IMG/VR virus record: IMGVR_UViG_3300031616_000204
Location: 1 to 45,816 of that record
Strand: one strand, 5' to 3'
DNA length: 45,816 nt
From: a virus
Shown: positions 1 to 45,816 of the stretch, piece after piece
Layout: every line of letters starts with the position of its first letter
Position numbering within the stretch: the stretch's first letter is position 1
The notes under the pieces: generated by a model
Databases searched by the model: none
What the model saw: the letters and a program-made list of their open reading frames with translations, nothing else
What the model was told of the DNA's origin: nothing
Program-made: the position numbers and the translations under genes

Positions 1-255
1 GTGAATCTGGACGCCTATCTCACCCGCTGGCAGGCGCACAAGGTGACTGGTGTTAGCCGGGATTCGATCGGGAAATGGCGGGCGCGGGGCTGGGTCGGCC
101 AGGACGGGCAGCGTCGGCAGTTGCGGATCACCCGGCACGGCGACGGCACGTTGCGGTACCGGCTGGGCGACCTCCTTGAGGCTGAGCGGGACACGCGGAT
201 GTCCAAGCAATCGCCGCGCTACGCCCGGCCCGCCCCGCAGACGGCTACCACCTAG
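1..255 (+). CDS. small helix-turn-helix DNA-binding protein (phage)
   Basis: 84 residues starting with GTG at the first base, so the true start could lie upstream of the window. Residues 12-31 (AHKVTGVSRDSIGKWRARGW) read as a helix-turn-helix, followed by a basic wing and a LGDLLEAE helix, as in MerR/excisionase-type phage DNA-binding proteins. It lies just upstream of the HNH, endolysin and terminase genes, so a role in late-gene control or packaging is possible. The function is inferred from fold and place only. Confidence 0.6.
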   Translation: MNLDAYLTRWQAHKVTGVSRDSIGKWRARGWVGQDGQRRQLRITRHGDGTLRYRLGDLLEAERDTRMSKQSPRYARPAPQTATT

Positions 256-286
256 CTGTCCGCCCAGCATGCAGCCTTCCTGAACG

Positions 287-646
287 GTGCGTAAGCCGGT
301 CGATCGCCGCACTGGACCACGGAGGGTGAGGGTAGTAATTCGGGTGTCCCGAATACGTGTCGCGTGGGAGGGCTCGGACCGCCGCGCCAAGCTGCCGCCG
401 AACTGGGACGAGTTGCGGGCCGCGATCAGGGATCGTGCTGGTGGGCGTTGCCAGGCCTTCGACAAGGGCGTCCGATGCTGGTCGCCGGGCACCGATTGCG
501 ACCACATAAAGCCCGGCAGTGACCATTCTTTAGGGAATTTGCAGTGGCTGTGCGCAGCGCATCACGCGCGTAAGAGTGCCCGCGAAGGTGCGCTCGCCCG
601 CATCCCGCTGCGCCGTCCGCCGGAACCGCACCCCGGCATCCTCTGA
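287..646 (+). CDS. HNH endonuclease
   Basis: 119 residues from GTG 287; in-frame GTGs at 326 and 344 are alternative starts, and 344 is preceded by a GA-rich stretch. The HNH core is visible: DCDHIKPG (D72, H73), N84 and AAHHARK (H92/H93). Four cysteines (in GRCQAF, VRCWS, TDCDH and WLCAAH) fit the structural zinc of this family. In cos-type phages such as HK97 a small HNH protein encoded beside terminase stimulates genome cleavage during packaging; the position two to four genes before the terminase subunits fits that role. Nuclease family is well supported; the packaging role is inferred. Confidence 0.85.
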   Translation: MRKPVDRRTGPRRVRVVIRVSRIRVAWEGSDRRAKLPPNWDELRAAIRDRAGGRCQAFDKGVRCWSPGTDCDHIKPGSDHSLGNLQWLCAAHHARKSAREGALARIPLRRPPEPHPGIL

Positions 647-776
647 CGTCGCTTAGCGCGGTACATCGCGGTGTGCTGCCCCCGATGGCTTCGTCTTCCC
701 GTCGGCTTCTTCGCCGCCCAGGCACCCGCCTCGGGCGGCTCTTTTGTTCCCAAACTCTGTCTGGAGTCGTTCTGTC

Positions 777-1604
777 ATGACCAAGATCCCTGGCGTTCCC
801 TTCGTCGAGGGCCGCAACGACTACACCGATGTCGACGGCAAGAAGTACGGCATCGCGATCCACAACACGAGCAACACGGCGTCCGACGAGGCGGAGGCGT
901 CGTACGCGACCCGCCGCACCGACGGCGTCTCGTCTCACCTGTACGCAGACAAGGACTCAGTTATCCAGTCCCTGGACACCCGCGTGCGGGCCGGCCACGC
1001 CGGCTCTCGGCAGGGCAACGAGAACGCGATCGCGGTGGAGATCACCGGCAGCAACGGCATGTCCCGAGGTTGGTGGCTCGCGAACGTCGCCTGGGACATA
1101 CTCGGCCGCGCGTTGGGCTGGCTGATCGTGCACGACCCCGACTACCGGGGTTTCCAGGTCGAGCGGGCGACCGTCGCGCAGATGCGTGTCAACCCGAAGA
1201 TCAAAGCCTTGTACTCGCACGACGACATGCGCCGCGCCTGGGGCGGCACCACGCACACCGATCCAGGGCCGGGCTTCCCCTGGGACCGGCTGATCTCGGC
1301 GATCAACGCCGGGATCAAAGCCGCCGGCGGCACCAGCCCGCCGGCGAAGCCGTCCTCGGCGGTGCCGTCCTGGCCCGGCCGCACGTTCACCTACACGCCG
1401 GGTCATGCCGTGATGGAGGGCGCGGACATCGAGACCTGGCAGGAGCAGATGCGCCGCCGCGGCTGGACGATCAGCGCCGACGGCGCCTACGGCCCGCAGT
1501 CGCGCGAGGTCGCCATCAAATTCCAGCAGGAGAAGCGGCTGACGGTGGACGGGAAGGTGGGCCGGCAGACATGGACGGCCGCCTGGACCAAGCCGATCAC
1601 GTGA
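777..1604 (+). CDS. N-acetylmuramoyl-L-alanine amidase endolysin
   Basis: 275 residues. ATG 777 is chosen because GGAG lies at 763-766; the longer frame from 744 has no such site. The N-terminal half is an amidase_2/PGRP fold: IAIHNTSN carries H29, SSHLYADKD follows, and GGTTHTDPGPGFPW carries H160 and D162, which are zinc and catalytic positions in this family. The C-terminal 65 residues (GADIETWQEQM to GRQTW) form a peptidoglycan-binding type 1 repeat. There is no signal peptide, so release should need the holin at the far end of the operon. The enzyme should cut the amide bond between N-acetylmuramate and L-alanine at host lysis. An endolysin placed ahead of terminase is common in actinobacteriophages. 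Confidence 0.9.
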   Translation: MTKIPGVPFVEGRNDYTDVDGKKYGIAIHNTSNTASDEAEASYATRRTDGVSSHLYADKDSVIQSLDTRVRAGHAGSRQGNENAIAVEITGSNGMSRGWWLANVAWDILGRALGWLIVHDPDYRGFQVERATVAQMRVNPKIKALYSHDDMRRAWGGTTHTDPGPGFPWDRLISAINAGIKAAGGTSPPAKPSSAVPSWPGRTFTYTPGHAVMEGADIETWQEQMRRRGWTISADGAYGPQSREVAIKFQQEKRLTVDGKVGRQTWTAAWTKPIT

Positions 1605-1978
1605 ACCTGCCCGGCGACGGCGGCTGGTACGACGTCAACGACGTCGACCGGCTGCACGCCGACCTGGCCGCCAATCCCCAAGCCACGGACCGGGCGATCG
1701 CACGACGACCCGCCCTCGCCGCCGCGCACCGCGATTGCGCTGTGTGCGCGCGGATCCGCGCCGCCGCCCCGACCCCCGCTGCGGGGCGGCGGCGCCGGAT
1801 CAAAATGGTGCTGCGGCCCTCGCAACTGCACCAGCTGCTCGGCCTGCCATCCGGCCACGAGGTCGTCTTCGTCTATTCGGTTCCCGACCCGAACACGGTC
1901 GTGGTGCTGATCGAGGGCGACGACCTGGAGCCGATCGGCGAAGCCCAGCCGGCCCCGACCACCACGATCGGCCCGTAG
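1601..1978 (+). CDS. hypothetical phage protein, coupled to the endolysin
   Basis: 125 residues from GTG 1601, which overlaps the endolysin stop (GTGA), so translation is probably coupled. The sequence begins VNLPGDGGWYDVNDVDRLH, has a CAVCAR pair near residues 46-49 that is too little for a zinc finger by itself, and a more structured C-terminal half (LRPSQLHQLLGLPSGHEVVF). No family is recognised. The coupled position and lack of membrane segments suggest a lysis or early packaging accessory protein, without direct support. Confidence 0.6.
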   Translation: MNLPGDGGWYDVNDVDRLHADLAANPQATDRAIARRPALAAAHRDCAVCARIRAAAPTPAAGRRRRIKMVLRPSQLHQLLGLPSGHEVVFVYSVPDPNTVVVLIEGDDLEPIGEAQPAPTTTIGP

Positions 1979-2061
1979 CCGCATCCGCCCCTGTCCGCCG
2001 CGGTGCCCGCCATGGGGTGCGCGGCGAGGTCCCGTCACGGGGAATCCGGGGGGTGACTGCG

Positions 2062-2565
2062 ATGCCACGTCCCGGTCCGGCCCCGAACCTGCGCCGTCAT
2101 GGCCACGGCGGCGCCGACATGACGGATGTCGTCGACGAGCCCTATGCCGGCCCAGGTAGCGAAATGGAGCTGCCGGCCGAGGGTGGGATCGCCTGGTTCG
2201 CGCAGGTGCGGGCGTGGTGGGAGCAGGTCCGCACGATGCCGCACTGCGCGTTGTGGGCGCGAACCGACTGGCTGTTCGCGATCGAGACCGCGTATCTGAA
2301 GCAGGACTTCTGGGCCTCCTATTTCGCGGGCGAGTTGCACGCGACCAAGGCGACGGAGATCCGCCGGCGTGAGGACCAGATGGGCGTGACCCGGGAAGCC
2401 CGCCGCAAGCTCGGCATCCGCTACGTACCGGCGCCCGCCGTCCAACCCGCGCCGGCCGCCGATGCGGCCGGTGGGCCGGCAGTTGAGTTCGAGGCGGGTG
2501 AGGGCGAGACGGCGCCGAGCCTGCAGGAGACGCCGGCCCGGCGACGTCGGCTCGTCGCCGGGTAA
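2062..2565 (+). CDS. terminase small subunit
   Basis: 167 residues. ATG 2062 follows a G-rich ribosome site; GTG 2053 in the same frame is an alternative. It ends 6 bp before the large terminase. The central part (WFAQVRAWWEQVRTMPHCALWARTDW) is helical and aromatic-rich, followed by a basic helix (EIRRREDQMGVTREARRKLGIRY) and a low-complexity Ala/Pro tail, the layout of P27-like small terminases. These bind the packaging site and regulate the ATPase. The identification rests on local similarity plus position directly before TerL. Confidence 0.75.
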   Translation: MPRPGPAPNLRRHGHGGADMTDVVDEPYAGPGSEMELPAEGGIAWFAQVRAWWEQVRTMPHCALWARTDWLFAIETAYLKQDFWASYFAGELHATKATEIRRREDQMGVTREARRKLGIRYVPAPAVQPAPAADAAGGPAVEFEAGEGETAPSLQETPARRRRLVAG

Positions 2566-2571
2566 CCGGTC

Positions 2572-4266
2572 ATGCCGCGCACGCTGGTGCGCGCCCCCGG
2601 CCACCAGCGGACCCGGTCGCTGGGCTGGCTCGCGATCGCCTTCATCGAGTTCTTCGTGTTGCAGGGCCCGGGCGCGGTGCAGGGGCAGCGGGTCCGCCTC
2701 GGTGACGAGTTCGCCGGGTTCATCCTCGACTGCTACGCCCTGGACCCCCGCGGTCGTCGCCTCTATGACGCCACCTTCCTGTCCCGGGCGAAAGGGTCGG
2801 CGAAGAGCGGCCTGGCCGGATTCATCGCCCTGTTCGAGGCGTTCGGGCCGGCCAGGTTTGGCGGGTTCGCCCAAGGTGGCGAGGTCTACACCGACCCGTG
2901 GGGTCTCGGCTTCACGTACGTGTACGAGCCGGGCGAGCCGGTGGGTGTCCCGGTGCACGTGCCGATCCTGCGCGTGATGGCCACCGAGGAAAACCAGACC
3001 GGCCTGGTTTTCGACACGATCCACTACAACCTTACCGACGAGGACGCCCTGCTCTCGCGGGTGCCGGGCGTGGACGCCGGCCGGACCCGGATCTACCTGC
3101 CCGGCGGCGGCGAGATCTCCCCGTCGACCAGCGGAGCATCCTCCAAGGACGGTGGCCGCGAGACCTGGGTCTGCTTCGACGAGAGCCACCGCTACAACAC
3201 GCGCGAGCTGCGCGACATGTACGCGACCGTCACGCAGAACCTGGTCAAGCGCAAGAAGAGCACCGAGACCTGGTTCCTCGAGACGACTACGATGTTCGCG
3301 CCGGGTGAGGACTCGGTCGCCGAGGTCACCTACCGCGAAGCCGAACTGATCCAGGCCGGCCGTAAACGCGGCCGGGTCCGGCTACTGGTCGATCACCGGT
3401 GGGGCGAATGCGCTGACCTCGCCGACGAGCCGGCGCTGCGAGCGGCGATCGTCGACGCGTTCGGCGACGCCATGCAGTGGAACGATCTCGACGGCATCGT
3501 CGACCAGATCTACTCGCTGCGCGCCGACCCGGCGAATTCGCGCCGGTTCTTCCTGAACGCCGAAACCAGCCGGTCGGACGCGTGGCTGACCGCCGCCGAG
3601 GTGGGCGCGCTCGCCGACGCGACCAAGCAGCTCGCCGACCGGGACGTGGTCACGCTCGGCCTGGACGCGTCTCTGACGGCGGACTCCACCTGCCTGGTGG
3701 CCTGCCGGGTCGCCGACGGGCATCTTGAGCTGATCGGCTACTGGCTGCCGGCCGACTTCCCCGACGGGCGCATCGACCGGGTCGCGGTGGACGCCGCGGT
3801 CGCCGCCGCGATGGCCCGGTACAAGGTCGTGGGCATGTTCGCCGACCCGCCCTTCATCCAGGACTACCTCGACAAGTGGGGCAACCAGTTCGGCGACAAG
3901 ATGAAGGTCCGGGCCTCCGCGTCGCGCCCGTTCGACTGGTGGACCAACCGGCCCCGAGCGATGGTGTCCGCCCTCGAACGGTTCGCCGAAGCCGTCCGCT
4001 CGCGGACCATCTCGTACACGCCGCCGCCGGACGACCCCCTCGCGCAGGAAGGGAGTCTGGCGGTGATCCTGCGCCGGCACCTGCGTAGCGCCCGCCGCCG
4101 GCCGTCGCGGGCCGGCCTGCAGATCGGGAAGGCCTTTCAGAAAAGCCCGGACCGCATCGACGCCGCGATCGCCGCGGTCCTCGCGTACGAGTGCCGGGCC
4201 GCAGCGATCGCAGCCGGAGTGAGCACGAAACCGAAGCGGCCGTACCGCGCCCGTCGCATCCGATAG
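2572..4266 (+). CDS. terminase large subunit
   Basis: 564 residues. It is the DNA-packaging motor: ATPase plus nuclease. A Walker-A-like loop is at residues 72-80 (RAKGSAKSG) and Walker B at WVCFDESHRY (D203, E204). The C-terminal RNase-H-fold nuclease shows TLGLDAS (D365), MFADPPF (D425) and DRIDAAIAA (D530), three acidic residues that can bind metal. Length is usual for siphovirus terminases. It docks on the portal encoded 1.3 kb downstream; the intervening gap with minus-strand DNA is unusual, since TerL and portal normally abut. Confidence 0.93.
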   Translation: MPRTLVRAPGHQRTRSLGWLAIAFIEFFVLQGPGAVQGQRVRLGDEFAGFILDCYALDPRGRRLYDATFLSRAKGSAKSGLAGFIALFEAFGPARFGGFAQGGEVYTDPWGLGFTYVYEPGEPVGVPVHVPILRVMATEENQTGLVFDTIHYNLTDEDALLSRVPGVDAGRTRIYLPGGGEISPSTSGASSKDGGRETWVCFDESHRYNTRELRDMYATVTQNLVKRKKSTETWFLETTTMFAPGEDSVAEVTYREAELIQAGRKRGRVRLLVDHRWGECADLADEPALRAAIVDAFGDAMQWNDLDGIVDQIYSLRADPANSRRFFLNAETSRSDAWLTAAEVGALADATKQLADRDVVTLGLDASLTADSTCLVACRVADGHLELIGYWLPADFPDGRIDRVAVDAAVAAAMARYKVVGMFADPPFIQDYLDKWGNQFGDKMKVRASASRPFDWWTNRPRAMVSALERFAEAVRSRTISYTPPPDDPLAQEGSLAVILRRHLRSARRRPSRAGLQIGKAFQKSPDRIDAAIAAVLAYECRAAAIAAGVSTKPKRPYRARRIR

Positions 4267-4347
4267 TTAGGCCGGGCGATCCGGTGGTTGGCCCGCAAAT
4301 CACAGGTATTGACGGATCGAACGGGGGTCGCAGGTGTTGCGATGGGC

Positions 4348-4569
4348 CTACTTCGGGCGTCCTCGGCGGGTGATCAGCCACTGGGCGATTTTCAGGGCCC
4401 GTTCCCGGCTCGACTCGTCGTCGCCGCTGACCGCCGCCCTGACGCAGATGATCATGCAAATGATTCTGGCCACCACGGGTAGCGCCGTTACAACCAGTAG
4501 CCCGGCGACGGCCCATGCCGGCGCTGGCGTGTTCTGGATCAGGGTGGTGAGGTATCGGTCGAACTGCAC
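4348..4569 (-). CDS. small membrane protein, minus strand within the packaging region
   Basis: 73 residues from GTG, with GGGAG about 6 bases before the start on the minus strand, which supports a real gene. One hydrophobic span (residues about 18-43, PAWAVAGLLVVTALPVVARI onward) is followed by a charged, basic tail (DDESSRERALKIAQW). It is read against the late operon between terminase and portal, so it must have its own promoter and may be expressed in the lysogen. Small single-span membrane proteins in such positions are often superinfection-exclusion or moron genes; that is inference. Confidence 0.6.
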   Translation of the reverse strand: MQFDRYLTTLIQNTPAPAWAVAGLLVVTALPVVARIICMIICVRAAVSGDDESSRERALKIAQWLITRRGRPK

Positions 4570-4599
4570 GGCTGCTCCCTTGGCTGGTGGGAGCAGCGT

Positions 4600-5271
4600 T
4601 TAGGCAGCGACTACCCCCGCGGATGGTTGGCAGATCCGCGGCAGGTTGGGACCACGAGGCTGACGCCGTCGCGAGGTCACTTGATGGCCTGGTGGGTCGG
4701 GGGGCTCGGGCAGTGGAGCCAGCCACGCGGTCGTAAGGGCCGCTGCGGCAAAGCGCGCGAACACGTGGCCGCCCCGGGTGTCGGACACCCCGGTAGAGCG
4801 CTGGGCGAGGGCGCGAACCAGCCGTCTCAACACGCTGCGTAGCATGCCGCCGACCGGTGAAATGTCGGACGTCCGTCGCACGGTGATGGACGTCCGACAT
4901 CGCTCACACAGATTCGTGTGTCGATCGGCGAGATCACGAAGCATGCGCATACCGTGCACAAACGGCATGGACACGCGCACCAGTACTGGGCTGGACATCA
5001 TCCAGGGCTCGCCATCCGGACGGCGCGCAGCGAGTGTCCTTGGCGGCTGCGTCAGCATGGCCAGCCCAGCGAGCATCGACGATTTGCCGGAGCCATTCGG
5101 GAGACTGATCATGTACGGCGCCGGCTGCGGCGATCGCCACCGCGAAGGGCTCGTGACCAATATCTGGCGGATCTCGAGTACTCGGCCGAGGTCGATGCCC
5201 TGCTCGAGTAGGCCATCAACGCGGACGCGGACTTCATCGGCGCGCCGCGCGAACGACGAGCGAGCCGCCAT
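4600..5271 (-). other. uncertain coding region between terminase and portal
   Basis: About 1 kb (4570-5588) separates terminase and portal. The best single frame is minus strand, from an ATG at 5271 to 4600, 223 residues, with a CERC pair (LCERCRTSITVRR), an Arg-rich C-terminal half and a Pro-rich end. Its only ribosome-site-like sequence touches the start codon. The + strand frame at 4918-5456 also reads quite well but carries an in-frame TAG at 5209. Neither frame resembles a family I know. The region may be a decayed gene or one gene of unusual composition; no function is offered. Confidence 0.3.
4862..4900. promoter_or_regulatory. perfect 13-bp inverted repeat (possible operator)
   Basis: ATGTCGGACGTCC at 4862-4874 is matched by its exact reverse complement at 4888-4900, with a 13-base spacer. 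Each arm holds the palindrome GGACGTCC, so the site can be read as two half-operators about 22 bp apart or as one hairpin. A third TGTCGGAC occurs at 4779-4786 inside another palindrome (GGGTGTC-G-GACACCC). There is no T-run, which argues against an intrinsic terminator. A repressor-binding role is inferred. Confidence 0.45.
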
Positions 5272-5588
5272 CTCCTGCGGGCGGTCTACCGTGCCAAGGT
5301 CGACGTGGCCGAGGAGTCCGCGTTTCGTCCCAGCAATCCACGAATCCGCAGTGGATGTACCGCTGCGCACTGGCTGGGCGTGCTCAGAGGCGCGCTCTCG
5401 ATCACTGCCGTGATCGTGCCAGGTCGTCACGGCCGTAATCCTAACCATCCATAACAAAGTTCGCGGCTCGCCGAACTCGGTGGTGCCGTCTGGCCCGCCG
5501 AGCACGGGGTTTCGGTGGACCGGCCCGACTGCCGACGGTACGCAGCCTCAACCGGAAGATCATCAAGTTCGGGGCGGGTGGTGGGTGA

Positions 5589-7064
5589 GTGCCGATCGAC
5601 GTGAGCATCCGCTACTCGCCCGGGTGGTGGATGGATCGCCTGTTTACCAAGCTGAACGATCGGGCCCGCCGGCGGCGGCTGGCCCTGTTGCACGACACCT
5701 ACCGGGGTGAACCGCCGTTGCCGGTCGGCGCGGACAACGTGCGGGAGATGTACGTGGCGTTCCAGCGCCTGGCCCGCAGCAACTACGCGCAGCTGTGTGT
5801 GAGTGCGGTCTCGGCGCGGATGACACCGACCGGGTTCCGGACCGCGGTGGCCGACGGGCAGACCGGCGACGTGCTGGCCGCGCAGGTGTGGAAACGCGCC
5901 GGCCTGGCGGTGGTCGCCGCCGACGCGCACGACAAGATGCTCAACTTGGGCGAGGCGTATGTGATCGTCGGGCCCCTCGACGACGAGACCGGCGCCCCGG
6001 TGGTCACCGTGGAGGACCCCCGCCACATCGTCAGCGAGCCACACCCGACCAACCCGGTGCGGCTTCGTGCGGTGCTCAAAGTCGTCCGGGACGACCTCGA
6101 GGGCGAGGACCGCGCCTACCTCTACCTGCCCGGGGAGATCTGGGTGGCGCGACGCACCGCCGCCTACGCCGCCCGCACACTGGGTGTCCCCGGGATCGCC
6201 TGGAGCCCGAAACAGTGGCAGTGGGTGCCCGAGCGGTCCGGCCGCACCGGCATCACCCGGCTGCCGGTCGTCCGGTTCGTGAACAAGGACGCGATGGGCG
6301 AGTACGAGGCACACCTGGACCTGCTGTTCCGGATCAACCATCAGACCTTGCAACGCCTGGTCATCGCGACTATGCAGGCGTTTCGGCAACGGGCGGTGAT
6401 GGGCCTCGACGACGTCGACGAGAACGGCGACCCGATCGACTACTCGGACTTGTTCGTCCAGGATCCGGCCGCGCTGTGGCAGCTGCCCGACGGCGCGAAG
6501 ATGTGGGAGTCCGCCACCGTCGACCTGCGCCCGATCCTCGACGGGGTGAAGGCGGACGTGACCGAGTTCGCTGCGGTCACCCAAACGCCCATGTACATGC
6601 TGCAACCCAGCGGGGTCAACCAGTCCGCCGAGGGCGCCTCGGCGCAGAAAGAGGGCCTGCTGGTCAAGTCCCAGGACCGCATCGACCGGACCACGATGCC
6701 GTGGGCGCAGGTCATGGCGCTCAGCTTCCACCAGCTCGGCGAGCCCGCCCGCGCCGACCTGTCCAAATTGGAGACGTTGTGGGCGTCCCCGGCCCGGCTG
6801 TCGCTGTCCGAGCGCGCCGACGCCGCGACCAAGGCCGCGAACGACATCCCGCGCAGGGTCCGGCTCATCGACATCTGGGGCTACAGCCCGGATCGGGCCG
6901 ACGAGCTGGAAAGCGAATGGGACGAGGAAGAGCTACGCGCGGCGCAGCTGGCCGCCGCCGCAGGCCAAGCCGCCGCCGGTGGTTCGGGCGTGGACGACAC
7001 GCTGCCGCCGCTGGACGGGCTGACCACGGCCGCGGTGACCCAGACCGGACAGGCGGTGGCATAG
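5589..7064 (+). CDS. phage portal protein
   Basis: 491 residues from GTG 5589. It matches the SPP1 gp6-like portal type common in actinobacteriophages: an N-terminal LLHDTYRGEPPLP, the YAQLCVSAVSARMTPTGF stretch, and a long stem/clip region ending in an Ala-rich, acidic tail (ESEWDEEELRAAQ). VTQTPMYMLQPSGVNQSAEG is the typical conserved block before the C-terminal helices. Twelve copies form the channel through which terminase packs DNA and to which the connectors attach. It is followed immediately by the MuF-like gene (TAG then ATG). Confidence 0.92.
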   Translation: MPIDVSIRYSPGWWMDRLFTKLNDRARRRRLALLHDTYRGEPPLPVGADNVREMYVAFQRLARSNYAQLCVSAVSARMTPTGFRTAVADGQTGDVLAAQVWKRAGLAVVAADAHDKMLNLGEAYVIVGPLDDETGAPVVTVEDPRHIVSEPHPTNPVRLRAVLKVVRDDLEGEDRAYLYLPGEIWVARRTAAYAARTLGVPGIAWSPKQWQWVPERSGRTGITRLPVVRFVNKDAMGEYEAHLDLLFRINHQTLQRLVIATMQAFRQRAVMGLDDVDENGDPIDYSDLFVQDPAALWQLPDGAKMWESATVDLRPILDGVKADVTEFAAVTQTPMYMLQPSGVNQSAEGASAQKEGLLVKSQDRIDRTTMPWAQVMALSFHQLGEPARADLSKLETLWASPARLSLSERADAATKAANDIPRRVRLIDIWGYSPDRADELESEWDEEELRAAQLAAAAGQAAAGGSGVDDTLPPLDGLTTAAVTQTGQAVA

Positions 7065-8048
7065 ATGCCCGGCCCGGACGGGCAACTGACCCGCGCCGAA
7101 CTCGCCCAGCTCGCCGCGCTGATCACCGCGCAGGCCGCCGCCCGTGACCAGCTCACCCGCGCCACCGTCGCCGCCACCCAGGCCCGGCTGCGCACGTTTC
7201 GCGGCTGGTGGCGCCCGGCCGACATCGCGCAGCTGGTCGCGCAGCTACTGCGCCTGGTGCAGCCGGCACAACGCCGCCTGGCCCGGCAGACCGACGCGTA
7301 TCTGGCCCGATCCACCAGCCTGATCCTCGGCCGCCGTCTCGGCCCGGTCGGCGCCGTCGACATCACCGGCCTGCGTCGCGCGCTCGGCCCGAGCACCCTG
7401 GCCGTGCTCGCCGACGCCGACCCTCACACCGGGCCGGGCGCCTCTCCGCCGTTACTCGGCCGCGACGCCGAACGCGCTACCGGCGACACCGCCCGAGCGC
7501 AGACCTCGGCGCTGGATCCGGGTGTCCCGTACGAGCGGTTGGCCAGCCAATACCGCTACCAGGTGGTCAACGGCAGCACGGAGCCCGACGCCTCCGCCAA
7601 CGCCGCGCAGCGCGCCGCGGCGGTGGTGCGCACCGATTTGAGCCTCGCGCACCGCGCCCAGGCCCAGCGTTTCTTCAGCCGCAGGCAGGTCAGGACCGGG
7701 TTCCGGCGGGTGCTGCGCCCGGAACTCGGCTCCGGTGGGCCGCCGTGCGGGCTGTGCGTGGTCGCCGCGGACCGGGTCTACGGCTACCGGCAACTGCTGC
7801 CGCTGCACCCGGGCTGCCGTTGCGAGGTCGTCGCCGTCGGCGACACCGCCGACCCCGGCTTGACGCTCAACGCCGACGACCTCAAACACCTCTACGGCGC
7901 GGCGGGCAGCAACACCGCCGAGGACCTTCGCCGTATCCGGGTCCAGATCACCGAGCACGGCGAGCTCGGCCCCGTGCTCATCGACGCTGACCAGCACTTC
8001 CGCGGCCCCAGCGACGTCGCCCGAACCCTCGCCGACCGGGCCGCCTGA
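7065..8048 (+). CDS. MuF-like minor capsid / head morphogenesis protein
   Basis: 327 residues. The C-terminal half carries the cysteine/histidine signature of actinophage MuF-like proteins: GPPCGLC (C228, C231) and LHPGCRCEV (H248, C251, C253), probably a metal site. The N-terminal half is helical and Ala/Arg-rich. Such proteins are present in a few copies per head, associate with the portal, and some carry protease or toxin domains at the C-terminus; none is evident here beyond a helical end. The position directly after portal is the canonical one. Confidence 0.82.
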   Translation: MPGPDGQLTRAELAQLAALITAQAAARDQLTRATVAATQARLRTFRGWWRPADIAQLVAQLLRLVQPAQRRLARQTDAYLARSTSLILGRRLGPVGAVDITGLRRALGPSTLAVLADADPHTGPGASPPLLGRDAERATGDTARAQTSALDPGVPYERLASQYRYQVVNGSTEPDASANAAQRAAAVVRTDLSLAHRAQAQRFFSRRQVRTGFRRVLRPELGSGGPPCGLCVVAADRVYGYRQLLPLHPGCRCEVVAVGDTADPGLTLNADDLKHLYGAAGSNTAEDLRRIRVQITEHGELGPVLIDADQHFRGPSDVARTLADRAA

Positions 8049-8151
8049 CCCCGGCGCCGGCCCCGCCCCGTGTCTGACCCGCCCCGGCTCTCGGGCCCGG
8101 GCTGCTTTCGCCATGCCTGCCACAGGCCCGCACCCGACAAGGGAGACCTCC

Positions 8152-8907
8152 GTGACCAGTCCGACGCCGTCCGAACCGACCGCCCCGACACCGCCTGTCC
8201 CGTCCGTGACCGCCCCGCCCACACCCGCGCCGCCCCCGGCGGCGCCGTCCGCCCCGGTAGCGGCGCCTGCCGCGGTGGTCGGGGAGCACGGCTACCCGGA
8301 GCGGACCCCGCTCGAGCAGATGACCACCGAACAGCAGGTCGCCTACTGGCGGCACTTCGCCCGCCGCAACGAAGACCGCATCAAGGCGATGGGCGACTAC
8401 GAGGCGCTGCAGGCCAAAGCCTCCGCCCATGACCAGTTCCTCGCGGCGAACCAGTCGCAGCAGGAGAAGGCCGTCGCCGCGGCCCACCAGAGCGGCCGGA
8501 CCGAGGCGCTTCTACAGGCCGCCCCGGCGCTGGTCGACGCCCACCTGCGCGCCGCGATCGGCGCACGGCTGCTGCCCGACCAGATCACCGCCTTGCTTGC
8601 CGGGATCAACCCCGGCCAGTTCCTTGGCGCCGACCAGATCACCGTCAACACCGACACCATCGCCGCGTTCGTCGGCGCCATCCTCCCCACCCCGGCACCC
8701 GCCCCCGCGGTGCCGCCGACGACCCCGACACCGGCCGCCCCAGGGGTGGGGCCGGGACCGTTGGTCGGGTTGCCGCGCGCCCTGCCCGACTACGGCCAGG
8801 GCGCCACCGGCGAGACCCCACTGTCCGGGCTCGCCGCCGGCCGTGCCGCCGCGCAGGCCCGCTTCGCAGCCCGCCGCGCCGCCAAGCCCGCGGCCGCGCA
8901 GCCCTGA
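8152..8907 (+). CDS. capsid scaffolding protein
   Basis: 251 residues from GTG 8152, chosen because AAGGGAG lies at 8139-8145; the longer frame from 8113 has no such site. A Pro/Ala/Thr-rich disordered N-terminus is followed by an acidic helical section (TPLEQMTTEQQVAYWRHFA, then EDRIKAMGDYEALQ and a Gln/Ala-rich coiled stretch to about residue 125), and a second Pro-rich linker before a basic C-terminal helix (AAAQARFAARRAAKP). This disorder-coil-basic layout, and position between MuF and decoration protein, is that of scaffolds that guide shell assembly and then leave. No protease domain is seen. Confidence 0.78.
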   Translation: MTSPTPSEPTAPTPPVPSVTAPPTPAPPPAAPSAPVAAPAAVVGEHGYPERTPLEQMTTEQQVAYWRHFARRNEDRIKAMGDYEALQAKASAHDQFLAANQSQQEKAVAAAHQSGRTEALLQAAPALVDAHLRAAIGARLLPDQITALLAGINPGQFLGADQITVNTDTIAAFVGAILPTPAPAPAVPPTTPTPAAPGVGPGPLVGLPRALPDYGQGATGETPLSGLAAGRAAAQARFAARRAAKPAAAQP

Positions 8908-8953
8908 CCTTCGCTCGGCCGCTGAGCCGACCTACCGCAAGGAGCATGCCGGC

Positions 8954-9355
8954 ATGGATCTCTCCCTCCGAAAGACCGTCTACCAGAGCGAGGACCGGTC
9001 CTGGCTCGCGTCTGCGCACGGCACCGACGCCACCGAGTCCATCACCGTCTACACGCCTGGATTCACCAGGGCGCTGCACTACCCCGACGGGTTCATCCCG
9101 TCCGGGATGCCGTTCGCGCTGATCACCTCCGGGCCCGGCGCCGGCGGCTACGGCCCGTACAACCCGGCCCTGACCAACGGCCAGCAGAAACTCGCCGGCC
9201 ACCTGTTCAGCGCCGTTCCGGTCCGCGACGACCCGCCGGCCACGATCGGCGCCGCCCTGCACTGGCACGGCTGCGTGCTGGTTAGCCGGCTACCCGCCAA
9301 CCACGGCCTGGACGCGGCGGGCATCGCCTCGATCACCACCATCCGCTACCGGTAA
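8954..9355 (+). CDS. head decoration protein (lambda gpD type)
   Basis: 133 residues from ATG 8954 with AAGGAG at 8939-8944. The opening YQSEDRSWLASAHGTDAT and the block FIPSGMPFALIT...NGQQKLAGHLFSAVPV match trimeric lambda gpD-like decoration proteins, which stabilise the expanded capsid. It sits directly before the major capsid protein, as D precedes E in lambda. Confidence 0.8.
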   Translation: MDLSLRKTVYQSEDRSWLASAHGTDATESITVYTPGFTRALHYPDGFIPSGMPFALITSGPGAGGYGPYNPALTNGQQKLAGHLFSAVPVRDDPPATIGAALHWHGCVLVSRLPANHGLDAAGIASITTIRYR

Positions 9356-9369
9356 GGACGGCCACCCCT

Positions 9370-10404
9370 GTGACGATCACCTACGACGTTGTCGAACCCG
9401 CCGTCCTGACCGGATACGTCCGGGAAGTGCCAGGCCCGGCGACCTACACCCTCAACCAGTGGCTTCCGGACGAGACCATCCCGGACATTGAAGCCGCCTT
9501 CGACACGGCGATCAAGAAGAACTCGGCGGCCAAGTTCCGGGCCTTCGACGCGGAAACCCCCGTCGGAAACCGGCCGGGTTTTGAACGCAGCAGGGTCGCT
9601 CTCCCGCCGCTGGGCCAGAAGACCGCAGTGGGCGAGGAAGAGCGGCTCAAACTCGAACGCGCCCGTTCCGGCGGTGACACCTCGGGCGCCATGGTCGACG
9701 CGGTCTATAACGACGCCGAGATCAACACCGGCGCCGTGCTTGCCCGGATGGAACTCGCCCGCGGTGACGTGCTCACCGACGGCCGGTTCACGTTGGCCGG
9801 GGAGAACGGGTTGACCCTGGAAGCGGACTTCGGGGTGGCGCCCTCGCACCTGCCCGTCGCCGTCACGTCCTGGCTTGACCACACTCTGTCCGATCCCTTC
9901 GAGGAAATGCGGGGCTGGGCCGATCTCTATGTCGACGACGCAGGCGAGCCCCCGGCGTGGGCGCTCACCAGCCGCGCGGTGATCGGGCACATGCTGCGCA
10001 ACGAGAAGGTCCGCCAGCTCGCCGCAGGCAGCGGCGTCACCCCGTCGATGATCAGCCGCGCCCAGCTCAACCAACTGCTCGAATCGTTCGAACTGCCGCA
10101 ACTGGTCGCCTACAACACGCTGATCGACGTCGACGGGATCGCCACCAGGCCCGTCCCGGCCGACCGGATGGTGTATCTGCCGCAGGATCCCCGCACGCTG
10201 GGCGTGACCTACTGGGGCATCACCGCCGAGGCCCTCGAACTGGCCGGCGGCAGCAACCCGCAGCTCACCTTCGAACAGCTGCCAGGCCTGGTCGGCCTGG
10301 TCATGCGCGATGGGGATCCCGTGAGGACGTGGACCAAGGTCGGCGCGGTCGGCATGCCCGTCATCGGCGAGCCCCGACGGCTGCTCACCGCCCGGGTCCT
10401 GTGA
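9370..10404 (+). CDS. major capsid protein (lambda gpE-like)
   Basis: 344 residues from GTG 9370. Features of the gpE family include an N-terminal arm (YTLNQWLPDETIPDIEAAF), the central NTGAVLARMELARGDVLTDG block and the C-terminal TYWGITAEALEL...GLVGLVMRDGDPVRTWTKV strand region. The shell needs separate decoration and scaffold proteins, both encoded upstream, so assembly should follow the lambda plan. Its stop overlaps the next start (ATGA). Confidence 0.9.
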   Translation: MTITYDVVEPAVLTGYVREVPGPATYTLNQWLPDETIPDIEAAFDTAIKKNSAAKFRAFDAETPVGNRPGFERSRVALPPLGQKTAVGEEERLKLERARSGGDTSGAMVDAVYNDAEINTGAVLARMELARGDVLTDGRFTLAGENGLTLEADFGVAPSHLPVAVTSWLDHTLSDPFEEMRGWADLYVDDAGEPPAWALTSRAVIGHMLRNEKVRQLAAGSGVTPSMISRAQLNQLLESFELPQLVAYNTLIDVDGIATRPVPADRMVYLPQDPRTLGVTYWGITAEALELAGGSNPQLTFEQLPGLVGLVMRDGDPVRTWTKVGAVGMPVIGEPRRLLTARVL

Positions 10405-10754
10405 TGAGCACTGGACGGCGGCTGGCCACGTGGGTCGTGCTCGACGGCACGGCGTACGGGCCGCACAGCGACCTGTCCGCCGAGCATGCCGCCCGGATCA
10501 CCAACCCACTTGCCTGGTGCGACGACCCGCGGGGCCACGAGTCGGTGGTCGAACCGGCAGAGCCGGATCTGACCTTCCCGGCACCGGACGGCTCGTCGCC
10601 GGTTCCGCCGCCACGAGCGGGGAAGGGATCCGGCGTCGAGGCGTGGCAAGCGTTCGCGTCGCGCCACGGCCTTGCTGTCGAGGTGGACGCCGACCGGGCG
10701 GCGATCATCGCCGCGTGTGAACGCGCTGGCTTAGTCGAGTGCCCAACCAGTTAG
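10404..10754 (+). CDS. hypothetical head-associated protein
   Basis: 116 residues from ATG 10404, overlapping the capsid stop by 4 bases. The N-terminus (TWVVLDGTAYGPHSDLSAEHAARI) is a short globular part ending in a Cys-Asp-Asp; then a Pro/Ser linker; then a small helical C-terminus (GVEAWQAFASRHGLAVEVD...AIIAACERAGL) like the SAP/Rho-N-type tails often found in the gene after the major capsid gene of actinophages. It may be a connector or head-fibre-like protein; its precise role is unknown. Confidence 0.55.
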   Translation: MSTGRRLATWVVLDGTAYGPHSDLSAEHAARITNPLAWCDDPRGHESVVEPAEPDLTFPAPDGSSPVPPPRAGKGSGVEAWQAFASRHGLAVEVDADRAAIIAACERAGLVECPTS

Positions 10755-10767
10755 ACACGGCGCTGAA

Positions 10768-12225
10768 CTACTGCACATCCAGCACCGGAGCGGTCTCCAC
10801 GTCATCGGCTGCGTCGTCGTCGGCGTACTCCCAATGGGCCATCGGCCGGAAGATGAGGCCCTCGGACGTCCGCGCCTGCTCGATCCTTTCCAAGGTGTAG
10901 ATGTACGCCCTGCCGTCGTCGGCGTAGTGGAAATCCTTGAGCCGGCAGACGAGGTAGTCGAGGTTCTTAAGACTACCAAAATTGGCGTCGGCGAACTCCG
11001 GGTCGTCGCGCCAACGTGTATCGCGAAGCGGGTTGGGAATGACGATCCCGCAGACCATCGGTCGTTCGTGGAGGTAGCTGGGAGTGGTCGCCAGTGCGTA
11101 CGTCTCGCTGATACTGCGCATCCAGTCCGGAACCCACATCGACGAGACTGACCGCTTACAGCGTGGCCGGAAATAGACCTCGTCGTGAACGCCGATGGAC
11201 CGGCACAGCTGCAGGAGCGGATTGAGGTCGAGAGGGATCCCTTGAAGTTGGAAACTGAGCACGGTTTCCTGGGCCCATCGTGTCGCTTCGGCGGAGATTT
11301 TCGATGTCAGGGAGTAGAAGCCGCCTGGACAGTTGTCTACATAGCAGAACTCTTCGCTGTGGTGCGCCTTCCGGGTTTCTGCACGTTGTTGCCAGCGGGG
11401 AAGTTCGGTCGCGAACGCGGCCGCCCCGAAGCCGTGCCAGATGGTGGACATCTGCTGGATGCTCCAGCAGGCATCGGGCGAGGCCCACCCGAGATCGGCG
11501 AGCCTGGACAGCAGGTCCAGGATTCCGTCCTGACTGAGAATCGGCAGGGAGACATCGAGGGTGACGCCGTTTCCGGGCGCGGCAACCCAGTCGATGTCTT
11601 GCAGCTCGTGGGCGAAGGTGAGCTTGCCGAAGTCGCCGCCGAAACTGATGACCGGGGTCGGTTCCTGGCTGTCGAGAACGAACTGGATCGGTGATTCGGG
11701 CAGGGAAGGATGCGTGGCTTTGCGCTGGCGGCGTGTCGGCTCGTCGACCAGCGCCTTACCGTCGACGAGTAGCGCCTCTCGCTTTTCCCACAAGAGCTCG
11801 AGAAGCCGGTCGGACGGCGACCGGATGAGGCTGCGTAGTTCGTTGCCGGACAGGAGCAGGATCGGTTGTTCCCGCCGGTCGGCGACATCGGAGATCGCGG
11901 CCCCGGAGAAGCCCTGCATGCTGATCATCAGGCCCGTGGCGCCGAACGTACGCCGGAGCCGGGAACGCAGGGAATCGACCGCGTCGATGTCAGCCTTCGC
12001 CGAGCGCCATTTGCACTCGATGAGGTAGCTCTGGTTGCCTCTGCCGGCGAGCAGGTCGGTCTGCCTGGGCCGCGCCGCGCCCGGGTTCTTCTGGACATCG
12101 AAACGGTTTGCCCGGAACATGCCGGCGACCAGATCCTCGAAGAGACGGCCACGGCGTGCTGCGTTCTTTTCCTCATCCAACGATTTCAGAGCCGCGCTCA
12201 GGTCTGGCTCATTTTCGTATAGCAC
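10768..12225 (-). CDS. Mrr-type PD-(D/E)XK restriction endonuclease-like protein (prophage cargo)
   Basis: 485 residues on the minus strand. GTG 12225 is chosen because GGAGG lies 7 bases upstream; the frame stays open to 12816, but that part runs over the next + gene. Residues 23-85 form an Mrr_cat nuclease core: GRLFEDLV (E30), RQTDLLAG (D57) and YLIECKW (E70, K72). The remaining 400 residues (several Trp/His/Cys-rich stretches) are not recognised and could sense a target or bind DNA. It sits alone between head genes, converging with 10754 and diverging from 12314, and is less GC-rich than its neighbours, so it was probably acquired. Likely a nucleic-acid-degrading defence or exclusion gene; the target is unknown. 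Confidence 0.8.
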   Translation of the reverse strand: MLYENEPDLSAALKSLDEEKNAARRGRLFEDLVAGMFRANRFDVQKNPGAARPRQTDLLAGRGNQSYLIECKWRSAKADIDAVDSLRSRLRRTFGATGLMISMQGFSGAAISDVADRREQPILLLSGNELRSLIRSPSDRLLELLWEKREALLVDGKALVDEPTRRQRKATHPSLPESPIQFVLDSQEPTPVISFGGDFGKLTFAHELQDIDWVAAPGNGVTLDVSLPILSQDGILDLLSRLADLGWASPDACWSIQQMSTIWHGFGAAAFATELPRWQQRAETRKAHHSEEFCYVDNCPGGFYSLTSKISAEATRWAQETVLSFQLQGIPLDLNPLLQLCRSIGVHDEVYFRPRCKRSVSSMWVPDWMRSISETYALATTPSYLHERPMVCGIVIPNPLRDTRWRDDPEFADANFGSLKNLDYLVCRLKDFHYADDGRAYIYTLERIEQARTSEGLIFRPMAHWEYADDDAADDVETAPVLDVQ

Positions 12226-12313
12226 TGTTCGCCTCCGCAATTTCGCTGACGAGGCTACCGGCAGGACCGGCCGGTAGCGACAAGCAGCCTGGGACGGCAC
12301 AGCGGGGGTAGGT

Positions 12314-12964
12314 GTGGACGTCGGCGACACGATCGCGATCACCTTCACTACCACCCCGGGAGCCACGGTCACCGCCACCTGGTCACGGGAAGACGGTACG
12401 ACCGTGCTCGACAGGGCGTTGATCGCCGAGTCACCGGTTGGCAGCGGCCAATACCCGGCTGCCTTCACTGGCGATACGGCAGGGCTGTGGCAGGCGCTGT
12501 TCCGGGCCACAGGCACCACCGCCGCGGTGGAGCCATACTTCGTCCGGTTCCGCGCCCTCGAGGGTCCGCTGCCCCTAGCCACGGTCGACGAATACGCCGA
12601 ACTGTTCGGACCACTGTCCGCGGCACGCGCGAGCCTTGCGCGGGCCCTGCTGCGCAGCGCGTCCCAGTTGGTCCGCGACGCGCACCCCACGGTAGACGAG
12701 CGGATCGACAACGGCAGACTCTCCGTTGGCACCGTCGCCCTGGCGGTGCTGCAGATGACCGCGAGGGTCTTGCGCAACCCGAACGGGTTGCGGTCGGAAT
12801 CGACCGGCCCGTTCACCCGCGCCTACGATCCCGACCTGGCCAGCGGCATGCTCGCACTCACCGAAGCGGAAGAGGCGATGCTCGCCGGCGAACGACCGGC
12901 CCGGCGCCGGGCCGGCACGATCTGGACCCGCCCGGGACTCGGAGCCAGCCGTGTTCCCCGGTAA
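12314..12964 (+). CDS. head-to-tail adaptor, with N-terminal beta domain
   Basis: 216 residues from GTG 12314. Residues about 92-195 (DEYAELFGPLSAARASLARALLR through NPNGLRSESTGPFTRAYDP to LTEAEEAML) match the Gp19/Gp15/Gp42-like adaptor family that binds under the portal. The first 85 residues (GDTIAITFTTTPGATVTATW...GLWQALFRATGT) look like an Ig-like beta sandwich, an extra domain most adaptors lack. It overlaps the next gene by 14 bases. Confidence 0.75.
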   Translation: MDVGDTIAITFTTTPGATVTATWSREDGTTVLDRALIAESPVGSGQYPAAFTGDTAGLWQALFRATGTTAAVEPYFVRFRALEGPLPLATVDEYAELFGPLSAARASLARALLRSASQLVRDAHPTVDERIDNGRLSVGTVALAVLQMTARVLRNPNGLRSESTGPFTRAYDPDLASGMLALTEAEEAMLAGERPARRRAGTIWTRPGLGASRVPR

Positions 12965-13259
12965 CACCGAGCCGATCACGATCATCACGCCGGCCGGCCG
13001 CGACCCGTACGGGGACCCGCTGCCCGGTGGCGCGCAGACCGTGGTCGAGGGCTGCCTGTTCGCTCCCGGCATGTCGACGGAGATGGACATCAACGCCAGC
13101 CACCTCGTGGCGGATGGCATCGTGTTCGCCCCGCCCGGCACGACGGTGACCGCCACGGACCAGGTCCTCGTCCGCGGGTTGCTCTACGAGGTAGCCGCAG
13201 CGCCGCGGGTCTGGCTCGACGCCCTGGTCGAGATCCCCGTCCGAAGGGTCACCGGCTGA
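12951..13259 (+). CDS. head-tail connector (stopper) protein
   Basis: 102 residues. It is a small beta-rich protein (TIITPAGRDPYGDPLPGGAQTVVEGCLFAPG ... TATDQVLVRGLLYEV in outline), the usual pattern for the head-closure stopper of siphoviruses. It starts inside the adaptor gene, and the order adaptor, stopper, gp10-like, terminator is standard. The name rests on size, pattern and position. Confidence 0.65.
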   Translation: MFPGNTEPITIITPAGRDPYGDPLPGGAQTVVEGCLFAPGMSTEMDINASHLVADGIVFAPPGTTVTATDQVLVRGLLYEVAAAPRVWLDALVEIPVRRVTG

Positions 13260-13291
13260 GCGGCACCCGCCGCGCCGACAAGTGGAGGTGG

Positions 13292-13651
13292 GTGCCGATG
13301 GTGACCCGGGTCAGCGTGCGGTTCGTCCTGGACCGGGCGGGGATCGCCGCGTGCGCGGTCGGTCCGGAACTGCGCGACGCGGTACACGCCATCGCAGCAT
13401 CGGCGCTGCCGTACGCGGAGATGATCTCCCCGGTCGACACCGGCGACTACGCCACCTCCTGGGAGGTCGTCGACACGATCGTCGCCGACATCGGCCACCC
13501 GGCGATGCCCCGGGTCGCCGCGCAACTGGCGAACACCAGCGGGCACGCGGTCCTGGTCGAGGTGGACACGCCGAACAGTCCCGGCCGGCACATCTTGTCC
13601 CGGGTCCTCGACTGGATCGACGTGCTCGGCCGCAGCGGGTCAGCGCCGTGA
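13292..13651 (+). CDS. tail completion protein, HK97 gp10-like
   Basis: 119 residues from GTG 13292 (ATG 13298 is also possible; AAGTGGAGG upstream serves either). The central VDTGDYATSWEVV and the end PGRHILSRVLDWIDVLG fit gp10-like tail-joining proteins, whose conserved DTG-x-x-x-x-S motif is visible. It overlaps the next gene by 4 bases. Confidence 0.65.
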   Translation: MPMVTRVSVRFVLDRAGIAACAVGPELRDAVHAIAASALPYAEMISPVDTGDYATSWEVVDTIVADIGHPAMPRVAAQLANTSGHAVLVEVDTPNSPGRHILSRVLDWIDVLGRSGSAP

Positions 13652-14040
13652 CCACGCCGCCGCGGTTCCCGGATATCCACCGCGTGTTGATCAATGTCCT
13701 GGAGGTCCTCGCCGGCGGGCCGGAGCATCTCGGCACCCAAACCCCGGCCGACCTGCAAGATCGGTTGCCGTTCGTCCGGGTCCTGCGACGCGGCGGGCCG
13801 AGCGACCGGCTGTCCGACTACCCCCGGGTGGAGATCGACACGTTCGGCGCGACCTACACCGAGGCGGAGCAACTCGCCGCTGTGGTCCACGAATACCTGA
13901 CCGGCATCCGGCTGCGGGCCGACGGTGCGGTCGTCGACCGGGTCGCCGTCGACCAGGCGCCGGTCGAGCTGCCCTGGTCCCCGCAGGTGCGCCGGTTCCA
14001 AGCCCGTTACCTGTTCGTCTGCCGCCGCATCCGGGCGTAG
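13648..14040 (+). CDS. tail terminator protein
   Basis: 130 residues from GTG 13648 (GTGA overlap). It has the ferredoxin-like alpha/beta layout of tail-terminator proteins: PRVEIDTFGATYTEAEQLAA, a helix leading to VHEYLTGIRL, and a last strand with a repeated Arg pattern (VRRFQARYLFVCRRIRA). Such proteins cap the tail tube. It lies immediately before the major tail protein, which fits. Confidence 0.65.
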   Translation: MTTPPRFPDIHRVLINVLEVLAGGPEHLGTQTPADLQDRLPFVRVLRRGGPSDRLSDYPRVEIDTFGATYTEAEQLAAVVHEYLTGIRLRADGAVVDRVAVDQAPVELPWSPQVRRFQARYLFVCRRIRA

Positions 14041-14104
14041 TAGCCCGTCTGATCCGTCGTCGCCCGCGTGCGTGTGGGCGCTCTGCCTTGGGGAGGTGAG
14101 CGCC

Positions 14105-14761
14105 GTGTCGTATGCGGCGTTGCAGGACAAGAAGCAAGAACTCATTCGCAAGTCGCTCGACGGCAGCGTGTTCGTCGCCGCGACCAGCGTGCCGTCGCTC
14201 GGCGCGATCACCACGACTGGCGGGGAACTTGTCACCCTGCCGGCCGGGTGGGCCGATTTGGGGCACCTGAGCAGCGATGCCGCCTCCTTCGCCCGCGCGA
14301 TCGACGTCGCGAAGGTCAAAAGCTTCGGCTCGACGGAATCGACGCGGGAGGACATCACCAGCGATGTCATCACGATGGCGATCACCGCCCAGGAGACCCG
14401 GCTACAGACCATTGGCCTGTACACCCAGGCCGACCTCGCCGCGATCAAGGCGACTGCCGGGACCGGTGAGGTCGCGATCGCCAAGTCCGACCGGCCCAAG
14501 ACCCGCGACTACCGCCTGCTCGGCCTGTTCGTCGACGAGAACGAATACGGGGAAATCTACTTCGGACGGTATATGCCCCGGGCCCGGGTTACTGATCTTG
14601 GCGAACAGAAGATGGGCGAGGGCGACGACCCGATCAGCTATCCGCTGACCTTCACCGGTTACAAGGACACCGCGGTCGGGTTCTCGCATCGCTGGCACTG
14701 GGGCGGTCCCGGCTGGCGCGCCCTGCTCGCCTCGATGGGCATCGAGGAGGCCACCGCCTGA
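14105..14761 (+). CDS. major tail tube protein
   Basis: 218 residues. GTG 14105 is chosen over GTG 14096 because GGGGAGG spans 14090-14096. The sequence has SLDGSVFVAATSVPSLGAIT, the TREDITSDVITMAITAQETR strand-rich centre, and a C-terminal YPLTFTGYKD...FSHRWHWGG segment typical of tube subunits. Many copies stack along the tape measure protein. It is followed by the chaperones and tape measure in the conserved order. Confidence 0.82.
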   Translation: MSYAALQDKKQELIRKSLDGSVFVAATSVPSLGAITTTGGELVTLPAGWADLGHLSSDAASFARAIDVAKVKSFGSTESTREDITSDVITMAITAQETRLQTIGLYTQADLAAIKATAGTGEVAIAKSDRPKTRDYRLLGLFVDENEYGEIYFGRYMPRARVTDLGEQKMGEGDDPISYPLTFTGYKDTAVGFSHRWHWGGPGWRALLASMGIEEATA

Positions 14762-14852
14762 GCTCGTGCCGCAAACCCCTGCGGCCGAGGTGCGCGCTCT
14801 CGCCCTCTTCTTCACCTCCTCGTCTTCTTGTTCTGCGATGGGAGTCATCGGC

Positions 14853-15095
14853 ATGGCTGTTTCTGCCCGCCGTCGCGGCAGTACCGACCACGACCCGGAT
14901 CCGGCGCCGCTGGGCGCCTACGTCAAGCCCGGCCCGGACGGGCAACTCCTGCGCCGCACGGCCGCGACCCCGTCCGAGGCGGTCGCCCTAGTCTTCGACG
15001 GCTGGCAGCCCGACACCACGGCTCCTGCCACCACCGCCGCAATCCCTGCCCCCGCTCCGGCGGCGGCCGGGCCGCACACCGCACCCACCACCTGA
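14853..15095 (+). CDS. small hypothetical tail protein
   Basis: 80 residues from ATG 14853, chosen for GGGAG at 14840-14844. It has a short ordered part (PLGAYVKPGPDGQLLRRTA then EAVALVFDGWQPD) and a Pro/Ala/Thr tail. Its place between tube protein and chaperones suggests a tail-assembly accessory. No family is recognised. Confidence 0.55.
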   Translation: MAVSARRRGSTDHDPDPAPLGAYVKPGPDGQLLRRTAATPSEAVALVFDGWQPDTTAPATTAAIPAPAPAAAGPHTAPTT

Positions 15096-15143
15096 CCGTC
15101 GCGCCGCGCATGGCGCTGCCTTTGTTTGAGGAGACACCGCAGG

Positions 15144-15626
15144 ATGACCAGCACTGACACCCCCTTCACCGGCACTGACCCGTTCACCGGCACCGGCGCC
15201 TTCGCCGATGGCCACGCCACGTACGTCCCGCCCGCGGCGGCCGCCGCCGCGTATCCGAGCGTCGATGCGTTTCGGGTACCCGATCCGTCTCCGACCACGC
15301 TGGCCGCCCGGCCTGTGGATAACGGTGTGGACAACGAGGTGGTCGTCGACCTCGACGCCTACGAGAAGCCGGACAAGAAGCCGCCGTTCGGGTTCTGGCA
15401 CGACGGCCGCAAATGGCGGATGCGTGACCCGGGTGACGCGGACTGGCAGCAGCAATGGGCCGCCCGCCAGGATCCGCGGCTGATGATGCGGCTGCTGATC
15501 GACCCGGCGCAGCGCGACGACCTGTTCTCCCGGGAGATGTCGGCCGACAAACTCGCCTACCTGATGGGCCTGTACCGGGAGCACTACGGCCTGGACGCCA
15601 ACCCGGCCGGTGACCAGCCGCTCTGA
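15144..15626 (+). CDS. tail assembly chaperone, first frame
   Basis: 160 residues from ATG 15144 with GAGGAG at 15128-15133. A disordered Pro/Ala N-terminus leads to a helical domain (WHDGRKWRMRDPGDADWQQQWAARQ, LMMRLLIDPAQRDDLF, LAYLMGLYREHYGL). This is typical of the G protein of the G/GT chaperone pair encoded before tape measure genes, which loads tube subunits onto the tape measure. Its 3' end overlaps the next frame by 17 bases. Confidence 0.7.
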   Translation: MTSTDTPFTGTDPFTGTGAFADGHATYVPPAAAAAAYPSVDAFRVPDPSPTTLAARPVDNGVDNEVVVDLDAYEKPDKKPPFGFWHDGRKWRMRDPGDADWQQQWAARQDPRLMMRLLIDPAQRDDLFSREMSADKLAYLMGLYREHYGLDANPAGDQPL

Positions 15627-16428
15627 GCGGCGCCCGGGCGGCCTGCCGCTGGAGAGCGCCGACGCCGAGCGTCCGCACCAGCACCTCGTCGCCCGGGTGC
15701 GGGGCCGGCTGATCCGGTTGCGGCATGCCGCAACCGTGCCGTGGGGCCAGCTGCTGCAGGCGTCGAGCAACTGGTGGGCGTTCGTCGCGGTGCTGGTGCC
15801 CGCCGACGCCCGCCAGCTGGTCGGGTCGCTGTCATGGGATCAGATGGCACATTTGGTGCGCGTCTACCGTATCCATCACGGTCTGGGCACCTGTGCCGTC
15901 GATGATCAGCGCCTCGCCGGCCTGATCGCCCGGTACGGGCGGGCGATCGAGCAGGACCTCGCCGGCCGCGGTATCGAGCTGCTCGCGTTGTGGCAGCAGC
16001 GCCGCTGGCGGTGCCTGCTGTCTCTGGTCGACGCGCTGCCCCGGCACTCCGCCTACGTCGAAGCCCTCTGCGACGACGACGAACTCGCCGAGTACCTGCT
16101 GACCGCCGAGACATCGGCGGCCGACCGGGCCTGGACGCCGTTGTCGCAGTACACGCCAGAGCTGGAGATGGCCACCAACCTCTACGACCGGCTCGGTGAA
16201 CTGATCCAGGCGGTCACCGCCTCGGCTGGGGCGCGCCCACCCAAGATTCGGCCATATCCGCGGCCGCGGACCGCCGCCGACCGGATCCGGCACCGCCGCG
16301 CGCAGGACCGGCACCGCACCCTGGTCGCCCGGATGCTGCCCGACGGCCCGCAACCGGCGCCCGCACCATCGCTCCCCCCGCCTCCGGTGCGGGCGGCCGG
16401 CGACCCGCTACCGCCGCATCCCCGCTGA
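15610..16428 (+). CDS. second tail assembly chaperone frame
   Basis: 272 residues if started at GTG 15610, inside the preceding gene and in its +1 frame. The frame is open back to 15484, so a +1 or -2 ribosomal frameshift making a G-T-like fusion is possible, but I see no clear slippery heptamer; coupling at GTG 15610 explains it as well. The sequence is helical, with WWAFVAVLVPADARQLVGS, a LEMATNLYDRLGELI helix and a Pro/Arg-rich tail. Place and partner identify it; the mode of expression is open. Confidence 0.65.
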   Translation: MTSRSERRPGGLPLESADAERPHQHLVARVRGRLIRLRHAATVPWGQLLQASSNWWAFVAVLVPADARQLVGSLSWDQMAHLVRVYRIHHGLGTCAVDDQRLAGLIARYGRAIEQDLAGRGIELLALWQQRRWRCLLSLVDALPRHSAYVEALCDDDELAEYLLTAETSAADRAWTPLSQYTPELEMATNLYDRLGELIQAVTASAGARPPKIRPYPRPRTAADRIRHRRAQDRHRTLVARMLPDGPQPAPAPSLPPPPVRAAGDPLPPHPR

Positions 16429-16452
16429 CCTCTCTGGCCGGGGCGGTGATCC

Positions 16453-19400
16453 GTGACCTACAACGCGGGCACCGCCCACCTGCAAATCGTCCCCTCGTTC
16501 CGTGGGATCGAGGACGAGCTGGCCCGATTCTCCCGCAGCCTCGGGCAGAAGATCGCCAAGAGTCTCGACGGCACCCTCGCGCCGGGACTCGCCGACGCCG
16601 TACGGCAGGCCACCGACGACGTGCGCCTCGACGTCGACAAGGCGGGCCGCAAGACGGCCGGCGTGCTCGCCGACGCGTTGCGACGGCGCACGGAGGCCGC
16701 GTTCAAGGCCATCCCGGGGGTGGAGATCACCGCGGACTCGTCCGACGCGGACAGGGAAGTCGACGCGATCCGGCGGGAGCTGGCCGAGCTGCACGACCAG
16801 CGCATCGGGATCGACATCGACGAGGTCGCCGCGATGGCCAAGCTGCTGCAGCTGGAACACCGCCTCAAGCAGATCACCGCCGGCAACTACTCCGTCGAGA
16901 TGAACGCCGGCACCGACGCCGCCCGAGCGCAGCTCGCCGGGTTCTTCGAAGACGTCAAGACCGAGCAGCAGAAGGCCGCGGACGCGGCCGCGAAACAGGC
17001 CGCCGCCGACGCCGCCAAAGCCGCCCAACGGGCCCGCGAAGCCGCCCAACGGGCCGCCGAACAGCAGCAGAAGGACGCCAAACGGGCCGCGGAGAAGGCC
17101 GCCGACGACGCCCAACGCGACGCGGAGAAAGCCGCGCAGAAGGCCGCCGACGCGTACGCGCGCACGTTCGCCGGGCAGATGCAGACCGCCATGCGGCAGG
17201 CGACGACCCGCATACCAGATGTGCAGCTGGGCGTGGACGCCAGCGACGGGGAAAAGGCACTCGCGCAGATCCGAGCCGAACTCGCGGCGCTGTCACGAGC
17301 CCGGATCGGCGTCGACATCGACGAGGCGACCGCACTCGCCGCGATCGCCTTCCTGAAGCAACGCCTCGAGGACCTCTCGCACAGCGACCCGAACGTGGCG
17401 GTCCGGGTCGACGCCGCCGCCGGCGCCGCCGAACTCACCGCGGTCATGGCGCTGGTGTCGCGGGTCGACGGCGACGACGTGAACATCGACGTCAACGTGG
17501 ACACCGACCGGGGCATCGCCGGGCTCACCTCCCTGTCGGATGCCACCCAGGTCAACATGTCGCGCCTGGCCGCATTGATCGCGCTCGGCGCCTCGCTCGG
17601 CACCGCCATCGTGCCCGCCGCCGCGGCGGCGGCCTCGGCGATCGGGTTCATCGGCACCGCCGCCGCGGCCAGCGTCACCGGCGTCGGGGTGCTCGTGCTT
17701 GGCTTCTCCGGCATCTCGGACGCGGTCACCGCGCTCGGCCAGCAGGCCGACCAGACCACCTCGTCGCAGGCGTCGCTGTCGCGTGCGTCGTCGCAGGTCG
17801 CCACCGCCACCGACGCGATCACCAGCGCCGAACGGCAGCTGCGCTCCGTGCGGGCGCAGAACGCCGACGCCGCCCGCCGCGCCGACCAAGAGGTCGAACA
17901 GGCGGAGATCAGCCTGGGCCAGGCGCAACTGGCCGAACGCCGCGTCCAGGCCGACCTCACCCAGGCCCGCGAAGAAGCCCGCCGCGCGCTGCACGACATG
18001 GCGCTGGCGGTCGAGGACAACGCGCTGCGGCAACGGCAGGCCACCCTGGACGTCGCCGACGCAAAGGAAAAGCTCGACACCCTGCTGGCGAACCCGCGGG
18101 CCACCGACCAGGAACGCGAACAGGCCCAGGTCACCTACGAGCAGGCCCTGCACCAGCAGAAACAACTCGGGATCGAGGCCCAGCGGCTGGCCGCCGACCA
18201 GCAGGCCGCGGCCAAGAAGGGCGTGGACGGCTCCGAGCAGGTCACCGCCGCGCAGGACCGCATCACCGCCGCGACTCGCCAGGTCGCCGACGCCCAACGC
18301 CGCCTGGCCGACGCGGTCGCCGCGCAAACATCCCAGCAGCGGCAGGCCGCCGACGCCCTCGCCGGCGCCCAGCAGCAGGTCGTCTCCGCGCAACGCTCCC
18401 TGCAACGCGCGTACACCAGCGCCGGGACCGCCGGCGGGGCGTCGATCAACAACGTGCGAACCGCGATGGCCAAGCTGTCGCCGGTCGGCCGCGAATTCGC
18501 GACGTTCATCTTCGGGCTCCGCGACGAGCTGTTCGACGTACGGGCGGCCGCCGCCGACGGACTGCTGTCCGGCGTTCAGGACGCGATCGAGCAGGTCCTG
18601 CCGGTGCTACCGCCGCTGATCCGGTTCGTCGGCGACGTGTCCGACGAACTCGGCTCCCTCGCCCGACAGAGCGTCAAAGAGTTCAAGGACCCGACCTGGC
18701 AGCGCCTGTTCACCTATATCGCGCAGACCGCGGTGCCGACCATCGAGCAGCTGTTCCGGATCGGCGCGAACCTCGCCAAGGGCACCGCCGGGCTGTTCCT
18801 GGCGTTCACCCCGCTGACCGGGGATGTCGCGGACGGGATCCTGAAAGTCTCGCAGCGCTTCGCCGACTGGGCCACCACCCTCGGCAAGAACCCGCAGTTC
18901 CAGCAGTTCCTGGCCTACGTCCGCGACGCCGCACCGGACGTGATCAACCTGCTCAAACAGGTCGCTGTGTTCGGTGTCAAGCTCGCTCAGGCGGCCGCCC
19001 CGACCGGCGAGGTCGTCATTCAGATCTTCACCCAGCTCTTCACGTGGCTGAACAAGATCCCGACAAACGTCCTGAAGGTCCTGGTCGGCGCGATCGCCGG
19101 AATCGCCGCCGGGTTGAGCGTCCTGTCCGCGGTGACCGCCGCGTTCGCGTTGGGCTGGGCCGGCGTGATCGTCGGCGGGATCGCGGCGATCGTCGCCGGC
19201 GCCGCGATCCTGTATCAGACCGTCGCCCCGTTCCGCGCCTTCGTCGACAGCCTGTTCCAGTCCCTCGGCCAGGCCGTCCAGTTCTGGTGGCAGTACGTGC
19301 TCTCGCCCACGCTGTCAGCGCTCGGCGCCGCCGTGCAGTGGTTGTGGACCAGCGTGCTGTACCCGTTCGGACAGGTCGTGTCCACCGCGTTCGGGCTCAT

Positions 19401-21033
19401 CAGCCAGGTCGTCTCGTACTTCTGGGGCAACGTCGGCCAGCCGGTGTTCGCGGCGATCGGCTGGTACCTGAGTCAGATCGTCGCGCCGGTGGTGACCTGG
19501 CTGTACGCCGAAGTGATCAAACCCGTGTTCGGGCTGATCGAGATCGCGTTCAACGCGCTCGGCGCCGTATTCCAGGTCATGGCCGGGATCCTGCAGATCG
19601 GGATGAAGGCCCTGGCCGCGCTGTTCTGGGCGTTGTGGGACACCAGCGTGCAGCCGGTCTGGCAGAAGGTGCGGCCGTTTTTCGAGTTCCTGCGTGACTT
19701 CCTGGTCACGCAGGTGGTGCCGAAGCTGAAACTGGGCATGTCCGTGATCGCCGCGGTCCTCGCCGTGCTGGTCGACGCGGCGAAAGAGCCGATCGAGTTC
19801 ATCGTCAACACGATCTTCAACGGCGGCCTCCTCGCCGGCTACAACAAGCTGGCCAAGATGTTCGGCGTCAAACCCGACGACGTGCACATCGACCTGCCAG
19901 CCAGCTGGGACGACACGATCGCCCCGATCAAATTCGCCCGCGGCGGCATCCTGGACGGCGGGGTGCTGCCCGGCTACACCCCGGGCCGCGACGTCCACTC
20001 CTTTGTGTCGCCGTCCGGCGGCCGGCTGGAGCTGTCCGGCGGCGAGGCGATCCTGCGCCCGGAAACCACCGCCGTGCTCGGCCCGGCCTGGGTCGACGGC
20101 ATCAACCAGGCCGCCCGCACCGGCGGCATCGCCGGCGTCCACCGCTACCTCACCACCATCGCCGCCTCCGGCGACGGTTACGGAGAACGCGGGGACGGGC
20201 TCGGGGACCTGCTGGACGCCGCCGAAGACACCATCGGCGGCGTGCTGTCCAGCGGGGCCCGCCTGTTCGCCGACCCGGCCGGCACCCTGCTACGGCTCAC
20301 CCAGGACCTGCTGCAACTGGTTCCCGGCGCCGACAGCATGATCGGCAAAGCCGTGGTGGCCGGGCCCGCCCACCTCGCCGACAACCTGGGCGACCTGCTG
20401 GCCCGGATGTTCACCGGCAACAACAATGCCGCACGCAGCTCGGGCGGGATCGGCTCGGCGCCGATGATGAACATCCTGCACGGCCCGTTCCCGGGCCTGC
20501 CGATGTTCAGCGGCTACCGGCCCGGGGCGATCACCGTCACCGGCCACCGCTCGTATCACGGCATGATTGCCGCCAACGGGGAGAAAGGCCGGGCGGTCGA
20601 CGTGCCGCCGAACATGGCGGTGTTCGACTGGCTACACGAGCACTATCCGGACTCCCGGGAGCTGATCTACACCCCGGCCGGCAGCCGCCAGATCCACGAC
20701 GGACAGCCACACGTCTACTCCAGCGCGGTCGCCGCCGAACACTACAACCACGTGCACTGGGCTATGGCGAACGGCGGGATCCTGCCGACCCTCTACGACC
20801 AGGGTGGCTACCTGCCACCAGGGTTGTCGGTCGTGGCCAACGGCACCGGCCGACCCGAGCCCGTATTCACCGACGCACAGTGGCAGCAACTGCGTGAGCA
20901 CACCACCCGCGGCGCGGATCAGGGCGGCAACCAGTACCACTTCCAGTTCTCGGACACGACGCTGACGCCGGCCAAGCTGCGCGCCCTGCAAGACCGCGAA
21001 GACGCCCGCAACCGGGCTCACCGCCCCCGCTGA
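16453..21033 (+). CDS. tape measure protein with M15-like peptidase domain
   Basis: 1526 residues, the longest gene, from GTG 16453. Layout: N-terminal head (AGTAHLQIVPSFRGIEDEL), an Ala/Lys/Gln coiled coil (about 170-240), a hydrophobic patch near 370-420, a second Gln-rich coiled coil (about 430-660), helical and Trp-rich membrane-like repeats (about 860-1110), and a folded C-terminus. Residues about 1340-1435 resemble D-Ala-D-Ala carboxypeptidase-type M15 enzymes: a SYH histidine, GRAVDV with Asp, and EHYNHVHW with the paired His. This would give the tail tip a wall-degrading activity during DNA injection. Length should set a tail of roughly 230 nm by the usual 1.5 angstrom per residue rule. 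Confidence 0.9.
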   Translation: MTYNAGTAHLQIVPSFRGIEDELARFSRSLGQKIAKSLDGTLAPGLADAVRQATDDVRLDVDKAGRKTAGVLADALRRRTEAAFKAIPGVEITADSSDADREVDAIRRELAELHDQRIGIDIDEVAAMAKLLQLEHRLKQITAGNYSVEMNAGTDAARAQLAGFFEDVKTEQQKAADAAAKQAAADAAKAAQRAREAAQRAAEQQQKDAKRAAEKAADDAQRDAEKAAQKAADAYARTFAGQMQTAMRQATTRIPDVQLGVDASDGEKALAQIRAELAALSRARIGVDIDEATALAAIAFLKQRLEDLSHSDPNVAVRVDAAAGAAELTAVMALVSRVDGDDVNIDVNVDTDRGIAGLTSLSDATQVNMSRLAALIALGASLGTAIVPAAAAAASAIGFIGTAAAASVTGVGVLVLGFSGISDAVTALGQQADQTTSSQASLSRASSQVATATDAITSAERQLRSVRAQNADAARRADQEVEQAEISLGQAQLAERRVQADLTQAREEARRALHDMALAVEDNALRQRQATLDVADAKEKLDTLLANPRATDQEREQAQVTYEQALHQQKQLGIEAQRLAADQQAAAKKGVDGSEQVTAAQDRITAATRQVADAQRRLADAVAAQTSQQRQAADALAGAQQQVVSAQRSLQRAYTSAGTAGGASINNVRTAMAKLSPVGREFATFIFGLRDELFDVRAAAADGLLSGVQDAIEQVLPVLPPLIRFVGDVSDELGSLARQSVKEFKDPTWQRLFTYIAQTAVPTIEQLFRIGANLAKGTAGLFLAFTPLTGDVADGILKVSQRFADWATTLGKNPQFQQFLAYVRDAAPDVINLLKQVAVFGVKLAQAAAPTGEVVIQIFTQLFTWLNKIPTNVLKVLVGAIAGIAAGLSVLSAVTAAFALGWAGVIVGGIAAIVAGAAILYQTVAPFRAFVDSLFQSLGQAVQFWWQYVLSPTLSALGAAVQWLWTSVLYPFGQVVSTAFGLISQVVSYFWGNVGQPVFAAIGWYLSQIVAPVVTWLYAEVIKPVFGLIEIAFNALGAVFQVMAGILQIGMKALAALFWALWDTSVQPVWQKVRPFFEFLRDFLVTQVVPKLKLGMSVIAAVLAVLVDAAKEPIEFIVNTIFNGGLLAGYNKLAKMFGVKPDDVHIDLPASWDDTIAPIKFARGGILDGGVLPGYTPGRDVHSFVSPSGGRLELSGGEAILRPETTAVLGPAWVDGINQAARTGGIAGVHRYLTTIAASGDGYGERGDGLGDLLDAAEDTIGGVLSSGARLFADPAGTLLRLTQDLLQLVPGADSMIGKAVVAGPAHLADNLGDLLARMFTGNNNAARSSGGIGSAPMMNILHGPFPGLPMFSGYRPGAITVTGHRSYHGMIAANGEKGRAVDVPPNMAVFDWLHEHYPDSRELIYTPAGSRQIHDGQPHVYSSAVAAEHYNHVHWAMANGGILPTLYDQGGYLPPGLSVVANGTGRPEPVFTDAQWQQLREHTTRGADQGGNQYHFQFSDTTLTPAKLRALQDREDARNRAHRPR

Positions 21034-21120
21034 AGCGGCCGCTCCAGTCCTACACGGGGGCTGGGGCGGCCGGCACGAGCTCGGCCACCACCACCGATCC
21101 GGGTGAGGGGGTGGTCGGCG

Positions 21121-22074
21121 ATGCCGTTGTCGATCGGCTCCTCCCAAAGCACGCCTCTGGTCGAGACTGTGGCCGGGGAGTTGCAGGTCTGGTCGGAAGA
21201 CGTCGGCTCCATCGAGGCGACCTGGACAGACCCGGACGGCCAACTCTGGCAGCTGTCCAACACCAGCGACGACCTCGGCTGGTTCACCACCGAAGGTATC
21301 GCCGGCACCGGCGCCAACCCGATCGAGATCATCACCGACCCCCTCGCCCGCGGCGGTGAGGAGGTCCGGTACATCCGGGCTCACCCCCGCCGGATCACCT
21401 GGCCTCTGCACATCTGGGGTGACACCCACCTCGAATTCATCACCCGCTACCGCAACCTGCTCGCCGCCTTCACCAAGACCACCCACCGCCGCGCACCCGG
21501 AGTCCTGCGCGTCGCCCGCCCGGACGGTGTCCAGGCGGCCCGCGAGATCGCCTGCTACTACGAGGACGGCCTGGGCGGGGAGGCCGGGGAAGGCTGGTTG
21601 TCGGCCAACCCCGTGCTCACCCTGTACTGCCCGGACGGGTATTGGCGCTCGACCGCGCCGATCGTCTACCGCTACGCCTACACCGCTGGCCGGCCGTTCC
21701 TCCGGCCCTACCCGTCGCTGTCGAGTTCCCGGGTGCTCGGCGACATGTTCATCGACAACCCCGGCGACATCGAAGCGTGGCCGGTCTGGGAGATCACCGG
21801 TCCGGCCACCGCGATCACCGCCACCAACCCGCAGGCCGGCGGCGGTTTTACCCTCACCCACGCGCTCGCGGCCGGGGAGACGGTCACGATCACCACGAAC
21901 CGGCCCACTGTTCGCGGCCCCGACGGGGTCAACCTGGCCGGGGCTTTGTCCTGGCCCGGCGCGATGCTCTGGCCGCTGCTGGCCGGCAGAAATCAGGTCA
22001 GCGTGGGGGTGGCCGGCGCCGACGACGGCACCAGCGTGACGCTTACCTTCCAGGCCCGCTTCGAGGGGGCCTAG
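21121..22074 (+). CDS. distal tail (Dit-like) protein
   Basis: 317 residues from ATG 21121, which follows a GAGGGGGTGG stretch; the frame is open from 21103. The N-terminal half (LQVWSEDVGSIEATWTDPDG ... GGEEVRYIRAHPRRITWPLHI in outline) matches the belt domain of siphovirus Dit proteins, and the C-terminal half is a galectin/CBM-like beta domain (WPVWEITGPATAITATNP onward). Dit forms the ring joining tube to baseplate. It comes right after the tape measure, as expected. Confidence 0.75.
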   Translation: MPLSIGSSQSTPLVETVAGELQVWSEDVGSIEATWTDPDGQLWQLSNTSDDLGWFTTEGIAGTGANPIEIITDPLARGGEEVRYIRAHPRRITWPLHIWGDTHLEFITRYRNLLAAFTKTTHRRAPGVLRVARPDGVQAAREIACYYEDGLGGEAGEGWLSANPVLTLYCPDGYWRSTAPIVYRYAYTAGRPFLRPYPSLSSSRVLGDMFIDNPGDIEAWPVWEITGPATAITATNPQAGGGFTLTHALAAGETVTITTNRPTVRGPDGVNLAGALSWPGAMLWPLLAGRNQVSVGVAGADDGTSVTLTFQARFEGA

Positions 22075-22075
22075 C

Positions 22076-23257
22076 GTGCAGTACACGCTGCTGGTCACCG
22101 ACCGGAACCTGAGCGTCGTCGGGGATCCGATCGTGTGCTGGATCAGCCTCGATGTCACCCTGCGGTTCAACGAGCCCGGCAGTGGCCAGGCGGTGCTGCC
22201 CGGCTATCCGTGGATCCGCGACCAGCTGCAGACGGGCAACCGGATCGTCGTGATCCGGGGCCCCGATGTGCGTCTCGGCCTCGCCGGTGAGGTTCTGCTC
22301 GCCGGGCCGATCGAGGAGCGGTTGTATGAGCGGTCCGACGATGGGGAGAACGCCGGGGACGGGAAACTGACCGTCACCTGGGCCGACGACCTCGCCTGGA
22401 TCGCCGGCCGGGTCGTCTACCCGAACCCGGCGAAAACCCCGGAACAGCAGGACATCGACGAGTGGGCCTACACCGGGACGGCCGAACAGGCGATGCGCGC
22501 GTTGGTCGACCTCAACGCCGGCCCGCGCGCTCTGGTCGCCCGCCGGGTACCGCTCCTGGCTTTGGGGGCCGCGGCGGGGATCGGCTCGACAGTGTCGGTC
22601 ACCTCCCGCCTCGAGGCGGCGACCGACGTGCTGCGCCGCATCGCGGACACCGGCGGCGGCCTGGGGTTTCGCACCCGCCAAGACGCCGGCCAGATCCTGT
22701 TCGAGGTCTACCAACCCCCCGACCTGTCCGGGCAGGTCCGGTTCAGCTTCGACTTGGGCAACCTCAAATATGTCGGGTACACCCTCGACGCGCCGAAGAT
22801 CAGCGCCGCGATCGTCGGCGGGCAGGGCACCGGCGCCGACCGCTATCTGATCGAACGCGTCGATGACGCGTCGGTGGCCGCGTGGGGGCGGGTCGAGACC
22901 CTCGTCAGCCGGCCCGGCACCGACCCCCTCGCCGATCTGCAGGCCGCCGGTGACGAGGCCCTGCAAGACCAGGGCGAAAGCGCCCGCCTGGCCACGACCA
23001 CGATGGATACCCCTACCCAGCGGTACGGGGTGCACTACGACATCGGCACTACCGCCGCGGTCGAGATCTGGCCGGGCGAGGTGCTCACCGACCGGGTCAC
23101 CACCGTGCACTTGCAGGCGTACGCGACCGCCGACGAGGTCGTCACCGCCACCATCGGCTCCCAGGCCGCGAGCTACGACCCCGCCTGGGTGCAGCTCATG
23201 CGCGCGATCGACAGCCGGGTCGGTCGCCTCGAACGCACCGTCCTACCCGCCCACTGA
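22076..23257 (+). CDS. tail-associated baseplate protein, ReqiPepy6 Gp37-like
   Basis: 393 residues from GTG 22076, one base after the previous stop. The opening VTDRNLSVVGDPIVCWISLDVTL and the later LLAGPIEERLYE and VVYPNPA sections match the Gp37-like family of Rhodococcus phage ReqiPepy6, whose members take the Tal/hub position. It is beta-rich, with LRRIADTGGGLGFRTRQD in the centre. It should sit at the tail tip below Dit. Confidence 0.78.
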   Translation: MQYTLLVTDRNLSVVGDPIVCWISLDVTLRFNEPGSGQAVLPGYPWIRDQLQTGNRIVVIRGPDVRLGLAGEVLLAGPIEERLYERSDDGENAGDGKLTVTWADDLAWIAGRVVYPNPAKTPEQQDIDEWAYTGTAEQAMRALVDLNAGPRALVARRVPLLALGAAAGIGSTVSVTSRLEAATDVLRRIADTGGGLGFRTRQDAGQILFEVYQPPDLSGQVRFSFDLGNLKYVGYTLDAPKISAAIVGGQGTGADRYLIERVDDASVAAWGRVETLVSRPGTDPLADLQAAGDEALQDQGESARLATTTMDTPTQRYGVHYDIGTTAAVEIWPGEVLTDRVTTVHLQAYATADEVVTATIGSQAASYDPAWVQLMRAIDSRVGRLERTVLPAH

Positions 23258-23459
23258 ACCTGTGTCGGCCCGGCCGGCGCAGCGGGCTCTGATGCCGCAC
23301 CGCTCTTGCTGATCAGACCCCACCGTGCGGGCCGTGTTGTCGCGTGCCCGCGCAACCACTGTTCCCGCCGCCGGCCCGAGCCCTTCCGGCCGGTGCCGGG
23401 TCGGTGCTGCCCGACGGCGCCCCGCATCTCCCGTTGCCCGGCCCATTGGAGGCACCACG

Positions 23460-24356
23460 ATGGCAGAAGAGTCGCCCCTGAGCGCGACCGGCTCGCTCAC
23501 TGAAGTCCAGTACGAGGACCTCGCCCACCCGCAGGCCCCGGACGGGCTGATCGGCCACCCGAGTGACACCGTGCCGGTGAGCGTGTCCGGCGGTCAGATC
23601 CTCGTCCGCGCCGGACTGCACGGCCTCGTGCGCGGGTTTCCCTGGGCCAGCGGCCTGGCCGCGGTCGCGTTGACCCCGGACCTGACCGGACCGGCCCGCA
23701 CCGACCTGGTCGTGCTGCGCCTGTTCCGCGACGACAACTTCGCGGTCCGCGCGGCGTTGCGCACCGGCACCAGCACCACCGCGCCCAGCCCGTTCGTGGG
23801 CACCGGGCCGGCCGACTGGTACGAGATCCCCCTTGCCGAGGTCACGGTCGCGAACGGCGCTCTGGCCGTCAGGTTGACCCGGTCCTGGTACCTGGGCGAG
23901 GACAGCCAGCTGCTGTGTACCTCGACCTCGCGGCCACCGCACGCCCCCGGCCGGCGCATCCGGGAGACCGACACCGGCCGCACCTACGAGTCGACCGGCA
24001 GCACCTGGATCATCTGCCTCGACGACGTTGGCACCAGCAGCGTGCCTCTGGCCTCCGGCTGGGCGACGGTGGTCAATCGCCTGTATCGGTACAACGGCGT
24101 CGTTTTCCTGCATTTCTCCGCCCGGCGCACCGGCGCCGCGATCGCGACCTCGGCCGCCGAGGTCACGATCGGCACGCTGCCGGCAGGGTTCCGCTCCCGC
24201 AACAACTTCGACCTGATCGGCATCTCCAGCACCAGCGGCGCGCACGTGATCGGCCGGGTCTACACCACCGGCGTCATCACCGTGGACTTCGCCGTCGCCG
24301 GCCTCGGGGTCGGCCAGTACCTCCAGCTCGCACCCGCCGCCTGGCCGGCTGCCTAG
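23460..24356 (+). CDS. minor tail / baseplate protein
   Basis: 298 residues from ATG 23460, with TTGGAGG at 23446-23452. The N-terminal part (SGGQILVRAGLHGLVRGFPW, then LTGPARTDLVVLRLFRD) is a baseplate-upper-protein-like module seen in many actinophage tails, and the second half is a beta-rich collar (RYNGVVFLHFSARRTG). It is expected to support the receptor-binding proteins encoded next. The 200-bp gap before it holds no gene. Confidence 0.65.
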   Translation: MAEESPLSATGSLTEVQYEDLAHPQAPDGLIGHPSDTVPVSVSGGQILVRAGLHGLVRGFPWASGLAAVALTPDLTGPARTDLVVLRLFRDDNFAVRAALRTGTSTTAPSPFVGTGPADWYEIPLAEVTVANGALAVRLTRSWYLGEDSQLLCTSTSRPPHAPGRRIRETDTGRTYESTGSTWIICLDDVGTSSVPLASGWATVVNRLYRYNGVVFLHFSARRTGAAIATSAAEVTIGTLPAGFRSRNNFDLIGISSTSGAHVIGRVYTTGVITVDFAVAGLGVGQYLQLAPAAWPAA

Positions 24357-24375
24357 CCCGGAAGGGGGAACGACC

Positions 24376-25065
24376 ATGTCTCGATTCCCGTTCGGCGGCA
24401 GCATCGCCGACTGGACCTTCGGCACCGTCGACGGCGTCGACGACGTCGACAACCTCGTCCAGGTCGTCGGCGGCATCCCCGTCACGTTCTGGAGCGCGGA
24501 GGTCGGCGGCGTCCAACACACCGACCTGCTCACCGCCGACGGCGCCGCTACCTCATCGATCACCTCCGCTGCGGGCGACGTGGTCGGCGGCCGCGCCACC
24601 GGCCAGATCCCACCCTTCTTCGGCCCCGACGCGGTACCCCGGATGTGGGCGCAAGCCGGTACCGGGCCCCGCGCACTGATGGTGACCACCGCCCCAGACG
24701 GCGACGACCTCGGCATGATCCTGCCCCCGCTGTCCGTGCCCGGCACCGCGGCCGCCCCGGCGATCGGCCGGGCCCGGCTCTACAACGACACCGGTATCAC
24801 CCTGACCATCGCCGCGCTGCGCGCCTCGGTCGGCACCCCACCCACCACCACCGCCGTCGTCGTCGACCTCAACCGCAACGGCCAGTCGATCTTCACCGAC
24901 CCTGCGGATCAGCCGGTCATCGCCGTCGGCGCCTACACCTCCGGCCGCATCACCCCGGTCGACCTGGTCATCGTCGCCCCGGACGACTACCTCACCGCCG
25001 ACCTCGACGCCGGCGCAGGCTGGACTGACCTGACCGTGCAACTGCTCGTCACCAGGGCCGCCTAA
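24376..25065 (+). CDS. minor tail protein, possible receptor-binding component
   Basis: 229 residues. The N-terminus (MSRFPFGGSIADWTFGTV) is a short attachment section. The C-terminal 110 residues (LYNDTGITLTIAALRASVG, VVDLNRNGQSIFTD, DYLTADLDAGAG, LTVQLLV) are a beta-sandwich found at the end of many actinophage tail proteins and probably form the trimeric tip. The stop TAA is joined directly to the start of the next gene. Confidence 0.65.
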   Translation: MSRFPFGGSIADWTFGTVDGVDDVDNLVQVVGGIPVTFWSAEVGGVQHTDLLTADGAATSSITSAAGDVVGGRATGQIPPFFGPDAVPRMWAQAGTGPRALMVTTAPDGDDLGMILPPLSVPGTAAAPAIGRARLYNDTGITLTIAALRASVGTPPTTTAVVVDLNRNGQSIFTDPADQPVIAVGAYTSGRITPVDLVIVAPDDYLTADLDAGAGWTDLTVQLLVTRAA

Positions 25066-26976
25066 GTGACCATCGCCACCTTCGAAACCCTCCCCCTCGG
25101 CGCGACCACCGCGGCCGCCGCCGGGTTCGACTTCCTGGCCGCCCCGGCCGGCGGCGGCGCGACCGTCATCGACACCAACCCCTACCGCGGCGCCCAATGT
25201 CTGCAACTGACCACCGGCACCGCCGGGGCGATCTGCTACGCCGAACGCTCCACCACGCTAGGCGTCGCCAGCAGCGGCCAGTTGTACGGGCGAGCCAGGT
25301 TCCGGCTGCCCGTGCTGCCGTCCGACGCGACCGGGATGCGGTTGTTCGTGGTGGCCGACAGCGCTGGCGCGTTCCTCGCCGAGCTCCGCATGACCAACGC
25401 GGGCCGGATCCAGCTGCGCTCTGGCGCCGGGACCATCCTGGCCACCGCCGCCGCCACCGTGGCAGCCGGGCAATGGTGCGATCTGGGTCTGGCCGTCCTG
25501 GCGTTCTCGGCCACAATCGGGCAGGCACAGCTGGTGGTGTTCGCCGGTGACGGCACCATCGCCGAAACGCTGACCTCGACAGCGACGCTCAACACCCTCG
25601 GCGCCGCAGGCACCACCAAGGCGTGGGTCGGCGCGATCCGCTCCGGACTCGCCTCGTTCGTCGTCGTGGTCGACGACGTCGACTGGACCACCACCGGCTG
25701 GCCGACCACCCCGACCGCACCCACCGTCCAAAACGGACCCTGGACGGGCGCGGTCACCCCGACTGGATTCACCGCCGCCTACCGGCTCTCCGGCGCCACC
25801 GCGGCCCGGCTCGTCGCCTCCACCACGGCCGAGCTCACCAACCCCGCCACGTCCGGCTGGGTGAGCCCGGATAGCGACGGCATCGTCAAACTGCCCATCA
25901 CCGGCCTCACCCCGGACACCGCCTACCACTACGCACTCGACGCCGACGGCGTCGTCCTGGACGCCGGCCGCGGCGAGGCCCGCACCTTCCCACCTGCCGG
26001 TCTCCCGGCGTCGTATTCGCTGTGGTTCGGGTCCTGCCAATGGACGGTCCCGACCGCCCTGACCTACGCGGCGATCCTCAACCGGACCGGCCCCACCGGC
26101 CGGGCGCTGCTCGGCATCCACATGGGCGACCTGCACTACCGGGACTGGGGCGCCACTACCACCGCCGCAGACATCCTCACCCAGTATTGGACGTCGTTCG
26201 GGTCGGCGGCGATGGCCCCGGCACTGGCCGCGATCCCGTTCAACTATGCGTGGGACAACCACGACTGGGGCGGCGATACGTCGGATCTGACCGCCCCGGC
26301 CGGGGATCTGGTCGCCGCCGGATACCGGCAGGTCATCCCCAGCTACCCGCTGCCGTCCTCGGACGGGCGCGGCTGCTTCCACAGCTGGGTCATCGGCCGC
26401 GTGAGGTTCATCCAGTTGGACGTCCGCTCGTTCCGAACCCCGCAAGCCGAAACCGACGGGCCAGACAAGACCATGCTCGGCGCCGAGCAGGTCGCCTGGT
26501 TCAAGACACAACTGTCCGCCCCGGAACCGTTGAAGGTCGTCTGCGGGAACTACTACTGGCGGCAGGACAACGTCAGTAGCGGACGGTGGGGCTCCTACGG
26601 CTACGAGTTCGAGCAGCTCAACGCCTACATCCAGGAGCACGACGTTCGGGTGTACGTGCTCTTCGGTGACCGGCACGCTTTGTGCGCGGACGACGGCAGC
26701 GCCCCCGGCGCGTACGGGGTTCCCCAGGCCGGAGGCGCGCCGATCCAACAAGGTTCCGTCGCCGGCGGAAGCGGCGAATCCTGGTCGGCCGGCTACTACC
26801 ACACCGCACCGGACACACTCCAGGCGTACGGGTGGCTGGACATTGTGGACTCCGGTACCGCGATCACCCTGCACTACCAGGGCATCACCTCCCTCGACGG
26901 CGTCACCCGCGTCGAGATGACCACCAGTTTCGAAGCCGCCAACTCGCTACCCGCCGTTTGGGGGATCCACCTATGA
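25066..26976 (+). CDS. tail protein with PhoD-like phosphoesterase domain
   Basis: 636 residues from GTG 25066. Residues 1-210 form a LamG-like beta sandwich (GRARFRLPVLPSDATGMRLF), 215-310 an Fn3/purple-phosphatase-like N-domain, and 315-620 a PhoD-type metallophosphoesterase: GSCQ (about 322), HMGDLHYRDW (about 352), WDNHDWGGD (about 396), LDVRSFR (about 450) and GDRHALCADD (about 533). Those are the metal-binding blocks of the family, so it is probably active. Bacillus PhoD degrades wall teichoic acid, so this protein may cut a phosphodiester-linked surface polymer at adsorption. It is the last gene before the membrane proteins, the usual receptor-binding slot. Confidence 0.8.
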   Translation: MTIATFETLPLGATTAAAAGFDFLAAPAGGGATVIDTNPYRGAQCLQLTTGTAGAICYAERSTTLGVASSGQLYGRARFRLPVLPSDATGMRLFVVADSAGAFLAELRMTNAGRIQLRSGAGTILATAAATVAAGQWCDLGLAVLAFSATIGQAQLVVFAGDGTIAETLTSTATLNTLGAAGTTKAWVGAIRSGLASFVVVVDDVDWTTTGWPTTPTAPTVQNGPWTGAVTPTGFTAAYRLSGATAARLVASTTAELTNPATSGWVSPDSDGIVKLPITGLTPDTAYHYALDADGVVLDAGRGEARTFPPAGLPASYSLWFGSCQWTVPTALTYAAILNRTGPTGRALLGIHMGDLHYRDWGATTTAADILTQYWTSFGSAAMAPALAAIPFNYAWDNHDWGGDTSDLTAPAGDLVAAGYRQVIPSYPLPSSDGRGCFHSWVIGRVRFIQLDVRSFRTPQAETDGPDKTMLGAEQVAWFKTQLSAPEPLKVVCGNYYWRQDNVSSGRWGSYGYEFEQLNAYIQEHDVRVYVLFGDRHALCADDGSAPGAYGVPQAGGAPIQQGSVAGGSGESWSAGYYHTAPDTLQAYGWLDIVDSGTAITLHYQGITSLDGVTRVEMTTSFEAANSLPAVWGIHL

Positions 26977-27452
26977 ACCGCGACGTCCTGCTGCGCCCGC
27001 CCGTTCCGGCCCGTGCCCGGCCCCGCGCTCCCGCCGTCCAGCGGCGGGCGGGGCCGGGCCGACTGTGGCGGCGATGGTTGGCCGTCCTGCTCACCATCAC
27101 GGCCGTGGCCACCACCGGCCAGGCCGTGGCCGGCGACGCTCTCGGCAGCACCACAGGCGGGCCGCTGCTGCTGCCGGTGCCGCCCGCGCTCGCCGCGACC
27201 GCGATCCTGCCCCTGCTCGTTGTCCTCACGGCGACCCGCCTTGCGCGCTCAACGCGGGATCGGGGACGGCGGGTGCGCTGGTGCCTGGCCGCGTTGACCG
27301 TCTGGTACGCCACCGCCGCCTGCTGCGCCGCCACCATCGTGCTGGCGCACCCGCAGCCGATCGGCGCGGTCCAGGTCACGGGCGCCGTGCTGCTGGCCGT
27401 CACCGCCGGCGCCGCGGCCCGCGCTGAGCCCTGGCCCCGCCGCTGGGGGTGA
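26973..27452 (+). CDS. membrane protein in lysis cassette
   Basis: 159 residues from ATG 26973 (ATGA overlap). A basic N-terminus (ARARPRAPAVQRRAGPGRLWRRW) is followed by about four hydrophobic spans: WLAVLLTITAVATTGQAVA, LAATAILPLLVVLTATRLA, CLAALTVWYATAACCAATIV and VQVTGAVLLAVTAGAAARA. It is the first of three membrane proteins after the tail genes and is probably part of the lysis unit, as a holin or a holin partner. Assignment is by topology and place. Confidence 0.6.
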   Translation: MNRDVLLRPPVPARARPRAPAVQRRAGPGRLWRRWLAVLLTITAVATTGQAVAGDALGSTTGGPLLLPVPPALAATAILPLLVVLTATRLARSTRDRGRRVRWCLAALTVWYATAACCAATIVLAHPQPIGAVQVTGAVLLAVTAGAAARAEPWPRRWG

Positions 27453-27814
27453 CCGTGCTCGCTTCGCCACTCACCACGCCGCTGCTGCCGTGGCTGGCCG
27501 CCGACAACGGCACCGGAACCCCGGCCGCGCTGCTGTGGGCCGCCCAGGCCGTAAGCCTGCTCGTCGGGTTGGCCAGCGGCTGGTTCGCGCTGCGGACCAA
27601 ACGCACCGAGGCCACCGACAGCAGGCAAGCCCGCTTCGACGCCCGCGTCGATCGCGAACTCGACGAGGCCCTCGCCGCCAACGCCGCCCTGCGCCGCGAC
27701 CTCGAGGACGCCCAACGGCGGGCCGCCCGCTACGAGGCATACCTGCACTGGCACGGCATCGACCCCGCCACCGGCCACACGGTGGCCGATCAGGCCGACC
27801 CGCCACCGGCCTGA
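27449..27814 (+). CDS. small membrane protein with coiled coil (lysis cassette)
   Basis: 121 residues from GTG 27449 (GTGA overlap). One span (AALLWAAQAVSLLVGLASGW) is followed by a charged helix (VDRELDEALAANAALRRDLEDAQRRAARYE). This single-span plus coiled-coil form is common for small proteins next to actinophage holins and resembles spanin- or DUF2746-like proteins. The role is not established. Confidence 0.6.
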   Translation: MTVLASPLTTPLLPWLAADNGTGTPAALLWAAQAVSLLVGLASGWFALRTKRTEATDSRQARFDARVDRELDEALAANAALRRDLEDAQRRAARYEAYLHWHGIDPATGHTVADQADPPPA

Positions 27815-27928
27815 ACCCGCACTCCCGGGGCCCGGCATCCGCCGACCCCGGACGGGCCCAACGCCCACCCCTCAGCCGTTCGACCGCCCGGTCGAGCGCC
27901 CTTTTCATGTTCGGAGAAGGAGAAGCTC

Positions 27929-28372
27929 GTGTCCCGTATCAGCCTTTTCGGCCGCTCGATCGCCCTGCCGACCGCGCCGTTGACCATCTTCGGCCGCGAA
28001 CCCGCGCTCTGGCTCGGCCTGCTCGCCGCCGCGCTCAAGCTCGGCACCGCCTTCGGCCTCGACCTGACCGGCGACCAGCAGAGCGTCATCAACGCCGCCG
28101 CCGCGGCGATGATCGGCGTCGCCGTCGCGGTCCTGACCCACGACGGCATCTCCGCCGCCATCCTCGGTGGCGCCCAGGCGCTGCTCGCGCTCGGGCTCGG
28201 GTTCGGCCTGCACGTCAGCGGTGATCAGCAGGCCGTGATCATGGCGTTCGTCGCGGTGGCGATCTCGATGTTCGTCCGCACCCAGGTCACCGCCCCGGTG
28301 CCCGGCCCGGATAGCACCAGCGACCCGGATCCGGGCACCGAGGTCGACGACACCGCTCTCGTCGCCGGCTGA
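27929..28372 (+). CDS. probable holin
   Basis: 147 residues from GTG 27929 after AAGGAGAAG. Three hydrophobic segments, EPALWLGLLAAALKLGTAFG, VINAAAAAMIGVAVAVLTH and ILGGAQALLALGLGFGLHV, precede a fourth weaker one (VIMAFVAVAISMFV) and an acidic tail. The repeated GDQQ-V-I-A pattern in both halves suggests an internal duplication typical of these actinophage holins. It should permeabilise the membrane for the amidase at 777-1604. Lysis genes are thus split across both ends of the late operon. Confidence 0.72.
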   Translation: MSRISLFGRSIALPTAPLTIFGREPALWLGLLAAALKLGTAFGLDLTGDQQSVINAAAAAMIGVAVAVLTHDGISAAILGGAQALLALGLGFGLHVSGDQQAVIMAFVAVAISMFVRTQVTAPVPGPDSTSDPDPGTEVDDTALVAG

Positions 28373-28378
28373 CGAATC

Positions 28379-28408
28379 GCTGACCCGGAGGCCGCTTCGG
28401 CGGTCAGC
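28379..28408. terminator. hairpin between convergent genes
   Basis: GCTGACC at 28379-28385 pairs with GGTCAGC at 28402-28408. Inside, CCGC-TTCG-GCGG (28392-28403) forms an alternative tetraloop stem. It lies after the holin stop and before the 3' end of the minus-strand zinc-ribbon gene, so it can serve both. There is no T-run, as is usual in high-GC actinobacteria. Confidence 0.5.
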
Positions 28409-28476
28409 CCGGGTGATGCGTAGGTGGCCCACCAACGCCTTCCATTCTGACGGCGCCATTCTGTGTTCTGCGCTGG

Positions 28477-29301
28477 TCAGGATGCGGCGCGGTGACCCCA
28501 TCGCTGGGCTGCGGTGGTCATCCATTGCTGGAACTCGTCGGGATTCAGCAGCAGCTGGCAACGCTCGCACTCGATGTAGTCGCCCTCCTGGACCAGCTGT
28601 GACACGACGTTGCAGCCGCGGCACGGCACACCCAGATAGCGGCGGGGCGGCGGTTCCGTCTCACCGGCCACCGAGCGTAGCCCGGACAGCAGGTCCCGCA
28701 TTTCGACGGTCATCTCGTCCACCGCGACGAACCGGTTGCATGCGATTTCGAGGCGGCTGACCGCGCCGCCGGCCAACAGCCAATCGACGAGGCTGCCGAC
28801 CGTGGCAGCCGGGAGCCGCTCATGGCCGAACAGTTCCTCCCGCAGCAGCCGGACCCAGCTGTCCAGCACGGTCGCGGCCGACAGGTACCCGACCTGATCG
28901 CGGTAGGGGTCACGGATCGTGGCGTGCCGAGCGGGTCCAGTCAGATCCACCGCATCCAGGCTGGTCGGGGCAGTCGGATCCCGGGTTCCGGACACTCCGA
29001 CCGTGCCGCTGACTCGCGACGTCACCGTCCCCGCCGGCAACACCGCGGCCGCCGGGTCGGACCAGCGCACCTCACCGGTGACACGACCGTCCTCGTCGAG
29101 CACCGCCACCTTCCGCCGGTCGGCCACCAGATCGTCCGGCCCAGACAGCTGGTAGTGCAGCCGGTCGATCGCAGACACGTCCCGACACAAACGCCACCGG
29201 CACACCTCGCACACCGACGGGGTGCTCGCCCACTGCGGCTTCAGCTGCGGCCGGTACACCGGACAACAAACACACAACACAGGAGCTGACCAGATACGCA
29301 T
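28477..29301 (-). CDS. zinc-ribbon protein at the right edge of the prophage
   Basis: 274 residues from ATG 29301 on the minus strand. Cysteine clusters lie at both ends: LCVCCPVYRP with CEVCRWRLC at the N-terminus, and PCRGC with IECERC near the C-terminus. The middle (DSWVRLLREELFGHERLPAATVGSLVDWLL in outline) is helical. Two zinc ribbons around a helical core suggest nucleic-acid binding. It converges on the late operon and diverges from the gene at 29443, with a 141-bp gap holding both promoters. It may be a regulator expressed in the lysogen; similar orphan genes border actinobacterial prophages. No named family is assigned. Confidence 0.65.
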   Translation of the reverse strand: MRIWSAPVLCVCCPVYRPQLKPQWASTPSVCEVCRWRLCRDVSAIDRLHYQLSGPDDLVADRRKVAVLDEDGRVTGEVRWSDPAAAVLPAGTVTSRVSGTVGVSGTRDPTAPTSLDAVDLTGPARHATIRDPYRDQVGYLSAATVLDSWVRLLREELFGHERLPAATVGSLVDWLLAGGAVSRLEIACNRFVAVDEMTVEMRDLLSGLRSVAGETEPPPRRYLGVPCRGCNVVSQLVQEGDYIECERCQLLLNPDEFQQWMTTAAQRWGHRAAS

Positions 29302-29442
29302 CCCCTGACGATCATGCGCGCGTCGGACACCCCTGGTCGCCCAACGGACGTAGGGAAGCCGCGATCGTCCGAACAGGCGCAGCTACTTTGCGCGCGAGAT
29401 CCGCTGGAGAAGGGCTGCCCCGTGGTTTGCTGATCTCGTACG

Positions 29443-29712
29443 GTGATCGGCGTGAATCGGCCAGTGAGAAGCTATGTGTCGGGCACCGTCTCCGGAGCGG
29501 TGATCCAGGGCGACAAGATCGTGGGCAACCTCACCTTCGGCGCGGACGGCGCTCTGCGGACGGCTGGCGTCGGCGATACGCCAGCGGACCTCCGCTCGTC
29601 CGAGGTCCTCGAGGCACTAGCCGCAGCCGACGCGGACGCGGACGCGGACTGCGTCGCAGGTCTGCGTCAGGCGATACAGATCGTGCGCGACCTCGCCGAC
29701 GGGCAGGGATAG
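29443..29712 (+). CDS. small protein with amyloid-signalling-like N-terminal motif
   Basis: 89 residues from GTG 29443 (GTG 29452 also possible; no strong ribosome site). Residues 9-30 read YVSGTVSGAVIQGDKIVGNL, then TFG. This alternating G-x-V pattern with a central V-I-Q-G resembles the RHIM/PP-like amyloid motif (called BASS3 in bacterial NLR studies) that links adaptor and effector proteins in actinobacteria. The rest is an acidic repeat (ADADADADC) and a helix (LRQAIQIVRDLAD). If the motif is real, the protein is an adaptor or effector fragment whose partner carries the same motif; I see none in the window. Confidence 0.5.
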   Translation: MIGVNRPVRSYVSGTVSGAVIQGDKIVGNLTFGADGALRTAGVGDTPADLRSSEVLEALAAADADADADCVAGLRQAIQIVRDLADGQG

Positions 29713-29917
29713 GCCGATACGGGCCAGGCCGGACCGGGCAGCGTCTGCCGCAGGTACGACGCGCACGGGCTCCGACCAGGACGGCGTATCGGTGCGCCTG
29801 CGCACAGCGGTGGTCCGCCGGGTGTGTCGGCGTACGGCTTGAAGTGCAGAGCCGCGTACGCCACGAAGTACACAGCAACCATCGACGTCGTCCGCCTGCG
29901 GGAATGGCCGCGAACAT
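29713..29917. other. gap without a supported gene
   Basis: About 200 bp after the small amyloid-motif gene. Frames on both strands are Arg/Pro-rich and look like shadows. It leads into the repeat at 29918. Together with the next kilobase it forms a gene-poor junction that includes a broken gene and a transposase remnant. Confidence 0.5.
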
Positions 29918-29984
29918 CCGTCGCCTACGCAAAGTCACCGCTGTGATGGGGACGGCGGTGTCCGGATTTGCCGATGATAGTGCG
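29918..29984 (+). repeat. island repeat, copy A
   Basis: Shares with copy E (43406-43469) an opening CCGTCG-CTAC followed by AAGTCAC, and the 17-base block TCCGGATTTGCCGATGA (29961-29977). Differences between A and E fall mainly every third base, which hints at past coding constraint: IGTAVSGFADES-like on the + strand, or LSSANPETAVP-like on the minus. Copy C shares the CCGGATTTGCCGA core. Copy A falls at the 3' end of the truncated minus-strand gene that follows. Confidence 0.65.
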
Positions 29985-30310
29985 CCATACATGGCGGGCC
30001 GCGTCCCTAAATTGAAGTGCCACCTGAAACGCGCCCGAGGCTCCTTCCCTAATTCATCAATCGCATCTGCCGACGGGAGGACGTGGTATGGGCGTTCATT
30101 TGGTGCGCAGAACGGATTGATGCGGGCACCCTTTAACTCTCGGGCGCCACCTCCCAAATGGTAGTACTGTATGTATACGTCGTAAATAGGCAATGGTGAT
30201 GCGTTCACTACGAACGCGCCCCACGAGATCTCGCCGTTCTCATCGTCCGTGACCGCACCCGCATACCAGGCGCACACCAACTCCGCTTGCCGACATTCGG
30301 CATAGGCGTG
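29960..30310 (-). pseudogene. truncated gene, C-terminal or middle fragment
   Basis: The minus-strand frame bounded by a TGA at 30313-30311 reads HAYAECRQAELVCAWYAGAV, then WGAFVVNASPLPIYDVYIQY and LGKEPRARFRWHFNLGTRP. It resembles the cytoplasmic part of actinobacterial membrane proteins with an (R)xxQAE-AWY... V-NAS-P-YDV pattern. The upstream part, where a membrane span would be expected, is missing and replaced by transposase-like DNA. The frame then runs into repeat A. No start with a ribosome site is visible, so this is called a gene remnant. Confidence 0.5.
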
Positions 30311-30519
30311 TCAGGCAAGAACCTTCTTCGCGGCCTGTAGTCAGGAGTTGAATCGATTAGCCAATACATTGAGCGGCTCGCGCGCGCTACCAAATTCGAT
30401 ATACGTACTCCAACAACATCTATTCTGAAGCGAACCCGGGCTGGGCGTGTTGGAACCCGCGTAATGCCCGGCGCCGGAGGGCGGACCTGTTTGCCGCGCC
30501 CAGGACGTAGTGCTACCGG

Positions 30520-30696
30520 CAGCAGGTGATCGCGGACGGTGAGCCAACGGAGCAGACCCAGACGCCGGTCGGGTACCGGCCACGACCCCGGGTCCATGAA
30601 AGGCCACCGCGGCAGTAACGGCCCGATCAGCTCCCATAACCGATCATCAACGTCCCACGGCCTACCCACGACAACCGATCCGAGACTGACCTTCAC
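30520..30696 (-). pseudogene. IS5-type transposase N-terminal remnant
   Basis: From GTG 30696 the minus strand reads VVVGRPWDVDDRLWELIGPL, then LPRW and GSWPVPDRR, the usual opening of IS5-family transposases (RPW-V-D-LW--I-PLLP). After that the sequence stops resembling the family in any frame (the next expected block, about a hot-dog of VLHTGI--LP, is absent), so only about 55 codons remain. It shows that an insertion sequence once lay between the truncated gene and the CHAT operon. Confidence 0.6.
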
Positions 30697-30828
30697 CTCG
30701 CAACACTGATCGCCATCGATTCAGCCGATCGTGTCAGAAGATTGCATAGGGCCCGCAGGATCGGGTTGCCGATTGCGTGGAGCCGTCCGCTGCTCGCAGA
30801 GTGGAAGGTAAACGAGGGGGATCGTCGC

Positions 30829-33800
30829 ATGGCAGTGTTCCGATGGGGTCAGGCCGAGCACGGCCGCCTCGCCGACCTCGCGAACTCCATTCTGCTCACC
30901 AGCGACACCGGCGGCATGCGCGCCGCGATTGCGGCGACCGCACCCGCCGACCTCCGCAAGGTCGACGTGCTGTTCCGCAACCTGCTCGCCCGCCGCCGCA
31001 ACAACCCGACCGACGACGCGGAGCTAATCCCCGCCGTTGAGCAGCGACTGCAAGCGCTTTACCACTGGCGCACCCGTTCACCGCAACGGCGACCCTCCTA
31101 CCTGACCGGCGAGCGGGCTCCTTTCCTGGCCGACGAGCGGCTGCGCCGCCTGGTCAACACCACTTCGGCGGCCGAGTTCGCCGCACTTGCGGACGACTTC
31201 GCCGCGGTCGCAGGCCCGGATGTCGACGAGCTGCTCGGCCAGTTCGCAGGCGAACTGGCGGCGGATCTGTCGTTTCCGTCGGCCAACCTGGTGGAGCGGC
31301 GGCGCCGGATGATCGCCGCGCCCGAAAGCGGTGAACTCGAATTCGGTGACGGGGCCGTCGCACACGAGAACTTCCTCGCCGCGGCGATCGATTTCGAAAC
31401 CCTGCTGGCCACGCTGGCCGAGACCGGCGACACGAGCCTGCTCGACGCGGTCGTGGCCGCGATACCCGAGCTGGTCGAGCACCGATCCTGGAGCTTCTAC
31501 ATCGAGGAGCGTCGAATTCCCCTGCTGGAAGGATGCGCGAACGCGGCCACCCTGCGCTTCGAGACCTGGTCGGAGCCGGACGACATCCTGCTGGCGGTAC
31601 GGCTCAACGCGCAGCTGCTCGAAGAGATCGCGGTCGACGACCCGCGCCGGGCCGGATACTGCGCCAACCTCGGCAACAGCTTCCGTAGACGGTTCCGAGT
31701 CACCGACGACCTCACAGATCTCGATGACGCGGTCGCGACCCTCGAATACGCCGCCGACCTCTGCGGGCAGCGCGGTTCCGTCGCACCTCTGGTCTGCAGC
31801 GTTCTCGCCGGCGCGCTGCTGCTGCGCCATACGGTGGCCGACAATGACGCCGACCTTGTGCGGGCCGTCGCCGCAGCCGAACTTGCCGTTCGCCGAGCGT
31901 CGCGTAGCGACCCCGAGTATCCGACGTACTTCTTCGACCTGAGCGCGGTCCTGGTCGTCCGCTACCACCGCGACGGCGATCCGGCCGATCTGGAACGGGC
32001 TCGCGCGATGGCAGGCAAAGCGCTGCGGGCGGTGGAGGAGAAGGACCCTCGCCGCGCCATGTACGCCGACCACGTCAAAGCCCTCGCACATGGCCCGCCG
32101 CCGCTTCCCGCCCCGTCGGCCGAAACCGACGTACCCGCCTCACCGATCGACGATCCGGCGCCCGAAACAGGCCCGCCGGGGCTGTGCCCGATCTGTGGTG
32201 CGGCCTCGATAGCGCTACGCCATCCCGGGCCGATCGTGTCGGCGGTGGACAACGACGCGGCGTCGCTGCTGGAACTGCTGAGCGACGAGCCGCAGGTGCA
32301 CTGCGAGGTCTGCGGCACCGTCCTGCCCGTGCGCCCGGCCATGATCGCGTTGATGGTCGGCCCGGACGGCGCGCAACCACGCCTGGCGCTGCAGATCGCC
32401 GCGCCCGGCACGTTCCACCTGCGCAAAGACGACTACCGCCGGCTGGCCGACGCGGCGACCTACGTCGACCGGTTTGTCCAGCAAACAAACGGAAACGTCG
32501 TCGTGCAGAGCGGCATCGAGGTGATCACCAAGATCGTGGACTCCGTCGACGAGGTGATCGCCGAAGTAGCCGCGTCAGTCGATCACCGCCTCCAGATCGT
32601 CTATGCCGTCACCGAGGACCCGCAAGGCCTGCCCGGCCGATGGCGGGAGCTGACCGGCGCCGTGTTCACCACCGCCGACCTGCTGACCGACACCGAGATC
32701 CAGGGCCCCCACCGCCAGCTGACCGAAATCGACCTTGACTCCCTGCAGTTGACCGTCTGGCAGGAACTGGCCGCCTTCTGGTCCACACCCTCACCCGACC
32801 CGCGGCTGCTCTTCGACAGCGACCTCGGCAACTACGTGCGTCGGCAACCGTCGCCGCGTGCGGTGCAGCGATTCTGCGCGCTGCCACCACCCGCCGCCGA
32901 CTACTTCGCCGTCTACGCCTACCAGGCGCTCCGCGCCACCATCTGCACCGCAGCCGGCATCCCCAACGACCTGAACGACCAATGGGCGACCGTCTACCTG
33001 CTGAACGAAACGTCCCGAGGCCCGATCACCGTCAGCCGTTCCCGGGCGCGAGCGACGATCGGCATCGACAGCGCCCGCCGTGCCGTCACCGGACTGCTCA
33101 TAACCCACGCGGACCGCGCCGCACCCACCTTCGAGCACGACCTGCGCCGGGCCACGACGGACCTGGGCTTCGACCACCTCGTCGACGTCGTCGCCGCAGC
33201 GCTGACCACACAAGCACCGGCCACGGATCGGGACGCCGTCCTTGCCGCCGCCGACGCGTTCAGCGCCGCCGGGGCCACCGATCGGGCGCTCGCGGTACTC
33301 GAAGCCGCCCGCGCCAGGGGCAGCGGCGTGATCGAAGACTTCGACGCGCAATACACCTACGCTGCCCTGCTGTCGGAGAACGATTGCCACGCCGAGGCGC
33401 TGGCGGCGATGGTCCGCGCCGAGAACATGGCGCTGGATGCTCAGTCGCGGCTGCTGAGCCGTTACGCCCAGGCGAAACTGCACCTGCACGTAGGCGGCCG
33501 CGACCGGGCCGTGGAAATCCTCACCACCGAACCAGCACCCGGCCGGGAGTCGCCGCGATGGGCGCGAACGGTGCTGCTACAGGCCCTCACCTGGCGCAAC
33601 GTCCTCACCCTCGGCCCGGCACCGGCCGGATCGGACCCGCTGCTCGACGCCGTCGACACGGCCCTCGCCGGAATTACCGAACCCGCCGACGCGCACAGCG
33701 AGGCGGTCGCGCTGCGGGCGGGTCTTGCGGAGCTCCGCGGCACCGGAGCGGCGCCGGAACTCTACGCGCGGGCCGACGCGCTGCGCCGCGGCCAGCGCGT

Positions 33801-35214
33801 CGGCCGGGACCCGGTGGAACTGCTCGAACTCGCCCGCGCGGCCTACCGGAGCAAAGACCTCCCCGCAGCCCGCGAACTCGTCGCCGAGATCCCCGCGGCG
33901 ACCGCGTCCTGGCTCGGCACCCTCGACGACCCGGCGCTGGTGGCCGGTCGCCTGCGACCGTTCTCGGCCCGACTCGGCGAGCTGGCCCGCGATGCTATCG
34001 GCACCGATTGGAAGGATCTGCTGACCATCGGCGAGCTGCAGCGCGACACCGTGTACCGGCTGAGATCAGCATCCAGCGGCGTACTCGACGCCGGCGACCG
34101 GCAACCCGTCGACCTCTCCGAGGCCGGCCTGAGACGCCTGGCGCAGCCCGAAGGCACGCTTGCCGTCGTCGAATGGCTGAACGTCGGGCTGGGCCGCCGA
34201 ACCGACGGCTTCGCCGTGACGCCCGTCCTGGTGTGCACGATGATCCTGCCGAACCTCGGCGTCGGCGGCCGGATCCAAGCCGCCGCCGAGATACCCGCCA
34301 ACCACGACCACACGGTCCGCCGGGTGCGCGCCAAACTGGCGGCCTGGCACGCCGCACGCGCCGGCGACCCCCTGGACATGCCCGAATGGCAGGAAGCGGC
34401 CGCCTGGATGCGCGCCGTGCTCGCCCCTGCCGAGATCGGCGACGCCCACGTCGTGTTCATCGAACACCCGCTGTACCTCGGCGCACCCTGGCACACCGCC
34501 ATCGCCGGCAACTGGACCGCCTCGTACGCCAACAGCTGGCAGGAGATCCACGACCTCGTTGCCCGACCACGACGAAGGCCCACCAGCACGCTAGGCGTGC
34601 TTGTCGCGCCCCGATTCAACGAACCACCGCATATCCTCGCCGCGATGCACGCCTCCGTCGCCCGCAGCCGCGAACTCGCCGGTCCCACGCTGCTCACCAC
34701 CGAACCTGAACGCAACGACCACCACTGGTTCCACCACCTACTCACCCAAGCCGACCTCGTCAAAATCCTCTGCCACGGCTTCGTCAGCGCCACCGATCAA
34801 GAGGTCTGCCTGACGGTCGCCCACGACGGCAAACTCCCCACCTCCGGCTCCACCGCGGCCACCAGCCACGACCGCGGCCACCGCCTCAGCTGGCGCGACT
34901 GCCACGACCTGCACGACGCGAAAGCAACCGTCTTCAGCGCGGCATGCTCCAGCGCGAGCAGCTTCTCCACGGCCGCCGGCGACCGTCTCGGCCTCTTCCC
35001 GGCCCTGCGCCGCAGCGGTGTGCCCGCACTCGTAGCGCCTGGCTGGGACGCGTTGGCCGTACCCACCATCGACATCCTCGATAACGTGATCGACCTGTAC
35101 ACCGCCGGCCGGCCCCTCGCCCAGGCCGTCCGGCAGGCCGGCCGCACCGCGGCTGACCGCGACCTCAGCCCATGGATCGCCCGATCCCTGGCAGTGGAGG
35201 GAGACTGGCGTTGA
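30829..35214 (+). CDS. CHAT-domain protease with long sensor region
   Basis: 1461 residues. ATG 30829 is chosen for GAGGGGG at 30814-30820. Residues 1-400 are helical, TPR-like; a zinc ribbon follows (LCPICG, C453/C456; VHCEVCG, C492/C495); 650-1050 is mixed and then TPR-like again (ALAVLEAARARGSG, ALLSENDCHAEALAAM). The C-terminus from about 1130 is a CHAT caspase-like peptidase with the expected dyad: H1316 in LCHGF and C1373 in FSAACSS. CHAT proteins with TPR sensors cleave partner proteins on activation, as in Craspase or the gasdermin systems. The next gene starts on this gene's stop codon and is the natural partner. What the sensor detects is unknown. Confidence 0.85.
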   Translation: MAVFRWGQAEHGRLADLANSILLTSDTGGMRAAIAATAPADLRKVDVLFRNLLARRRNNPTDDAELIPAVEQRLQALYHWRTRSPQRRPSYLTGERAPFLADERLRRLVNTTSAAEFAALADDFAAVAGPDVDELLGQFAGELAADLSFPSANLVERRRRMIAAPESGELEFGDGAVAHENFLAAAIDFETLLATLAETGDTSLLDAVVAAIPELVEHRSWSFYIEERRIPLLEGCANAATLRFETWSEPDDILLAVRLNAQLLEEIAVDDPRRAGYCANLGNSFRRRFRVTDDLTDLDDAVATLEYAADLCGQRGSVAPLVCSVLAGALLLRHTVADNDADLVRAVAAAELAVRRASRSDPEYPTYFFDLSAVLVVRYHRDGDPADLERARAMAGKALRAVEEKDPRRAMYADHVKALAHGPPPLPAPSAETDVPASPIDDPAPETGPPGLCPICGAASIALRHPGPIVSAVDNDAASLLELLSDEPQVHCEVCGTVLPVRPAMIALMVGPDGAQPRLALQIAAPGTFHLRKDDYRRLADAATYVDRFVQQTNGNVVVQSGIEVITKIVDSVDEVIAEVAASVDHRLQIVYAVTEDPQGLPGRWRELTGAVFTTADLLTDTEIQGPHRQLTEIDLDSLQLTVWQELAAFWSTPSPDPRLLFDSDLGNYVRRQPSPRAVQRFCALPPPAADYFAVYAYQALRATICTAAGIPNDLNDQWATVYLLNETSRGPITVSRSRARATIGIDSARRAVTGLLITHADRAAPTFEHDLRRATTDLGFDHLVDVVAAALTTQAPATDRDAVLAAADAFSAAGATDRALAVLEAARARGSGVIEDFDAQYTYAALLSENDCHAEALAAMVRAENMALDAQSRLLSRYAQAKLHLHVGGRDRAVEILTTEPAPGRESPRWARTVLLQALTWRNVLTLGPAPAGSDPLLDAVDTALAGITEPADAHSEAVALRAGLAELRGTGAAPELYARADALRRGQRVGRDPVELLELARAAYRSKDLPAARELVAEIPAATASWLGTLDDPALVAGRLRPFSARLGELARDAIGTDWKDLLTIGELQRDTVYRLRSASSGVLDAGDRQPVDLSEAGLRRLAQPEGTLAVVEWLNVGLGRRTDGFAVTPVLVCTMILPNLGVGGRIQAAAEIPANHDHTVRRVRAKLAAWHAARAGDPLDMPEWQEAAAWMRAVLAPAEIGDAHVVFIEHPLYLGAPWHTAIAGNWTASYANSWQEIHDLVARPRRRPTSTLGVLVAPRFNEPPHILAAMHASVARSRELAGPTLLTTEPERNDHHWFHHLLTQADLVKILCHGFVSATDQEVCLTVAHDGKLPTSGSTAATSHDRGHRLSWRDCHDLHDAKATVFSAACSSASSFSTAAGDRLGLFPALRRSGVPALVAPGWDALAVPTIDILDNVIDLYTAGRPLAQAVRQAGRTAADRDLSPWIARSLAVEGDWR

Positions 35215-35735
35215 ACCCAGCAAGCGACGAATCCCTGGCCCGGTTCCTGACCGCCCGACAGGCCGACCGCGACACCATCGAACAGGCTGCCCGATACGCC
35301 GTAGCCGAACTCAGCCGCGACCTGACCCCCGACGAAATGCTCCACGAACTACGCGCCACCCTGAACGAACCCGACACCGCCCCGGCAACGGTCGCCGACC
35401 TCACCCGATCCCCGGCCGACCTGACCGAAACCGCCCTCTGGGTCCTCACCCACCTCTGGTACGACCTCGACGAACGCGAAGTCGTCGCCGGGGCAGTCAT
35501 CAATGCCCAAACGAAGCTACCCATCATCGAGGTCGCCGTAATCGCCACCAGCGTCCTCTACGGCCTGCACCTGATCATGACCCGGGGCGTAAAACGCAGC
35601 ACCCACAAAGTCGAATACCGCGCCGACGGCTCCTTCACGGAAACGACAACCCTTGACTACCAGACCCCACCCGCCGCCTCGCGTCTCGTCGCCGGCCTGC
35701 GCTCCCAAGACCCAGATCAGTCACCGGAGGCTTGA
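35211..35735 (+). CDS. small membrane protein coupled to the CHAT protease
   Basis: 174 residues from TTG 35211, overlapping the CHAT stop (TTGA) with GGAGGGAG at 35196-35203; this rare start is clearly supported by that site. The N-terminal 95 residues are helical and acidic (DRDTIEQAARYAVAELSRDL). One hydrophobic span lies at about 99-121 (LPIIEVAVIATSVLYGLHLI), then a basic, Thr-rich tail (RGVKRSTHKVEYRADGSF). It is not a gasdermin by size or pattern. It could be the protease substrate, freed or activated at the membrane by cleavage, or a membrane anchor for the protease. The coupling is seen; the role is inferred. Confidence 0.7.
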   Translation: MNPASDESLARFLTARQADRDTIEQAARYAVAELSRDLTPDEMLHELRATLNEPDTAPATVADLTRSPADLTETALWVLTHLWYDLDEREVVAGAVINAQTKLPIIEVAVIATSVLYGLHLIMTRGVKRSTHKVEYRADGSFTETTTLDYQTPPAASRLVAGLRSQDPDQSPEA

Positions 35736-36334
35736 CGCCGACCCGGAGCGATCAAATGGTCCATTCCTACACGATGAGGAGTACCACCGACCACGCTGCG
35801 TACGTGTAGGACGCGACCGTGCCTACACATCACCCACTGATGTTGCGGTATCTCGCCGGTGGTAGTGACGCCACAGGTGAACGGTAGCGGTACCTGCGAG
35901 AAGTGCAGCCACGGCGCCTTTCCGCTGCCGTTCGAAGGCCGGACGCTGGTCGCCCAGGGCAGCCTCACCGGCCGGCTTCAGCCAGACGAGCACGGCGAAT
36001 ACGGCGAACGACCGCGACACCGGCGCGGGTTTTCCTTGGGGAAAGAACTGCCGCCGCCAAACACCAGTGCACTGCCCGCGACCGCCATGATGGCAGCCCT
36101 ATTCGCCACACCGAGTTCATGATCTGCACGGACGAAAGTATGGGTCAAGCCGGCCGTGAAACCGAATCGTGCTGCGCGTAGGCGAACCGAAACACGCGAG
36201 GTTCTCGCCGTGATCGACTGCATTGTTCAGCGGCAAATACGGGCCACCGCCAGAATAGGACGAAATCCGTCGCGCGAGTCCGGTGATCTCATTCTAACTC
36301 CTCAACCACATATGATCGCCGCAGAACACTCATC
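35736..36334. other. gene-poor region after the CHAT operon
   Basis: About 600 bp with no supported gene. An 8-bp inverted repeat (TCCTACAC at 35765-35772, GTGTAGGA at 35804-35811) 30 bp after the stop may act as a terminator or be an element end. A minus-strand frame at 35823-36020 (SRSFAVFAVLVWLKPAGEAA) looks like a fragment of a membrane protein, but has no start site or clear ends. The base composition becomes mixed here. Confidence 0.4.
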
Positions 36335-36430
36335 TGCCGCGATCAGGCGCGCTGGCCGGAGGCGCGCGCCGTCACGCTCGGTAGTCGGCCAGCGCGCGGG
36401 CCGGCTCTCGGACATGCCGATGAGCGCGCA
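36335..36430 (+). repeat. island repeat, copy B (hairpin type)
   Basis: Copies B and D (40497-40590) share 23 identical bases at their left ends (36335-36357 and 40497-40519), a GTCACGCT block in the middle and GGACATGCCGA at the right (36410-36420). In B the bases GCGCGCTGGCC (36347-36357) and GGCCAGCGCGC (36387-36397) are perfect 11-bp inverted repeats, so the element can fold into a large hairpin. The right end resembles the GGATTTGCCGA core of copies A, C and E. Confidence 0.7.
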
Positions 36431-36497
36431 CCCAGCGGGCGTTTCTGGACTTGGAGCACACTGTCGCCCGACCATAGATCTTGCACGTGAGGACGGC

Positions 36498-36716
36498 ATG
36501 CGTCGGGAAACGTTCGTTGCTTACTTCCGCGACAAACTCGAAAACCTACTGGCGAATCACGCCGGGCGGTGGCAGAGTGGCGCTGTCTTTCATCGAATTT
36601 GTCGACCCAGCACCTCTGTTTCGGAGCGCGCGCCAAGCCCGTCGGTGTCGAATCCGCCCTGGAGCTCGCTCCGGTTGGTCGACTGCTTTATGGCCCGAGA
36701 TCCCTTCGCTCGGTAA
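36498..36716 (+). pseudogene. possible short gene fragment
   Basis: From ATG 36498 the frame reads MRRETFVAYFRDKLENLLAN then HAGRWQSGAVF and degenerates into Ser/Pro-rich sequence before the next gene. The first 35 codons look protein-like; the rest does not. It may be the 5' remnant of a gene cut off between repeat B and the next module. No family is recognised. Confidence 0.25.
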
Positions 36717-36727
36717 GGAGGAACCGT

Positions 36728-37915
36728 ATGGCGACTTGGCCGGGCACTCAAGATCACCAGGCTCTTTTTCGTATGGCAACGAGCCTCGCTAATGAGTTAC
36801 TCAGGATAGATGAACGCTTGATCCACTTAAACGACACGACGCATCGGCAGCATCAGGAGTTCGCTGGTCGTGCGCATAGTCTGGGCGTCTACCTACGGGC
36901 GGCGGTGCGGCAGGCGTTGGAGGACGACTACGCTCCCGCCTTCGCGTCGCTGCGGGTCGCGTTGGAGCACATGCTGCTCGATCAGCTCATCTTCAATGGC
37001 CAGCGCCTGATCCAGACCGCCCGCGGCGTGGATGACAAGACGTGGACCGAGTGGCAACGCCAGCGCACGGCCGGCGAAGGATTTACCAGCGTTATCGAGT
37101 GGACGCGATATGCAAAAAAGAGCACGGTCGAGATCATCACCGAAGGACTACGCTCGACGCCCGATGACGACGGAACCACCTACCTATTGAGCCCGTACTA
37201 CTTCCTCCTCCAGCAGTACAAGCCATTCTTCGGACCTGCAAGCGCCCAGCACGAATTCGACGACGGGATCGGCGAGGTCGACGAATTCCGTCGTCTCGCC
37301 AAAGAGTACGAGCAGTATTACCTGACCTATCTGAGCTGGTCGAGCATCAAGCGCAACTTGCGGCTGAATGGCTTCGCCGACGAGACCACCACCGGACGTA
37401 TCGATGTTCACTACCGGTTTCTGAGCGCGTTCGTGCACCCGACCACCAACACCAACGAGATCAGCTACGGCCGAAACAACCGAAACATCCCTCGGTATGA
37501 CCACTACAGCAGTGAACTCGCCCTGCTCTACACCATCGTCATCGCGGTCGAGGAGCTGCGGCACTTCCACGAGATGTCTCAACGGCCACCGCTCGTTGGC
37601 CTCGACGACTGGGACGACCTCGCCGCATTGTGCGATACCGCGTGGAGCCTCACGTCTCATCTCTGGTGGCCCGGCCAGCCGCCGCATGCCTGGGACCGCT
37701 TCCAGGAGGCCAACAAGCGGCGGTTTCGTGCCCTACGCGATTCCCCGACCACACCGCTACCGGGTCCAAGCCCCGACGCCATTCCCGAGCACGAGATCCG
37801 CTACTACCGCGACCCGATGCAGCGACTCGTTCGCCTGCATTCCAGCTTCCAAGAGATCATGACCAGGCTCGCCTATCAGTCACCGTGGCCACGAACCGAC
37901 GCACAGTTCCGGTAG
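36728..37915 (+). CDS. HEPN-like protein, function unknown
   Basis: 395 residues from ATG 36728, with AAGGAGG at 36715-36721; the frame upstream to 36569 has no such site. It is almost entirely helical. YRFLSAFVHPTTN holds R230 and H237, an Rx6H arrangement like the catalytic motif of HEPN ribonucleases, within a helix ending in H-P as in DUF5677/AbiV-type proteins. The N-terminus (RAAVRQALEDDYAPAFASLR, ALEHMLLDQL) is also typical of these helical bundles. No transmembrane span. It stands alone between repeats B and C. If a HEPN RNase, it could cut RNA after phage infection; only motif and context support this. Confidence 0.6.
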   Translation: MATWPGTQDHQALFRMATSLANELLRIDERLIHLNDTTHRQHQEFAGRAHSLGVYLRAAVRQALEDDYAPAFASLRVALEHMLLDQLIFNGQRLIQTARGVDDKTWTEWQRQRTAGEGFTSVIEWTRYAKKSTVEIITEGLRSTPDDDGTTYLLSPYYFLLQQYKPFFGPASAQHEFDDGIGEVDEFRRLAKEYEQYYLTYLSWSSIKRNLRLNGFADETTTGRIDVHYRFLSAFVHPTTNTNEISYGRNNRNIPRYDHYSSELALLYTIVIAVEELRHFHEMSQRPPLVGLDDWDDLAALCDTAWSLTSHLWWPGQPPHAWDRFQEANKRRFRALRDSPTTPLPGPSPDAIPEHEIRYYRDPMQRLVRLHSSFQEIMTRLAYQSPWPRTDAQFR

Positions 37916-38573
37916 CCGCGTGCTCGCATAGCTGCGACTCAGTGCCCGCAATAGCTCACGGGACGCTGGTGGCTGGCCGGCGGTTGCGGGCACAACGACC
38001 GTCGACTCGGTCAACAGTACGGCGTGACCTCGCCAGGTCGCCTTCCGTGAACCCCACGTCCGACTCGTGCTGATGTACTCAGCGCGTCAGCGAAACGCGT
38101 GCTGGCTCCCGGTCGTGCGCGCTACCTCGCTCGGGACCACACTCCGGGAGTCTGAAAGGGCTGCCGTTGGCTCACCCGAGCCGATGGCGTCAGCGCAGTG
38201 CTTGTGTACGTGAGTGTGAGGTTTAGCGGCGGCATAGTGGCCGTCCCTGTTGGGTAGCTTGAGTTCCTGCCATACCAGACGCTGCGACCTCGCGGACGGC
38301 TGCCTCGACCCGACGGTCACCGCGTACCACCGTCATGATGATCGTGTTTCAGCACGAGCATGGTTACCGGATTTGCCGAGAAGAGCGCATATACGGCGTG
38401 CTCCTATCGCGGGCAGAAGGCACGGGGATGCGGAAGCCGAGTGTGCGCTCTTGTACTTCAAAGCGCCATTTGGGCCGGCAGGTTGACCGGGGCCGCTGGG
38501 GCGGCCGAATGCGGAATTTGAGACGCCGCGTAACGGCAGGTGAAGTTACTATTGGCAGGCATGGAGCAGCGGA
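37916..38573. other. gene-poor region containing repeat C
   Basis: About 660 bp between the + strand HEPN-like gene and the 3' end of the minus-strand gene at 38574. A minus-strand frame at 38087-38320 (RLVWQELKLPNRDGHYAAAK in part) reads like protein but has no ribosome site and no known family. Nothing else is supported besides the repeat at 38316-38390. Confidence 0.45.
38316..38390 (+). repeat. island repeat, copy C
   Basis: Begins GTCACCGCGTACCACC and ends CCGGATTTGCCGAGAAGAGC, with the core at 38367-38379. It shares 13 bases with A and E at the core and the GAAGAG that follows with copy D, so it links the two subtypes. It has the same orientation as all other copies although the adjacent downstream gene is on the minus strand. 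Confidence 0.6.
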
Positions 38574-40379
38574 TCAGCCCGGCTGATCGCCGTCTGGTGA
38601 CCCGTCGTTCGATACAGGAGGTTGGCGCCGCCACTTCGTCGAATCCCATTCCAAGCCGACAAGGCGCCTCCTCCGCCACCGTTTCGGCCGACGTATGAAG
38701 TTTGCAACCAGCAGGAGGGTTGCGAGAAAAAGAAAGCCAGCATACATCAGAATTATCGCATTGGCTCCGCCCTTGGCCCACTCGATCAAAGGCCGCGCCG
38801 CAGGGACAATGAATGGAGGCGGCTTCCACTGCGCAATCACGGATAGTGAGTCTCGAATTGCTGGAATACCAAGTAGGACGGTCGCGAAAGAGCCGATTCC
38901 AGCAATCAGGTAATTTCTCCTGACGCTGGCATCGACCTTCCGCACGTCCACCAACTGCTGGTTCATGGCCAAACGATCAACCACCCTCTGATGGAGTTCG
39001 CCCACGTTGAGTTTGGCCAAGATGTCAGCAACGATATCTTGGGCGCCTCCGAAGGATATGGTCGAGGACCTATGCTCTGCGATACCTTCCGCCAGTCTAA
39101 GCTGTATTTTAGTCAGAGTACTCGCCCGTCGTTCGGAAAGATCGAGCCGGTTATCAAGCTCCTGAATCTGCCAGTATTGAAGTACTGCATTCTCAATGAT
39201 TGCAACTGTATCGAGAAGTGACACGAAGGAAGGGGCATACTCTGTTTCGTCGGTATTCCAGTCGACGGTGACGGCGTTGCCACCGTTGTAATAGCGGGAG
39301 CTGCTACGTTGTATCGACCTGTCCGCCTGCAGCACTTTAGCGGTTGTCGCATCGCCGATATCACCAAAATCGTCATAGCGGAGGATTAGCCCGGCGAGCT
39401 CATCCGAGTGCGACTTCAGCCACCGATCTCGGGTGCCACAGCAGGCGATACCCCCGATTGCTAGGGTGGCATAACAGAAGTAATCGCCGACTCTTCCGCC
39501 ACGTTCGCCTGCGAGTTCGCAGATTCTGTCTCGATAAACGAAGAAGGCATCCGCAATACTGAAGTCATCGGCCCATTCGATGCGACGGTGTGTTGGCACG
39601 CTATCGCCATCTGGCAGCAGTTCGTCGGTCCGTGCAACTTGATCTGCGATCTCGCCGACCCCGACAACTGGGATTGGAAACGTCGTAGAGGTCAAGGTCA
39701 TCGTCTTGCTGACGGATGCTCTGACCAATTCAACCGAAGAGCGGTTGCTCCCGACTACTGTGTAAAACGTGAGGAGCGCTACGCCGGAGCGATGCAAAAC
39801 CAGGATCGGGATTATCGTTTCGTCCGCCAGAAGGCGTGATGTCGCCCCTAGATTTCCAAGCTCGAGACGAATAAATGGCCCCTTGCGCAAATATATAGGG
39901 CTAAAGAGAAATTCATCTGTGGCCGCGGCAGCGCCGAGCACCTTGGCATTTTCTGCCATGGCAGCATCAATCTCGGCGACTGATTCGCGAAGAGAGGATA
40001 GATTCGTGCGGTCAGAGCTGGAAAGTCTTCCGGCCTTGTTGGAAGAAAGGCTAAACCGCAGAACGCGACGCCTAAACGCAAAGGCGGCCGCCCTTGGATT
40101 ATTGAAAACCCAGCGGAACGTGCTAATTTTCCCGTCCGCAACCTCGGCAATATTGGATAATCCCTCGAGGGTGTCGCGCGCCCTTAGGGCGGCAAGCTGG
40201 CGCCTACTGACACGCATCGTCGTGGATGGCGCTACGGCGGCCACATCCGCAACACCGGTGTCGAGAAGTCGATTCGCTAGATCATCTATGTCGGAGCCGG
40301 GCGGAAGAGAGAACGCGTAGGTGAAGCAGACGCCAACCGCCGAGTACTTTGCCCGGTGTCGGGAGCGGCCGAATTTCAT
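38574..40379 (-). CDS. unknown protein with two C-terminal membrane segments
   Basis: 601 residues on the minus strand from ATG 40379, GGAGG 11 bases upstream. About 480 N-terminal residues are soluble: an alpha/beta section (VSRRQLAALRARDTLEGLSN), a cysteine spot (IGGIACCGTRD), then a coiled-coil-like stretch (LDNRLDLSERRASTLTKIQL). Two spans follow at about 490-508 (YLIAGIGSFATVLLGIPAI) and 540-560 (IILMYAGFLFLATLLLVANF), ending in a basic tail (RRPKRWRRRR). A large sensor plus two terminal spans after a coil is the layout of CorA-like and other membrane-effector defence proteins. Codon use is much less GC-rich than the prophage, which suggests transfer. No family is recognised. Confidence 0.6.
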   Translation of the reverse strand: MKFGRSRHRAKYSAVGVCFTYAFSLPPGSDIDDLANRLLDTGVADVAAVAPSTTMRVSRRQLAALRARDTLEGLSNIAEVADGKISTFRWVFNNPRAAAFAFRRRVLRFSLSSNKAGRLSSSDRTNLSSLRESVAEIDAAMAENAKVLGAAAATDEFLFSPIYLRKGPFIRLELGNLGATSRLLADETIIPILVLHRSGVALLTFYTVVGSNRSSVELVRASVSKTMTLTSTTFPIPVVGVGEIADQVARTDELLPDGDSVPTHRRIEWADDFSIADAFFVYRDRICELAGERGGRVGDYFCYATLAIGGIACCGTRDRWLKSHSDELAGLILRYDDFGDIGDATTAKVLQADRSIQRSSSRYYNGGNAVTVDWNTDETEYAPSFVSLLDTVAIIENAVLQYWQIQELDNRLDLSERRASTLTKIQLRLAEGIAEHRSSTISFGGAQDIVADILAKLNVGELHQRVVDRLAMNQQLVDVRKVDASVRRNYLIAGIGSFATVLLGIPAIRDSLSVIAQWKPPPFIVPAARPLIEWAKGGANAIILMYAGFLFLATLLLVANFIRRPKRWRRRRLVGLEWDSTKWRRQPPVSNDGSPDGDQPG

Positions 40380-40496
40380 ACGCTTTCCGTCCTCCGGCTG
40401 ATGAGACTGAACGAACGAGGCCTATTTTAGGGCAACCGCGCAAGAGCGTGGCATGCACCTTTCGGGAGGAAATTCGTCAGGCCCGGCGTATTCGCA

Positions 40497-40590
40497 TGCC
40501 GCGATCAGGCGCGCTGGCCAGCTGCACCACGTCACGCTTGGTGGTCGGGCCAGCGCCCCGGCCAGCTTCTGGACATGCCGAGAAGAGTGT
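40497..40590 (+). repeat. island repeat, copy D (hairpin type)
   Basis: Pair of copy B. GCGCTGGCC (40511-40519) and GGCCAGCGC (40548-40556) are perfect inverted repeats, with a second small stem inside (CACCA/TGGTG). The right end is GGACATGCCGAGAAGAG (40571 onward), joining it to copy C. It lies 118 bp upstream of the start of the minus-strand gene at 40379. Confidence 0.7.
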
Positions 40591-41099
40591 GGTGGCTAGA
40601 CGGGTGGATGATATTTGACGTTACCCTACTAAGAGATTTTTAAATGCGCTACACTCACGCTGGCAATGACTGCTGTCACGCACGCTGAGACGATTTGGAG
40701 CGCTAAGGGGCGGGCATCCCAGCCTCACGGCCGTTCTGAGATCGTTGATCATGCGACGAGCGTCGATCCCGCGAAGGCAAAATTTCCGATTTTCGCGTTG
40801 CAAAGTGGATGGCGACTGAAAAGCTCCGGACGCCTGCCGCTATCGGGTTTTCGTTCTTCCTGCCTGGCGACACGCCGTAATGTCGCCCCAACGAGTGGTG
40901 CCAATTTCAGTGATCAACGATCTCAGAACGACCGTGATCCCAGCCTGCCGCGGCTGCAGTCATTGCGCTGACGGCGGCGATCGTCGCGGGCAGCCATGGC
41001 GCTCCCCAGTGTTTGCGCCCGCGGACCATGGGTACATGGTAGAGCCTACAGGCAAGCGGCGCCGCACTGCGATATCCCGGGCTCCTGATGCCTGCCGTG
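40591..41099. other. gene-free stretch containing a MITE-like element
   Basis: No gene is supported here. The stretch between repeat D and the two-gene operon holds the 213-bp inverted-repeat element at 40725-40937; short frames inside it on both strands mirror each other because its ends are inverted copies. The flanks are unremarkable. Confidence 0.5.
40725..40937. mobile_element. MITE-like element, 213 bp
   Basis: The left end (40725-40752, starting TCACGGCCGTTCTGAGATCG) and the reverse complement of the right end (40910-40937) agree at 26 of 28 bases. The element is flanked by direct copies of TCCCAGCC at 40717-40724 and 40938-40945, an 8-bp target duplication (9 bp if one shared base is counted). 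It is too short to encode a transposase, so it must be moved by one elsewhere. An 8-10-bp duplication fits the ISAs1, ISL3 or IS256 groups; the family is not fixed by what I can see. Confidence 0.8.
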
Positions 41100-41546
41100 C
41101 TAAGGAGTGGGCAACTGTGAATTTCCAGGATTCACGCCAGTCAAATAGTGCTGCGATAGTGATGCCTCGGCGTAATTCTCTGCACGCGCAATCGCCAGCA
41201 GGAGCAACTCTTCAAGCTCATCAGTGTCGAGCCGGCTAATGGCTCGCGTCGAATTTGCGAAAGCCTCGACTACGAACCTGTCTTGACTTGTAGCTCCAGC
41301 GATTCCTGACATAACGACAGACCGGGCGTTAATATCCGAACTGGGTCCCGGATTAGTTAGGGCGACTTCCGCCGACCTCAAGATCTCCTCGGCGGTCCAT
41401 GTCACTGAAACGAACCAACTCCCATGTCGTTCGCCCGCTCGGGCCTTAGCGGGCCTGTCAGCGAGAGCCTGCCGAGTTCTGGCGGGCAGCTCGCTCGCCC
41501 ATTGTGTAAACACAGCCTTAAGGCTGGAAAAGTCGTCCACCTGCAC
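41100..41546 (-). CDS. hypothetical protein, second gene of a two-gene operon
   Basis: 148 residues from GTG 41546, five bases after the upstream gene's stop. The sequence is helical and acidic (SSLKAVFTQWASELPARTRQ, TAEEILRSAEVALTNPG, DELEELLLLAIARAENYA). No membrane span, motif or known family is seen. The tight spacing implies that it works with the upstream gene. Codon use is less GC-rich than in the prophage. Confidence 0.55.
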   Translation of the reverse strand: MQVDDFSSLKAVFTQWASELPARTRQALADRPAKARAGERHGSWFVSVTWTAEEILRSAEVALTNPGPSSDINARSVVMSGIAGATSQDRFVVEAFANSTRAISRLDTDELEELLLLAIARAENYAEASLSQHYLTGVNPGNSQLPTP

Positions 41547-41551
41547 GCCGC

Positions 41552-41980
41552 CTACCTGACCTGCACCGTGCCAACATCAACTACGGCATCTTTTGGAAAG
41601 CCGTTTGGCAGGAAGTACTCGATACCTTGGCCGAACCGAATCCAGGCCGGTCCACGTACTAAGTCGATCTTTGTCGGATCGAGCAATAGAGCATGCTGCC
41701 TCTTTAAGCGAGGCGACCATAGCGCCAGCCAGAAAACAACGTCCTTGGGGCTGATGGCCGTGGGGGTTACCCAGTGCCCCCTCCCTGGGCTGCCATCGTT
41801 AAATTCGGTGACCTGCGAGGCCACCAGATATCTAACGAGGAACCGACTGCCGAGCTCTGCCGCCACGGCCGCTCCGGTTCGATCCGGCATGTCTTCGACA
41901 GGCTGCAATCGAGATGCGATCACGGAGGTCAGCTCTATTTGTTCCTGATCCAGCGTCGTGGCCATCCAGGAGCAAGTCAC
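41552..41980 (-). CDS. hypothetical protein, first gene of a two-gene operon
   Basis: 142 residues from GTG 41980, with GGAGG about 5 bases upstream on the minus strand. The N-terminus is helical (TLDQEQIELTSVIASRLQPV); the C-terminal part is beta-rich with several Trp and Pro (KDVVFWLALWSPRLKRQ, GPAWIRFGQGIEYFLPNGF). Short unknown pairs like this are common in defence islands; toxin-antitoxin or a two-part system are options, with no motif to choose between them. Confidence 0.55.
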   Translation of the reverse strand: MTCSWMATTLDQEQIELTSVIASRLQPVEDMPDRTGAAVAAELGSRFLVRYLVASQVTEFNDGSPGRGHWVTPTAISPKDVVFWLALWSPRLKRQHALLLDPTKIDLVRGPAWIRFGQGIEYFLPNGFPKDAVVDVGTVQVR

Positions 41981-42339
41981 AGCGTCCTCCAGCGCTTGCT
42001 GCCAACCCTAACTCTTACTCATGCGAGCTACCTTCGACTGCCTGAAGTCATTCTTCCATGAACCAGGAAGCCATGAGGTTAAATCGATACAGTCGTACGG
42101 ACCGCGACCAACTCACATGCCGCCATTAGGATGCAGGGGGCGCCGGGTTGGTCACTATCCGTGTTTGGCGTGCCTCACGCGCCGCGACCCGGACGGGATC
42201 CGCCGAGAGACAGGTATCGACGCCGCGGTCAGCCTTGCTCGCGTGTGCTAGCCCGCCGATAGCTATCCCCCGACCGGCCGGTCTTGGCGCTGCCGGGAGT
42301 CTGGCCCGGTCGATCGGAGTTGATGGCATCCTGTCAACC
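41981..42339. other. divergent promoter region
   Basis: About 360 bp between the minus-strand operon and the NYN gene, holding both promoters. Short frames on the + strand here have no ribosome site. No copy of the island repeat is seen in this gap, so these two modules are the exception to the punctuation pattern. Confidence 0.4.
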
Positions 42340-43317
42340 ATGAGGTCCAGGTGCTCTCTCTACGTGGACGTCGGCTACCTGCTCGGTTCCGCAGCCGTCC
42401 GGGTGACGGGAACATCGTTGCGCAGCGGAATTCACGTCGCCTACCCGCCGCTCATTGACGCACTCATTCGACAGGCCGAGCAGGTATCGGAACTGCCGGT
42501 GCTGCGGGTGCACTGGTACGACTCAGCCAGAGACGGCGTACCCGACTCCCAGCAGCAGGTCATCGGGGAGCTGCCCAAGGTCAAGTTACGGCTCGGCCGG
42601 TTCGGCGTGGACGGCCAGCAGAAAGGCGTCGACCTGCGTATCGGGCTCGACCTCGTGACGCATGCCCGCAACGCCGCCGCCGACGTCTTCATTCTCGTCT
42701 CGGGCGACGATGATCTCACCGAGGCGGTCGAGGAAGCCCAGGTCCACGGCGTGCAGGTCATCCTGCTCGCCGTCGCCAACAGCGAGAACAAGCCCCACGG
42801 CATGAGCCGGCACCTGATCCGGGCCGCCGACGGGCTCGAGATCCTGCCGCAGGAAACCATCGCTCAAACGGTAACGAAAGCCGAAACGCCCCCAGCCACG
42901 CCAGCCACGCCGCAGCCGGCAGCGATCGCCCAGCCAGACGTAAAGCCACGAACCAGAGCCACGCCCAAGGACCTCGCCGGCCTGGGCCGCTCCGACGTGG
43001 TCCGTCCCCCGTCGTCCGTGCTCGCCTACAGCGCGGCCACCGGCCGCGAGCCGCAACTCACCAACGGGTACCAGGACCCTGCCGAACTCGCCGAACAGAT
43101 CGACCTCGTGGTCACCAACGTCCTGACGGCATTCCGCGCGTCCGCCACCGCGGACGCGCTGGCAGAACTCAAGGCAGGAAAGCCATCGATCCCGCGAGAC
43201 ATCGACAAAGCCCTGCTGACTGACCTATCCGACAGCCGCGGCGAACTCGACTTGAGCGAACGGACACGCCACCAACTGCGGGCACATTTCTGGACGAAAG
43301 CCGACGAGATGCCGTAA
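42340..43317 (+). CDS. NYN-domain (PIN-like) RNase-type protein
   Basis: 325 residues. ATG 42340 is chosen because the protein-like sequence begins there (MRSRCSLYVDVGYLLGSA); GGAG at 42316 is too far for a normal ribosome site, so the message may be leaderless. The NYN (LabA/DUF88) fold shows acidic sites in YVDVGY (D10), KGVDLRIGLDLV (about D88) and LVSGDDDLTEAV (about 120-124), the metal-binding set of PIN-like nucleases. A Pro/Thr-rich linker (200-235) leads to a helical C-terminal domain (AEQIDLVVTNVLTAFRASAT). Such proteins cut RNA or act as sensors; the substrate is unknown. GC-rich codon use is like the chromosome. Confidence 0.8.
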   Translation: MRSRCSLYVDVGYLLGSAAVRVTGTSLRSGIHVAYPPLIDALIRQAEQVSELPVLRVHWYDSARDGVPDSQQQVIGELPKVKLRLGRFGVDGQQKGVDLRIGLDLVTHARNAAADVFILVSGDDDLTEAVEEAQVHGVQVILLAVANSENKPHGMSRHLIRAADGLEILPQETIAQTVTKAETPPATPATPQPAAIAQPDVKPRTRATPKDLAGLGRSDVVRPPSSVLAYSAATGREPQLTNGYQDPAELAEQIDLVVTNVLTAFRASATADALAELKAGKPSIPRDIDKALLTDLSDSRGELDLSERTRHQLRAHFWTKADEMP

Positions 43318-43405
43318 TGCAGGTCATCAGACGCAGAGCCACCCGCTGCACCCGGCAGCACCCGTTGCGCCAACCCAGCCCAGCACAGCAGCGGGCCACG
43401 AGAGC

Positions 43406-43469
43406 CCGTCGACTACACGAAGTCACGCACATTGGAACCGCGGTTTCCGGATTTGCCGATGAGAGTACG
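43406..43469 (+). repeat. island repeat, copy E
   Basis: Pair of copy A, with TCCGGATTTGCCGATGA at 43446-43462 and a palindrome (GGAACCGCGGTTTCC, near-perfect) just before it. It lies 88 bp after the NYN gene and before the 3' end of the minus-strand ATPase gene. The remaining 270 bp to that gene are gene-free and AT-richer. Confidence 0.65.
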
Positions 43470-43699
43470 TTCTGCAATTGCGACTTGAACTGTCAATTGG
43501 ATTGCGCTCAGCCGCGGATCCCCCACTCGGTTGTGTCATCCGCAGGGGCAGACAAGGGATCCACCGAATGCGTCAGGATATACGATGGAAAGGATAAGGA
43601 TAGCTGTATTGGCGATCAGGAACATACCCAAGCCTACCCGCCAGGACAGGTAACTGCTCCTTCGGCTCAGCCACGCACTATTCACCTTGAATTACCTGA

Positions 43700-43736
43700 A
43701 GGCATAGAAAAAATATTACAAAGAAGAATTTCTTCT
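43700..43736 (-). terminator. intrinsic-type terminator of the ATPase-TOPRIM gene
   Basis: On the minus strand, right at the stop codon, AGAAGAA and TTCTTCT (43736-43730 and 43728-43722) form a 7-bp stem followed within 15 bases by a run of six T (about 43714-43709). The stem is weak and AT-rich, unusual for this GC-rich genome but in keeping with the foreign composition of the gene. Confidence 0.5.
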
Positions 43737-45645
43737 ACTTCGGAAGATCTGCAACGGCCTTAAGGATTTCGACAATCTCGACTGCAATTTCCTCTTTTTC
43801 AAATGCTTCCGCGAGTCGCTCATTTCCAAAGCTGGCCCCGAAGGTTGATTGTACAACCTGCCGAATCTTCGAGAGTAGCGTCTTCCCAGGAAGAATGGAG
43901 AGTCGCGTTTCAAGCGCCGGCCAGGCCGTTTCCACTGCCTCCCGAGCTTGTCTGTTTGCCTCGGCGACCCCAGCGCGGCGATCGTTTCTAGCGAACTCAT
44001 CGACAAGGTATCGCTGTGAGATTCGGTCCGTTGCGGAGATGCGAAGGTCATCGCAAACTTCGTCAATCAAATTCCTCACGTCATTATCCGAGGTTGAAAC
44101 CTGCAATCCTCTCTCCCCGCAGACGTCCTCGATGACGCGCCGGAGAACAGCAGGATCAATGAGATAGCTTTCTATGCAGTCGCGCTCAAAGATATGAAGG
44201 GGCCGCTTGGCGCTGGCAATCTGATCCGTGCGAACTTCGGCCATCCGGCCGTCACGGTCTTTAATTTGCAGCGTATTGAGTTTGACTCCGAGAACACCCT
44301 CGAGGACGTCGAGCTGCTGCAGATGCCCTTCGTTGTCGGAGCCTCCCGTCTGGACGATGACCACTCGGTCATCTCCCGTCAGTGCACGGATCTCCAAGGT
44401 CGCTGCGAAACGACCCAAGATCGCTTGATCCGTAGTTCCTTCGACGAACAGGCATCTCCGATTGGAGACCAATGCATACGCGTCCACATTGTCAATCATG
44501 CCAAGGGATTTAAGAATCGTTACGGGAGTTACTGCATATGTGGCGGACTCAGCTGCTCGGGCCCCGCTTTCGATGAGAATGAGTCTACTCGGGTCCACAA
44601 AATTGATGATCTCCTTGCTGTGGGTGGAGAGAACCACTTGGAACTGCTGGGTTCCAGCTACCTCGTCGAGAATTTCAACGACGACTCTTTGAAGCGCTGA
44701 GTGCAGATGAGCGTCTGGCTCGTCAAGTAGCAGTACGCTAGCGTCACGCGTGAGGATGAACGCGAGCATCTGGACTACTTGGACAAAGCCCGCCCCCGCG
44801 GAGTAGAGGTCGTGCCGAGTTCCCTCATCGTTGGCGTAGTCCGCACTGACAAACTGGTCGAAGGCACCGTCGAATTCGACGCCCGCAAGGCGAGCATTGA
44901 AGCGTTGACTTAGTATTTCTTGCAGCTGGTCGAATCGCTCGGGGCTCTCTTGACTCAGAAGAACAAGTAGATTCCTGAGAACCTCGTTGTGGCGTCCCGC
45001 GCTGATAAGTCCTCTTTGACGGGCGGCCGTCCTATATTCTTCGTCACGCACGATTCCGACTGAGCTTGGCACCCATACCGCAGGATGAGCCAGCAGCGCA
45101 CTGAACGTATCCTCGCCGATTTCTTCCTGACTCTCAATTCTGCTGTTGATGCTGCCGAAGATTGATCGAACACCAAACTCGACTTTTGTCCCGTTGTCGA
45201 ACTCAGCACCAACGATGGCGGGAACGTTCGTGTTCCTTCGCCTCGTAATGCCGTGATAGAACAAGTCTTTTGGGGTCGCAACAGGAAGAATAGCCGGATT
45301 GAGGAGCTTTCCTCTGTCCCGTACGCGGTCTCCAGCGGCATGCACTTTCAATAGCGAGTAGAAGAGGTCAATACCTTGAAGAAGGGTTGACTTTCCTGCA
45401 TTGTTTGCGCCTGCCAAAACGTTGAATCGTCCAAGGTGGACTTCGAATTGCTCAAAACCCTTGAAATTGCGAAACCAGACTTTCCGGATGTGGGGGGCGG
45501 GTTTCGTAGACTCTGGTGGCGGGCTGACGAGAGCCTTCGGAACGCGTTCACCGGTGATTCTGGTTTCGTCATCTAGATCCGCACCTGACTCGCTATCTAG
45601 ATCTTGTTCGTCGGGGAGTTCCGCCGGGTCGTTGTCAACTGTCAC
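43735..45645 (-). CDS. ATPase-TOPRIM defence protein (OLD / fused PARIS-like)
   Basis: 636 residues on the minus strand; GTG 45645 is taken as start because the frame upstream to the window edge looks non-coding (Arg/Ser-rich). No strong ribosome site, so the start is approximate. An acidic 50-residue N-terminus precedes an ABC/AAA ATPase: Walker A GANNAGKST (about 79-87), signature YSAGAGFVQVV, Walker B VLLLDEPDAHLH and H-loop STHSKE. The C-terminus is TOPRIM-like: LFVEGTTDQAIL (Glu) and IFERDCIESYLIDP, the latter like DUF4435 (AriB of PARIS). Thus either a class 1 OLD nuclease or a single-chain AriA-AriB. No helicase partner as in Gabija lies downstream. Less GC-rich than the prophage. Confidence 0.78.
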   Translation of the reverse strand: MTVDNDPAELPDEQDLDSESGADLDDETRITGERVPKALVSPPPESTKPAPHIRKVWFRNFKGFEQFEVHLGRFNVLAGANNAGKSTLLQGIDLFYSLLKVHAAGDRVRDRGKLLNPAILPVATPKDLFYHGITRRRNTNVPAIVGAEFDNGTKVEFGVRSIFGSINSRIESQEEIGEDTFSALLAHPAVWVPSSVGIVRDEEYRTAARQRGLISAGRHNEVLRNLLVLLSQESPERFDQLQEILSQRFNARLAGVEFDGAFDQFVSADYANDEGTRHDLYSAGAGFVQVVQMLAFILTRDASVLLLDEPDAHLHSALQRVVVEILDEVAGTQQFQVVLSTHSKEIINFVDPSRLILIESGARAAESATYAVTPVTILKSLGMIDNVDAYALVSNRRCLFVEGTTDQAILGRFAATLEIRALTGDDRVVIVQTGGSDNEGHLQQLDVLEGVLGVKLNTLQIKDRDGRMAEVRTDQIASAKRPLHIFERDCIESYLIDPAVLRRVIEDVCGERGLQVSTSDNDVRNLIDEVCDDLRISATDRISQRYLVDEFARNDRRAGVAEANRQAREAVETAWPALETRLSILPGKTLLSKIRQVVQSTFGASFGNERLAEAFEKEEIAVEIVEILKAVADLPK

Positions 45646-45816
45646 GCAATGCAAACTATCAGTACTCGCCGAGTTCGCGAGGCCGGTGCGGCCGCGGCCG
45701 CAATCGCTCGCGCTACCGATCTTGGACGACGCCCGCATCCAAGATCTTCTTCTACCTCGGTATCCGGATCTGCCGCGAACCGGTGCTCGGACCGTCACTT
45801 TCAGTGTCGAACCCAC
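45646..45816. other. window edge upstream of the ATPase gene
   Basis: 171 bp at the right edge. It should hold the promoter of the minus-strand ATPase gene. No gene is supported; the open minus frame is Arg/Ser-rich and probably not translated. Confidence 0.4.

Follow-up and report, generated by a model that had tools for sequence, protein, structure and literature searches.

The right third of the window, as we call the whole 45,816-nucleotide stretch of DNA analysed here (IMG/VR record IMGVR_UViG_3300031616_000204), is very probably a stretch of an integron-like cassette array with a dedicated recombinase and its own type of site. The window is a piece of an actinomycete genome, and related soil bacteria probably collect accessory genes by this system. 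The original prediction of a cassette array with recombination sites is supported by arrays whose sites lie on one strand, by homology blocks bounded by site cores, and by one case in which a unit was switched between common neighbours. The integrase missing from the window was found in relatives, embedded in the arrays; in agreement with the earlier observation, none of the array-integrase family was seen in the 45.8-kb record itself.

The five repeat copies, A to E, on which the prediction was built were located at the positions proposed, all on the + strand: the pattern GGAYWTGCCGAKRA matched five times forward and not at all in reverse, and its reversed control had no match in the window. 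Each repeat ends in a core of ∼28 bp around the hexamer TGCCG(A/C), and TGCCGA (A type) and TGCCGC (C type) would represent two overlap types of core. Scored with held-out matrices, built from sites outside the window, the five cores gave the values listed in Table 1, the best score among 30 order-1 Markov copies of the window being 21.5. The window repeats are members of a large, hitherto unnamed site family. The 3′ core originally described as one of two shared ends was found to be universal; GTCAC, the other, is not the start of the site but part of a central motif that by eye reads approximately GTSACGCTNCGTAGC. A search of the window against Rfam at gathering scores gave no match.

Two weaker + strand cores, at 42119 (score 18.6) and 45772 (score 15.0), are probably real sites; the 30 Markov copies held 5 matches of at least 18.6 and 10 of at least 15.0. 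With five strong and two probable cores apparent in the window sequence, the D-E gap probably contains two units and not the single one first assigned to each gap. The core at 42119, if real, separates the small operon from the NYN gene, and that at 45772, if real, closes the ATPase unit after E. A further + strand match at 30069 (14.0) was treated as noise.

Table 1. Cores, connectors and cassettes in the right third of the window
Feature	Position	Strand	Remarks
Left neighbour of site A	29825..29970	+	Unit end recurring in other genomes: seven matches (80-87%) in 6/354 family genomes, five ending at window 29977 (7 nt beyond core G), the other two at 29941; in 3/6 loci examined (L344, L345, L351) this edge also has a model core
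Core A, A type	29958..29985	+	Hexamer TGCCGA 29969-29974; held-out matrix 34.6
Cassette 1, CHAT-domain gene and overlapping partner	30742..35735	+	CHAT-domain gene 30742 or 30835-35214 (Pfam CHAT 3.2e-07 on first protein); partner about 35211-35735, weak PADLOC Csx1 match (0.011), no Pfam match
Connector B	36335..36431	+	TGCCGC 36335-36340 read by eye as a degenerate C-type core; GTCACGCTCGGTAGTC, starting at 36371, as central motif; A-type core 36404-36431 (held-out matrix 26.8)
Cassette 2, single gene, HEPN-like in the original prediction	36569..37915	+	Sub-threshold Pfam matches only (DUF5677 0.068, Rv2743c 0.015); DNA relatives in 2/354 family genomes (67-68%)
Core C, A type	38363..38390	+	Held-out matrix 30.6
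Cassette 3, 601-codon gene opposite to array	38574..40379	-	Open frame, membrane protein in the original prediction; no Pfam or PADLOC match at 0.1; absent from the calls of our own gene caller
Connector D	40497..40592	+	TGCCGC 40497-40502 read by eye as a degenerate C-type core; central motif present; A-type core 40565-40592 (held-out matrix 31.1)
Cassette 4, two small open frames	41100..41980	-	Open frames; no family match (Pfam, PADLOC)
Probable C-type core	42107..42134	+	Hexamer TGCCGC 42118-42123; score within Markov-copy range
Cassette 5, NYN-domain gene	42148..43317	+	Pfam NYN 6.8e-12; homology begins near 42304-42325, found in 13/354 genomes (one merely 121 nt)
Core E, A type	43443..43470	+	Held-out matrix 37.4
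Cassette 6, AAA ATPase (weak match to an OLD-type TOPRIM)	43735..45646	-	True start uncertain; AAA_15 5.5e-22; OLD-like TOPRIM 0.019; PADLOC AriAB, GajA and Old-type matches
Probable C-type core, window right edge	45760..45787	+	Score within Markov-copy range

Matches to defence-type or related families were obtained for three window units. The defence-like character proposed earlier is less well supported than the array itself: firm family matches in the window are limited to the CHAT, NYN and OLD-like ATPase genes, a cargo of a kind shared with defence islands. The arrays of relatives, by contrast, carry mainly general accessory genes: their scanned proteins were mainly metabolic, regulatory, transposase or unmatched, with few defence genes, among 136 of 212 eligible proteins (233 called, seven stretches) from genomes G245, G261 and G331 and 90 of 106 eligible proteins (113 called) from the first genus, both sets without the integrases. 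The defence cargo appears to be local. Homologues of the NYN gene had no core within about 1.5 kb at 11 of the 12 loci examined; in one genome (G008, locus L338) the homologous gene likewise follows closely on a C-type core. At L128/L146, where a tRNA cassette had been suspected, ARAGORN found none.

In related genomes, a profile search found the cores grouped in arrays that keep to one strand and go with gene units. With at most 2 mismatches allowed, the core pattern occurred at 92 places in 40 of the 67 genomes of the first genus, compared with 1 for the reversed pattern; 89 of these places (three were dropped) and the five window cores were used as matrix seeds. In 53 multi-core stretches from the window and relatives, 442 of 452 cores shared the majority strand, leaving 10 on the other, the stretches having been selected by a match to core or integrase and, outside the independent ones, having also trained the matrices. 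Within the independent set (10 stretches from 8 further family genomes), all of the 111 cores lay on the integrase strand; the matrices used here had been trained on the window and the first genus only. In ten later stretches from a second genus 94 of 98 cores pointed one way, and the remainder of the G245 stretch added 29 of 29. A single orientation is a property of the arrays that the sequences themselves show. No core out of 316 lay inside a called gene, 145 being expected, and the genes between these one-way repeats point both ways in relatives as they do in the window (223 along the array, 183 against); both counts rest on our own gene caller, which calls only 16-69% of an array as coding.

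When one genome for each of 84,980 species was scanned with the GTCAC...core pattern, 22 stretches were found. Six were inspected, of which four, which were followed further, came from Actinoplanes (a genus of the Micromonosporaceae) or Pseudosporangium, one from a Leifsonia MAG and one from an uncultured actinobacterium. The last two share one sequence, and the Leifsonia lead, a single match, was dropped. The remaining 16 stretches were judged by taxonomy to be chance, as were, from their sequences, 58 stretches from a pattern scan of viral contigs.

The same data bear on whether the repeats are instead insertion-element or MITE ends, or have been left behind by a repeated coding sequence. 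Sites A and E do read GFAD(D/E)S in one frame, and the short unit beside A recurs. Cores that run almost without exception one way are unlike inverted element ends, however, and the genes between them differ. The copies also do not resemble the ends of one transposon family, given the unrelated units and the nine window proteins scanned, in which no transposase was found. As for the coding reading (GFADES), the frame is broken by the spacing in C and D, as judged by eye, and the reading was rejected on that ground. We regard either origin as scarcely credible.

Cassette boundaries were sought in the ends of homology blocks between genomes. These ends fell at cores in 323 of 1683 cases, where 0.46 were expected, the majority (1360) lying away from cores; without integrase blocks the figures were 43 of 607 and 0.17. 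An earlier version of the test, now superseded, had given 25 of 209 against 0.07 expected. Forty-one block pairs were common to genomes from core to core, 8 of them without integrase. Near-identical cassettes (97-99%), likewise core to core, were present in different genomes or places with unrelated neighbours. That cassettes end at cores is seen in the sequences themselves. Comparison of orthologous loci, suggested as a check, revealed a unit switch between two common neighbours at one place, where one genome has an integrase and another a ∼93-nt linker, with the switch at the cores. The unit lying directly after the integrase in genome G283 has the integrase 11.6 kb after it in G261.

The ends also show where exchange takes place. 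Those sharing the right side had frequent mismatches up to index 7 (21 ends), and those sharing the left side from index 14 (19 ends), so that exchange maps to the TGCCG(A/C) hexamer. The best dyad axis of the core falls on the same hexamer (0.418, with imperfect symmetry) and was the only one of ten axes above the 97.5% point of the null (0.357).

In double sites a C-type core is followed by one of A type, the commonest spacings being 59 and 79-80 nt. Connectors B and D resemble complete double sites, with a degenerate C-type core (recognised by eye only, below the matrix threshold) preceding the A-type core at a spacing of 80 nt in B and 79 nt in D, which matches one class in relatives. No C-type core was found for A, C or E in the window. 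The hairpin-forming middle attributed to the repeats was not borne out: 50 double sites compared with dinucleotide shuffles on either strand had no excess folding (mean z -0.47 to 0.58), and attC-like folding as the nature of the site was rejected.

A tyrosine recombinase of ∼305 amino acids is encoded within the arrays of relatives. It was detected by Pfam search, having been missed by the first regular expressions, and at least 70% identical proteins, fragments included, were present in 29 of the 67 genomes of the genus. Among solved structures XerD is the closest (1.1e-20). The catalytic R, K, H, R, H and Y are kept in 43, 45, 45, 45, 45 and 44 of 45 full-length array-type proteins, and an alignment to XerD also supports the catalytic set. 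A same-strand core (score at least 12) followed the integrase gene within 160 nt at 20 of 28 loci and an opposite-strand core at none; two control loci (41-42% identity) had no core after the gene. Among further loci a core followed at 38 of 62 with at least 60% identity, a set in which several places are counted twice, versus 0 of 7 at 43-50%. In both sets of loci some of the cores counted at threshold 12 are weak. Among the misses of the second set, some have a weaker core that the eye can pick out, and in others, such as G283, the gene reaches the core with no stop codon. The integrase shared the strand of the array in 10 of 10 stretches, was core-bounded in 33 shared block pairs and in several stretches had cassettes on both sides; its association with the arrays is seen in the sequences themselves. 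In a few genomes nearly surely outside the family, some cores are opposite to the integrase (L309, L310, L324). Many of the integrases retrieved are truncated or frameshifted, and many arrays may accordingly be relics.

The closest named proteins found were integrases of Arthrobacter phages, Anekin and Bridgette among them (47.6% identity over 92%). This kinship, and direct repeats as its expected residue, would suit a tandem accretion of independent integrative elements, phages or satellites, each with its own integrase, at one attachment site. The phage enzymes differ in being phage-borne, and the 3.8 kb surrounding the gene in Bridgette contained no core-like sequence. This integrase is absent from most units, as in the G245 stretch of 120 kb with its 54 cores and three integrase copies or pieces, and G261 has arrays at three chromosomal places, not one. 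Accretion is therefore very unlikely. No relative of the integrase was found in the viral contigs searched, nor any match in plasmids at a limit of 1e-40.

Cores were matched in 22 of the 29 genomes with an integrase of at least 70% identity and in 18 of the 38 without, implying that arrays persist without it or that another enzyme serves. The latter finding, together with the kinship to XerD, would fit units with dif-like sites moved in trans by host XerC/XerD, the array integrase being a passenger; proteins 38-45% identical to it are presumably XerC/D. The core has the 28-bp size of dif sites, and the exchange interval and the best dyad axis both fall on a 6-bp centre like theirs. The dif (pdif) modules of Acinetobacter plasmids likewise are discrete modules exchanged at 28-bp Xer-type sites, with two kinds of module or site alternating. 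In published dif modules (PMC13141974), however, C and D modules must alternate, XerC/XerD binding sites are used and the sites are oriented inversely, whereas the present sites are direct and associated with a dedicated recombinase. Since the cores are direct and the integrase is an array-embedded, core-bounded unit on the array strand, we consider a dif-module system unlikely.

The arrays share much with integrons and superintegrons: a tyrosine recombinase with a recombination site next to its gene, long one-way arrays of site-bounded cassettes whose cargo is mixed, and near-identical cassettes in different genomes. A true integron, or an integrase-less attC cluster, overlooked by annotation is nevertheless extremely unlikely. 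The integrase is not IntI, three proteins scoring 45.2, 33.7 (a truncated piece) and 48.7 bits with TIGR02249 (integron integrase), for which the cut-off is 265, and reaching no cut-off among the listed NCBIfam families. Each site has its two cores in direct repeat, not as an inverted pair, and lacks the fold of attC sites, which recombine as a single strand; genes run both ways, whereas those of integrons mostly follow one direction from a common promoter; and the integrase is itself a core-bounded unit, in several stretches with cassettes on both sides. The IntegronFinder 2.0 paper (PMC9024848) reports no complete integron in Actinobacteria, which were found to have almost no integrons.

These observations are consistent with a model in which units of one or a few genes lie head to tail, with directly oriented cores between them. 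In a full site, a central dyad-like motif has a C-type core before it and an A-type core after it. The tyrosine recombinase, a unit of the arrays in related genomes and presumably the acting enzyme, would exchange strands at the six bases of the dyad centre, probably on double-stranded DNA, leading to excision, insertion and reordering of units. Site-specific recombination needs identity in the overlap; A cores would exchange with A cores and C cores with C cores.

We think it fairly likely that this is an independently evolved second integron, in which a phage-type tyrosine recombinase developed a two-type core system, with the TGCCGA/TGCCGC overlaps as addressing code, from the double-stranded site at which it once attached. 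It would ride in its own array as one of the cassettes and would have built superintegron-like accessory gene stores in Micromonosporaceae and in some other Actinomycetes, a group nearly devoid of classical integrons. Among open-licence papers, preprints not included, no description of such a system was found. Integrons are the textbook gene-capture machine, and Actinobacteria are the main antibiotic producers. A cassette system with defined cores would make actinomycete accessory gene stores readable unit by unit, and from the cores one could predict with single-base precision where unknown gene modules end. Whether the two-type overlap allows gene swapping without loss of array order can now be tested, and a recombinase with very short, direct sites may be of use in DNA assembly in actinomycetes.

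The five repeats in the right third of the window (sites A to E), which lie between modules, are all present as in the original prediction, each on the + strand, and a 14-base core pattern matched the 45,816-base IMG/VR record exactly five times, with no match on the other strand and none for the reversed pattern. With held-out matrices, for which only sites from elsewhere were used, the five cores scored 26.8-37.4; randomised versions of the window (30 order-1 Markov copies) scored 21.5 at best. Sites B and D look like double sites, in which a C-type core (TGCCGC), a central motif and an A-type core (TGCCGA) follow one another, with C-A spacings of 80 nt (B) and 79 nt (D). Two further cores, both of C type and located at 42119 and 45772, are probable. 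Six genomes contain seven matches to the sequence preceding site A, and five of these stop 7 nt past the core G.

The suggested cassette-like arrangement was also encountered in relatives, where searches with site models revealed that cores occur in arrays in the stretches fetched around pattern matches. A loose-pattern scan of one genome per species (84,980 species) returned 22 stretches, four of which, from Actinoplanes and Pseudosporangium, share one extended core. In 67 genomes of that genus, here the first genus, a 22-base pattern (at most two mismatches) was found at 92 tabulated places in 40 genomes and the reversed pattern at one place. The named genomes are those of Actinoplanes utahensis (G001), A. 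couchii (G002), Pseudosporangium ferrugineum (G003), A. aureus (G004) and a Leifsonia MAG (G005). Both core types have a variable left arm of approximately RYRTCCGGAYH, followed by TGCCG.

Joined into 58 stretches (1.72 Mb, with the window), the sequences contain 456 cores scoring at least 15. Where a stretch has two or more cores (53 stretches), 442 cores follow the majority strand and 10 the opposite one. Since the first genus and the window supplied the training sites of the core matrices, stretches chosen by their integrase from other genomes are a fairer test of strand; in ten such stretches (eight genomes), the 111 cores all lay on one strand per stretch, that of the integrase. Of 98 cores in ten later stretches, taken from nine genomes of a second genus (that of G245, G261 and G331), 94 lay on one strand per stretch, and the remainder of the G245 stretch had 29 of 29. 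Cores that neighbour each other at 40-90 nt were ordered C then A in 51 cases and A-C, A-A or C-C in none. The C-A spacing peaked at 59 and 79-80 nt, and the central motif of the double site, as read by eye, is approximately GTSACGCTNCGTAGC or, in the 59-nt type, roughly its reverse complement. The 20-nt difference in spacing, equal to two helix turns, would fit a double-stranded complex. In 22 arrays with at least eight cores, none of 316 cores lay deeper than 40 nt within a called gene (145 expected), and 223 genes ran along the array and 183 against it, as determined with a simple gene caller that assigns 16-69% of an array to genes and is not a full annotation.

Features of the window, the core types and the arrays of relatives
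Feature	Location	Description
Sites A to E	window, starts 29918, 36335, 38316, 40497, 43406	repeats, each ending in a core of ~28 bp
Phage-like part	window, 1-29300	gene order resembling that of a phage, as judged by eye; directly adjoins the array on its left
Long frame	window, 16453-21033	1526-aa frame of tape-measure size within the phage-like part
Short recurring stretch	window, 30552-30744	inside the first cassette; many family genomes have matches of 74-79%; probably an insertion-sequence remnant
Inverted repeat	window, 40725-40751 and 40911-40937	inside the fourth cassette; arms of 27 nt with 96% complementarity and 159 nt between them; candidate small insertion element
A-type core		TGCCG + A, then about KRAGAGTGCG
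C-type core		TGCCG + C, then about CGATCGTGCG
G245 stretch		54 cores in 117 kb; one of the three longest by core number
G261 stretch		31 cores in 34 kb; one of the three longest by core number
G331 stretch		23 cores in 36 kb; one of the three longest by core number
A-type core pairs	L133, 2627/2651; L139, 17203/17227	exactly 24 nt apart
tRNA-Ser and tRNA-Arg genes	L137, 2976-3176	adjoin the first cores of the G045 array; possible entry point of that array
200-bp unit	L128, 15244-15447; L146, 2487-2691	common to two genomes core to core; end resembles tRNA T-arm and acceptor end by eye; ARAGORN reports no tRNA

A Pfam search of seven genomes for phage-type integrases located matches within the arrays. 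These array integrases form one family of about 305 aa, and the catalytic residues (aligned to XerD) are conserved in 43-45 of 45 full-length members. Among the families listed, no NCBIfam cut-off was reached, and the closest named proteins found were Arthrobacter phage integrases (47.6%). Many fetched integrases are truncated or frameshifted, and present-day activity therefore remains putative. At 70% identity or more (fragments counted), the integrase is present in 29 of the 67 first-genus genomes, where the other matches, mostly of 38-45% identity, are probably XerC/D. Within the family, 56 of 300 genomes had a match at 1e-75. Across the class, 16 of 394 genomes had one at 1e-60, namely the centre genome, eight at 68-76%, which to judge by their numbering nearly all lie outside the family, and a further seven at 44-53%.

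Of the first 30 integrase loci, 28 carry this family, and in 20 of them a same-strand core starts within 160 nt after the gene (at 11-34 nt in 16 of the 20); an opposite-strand core near the integrase was found in none of the 28. The two loci at 41-42% identity had no core near the gene. In 11 of the first loci, a core lies ~970-1110 nt before the end of the gene, i.e. just before the integrase start. A downstream core was present in 38 of 62 further loci and in none of 7 loci with proteins of 43-50% identity. At L309, L310 and L324, whose genomes are almost certainly not members of the family, some cores are opposite to the integrase, and the one-way rule may be looser there. In the genus of G261, one integrase unit has DNA matches in 105 of 151 genomes, many of them short, weak and perhaps from other recombinases; among the matches listed, only the query, one in G222 and one of 24 nt start before the C-type core of that unit.

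Homology-block ends had a core no more than 25 nt away in both partners in 323 of 1683 cases (0.46 expected), the remaining ends being away from cores, and in 43 of 607 (0.17 expected) when integrase blocks were omitted. Core-to-core block pairs numbered 41, comprising 33 integrase units and 8 other units, at 78-99% identity. Units of 1.6 kb in G245 and G314 (98.6% identical), 1.1 kb in G261 and G322 (98.1%) and 2.2 kb at two places of G245 (97.7%) match from core to core, with flanks that do not align. The unit directly after the integrase in G283 lies 11.6 kb further down the array in G261. G248 and G245 have the same two neighbours at one place (91% and 92%), with the integrase between them in G248 and a linker of ~93 nt in G245; the sequences diverge inside the cores, and one of these cores is degenerate in G248, where G245 has TGCCGG. 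On the far side of the right-hand neighbour, G245 carries an integrase piece (84% over 780 nt), and the difference thus looks more like reordering than simple loss.

At 21 ends sharing the right-hand unit, mismatches were frequent up to core index 7 and seldom beyond, and at 19 ends sharing the left-hand unit, they were seldom up to index 13 and frequent from 14, which places the exchange within indices 8-13, i.e. TGCCG(A/C). In an independent analysis, the best of ten core dyad axes passes through the centre of this hexamer (complementary fraction 0.418; 97.5% point of the null, 0.357), and the symmetry is imperfect. Core type was the same in both partners at 19 of 21 informative ends, those sharing the left-hand unit, and differed at 2, the pairs not being independent. 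This suggests, from sequence comparison, that A cores exchange with A and C with C. Tyrosine recombinases require the overlap to match between partner sites, and such pairing is as expected if the hexamer is that overlap. A unit that starts at an A core and ends at a C core would need two exchanges to change both neighbours.

The commonest families among 136 array proteins from three second-genus genomes were acetyltransferases (6), transposases (5), NAD-binding proteins (4) and sigma factors (4), with few matches to defence models. Glyoxalase-like proteins (5) and methyltransferases (3) led among 90 first-genus proteins, which gave one defence-model match each to GmrSD-type restriction, SspE, HEC-06, Orf5 and PDC-M42C and at most two to mads parts. 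The window carries CHAT, NYN and OLD-like ATPase genes, and its cargo looks richer in defence-type genes than the arrays of relatives, its six units being too few to generalise.

In a library of open-licence papers, no account of this cassette system was found. The dif modules, as described in PMC13141974, differ from these arrays in site orientation and enzyme. With DNA parameters, 50 double sites showed attC-like folding no better than that of dinucleotide shuffles on either strand (mean z -0.47 to 0.58). Given the missing attC-like fold and a failed IntI test, the putative system of array and recombinase, as pieced together by comparison, is not filed as an integron; it may still work like one.

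Follow-up and report, generated by a model that had tools for sequence, protein, structure and literature searches.

A CHAT-domain protease gene and the small membrane-protein gene that begins on its stop codon form, as judged from comparison of their sequences, one inherited module; the same two genes are found together in distant bacteria, and their products therefore probably work as one unit. The pair lies in a 45.8-kb virus record (hereafter the window, meaning the whole stretch of DNA that was analyzed). The coupling of a CHAT gene to a small membrane-protein gene, which was the core observation of the original prediction, was confirmed both in the open reading frames (ORFs) and in relatives, and the arrangement is well beyond chance.

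Architecture of the CHAT Protease

The CHAT domain is the only part of the pair recognized by Pfam. The match to PF12770 covers residues 1293–1443 of the 1461-residue protein with an E-value of 2.8e-7 and a score of 30.7 bits, against a cut-off of 24. The dyad H1316/C1373 was said to be intact and is seen as such in the ORF translation, in the contexts C1315-H1316-G and AA-C1373-SS. Both residues are retained in all nine paired CHAT proteins, which suggests that proteolysis is probably the output of the pair. The CHAT core had no sequence match to any solved structure, and its predicted model (pLDDT 46) was too poor for use.

Upstream of the CHAT domain, the four-cysteine ribbon of the window protein aligns with the N-terminal ribbon of the CHAT proteins from Streptomyces, Photobacterium, and three further genomes (G269, G571, and G590). 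Seven of the nine paired CHATs contain a ribbon; none is present in the more distantly related G748 protein, which does have TPRs. Matches of the ribbon to CpXC were sub-threshold (E = 0.024 for L002 and 0.0095 for L017), and no CpXC members for comparison were found in 100 actinobacteria. TPRs were weakly detected in the relatives, and the window protein gave no Pfam match to them.

The N-terminal module of about 440 residues had no relative in the plasmid collection and no Pfam match. Because this extra arm is found in the window alone and the ribbon is N-terminal in the relatives, the alignments indicate a family core of ribbon, helical repeats, and CHAT domain, to which the arm of the window protein was added by a local fusion. 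The proposal that a zinc ribbon between two TPR regions constitutes an unusual sensor layout is thus not upheld, as what was described is an extra module placed ahead of a core in which the ribbon normally comes first.

Table 1. Features of the CHAT gene and its partner gene, in window coordinates
Feature	Position	Strand	Basis or remark
CHAT-domain protease gene, 1461 aa	30829..35214	+	ORF and Pfam CHAT; relatives L002, L003, L004, L010, L016, L017, L018, L080
N-terminal module, aa 1-440, weakly repeat-like	30829..32148	+	Window only among family members (alignment)
Four-cysteine zinc ribbon (C453, C456, C492, C495)	32185..32313	+	CpXC-like in relatives, below cut-off
Helical middle region, weakly TPR-like, aa 496-1050	32314..33978	+	Weak TPR matches in relatives; low-confidence helical model
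CHAT caspase-like protease domain, Pfam-matched part, aa 1293-1443	34705..35157	+	Pfam
Catalytic His1316 codon	34774..34776	+	Kept in 9/9 members
Catalytic Cys1373 codon	34945..34947	+	Kept in 9/9 members
Shine-Dalgarno-like GGAGGGAG	35196..35203	+	Within codons of CHAT C-terminal EGDWR motif
4-nt stop/start overlap TTGA	35211..35214	+	ATGA at same place in L002, L003, L004, L010, L080
Small single-span membrane partner, 174 aa	35211..35735	+	ORF, relatives, hydropathy; AF2 model pLDDT 65
Predicted membrane helix, aa 104-123, acidic residue E107	35520..35579	+	Acidic residue in all members
Predicted beta hairpin after membrane helix, aa 128-150, DG turn	35592..35660	+	AF2 model

Overlap of the Two Genes

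As predicted, the second gene starts with a TTG on the CHAT stop codon (context cgTTGA), with the final two bases of the TTG falling inside that stop, giving an overlap of 4 nt. We favored this start, at 35211, over an in-frame ATG at 35172 because the homologous small proteins begin at the equivalent position. The claim of a strong ribosome site is partly sustained: the Shine-Dalgarno-like GGAGGGAG does stand ahead of the TTG, but the same bases encode the conserved EGDWR, a C-terminal motif common to most CHATs of the paired clade, so that the sequence is partly dictated by the protein. GGA accounts for 9% of the Gly codons in the CHAT gene. The GGAGGGAG element supports coupling less strongly than first appears, and the 4-nt overlap, present in six of the nine loci, is better evidence.

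Overlapping genes favor matched synthesis, and each CHAT clade has one partner family; both points would suit a small protein that acts as an inhibitor (antidote) or chaperone of the CHAT protein, whose restraint would be lost on infection to free a toxic protease. An inhibitor would have no need of a membrane helix, however, and in this gene order it would be made after the toxin. We regard this explanation as improbable.

The Small Membrane Partner

All members of the partner family share a layout of an N-terminal helical part, a hydrophobic helix, and a short basic segment, and most also have a hairpin with a DG turn. The 174-residue protein of the window was expected to span the membrane once, and hydropathy and the structural model agree on a single membrane helix. 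The mean hydropathy of the span (residues 104–123) is 1.8 in the window protein and 1.5–2.4 in its relatives. An acidic residue stands at the start of this helix in nine of nine partners (Glu, E107 in the window; Asp in L080), and conservation within the protein is highest in the helix and the TRGxK segment. The AF2 model (pLDDT 65) predicts helices within residues 9–84, a long helix at 86–123, strands at 128–136 and 142–150, and a final short helix. Flanking charge, which is not decisive, favors in the close relatives an orientation with the C-terminal tail in the cytoplasm and the acidic N-terminal domain on the outer side of the membrane.

The small protein had no match in Pfam or NCBIfam. 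A Foldseek search of its model, which is of moderate confidence (65), against the PDB gave nothing below E 0.17, and the best match was not a gasdermin. With its length of 174 residues, a mainly helical model, and no Pfam or fold match, the partner fits its earlier description as non-gasdermin. PDB matches such as BID (E 0.3) and a PADLOC match to Csx1 (E 0.009) were taken as chance.

Conservation of the Pair

Relatives of the small protein have 18–41% identity to it and occur in Streptomyces, on a Photobacterium megaplasmid, and in other actinobacteria. Searches by tblastn identified it on a Streptomyces plasmid (41%) and the Photobacterium megaplasmid (37%), and further relatives came from Streptomyces sp. 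SID12501 and the distant actinobacterium G269. Each of these four genes immediately follows a CHAT gene, which it overlaps by the 4 nt ATGA. Two further matches to the small-protein profile, G209 and G855, were dropped for marginal E-values (9.7e-4 and 8.4e-4, respectively), the latter also having an internal stop.

Searching with the CHAT core alone retrieved G571 (E = 2.6e-88), G590 (E = 2.1e-22), and G748 (E = 3.7e-16), and a further search of plasmids, run with the CHAT protein of G748, yielded L080. Each of these four loci carries a small protein of the same layout directly behind the CHAT gene, at a distance of 0 nt in G571, 16 nt in G590, and 43 nt in G748 and with an ATGA overlap in L080. 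The small protein was not used in these searches; of the eight pairs besides that of the window, the other four were found through it, and the unbiased count is thus 4/4. The partner gene of L080 (L080:3541-4121) is split by a frame shift in the assembly, reflecting either a disabled copy or a sequencing error. When plasmids were searched with the CHAT domain of the window itself, only two records matched, both of which also hold the small gene. These searches covered 1,550 genome slots, mostly of actinobacteria, with other phyla sampled only via plasmids. Scans of the viral collection with small-protein and CHAT alignments returned no other phage copies.

Overall, the membrane gene lies 3′ of the CHAT gene in nine of nine loci. 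The original prediction would have been refuted had CHAT homologues usually lacked the small gene; within the clade, every member found has the pair, and the prediction survived this test. A small single-helix partner of this kind was found behind none of 29 ordinary actinobacterial CHATs retrieved with PF12770 and none of seven plasmid CHATs of cyanobacteria and proteobacteria. One control CHAT (L019) is followed by a 471-residue protein with one N-terminal hydrophobic stretch, which is not the small partner.

A maximum-likelihood tree of 38 CHAT domains places the nine paired CHATs together on a single branch (95/95) and requires 1 label change versus 8.3 in shuffles. The CHAT and partner distances also co-diverge, with a Mantel r of 0.965 for eight pairs (48 of 40320 permutations) and of 0.862 when a near-duplicate is left out (25 of 5040 permutations). 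The single paired branch and the correlated distances are most simply explained by a single acquisition of the partner, which was then retained while two phyla diverged deeply. A chance adjacency, with the small gene functionally unlinked to the CHAT gene, can draw on the general frequency of overlapping genes and nothing further. Set against nine of nine versus 0/29 and 0/7, the spread over two phyla, and the co-divergence, it is exceedingly improbable, and we rejected it on the co-occurrence.

Genomic Setting

The window is a bacterial virus or prophage genome, the first ~28 kb of which contain actinophage-type terminase, head, and tail genes. No structural phage genes were detected among the ORFs tested beyond 28.5 kb. 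A protein with a PhoD-like phosphatase domain is encoded at 25066–26976, after the tail genes and before the phage part ends. From 36001 to 45816 the G+C content is 0.55–0.62, compared with ~0.70 in the phage part. This region encodes a 601-residue membrane protein with no family match (38574–40379, minus strand), an NYN-domain protein (42148–43317), and an OLD/AriA-like ATPase that runs to the window end (43735–45816, minus strand).

A 39-nt imperfect direct repeat occurs at 29946–29984 and 43431–43469, with a weaker copy at 38351–38389, in the gaps between gene modules. Its core has two exact copies versus 0.01 expected by chance, and the outer copies flank the CHAT pair. This repeat, which had no match in 198 actinobacterial genomes, in plasmids, or in other viral contigs, is possibly a recombination or attachment site. 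We also observed a 27-nt inverted repeat (40725–40751 and 40911–40937; 96% complementary, 159 nt apart) and a 23-nt identical direct repeat (36335–36357 and 40497–40519; 4162 nt apart). There was no Rfam match near the gene pair, and the window contains no tRNA.

Several pair loci have neighbors of defense type. The OLD/AriA-like ATPase and the NYN nuclease are near the pair in the window, an SduA-like gene and an IetA-like AAA ATPase accompany it in Streptomyces, and a CBASS-type phospholipase lies nearby in Photobacterium. Such neighbors are no more than suggestive of a role in defense. The pair might instead serve host regulation or development, through proteolytic signaling at the membrane, and be merely carried by mobile elements. 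Its presence close to housekeeping genes on one actinobacterial chromosome (L010) and its rare and patchy distribution are compatible with such a role, whereas the mobile-element and defense-gene neighbors at several loci argue against it; we consider it quite unlikely.

In the Streptomyces locus L002 (L002:3514-5414), two small genes and an IetA/TRIP13-like AAA ATPase gene precede the CHAT gene in a tight array, and the ORFs of L004:4514-6414 are laid out in the same way. The ATPase-containing array is possibly an extended version of the module.

Proposed Function of the Pair

The largest share among the explanations goes to a protease-gated membrane effector that would provide abortive-infection-type defense, a tentative proposal that we hold with a little less than even confidence. 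A soluble, caspase-like CHAT protease would carry a sensor or scaffold arm formed by the zinc ribbon and helical repeats, and the single-span partner would be made in step with it via the stop/start overlap. A trigger sensed by the arm could then switch on the CHAT domain, which would cut the partner at the membrane or, once active, engage it. The altered partner would damage or depolarize the membrane, and the outcome could be abortive-infection-type defense.

We ranked this proposal first because defense proteases of the caspase type that have a dedicated neighbor cut that neighbor, as the CHAT protease of Craspase cuts Csx30 (PMC11106740). A second reason is that no part of the partner is better preserved than its membrane helix, which bears the acidic residue. 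Several points were counted against the proposal. The genomic signature would look no different if the partner were a membrane tether or sensor; a C-tail-in topology leaves only ~50 residues for a cytosolic protease; CATASP is a coupled small CHAT partner without a membrane span; and no PADLOC model matches the pair.

Carried one step further, the protease-gated effector could represent a new class of single-span membrane effectors, unrelated to gasdermins and licensed by CHAT proteases, in which cleavage by the co-translated protease would convert the resident one-pass protein into a killing or pore-forming one. This extension is possible but somewhat less likely than not. If true, it would mean that bacterial caspase-type proteases act through membrane partners beyond gasdermins. 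The pairing conserved over two phyla offers a compact system of two genes for direct tests of what the substrate is, how the protease is activated, and what happens at the membrane.

Comparison with Known Systems

The proposed logic of a protease-activated membrane protein is that of bacterial gasdermins, in which a caspase-type protease cuts a dedicated neighbor. The partner described here differs from them in being a mainly helical protein of 174 residues with a predicted constitutive membrane helix and no gasdermin match. The IetAS system combines an AAA ATPase with a protease, IetS, which is a subtilase. In Streptomyces L002 the gene directly ahead of the CHAT gene encodes an IetA-like ATPase, but the protease there is a CHAT rather than a subtilase, and the window has no such ATPase upstream.

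Craspase of type III-E CRISPR systems likewise couples a TPR-CHAT protease (Csx29) to a dedicated substrate (Csx30). No Cas7-11 or other Cas protein was seen in the window, where arrays were looked for through repeats only. The cleavage sites of Craspase are not conserved (PMC11106740).

A coupled small gene behind a CHAT gene is not new in itself, since CATRA/CATASP systems (PF20271) have one in the same position, as seen behind the Streptomyces CHAT L028/L092. The CATASP protein of L028, however, is soluble and lacks a membrane helix. An assignment of the partner to CATASP was rejected, with no Pfam match and an hhalign probability of 0.2%, although the latter comparison, against just two CATASP rows, was a weak one. 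CATRA systems were defined in a 2020 survey (Burroughs and Aravind, J Bacteriol; cited in PMC8195603), which possibly lists the window pair without a Pfam model.

Of the arrangements described, the closest is the EACC1-caspase two-gene system (Kaur et al. 2020, PMC7159879; Pfam PF19953). It, too, joins a protein that has a single conserved membrane helix and short flanking domains with a caspase-superfamily protease, and it occurs in actinobacteria with sporadic proteobacteria. The EACC1 gene, however, is 5′ of the protease gene, whereas the membrane gene of our pair is 3′, and the caspase is N-terminal with diverse C-terminal domains, whereas the CHAT domain is C-terminal. An assignment of the partner itself to EACC1 was rejected, with no Pfam match and an hhalign probability below 1% against 14 EACC1 members.

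The role proposed for EACC1 (PMC7159879) lends some weight to a partner that serves as a membrane tether or sensor, holding the CHAT protease at the membrane or reporting membrane damage to it, with other proteins as the true substrates. Conservation of both halves flanking the partner helix is in keeping with such a role, and the invariant acidic residue within the helix suggests more than anchoring. The missing homology to EACC1 and the reversed gene order weaken the parallel, and we judge a tether or sensor somewhat unlikely. Even so, it would place beside the EACC1-caspase systems a second pair built with an unrelated membrane part, a case of convergence.
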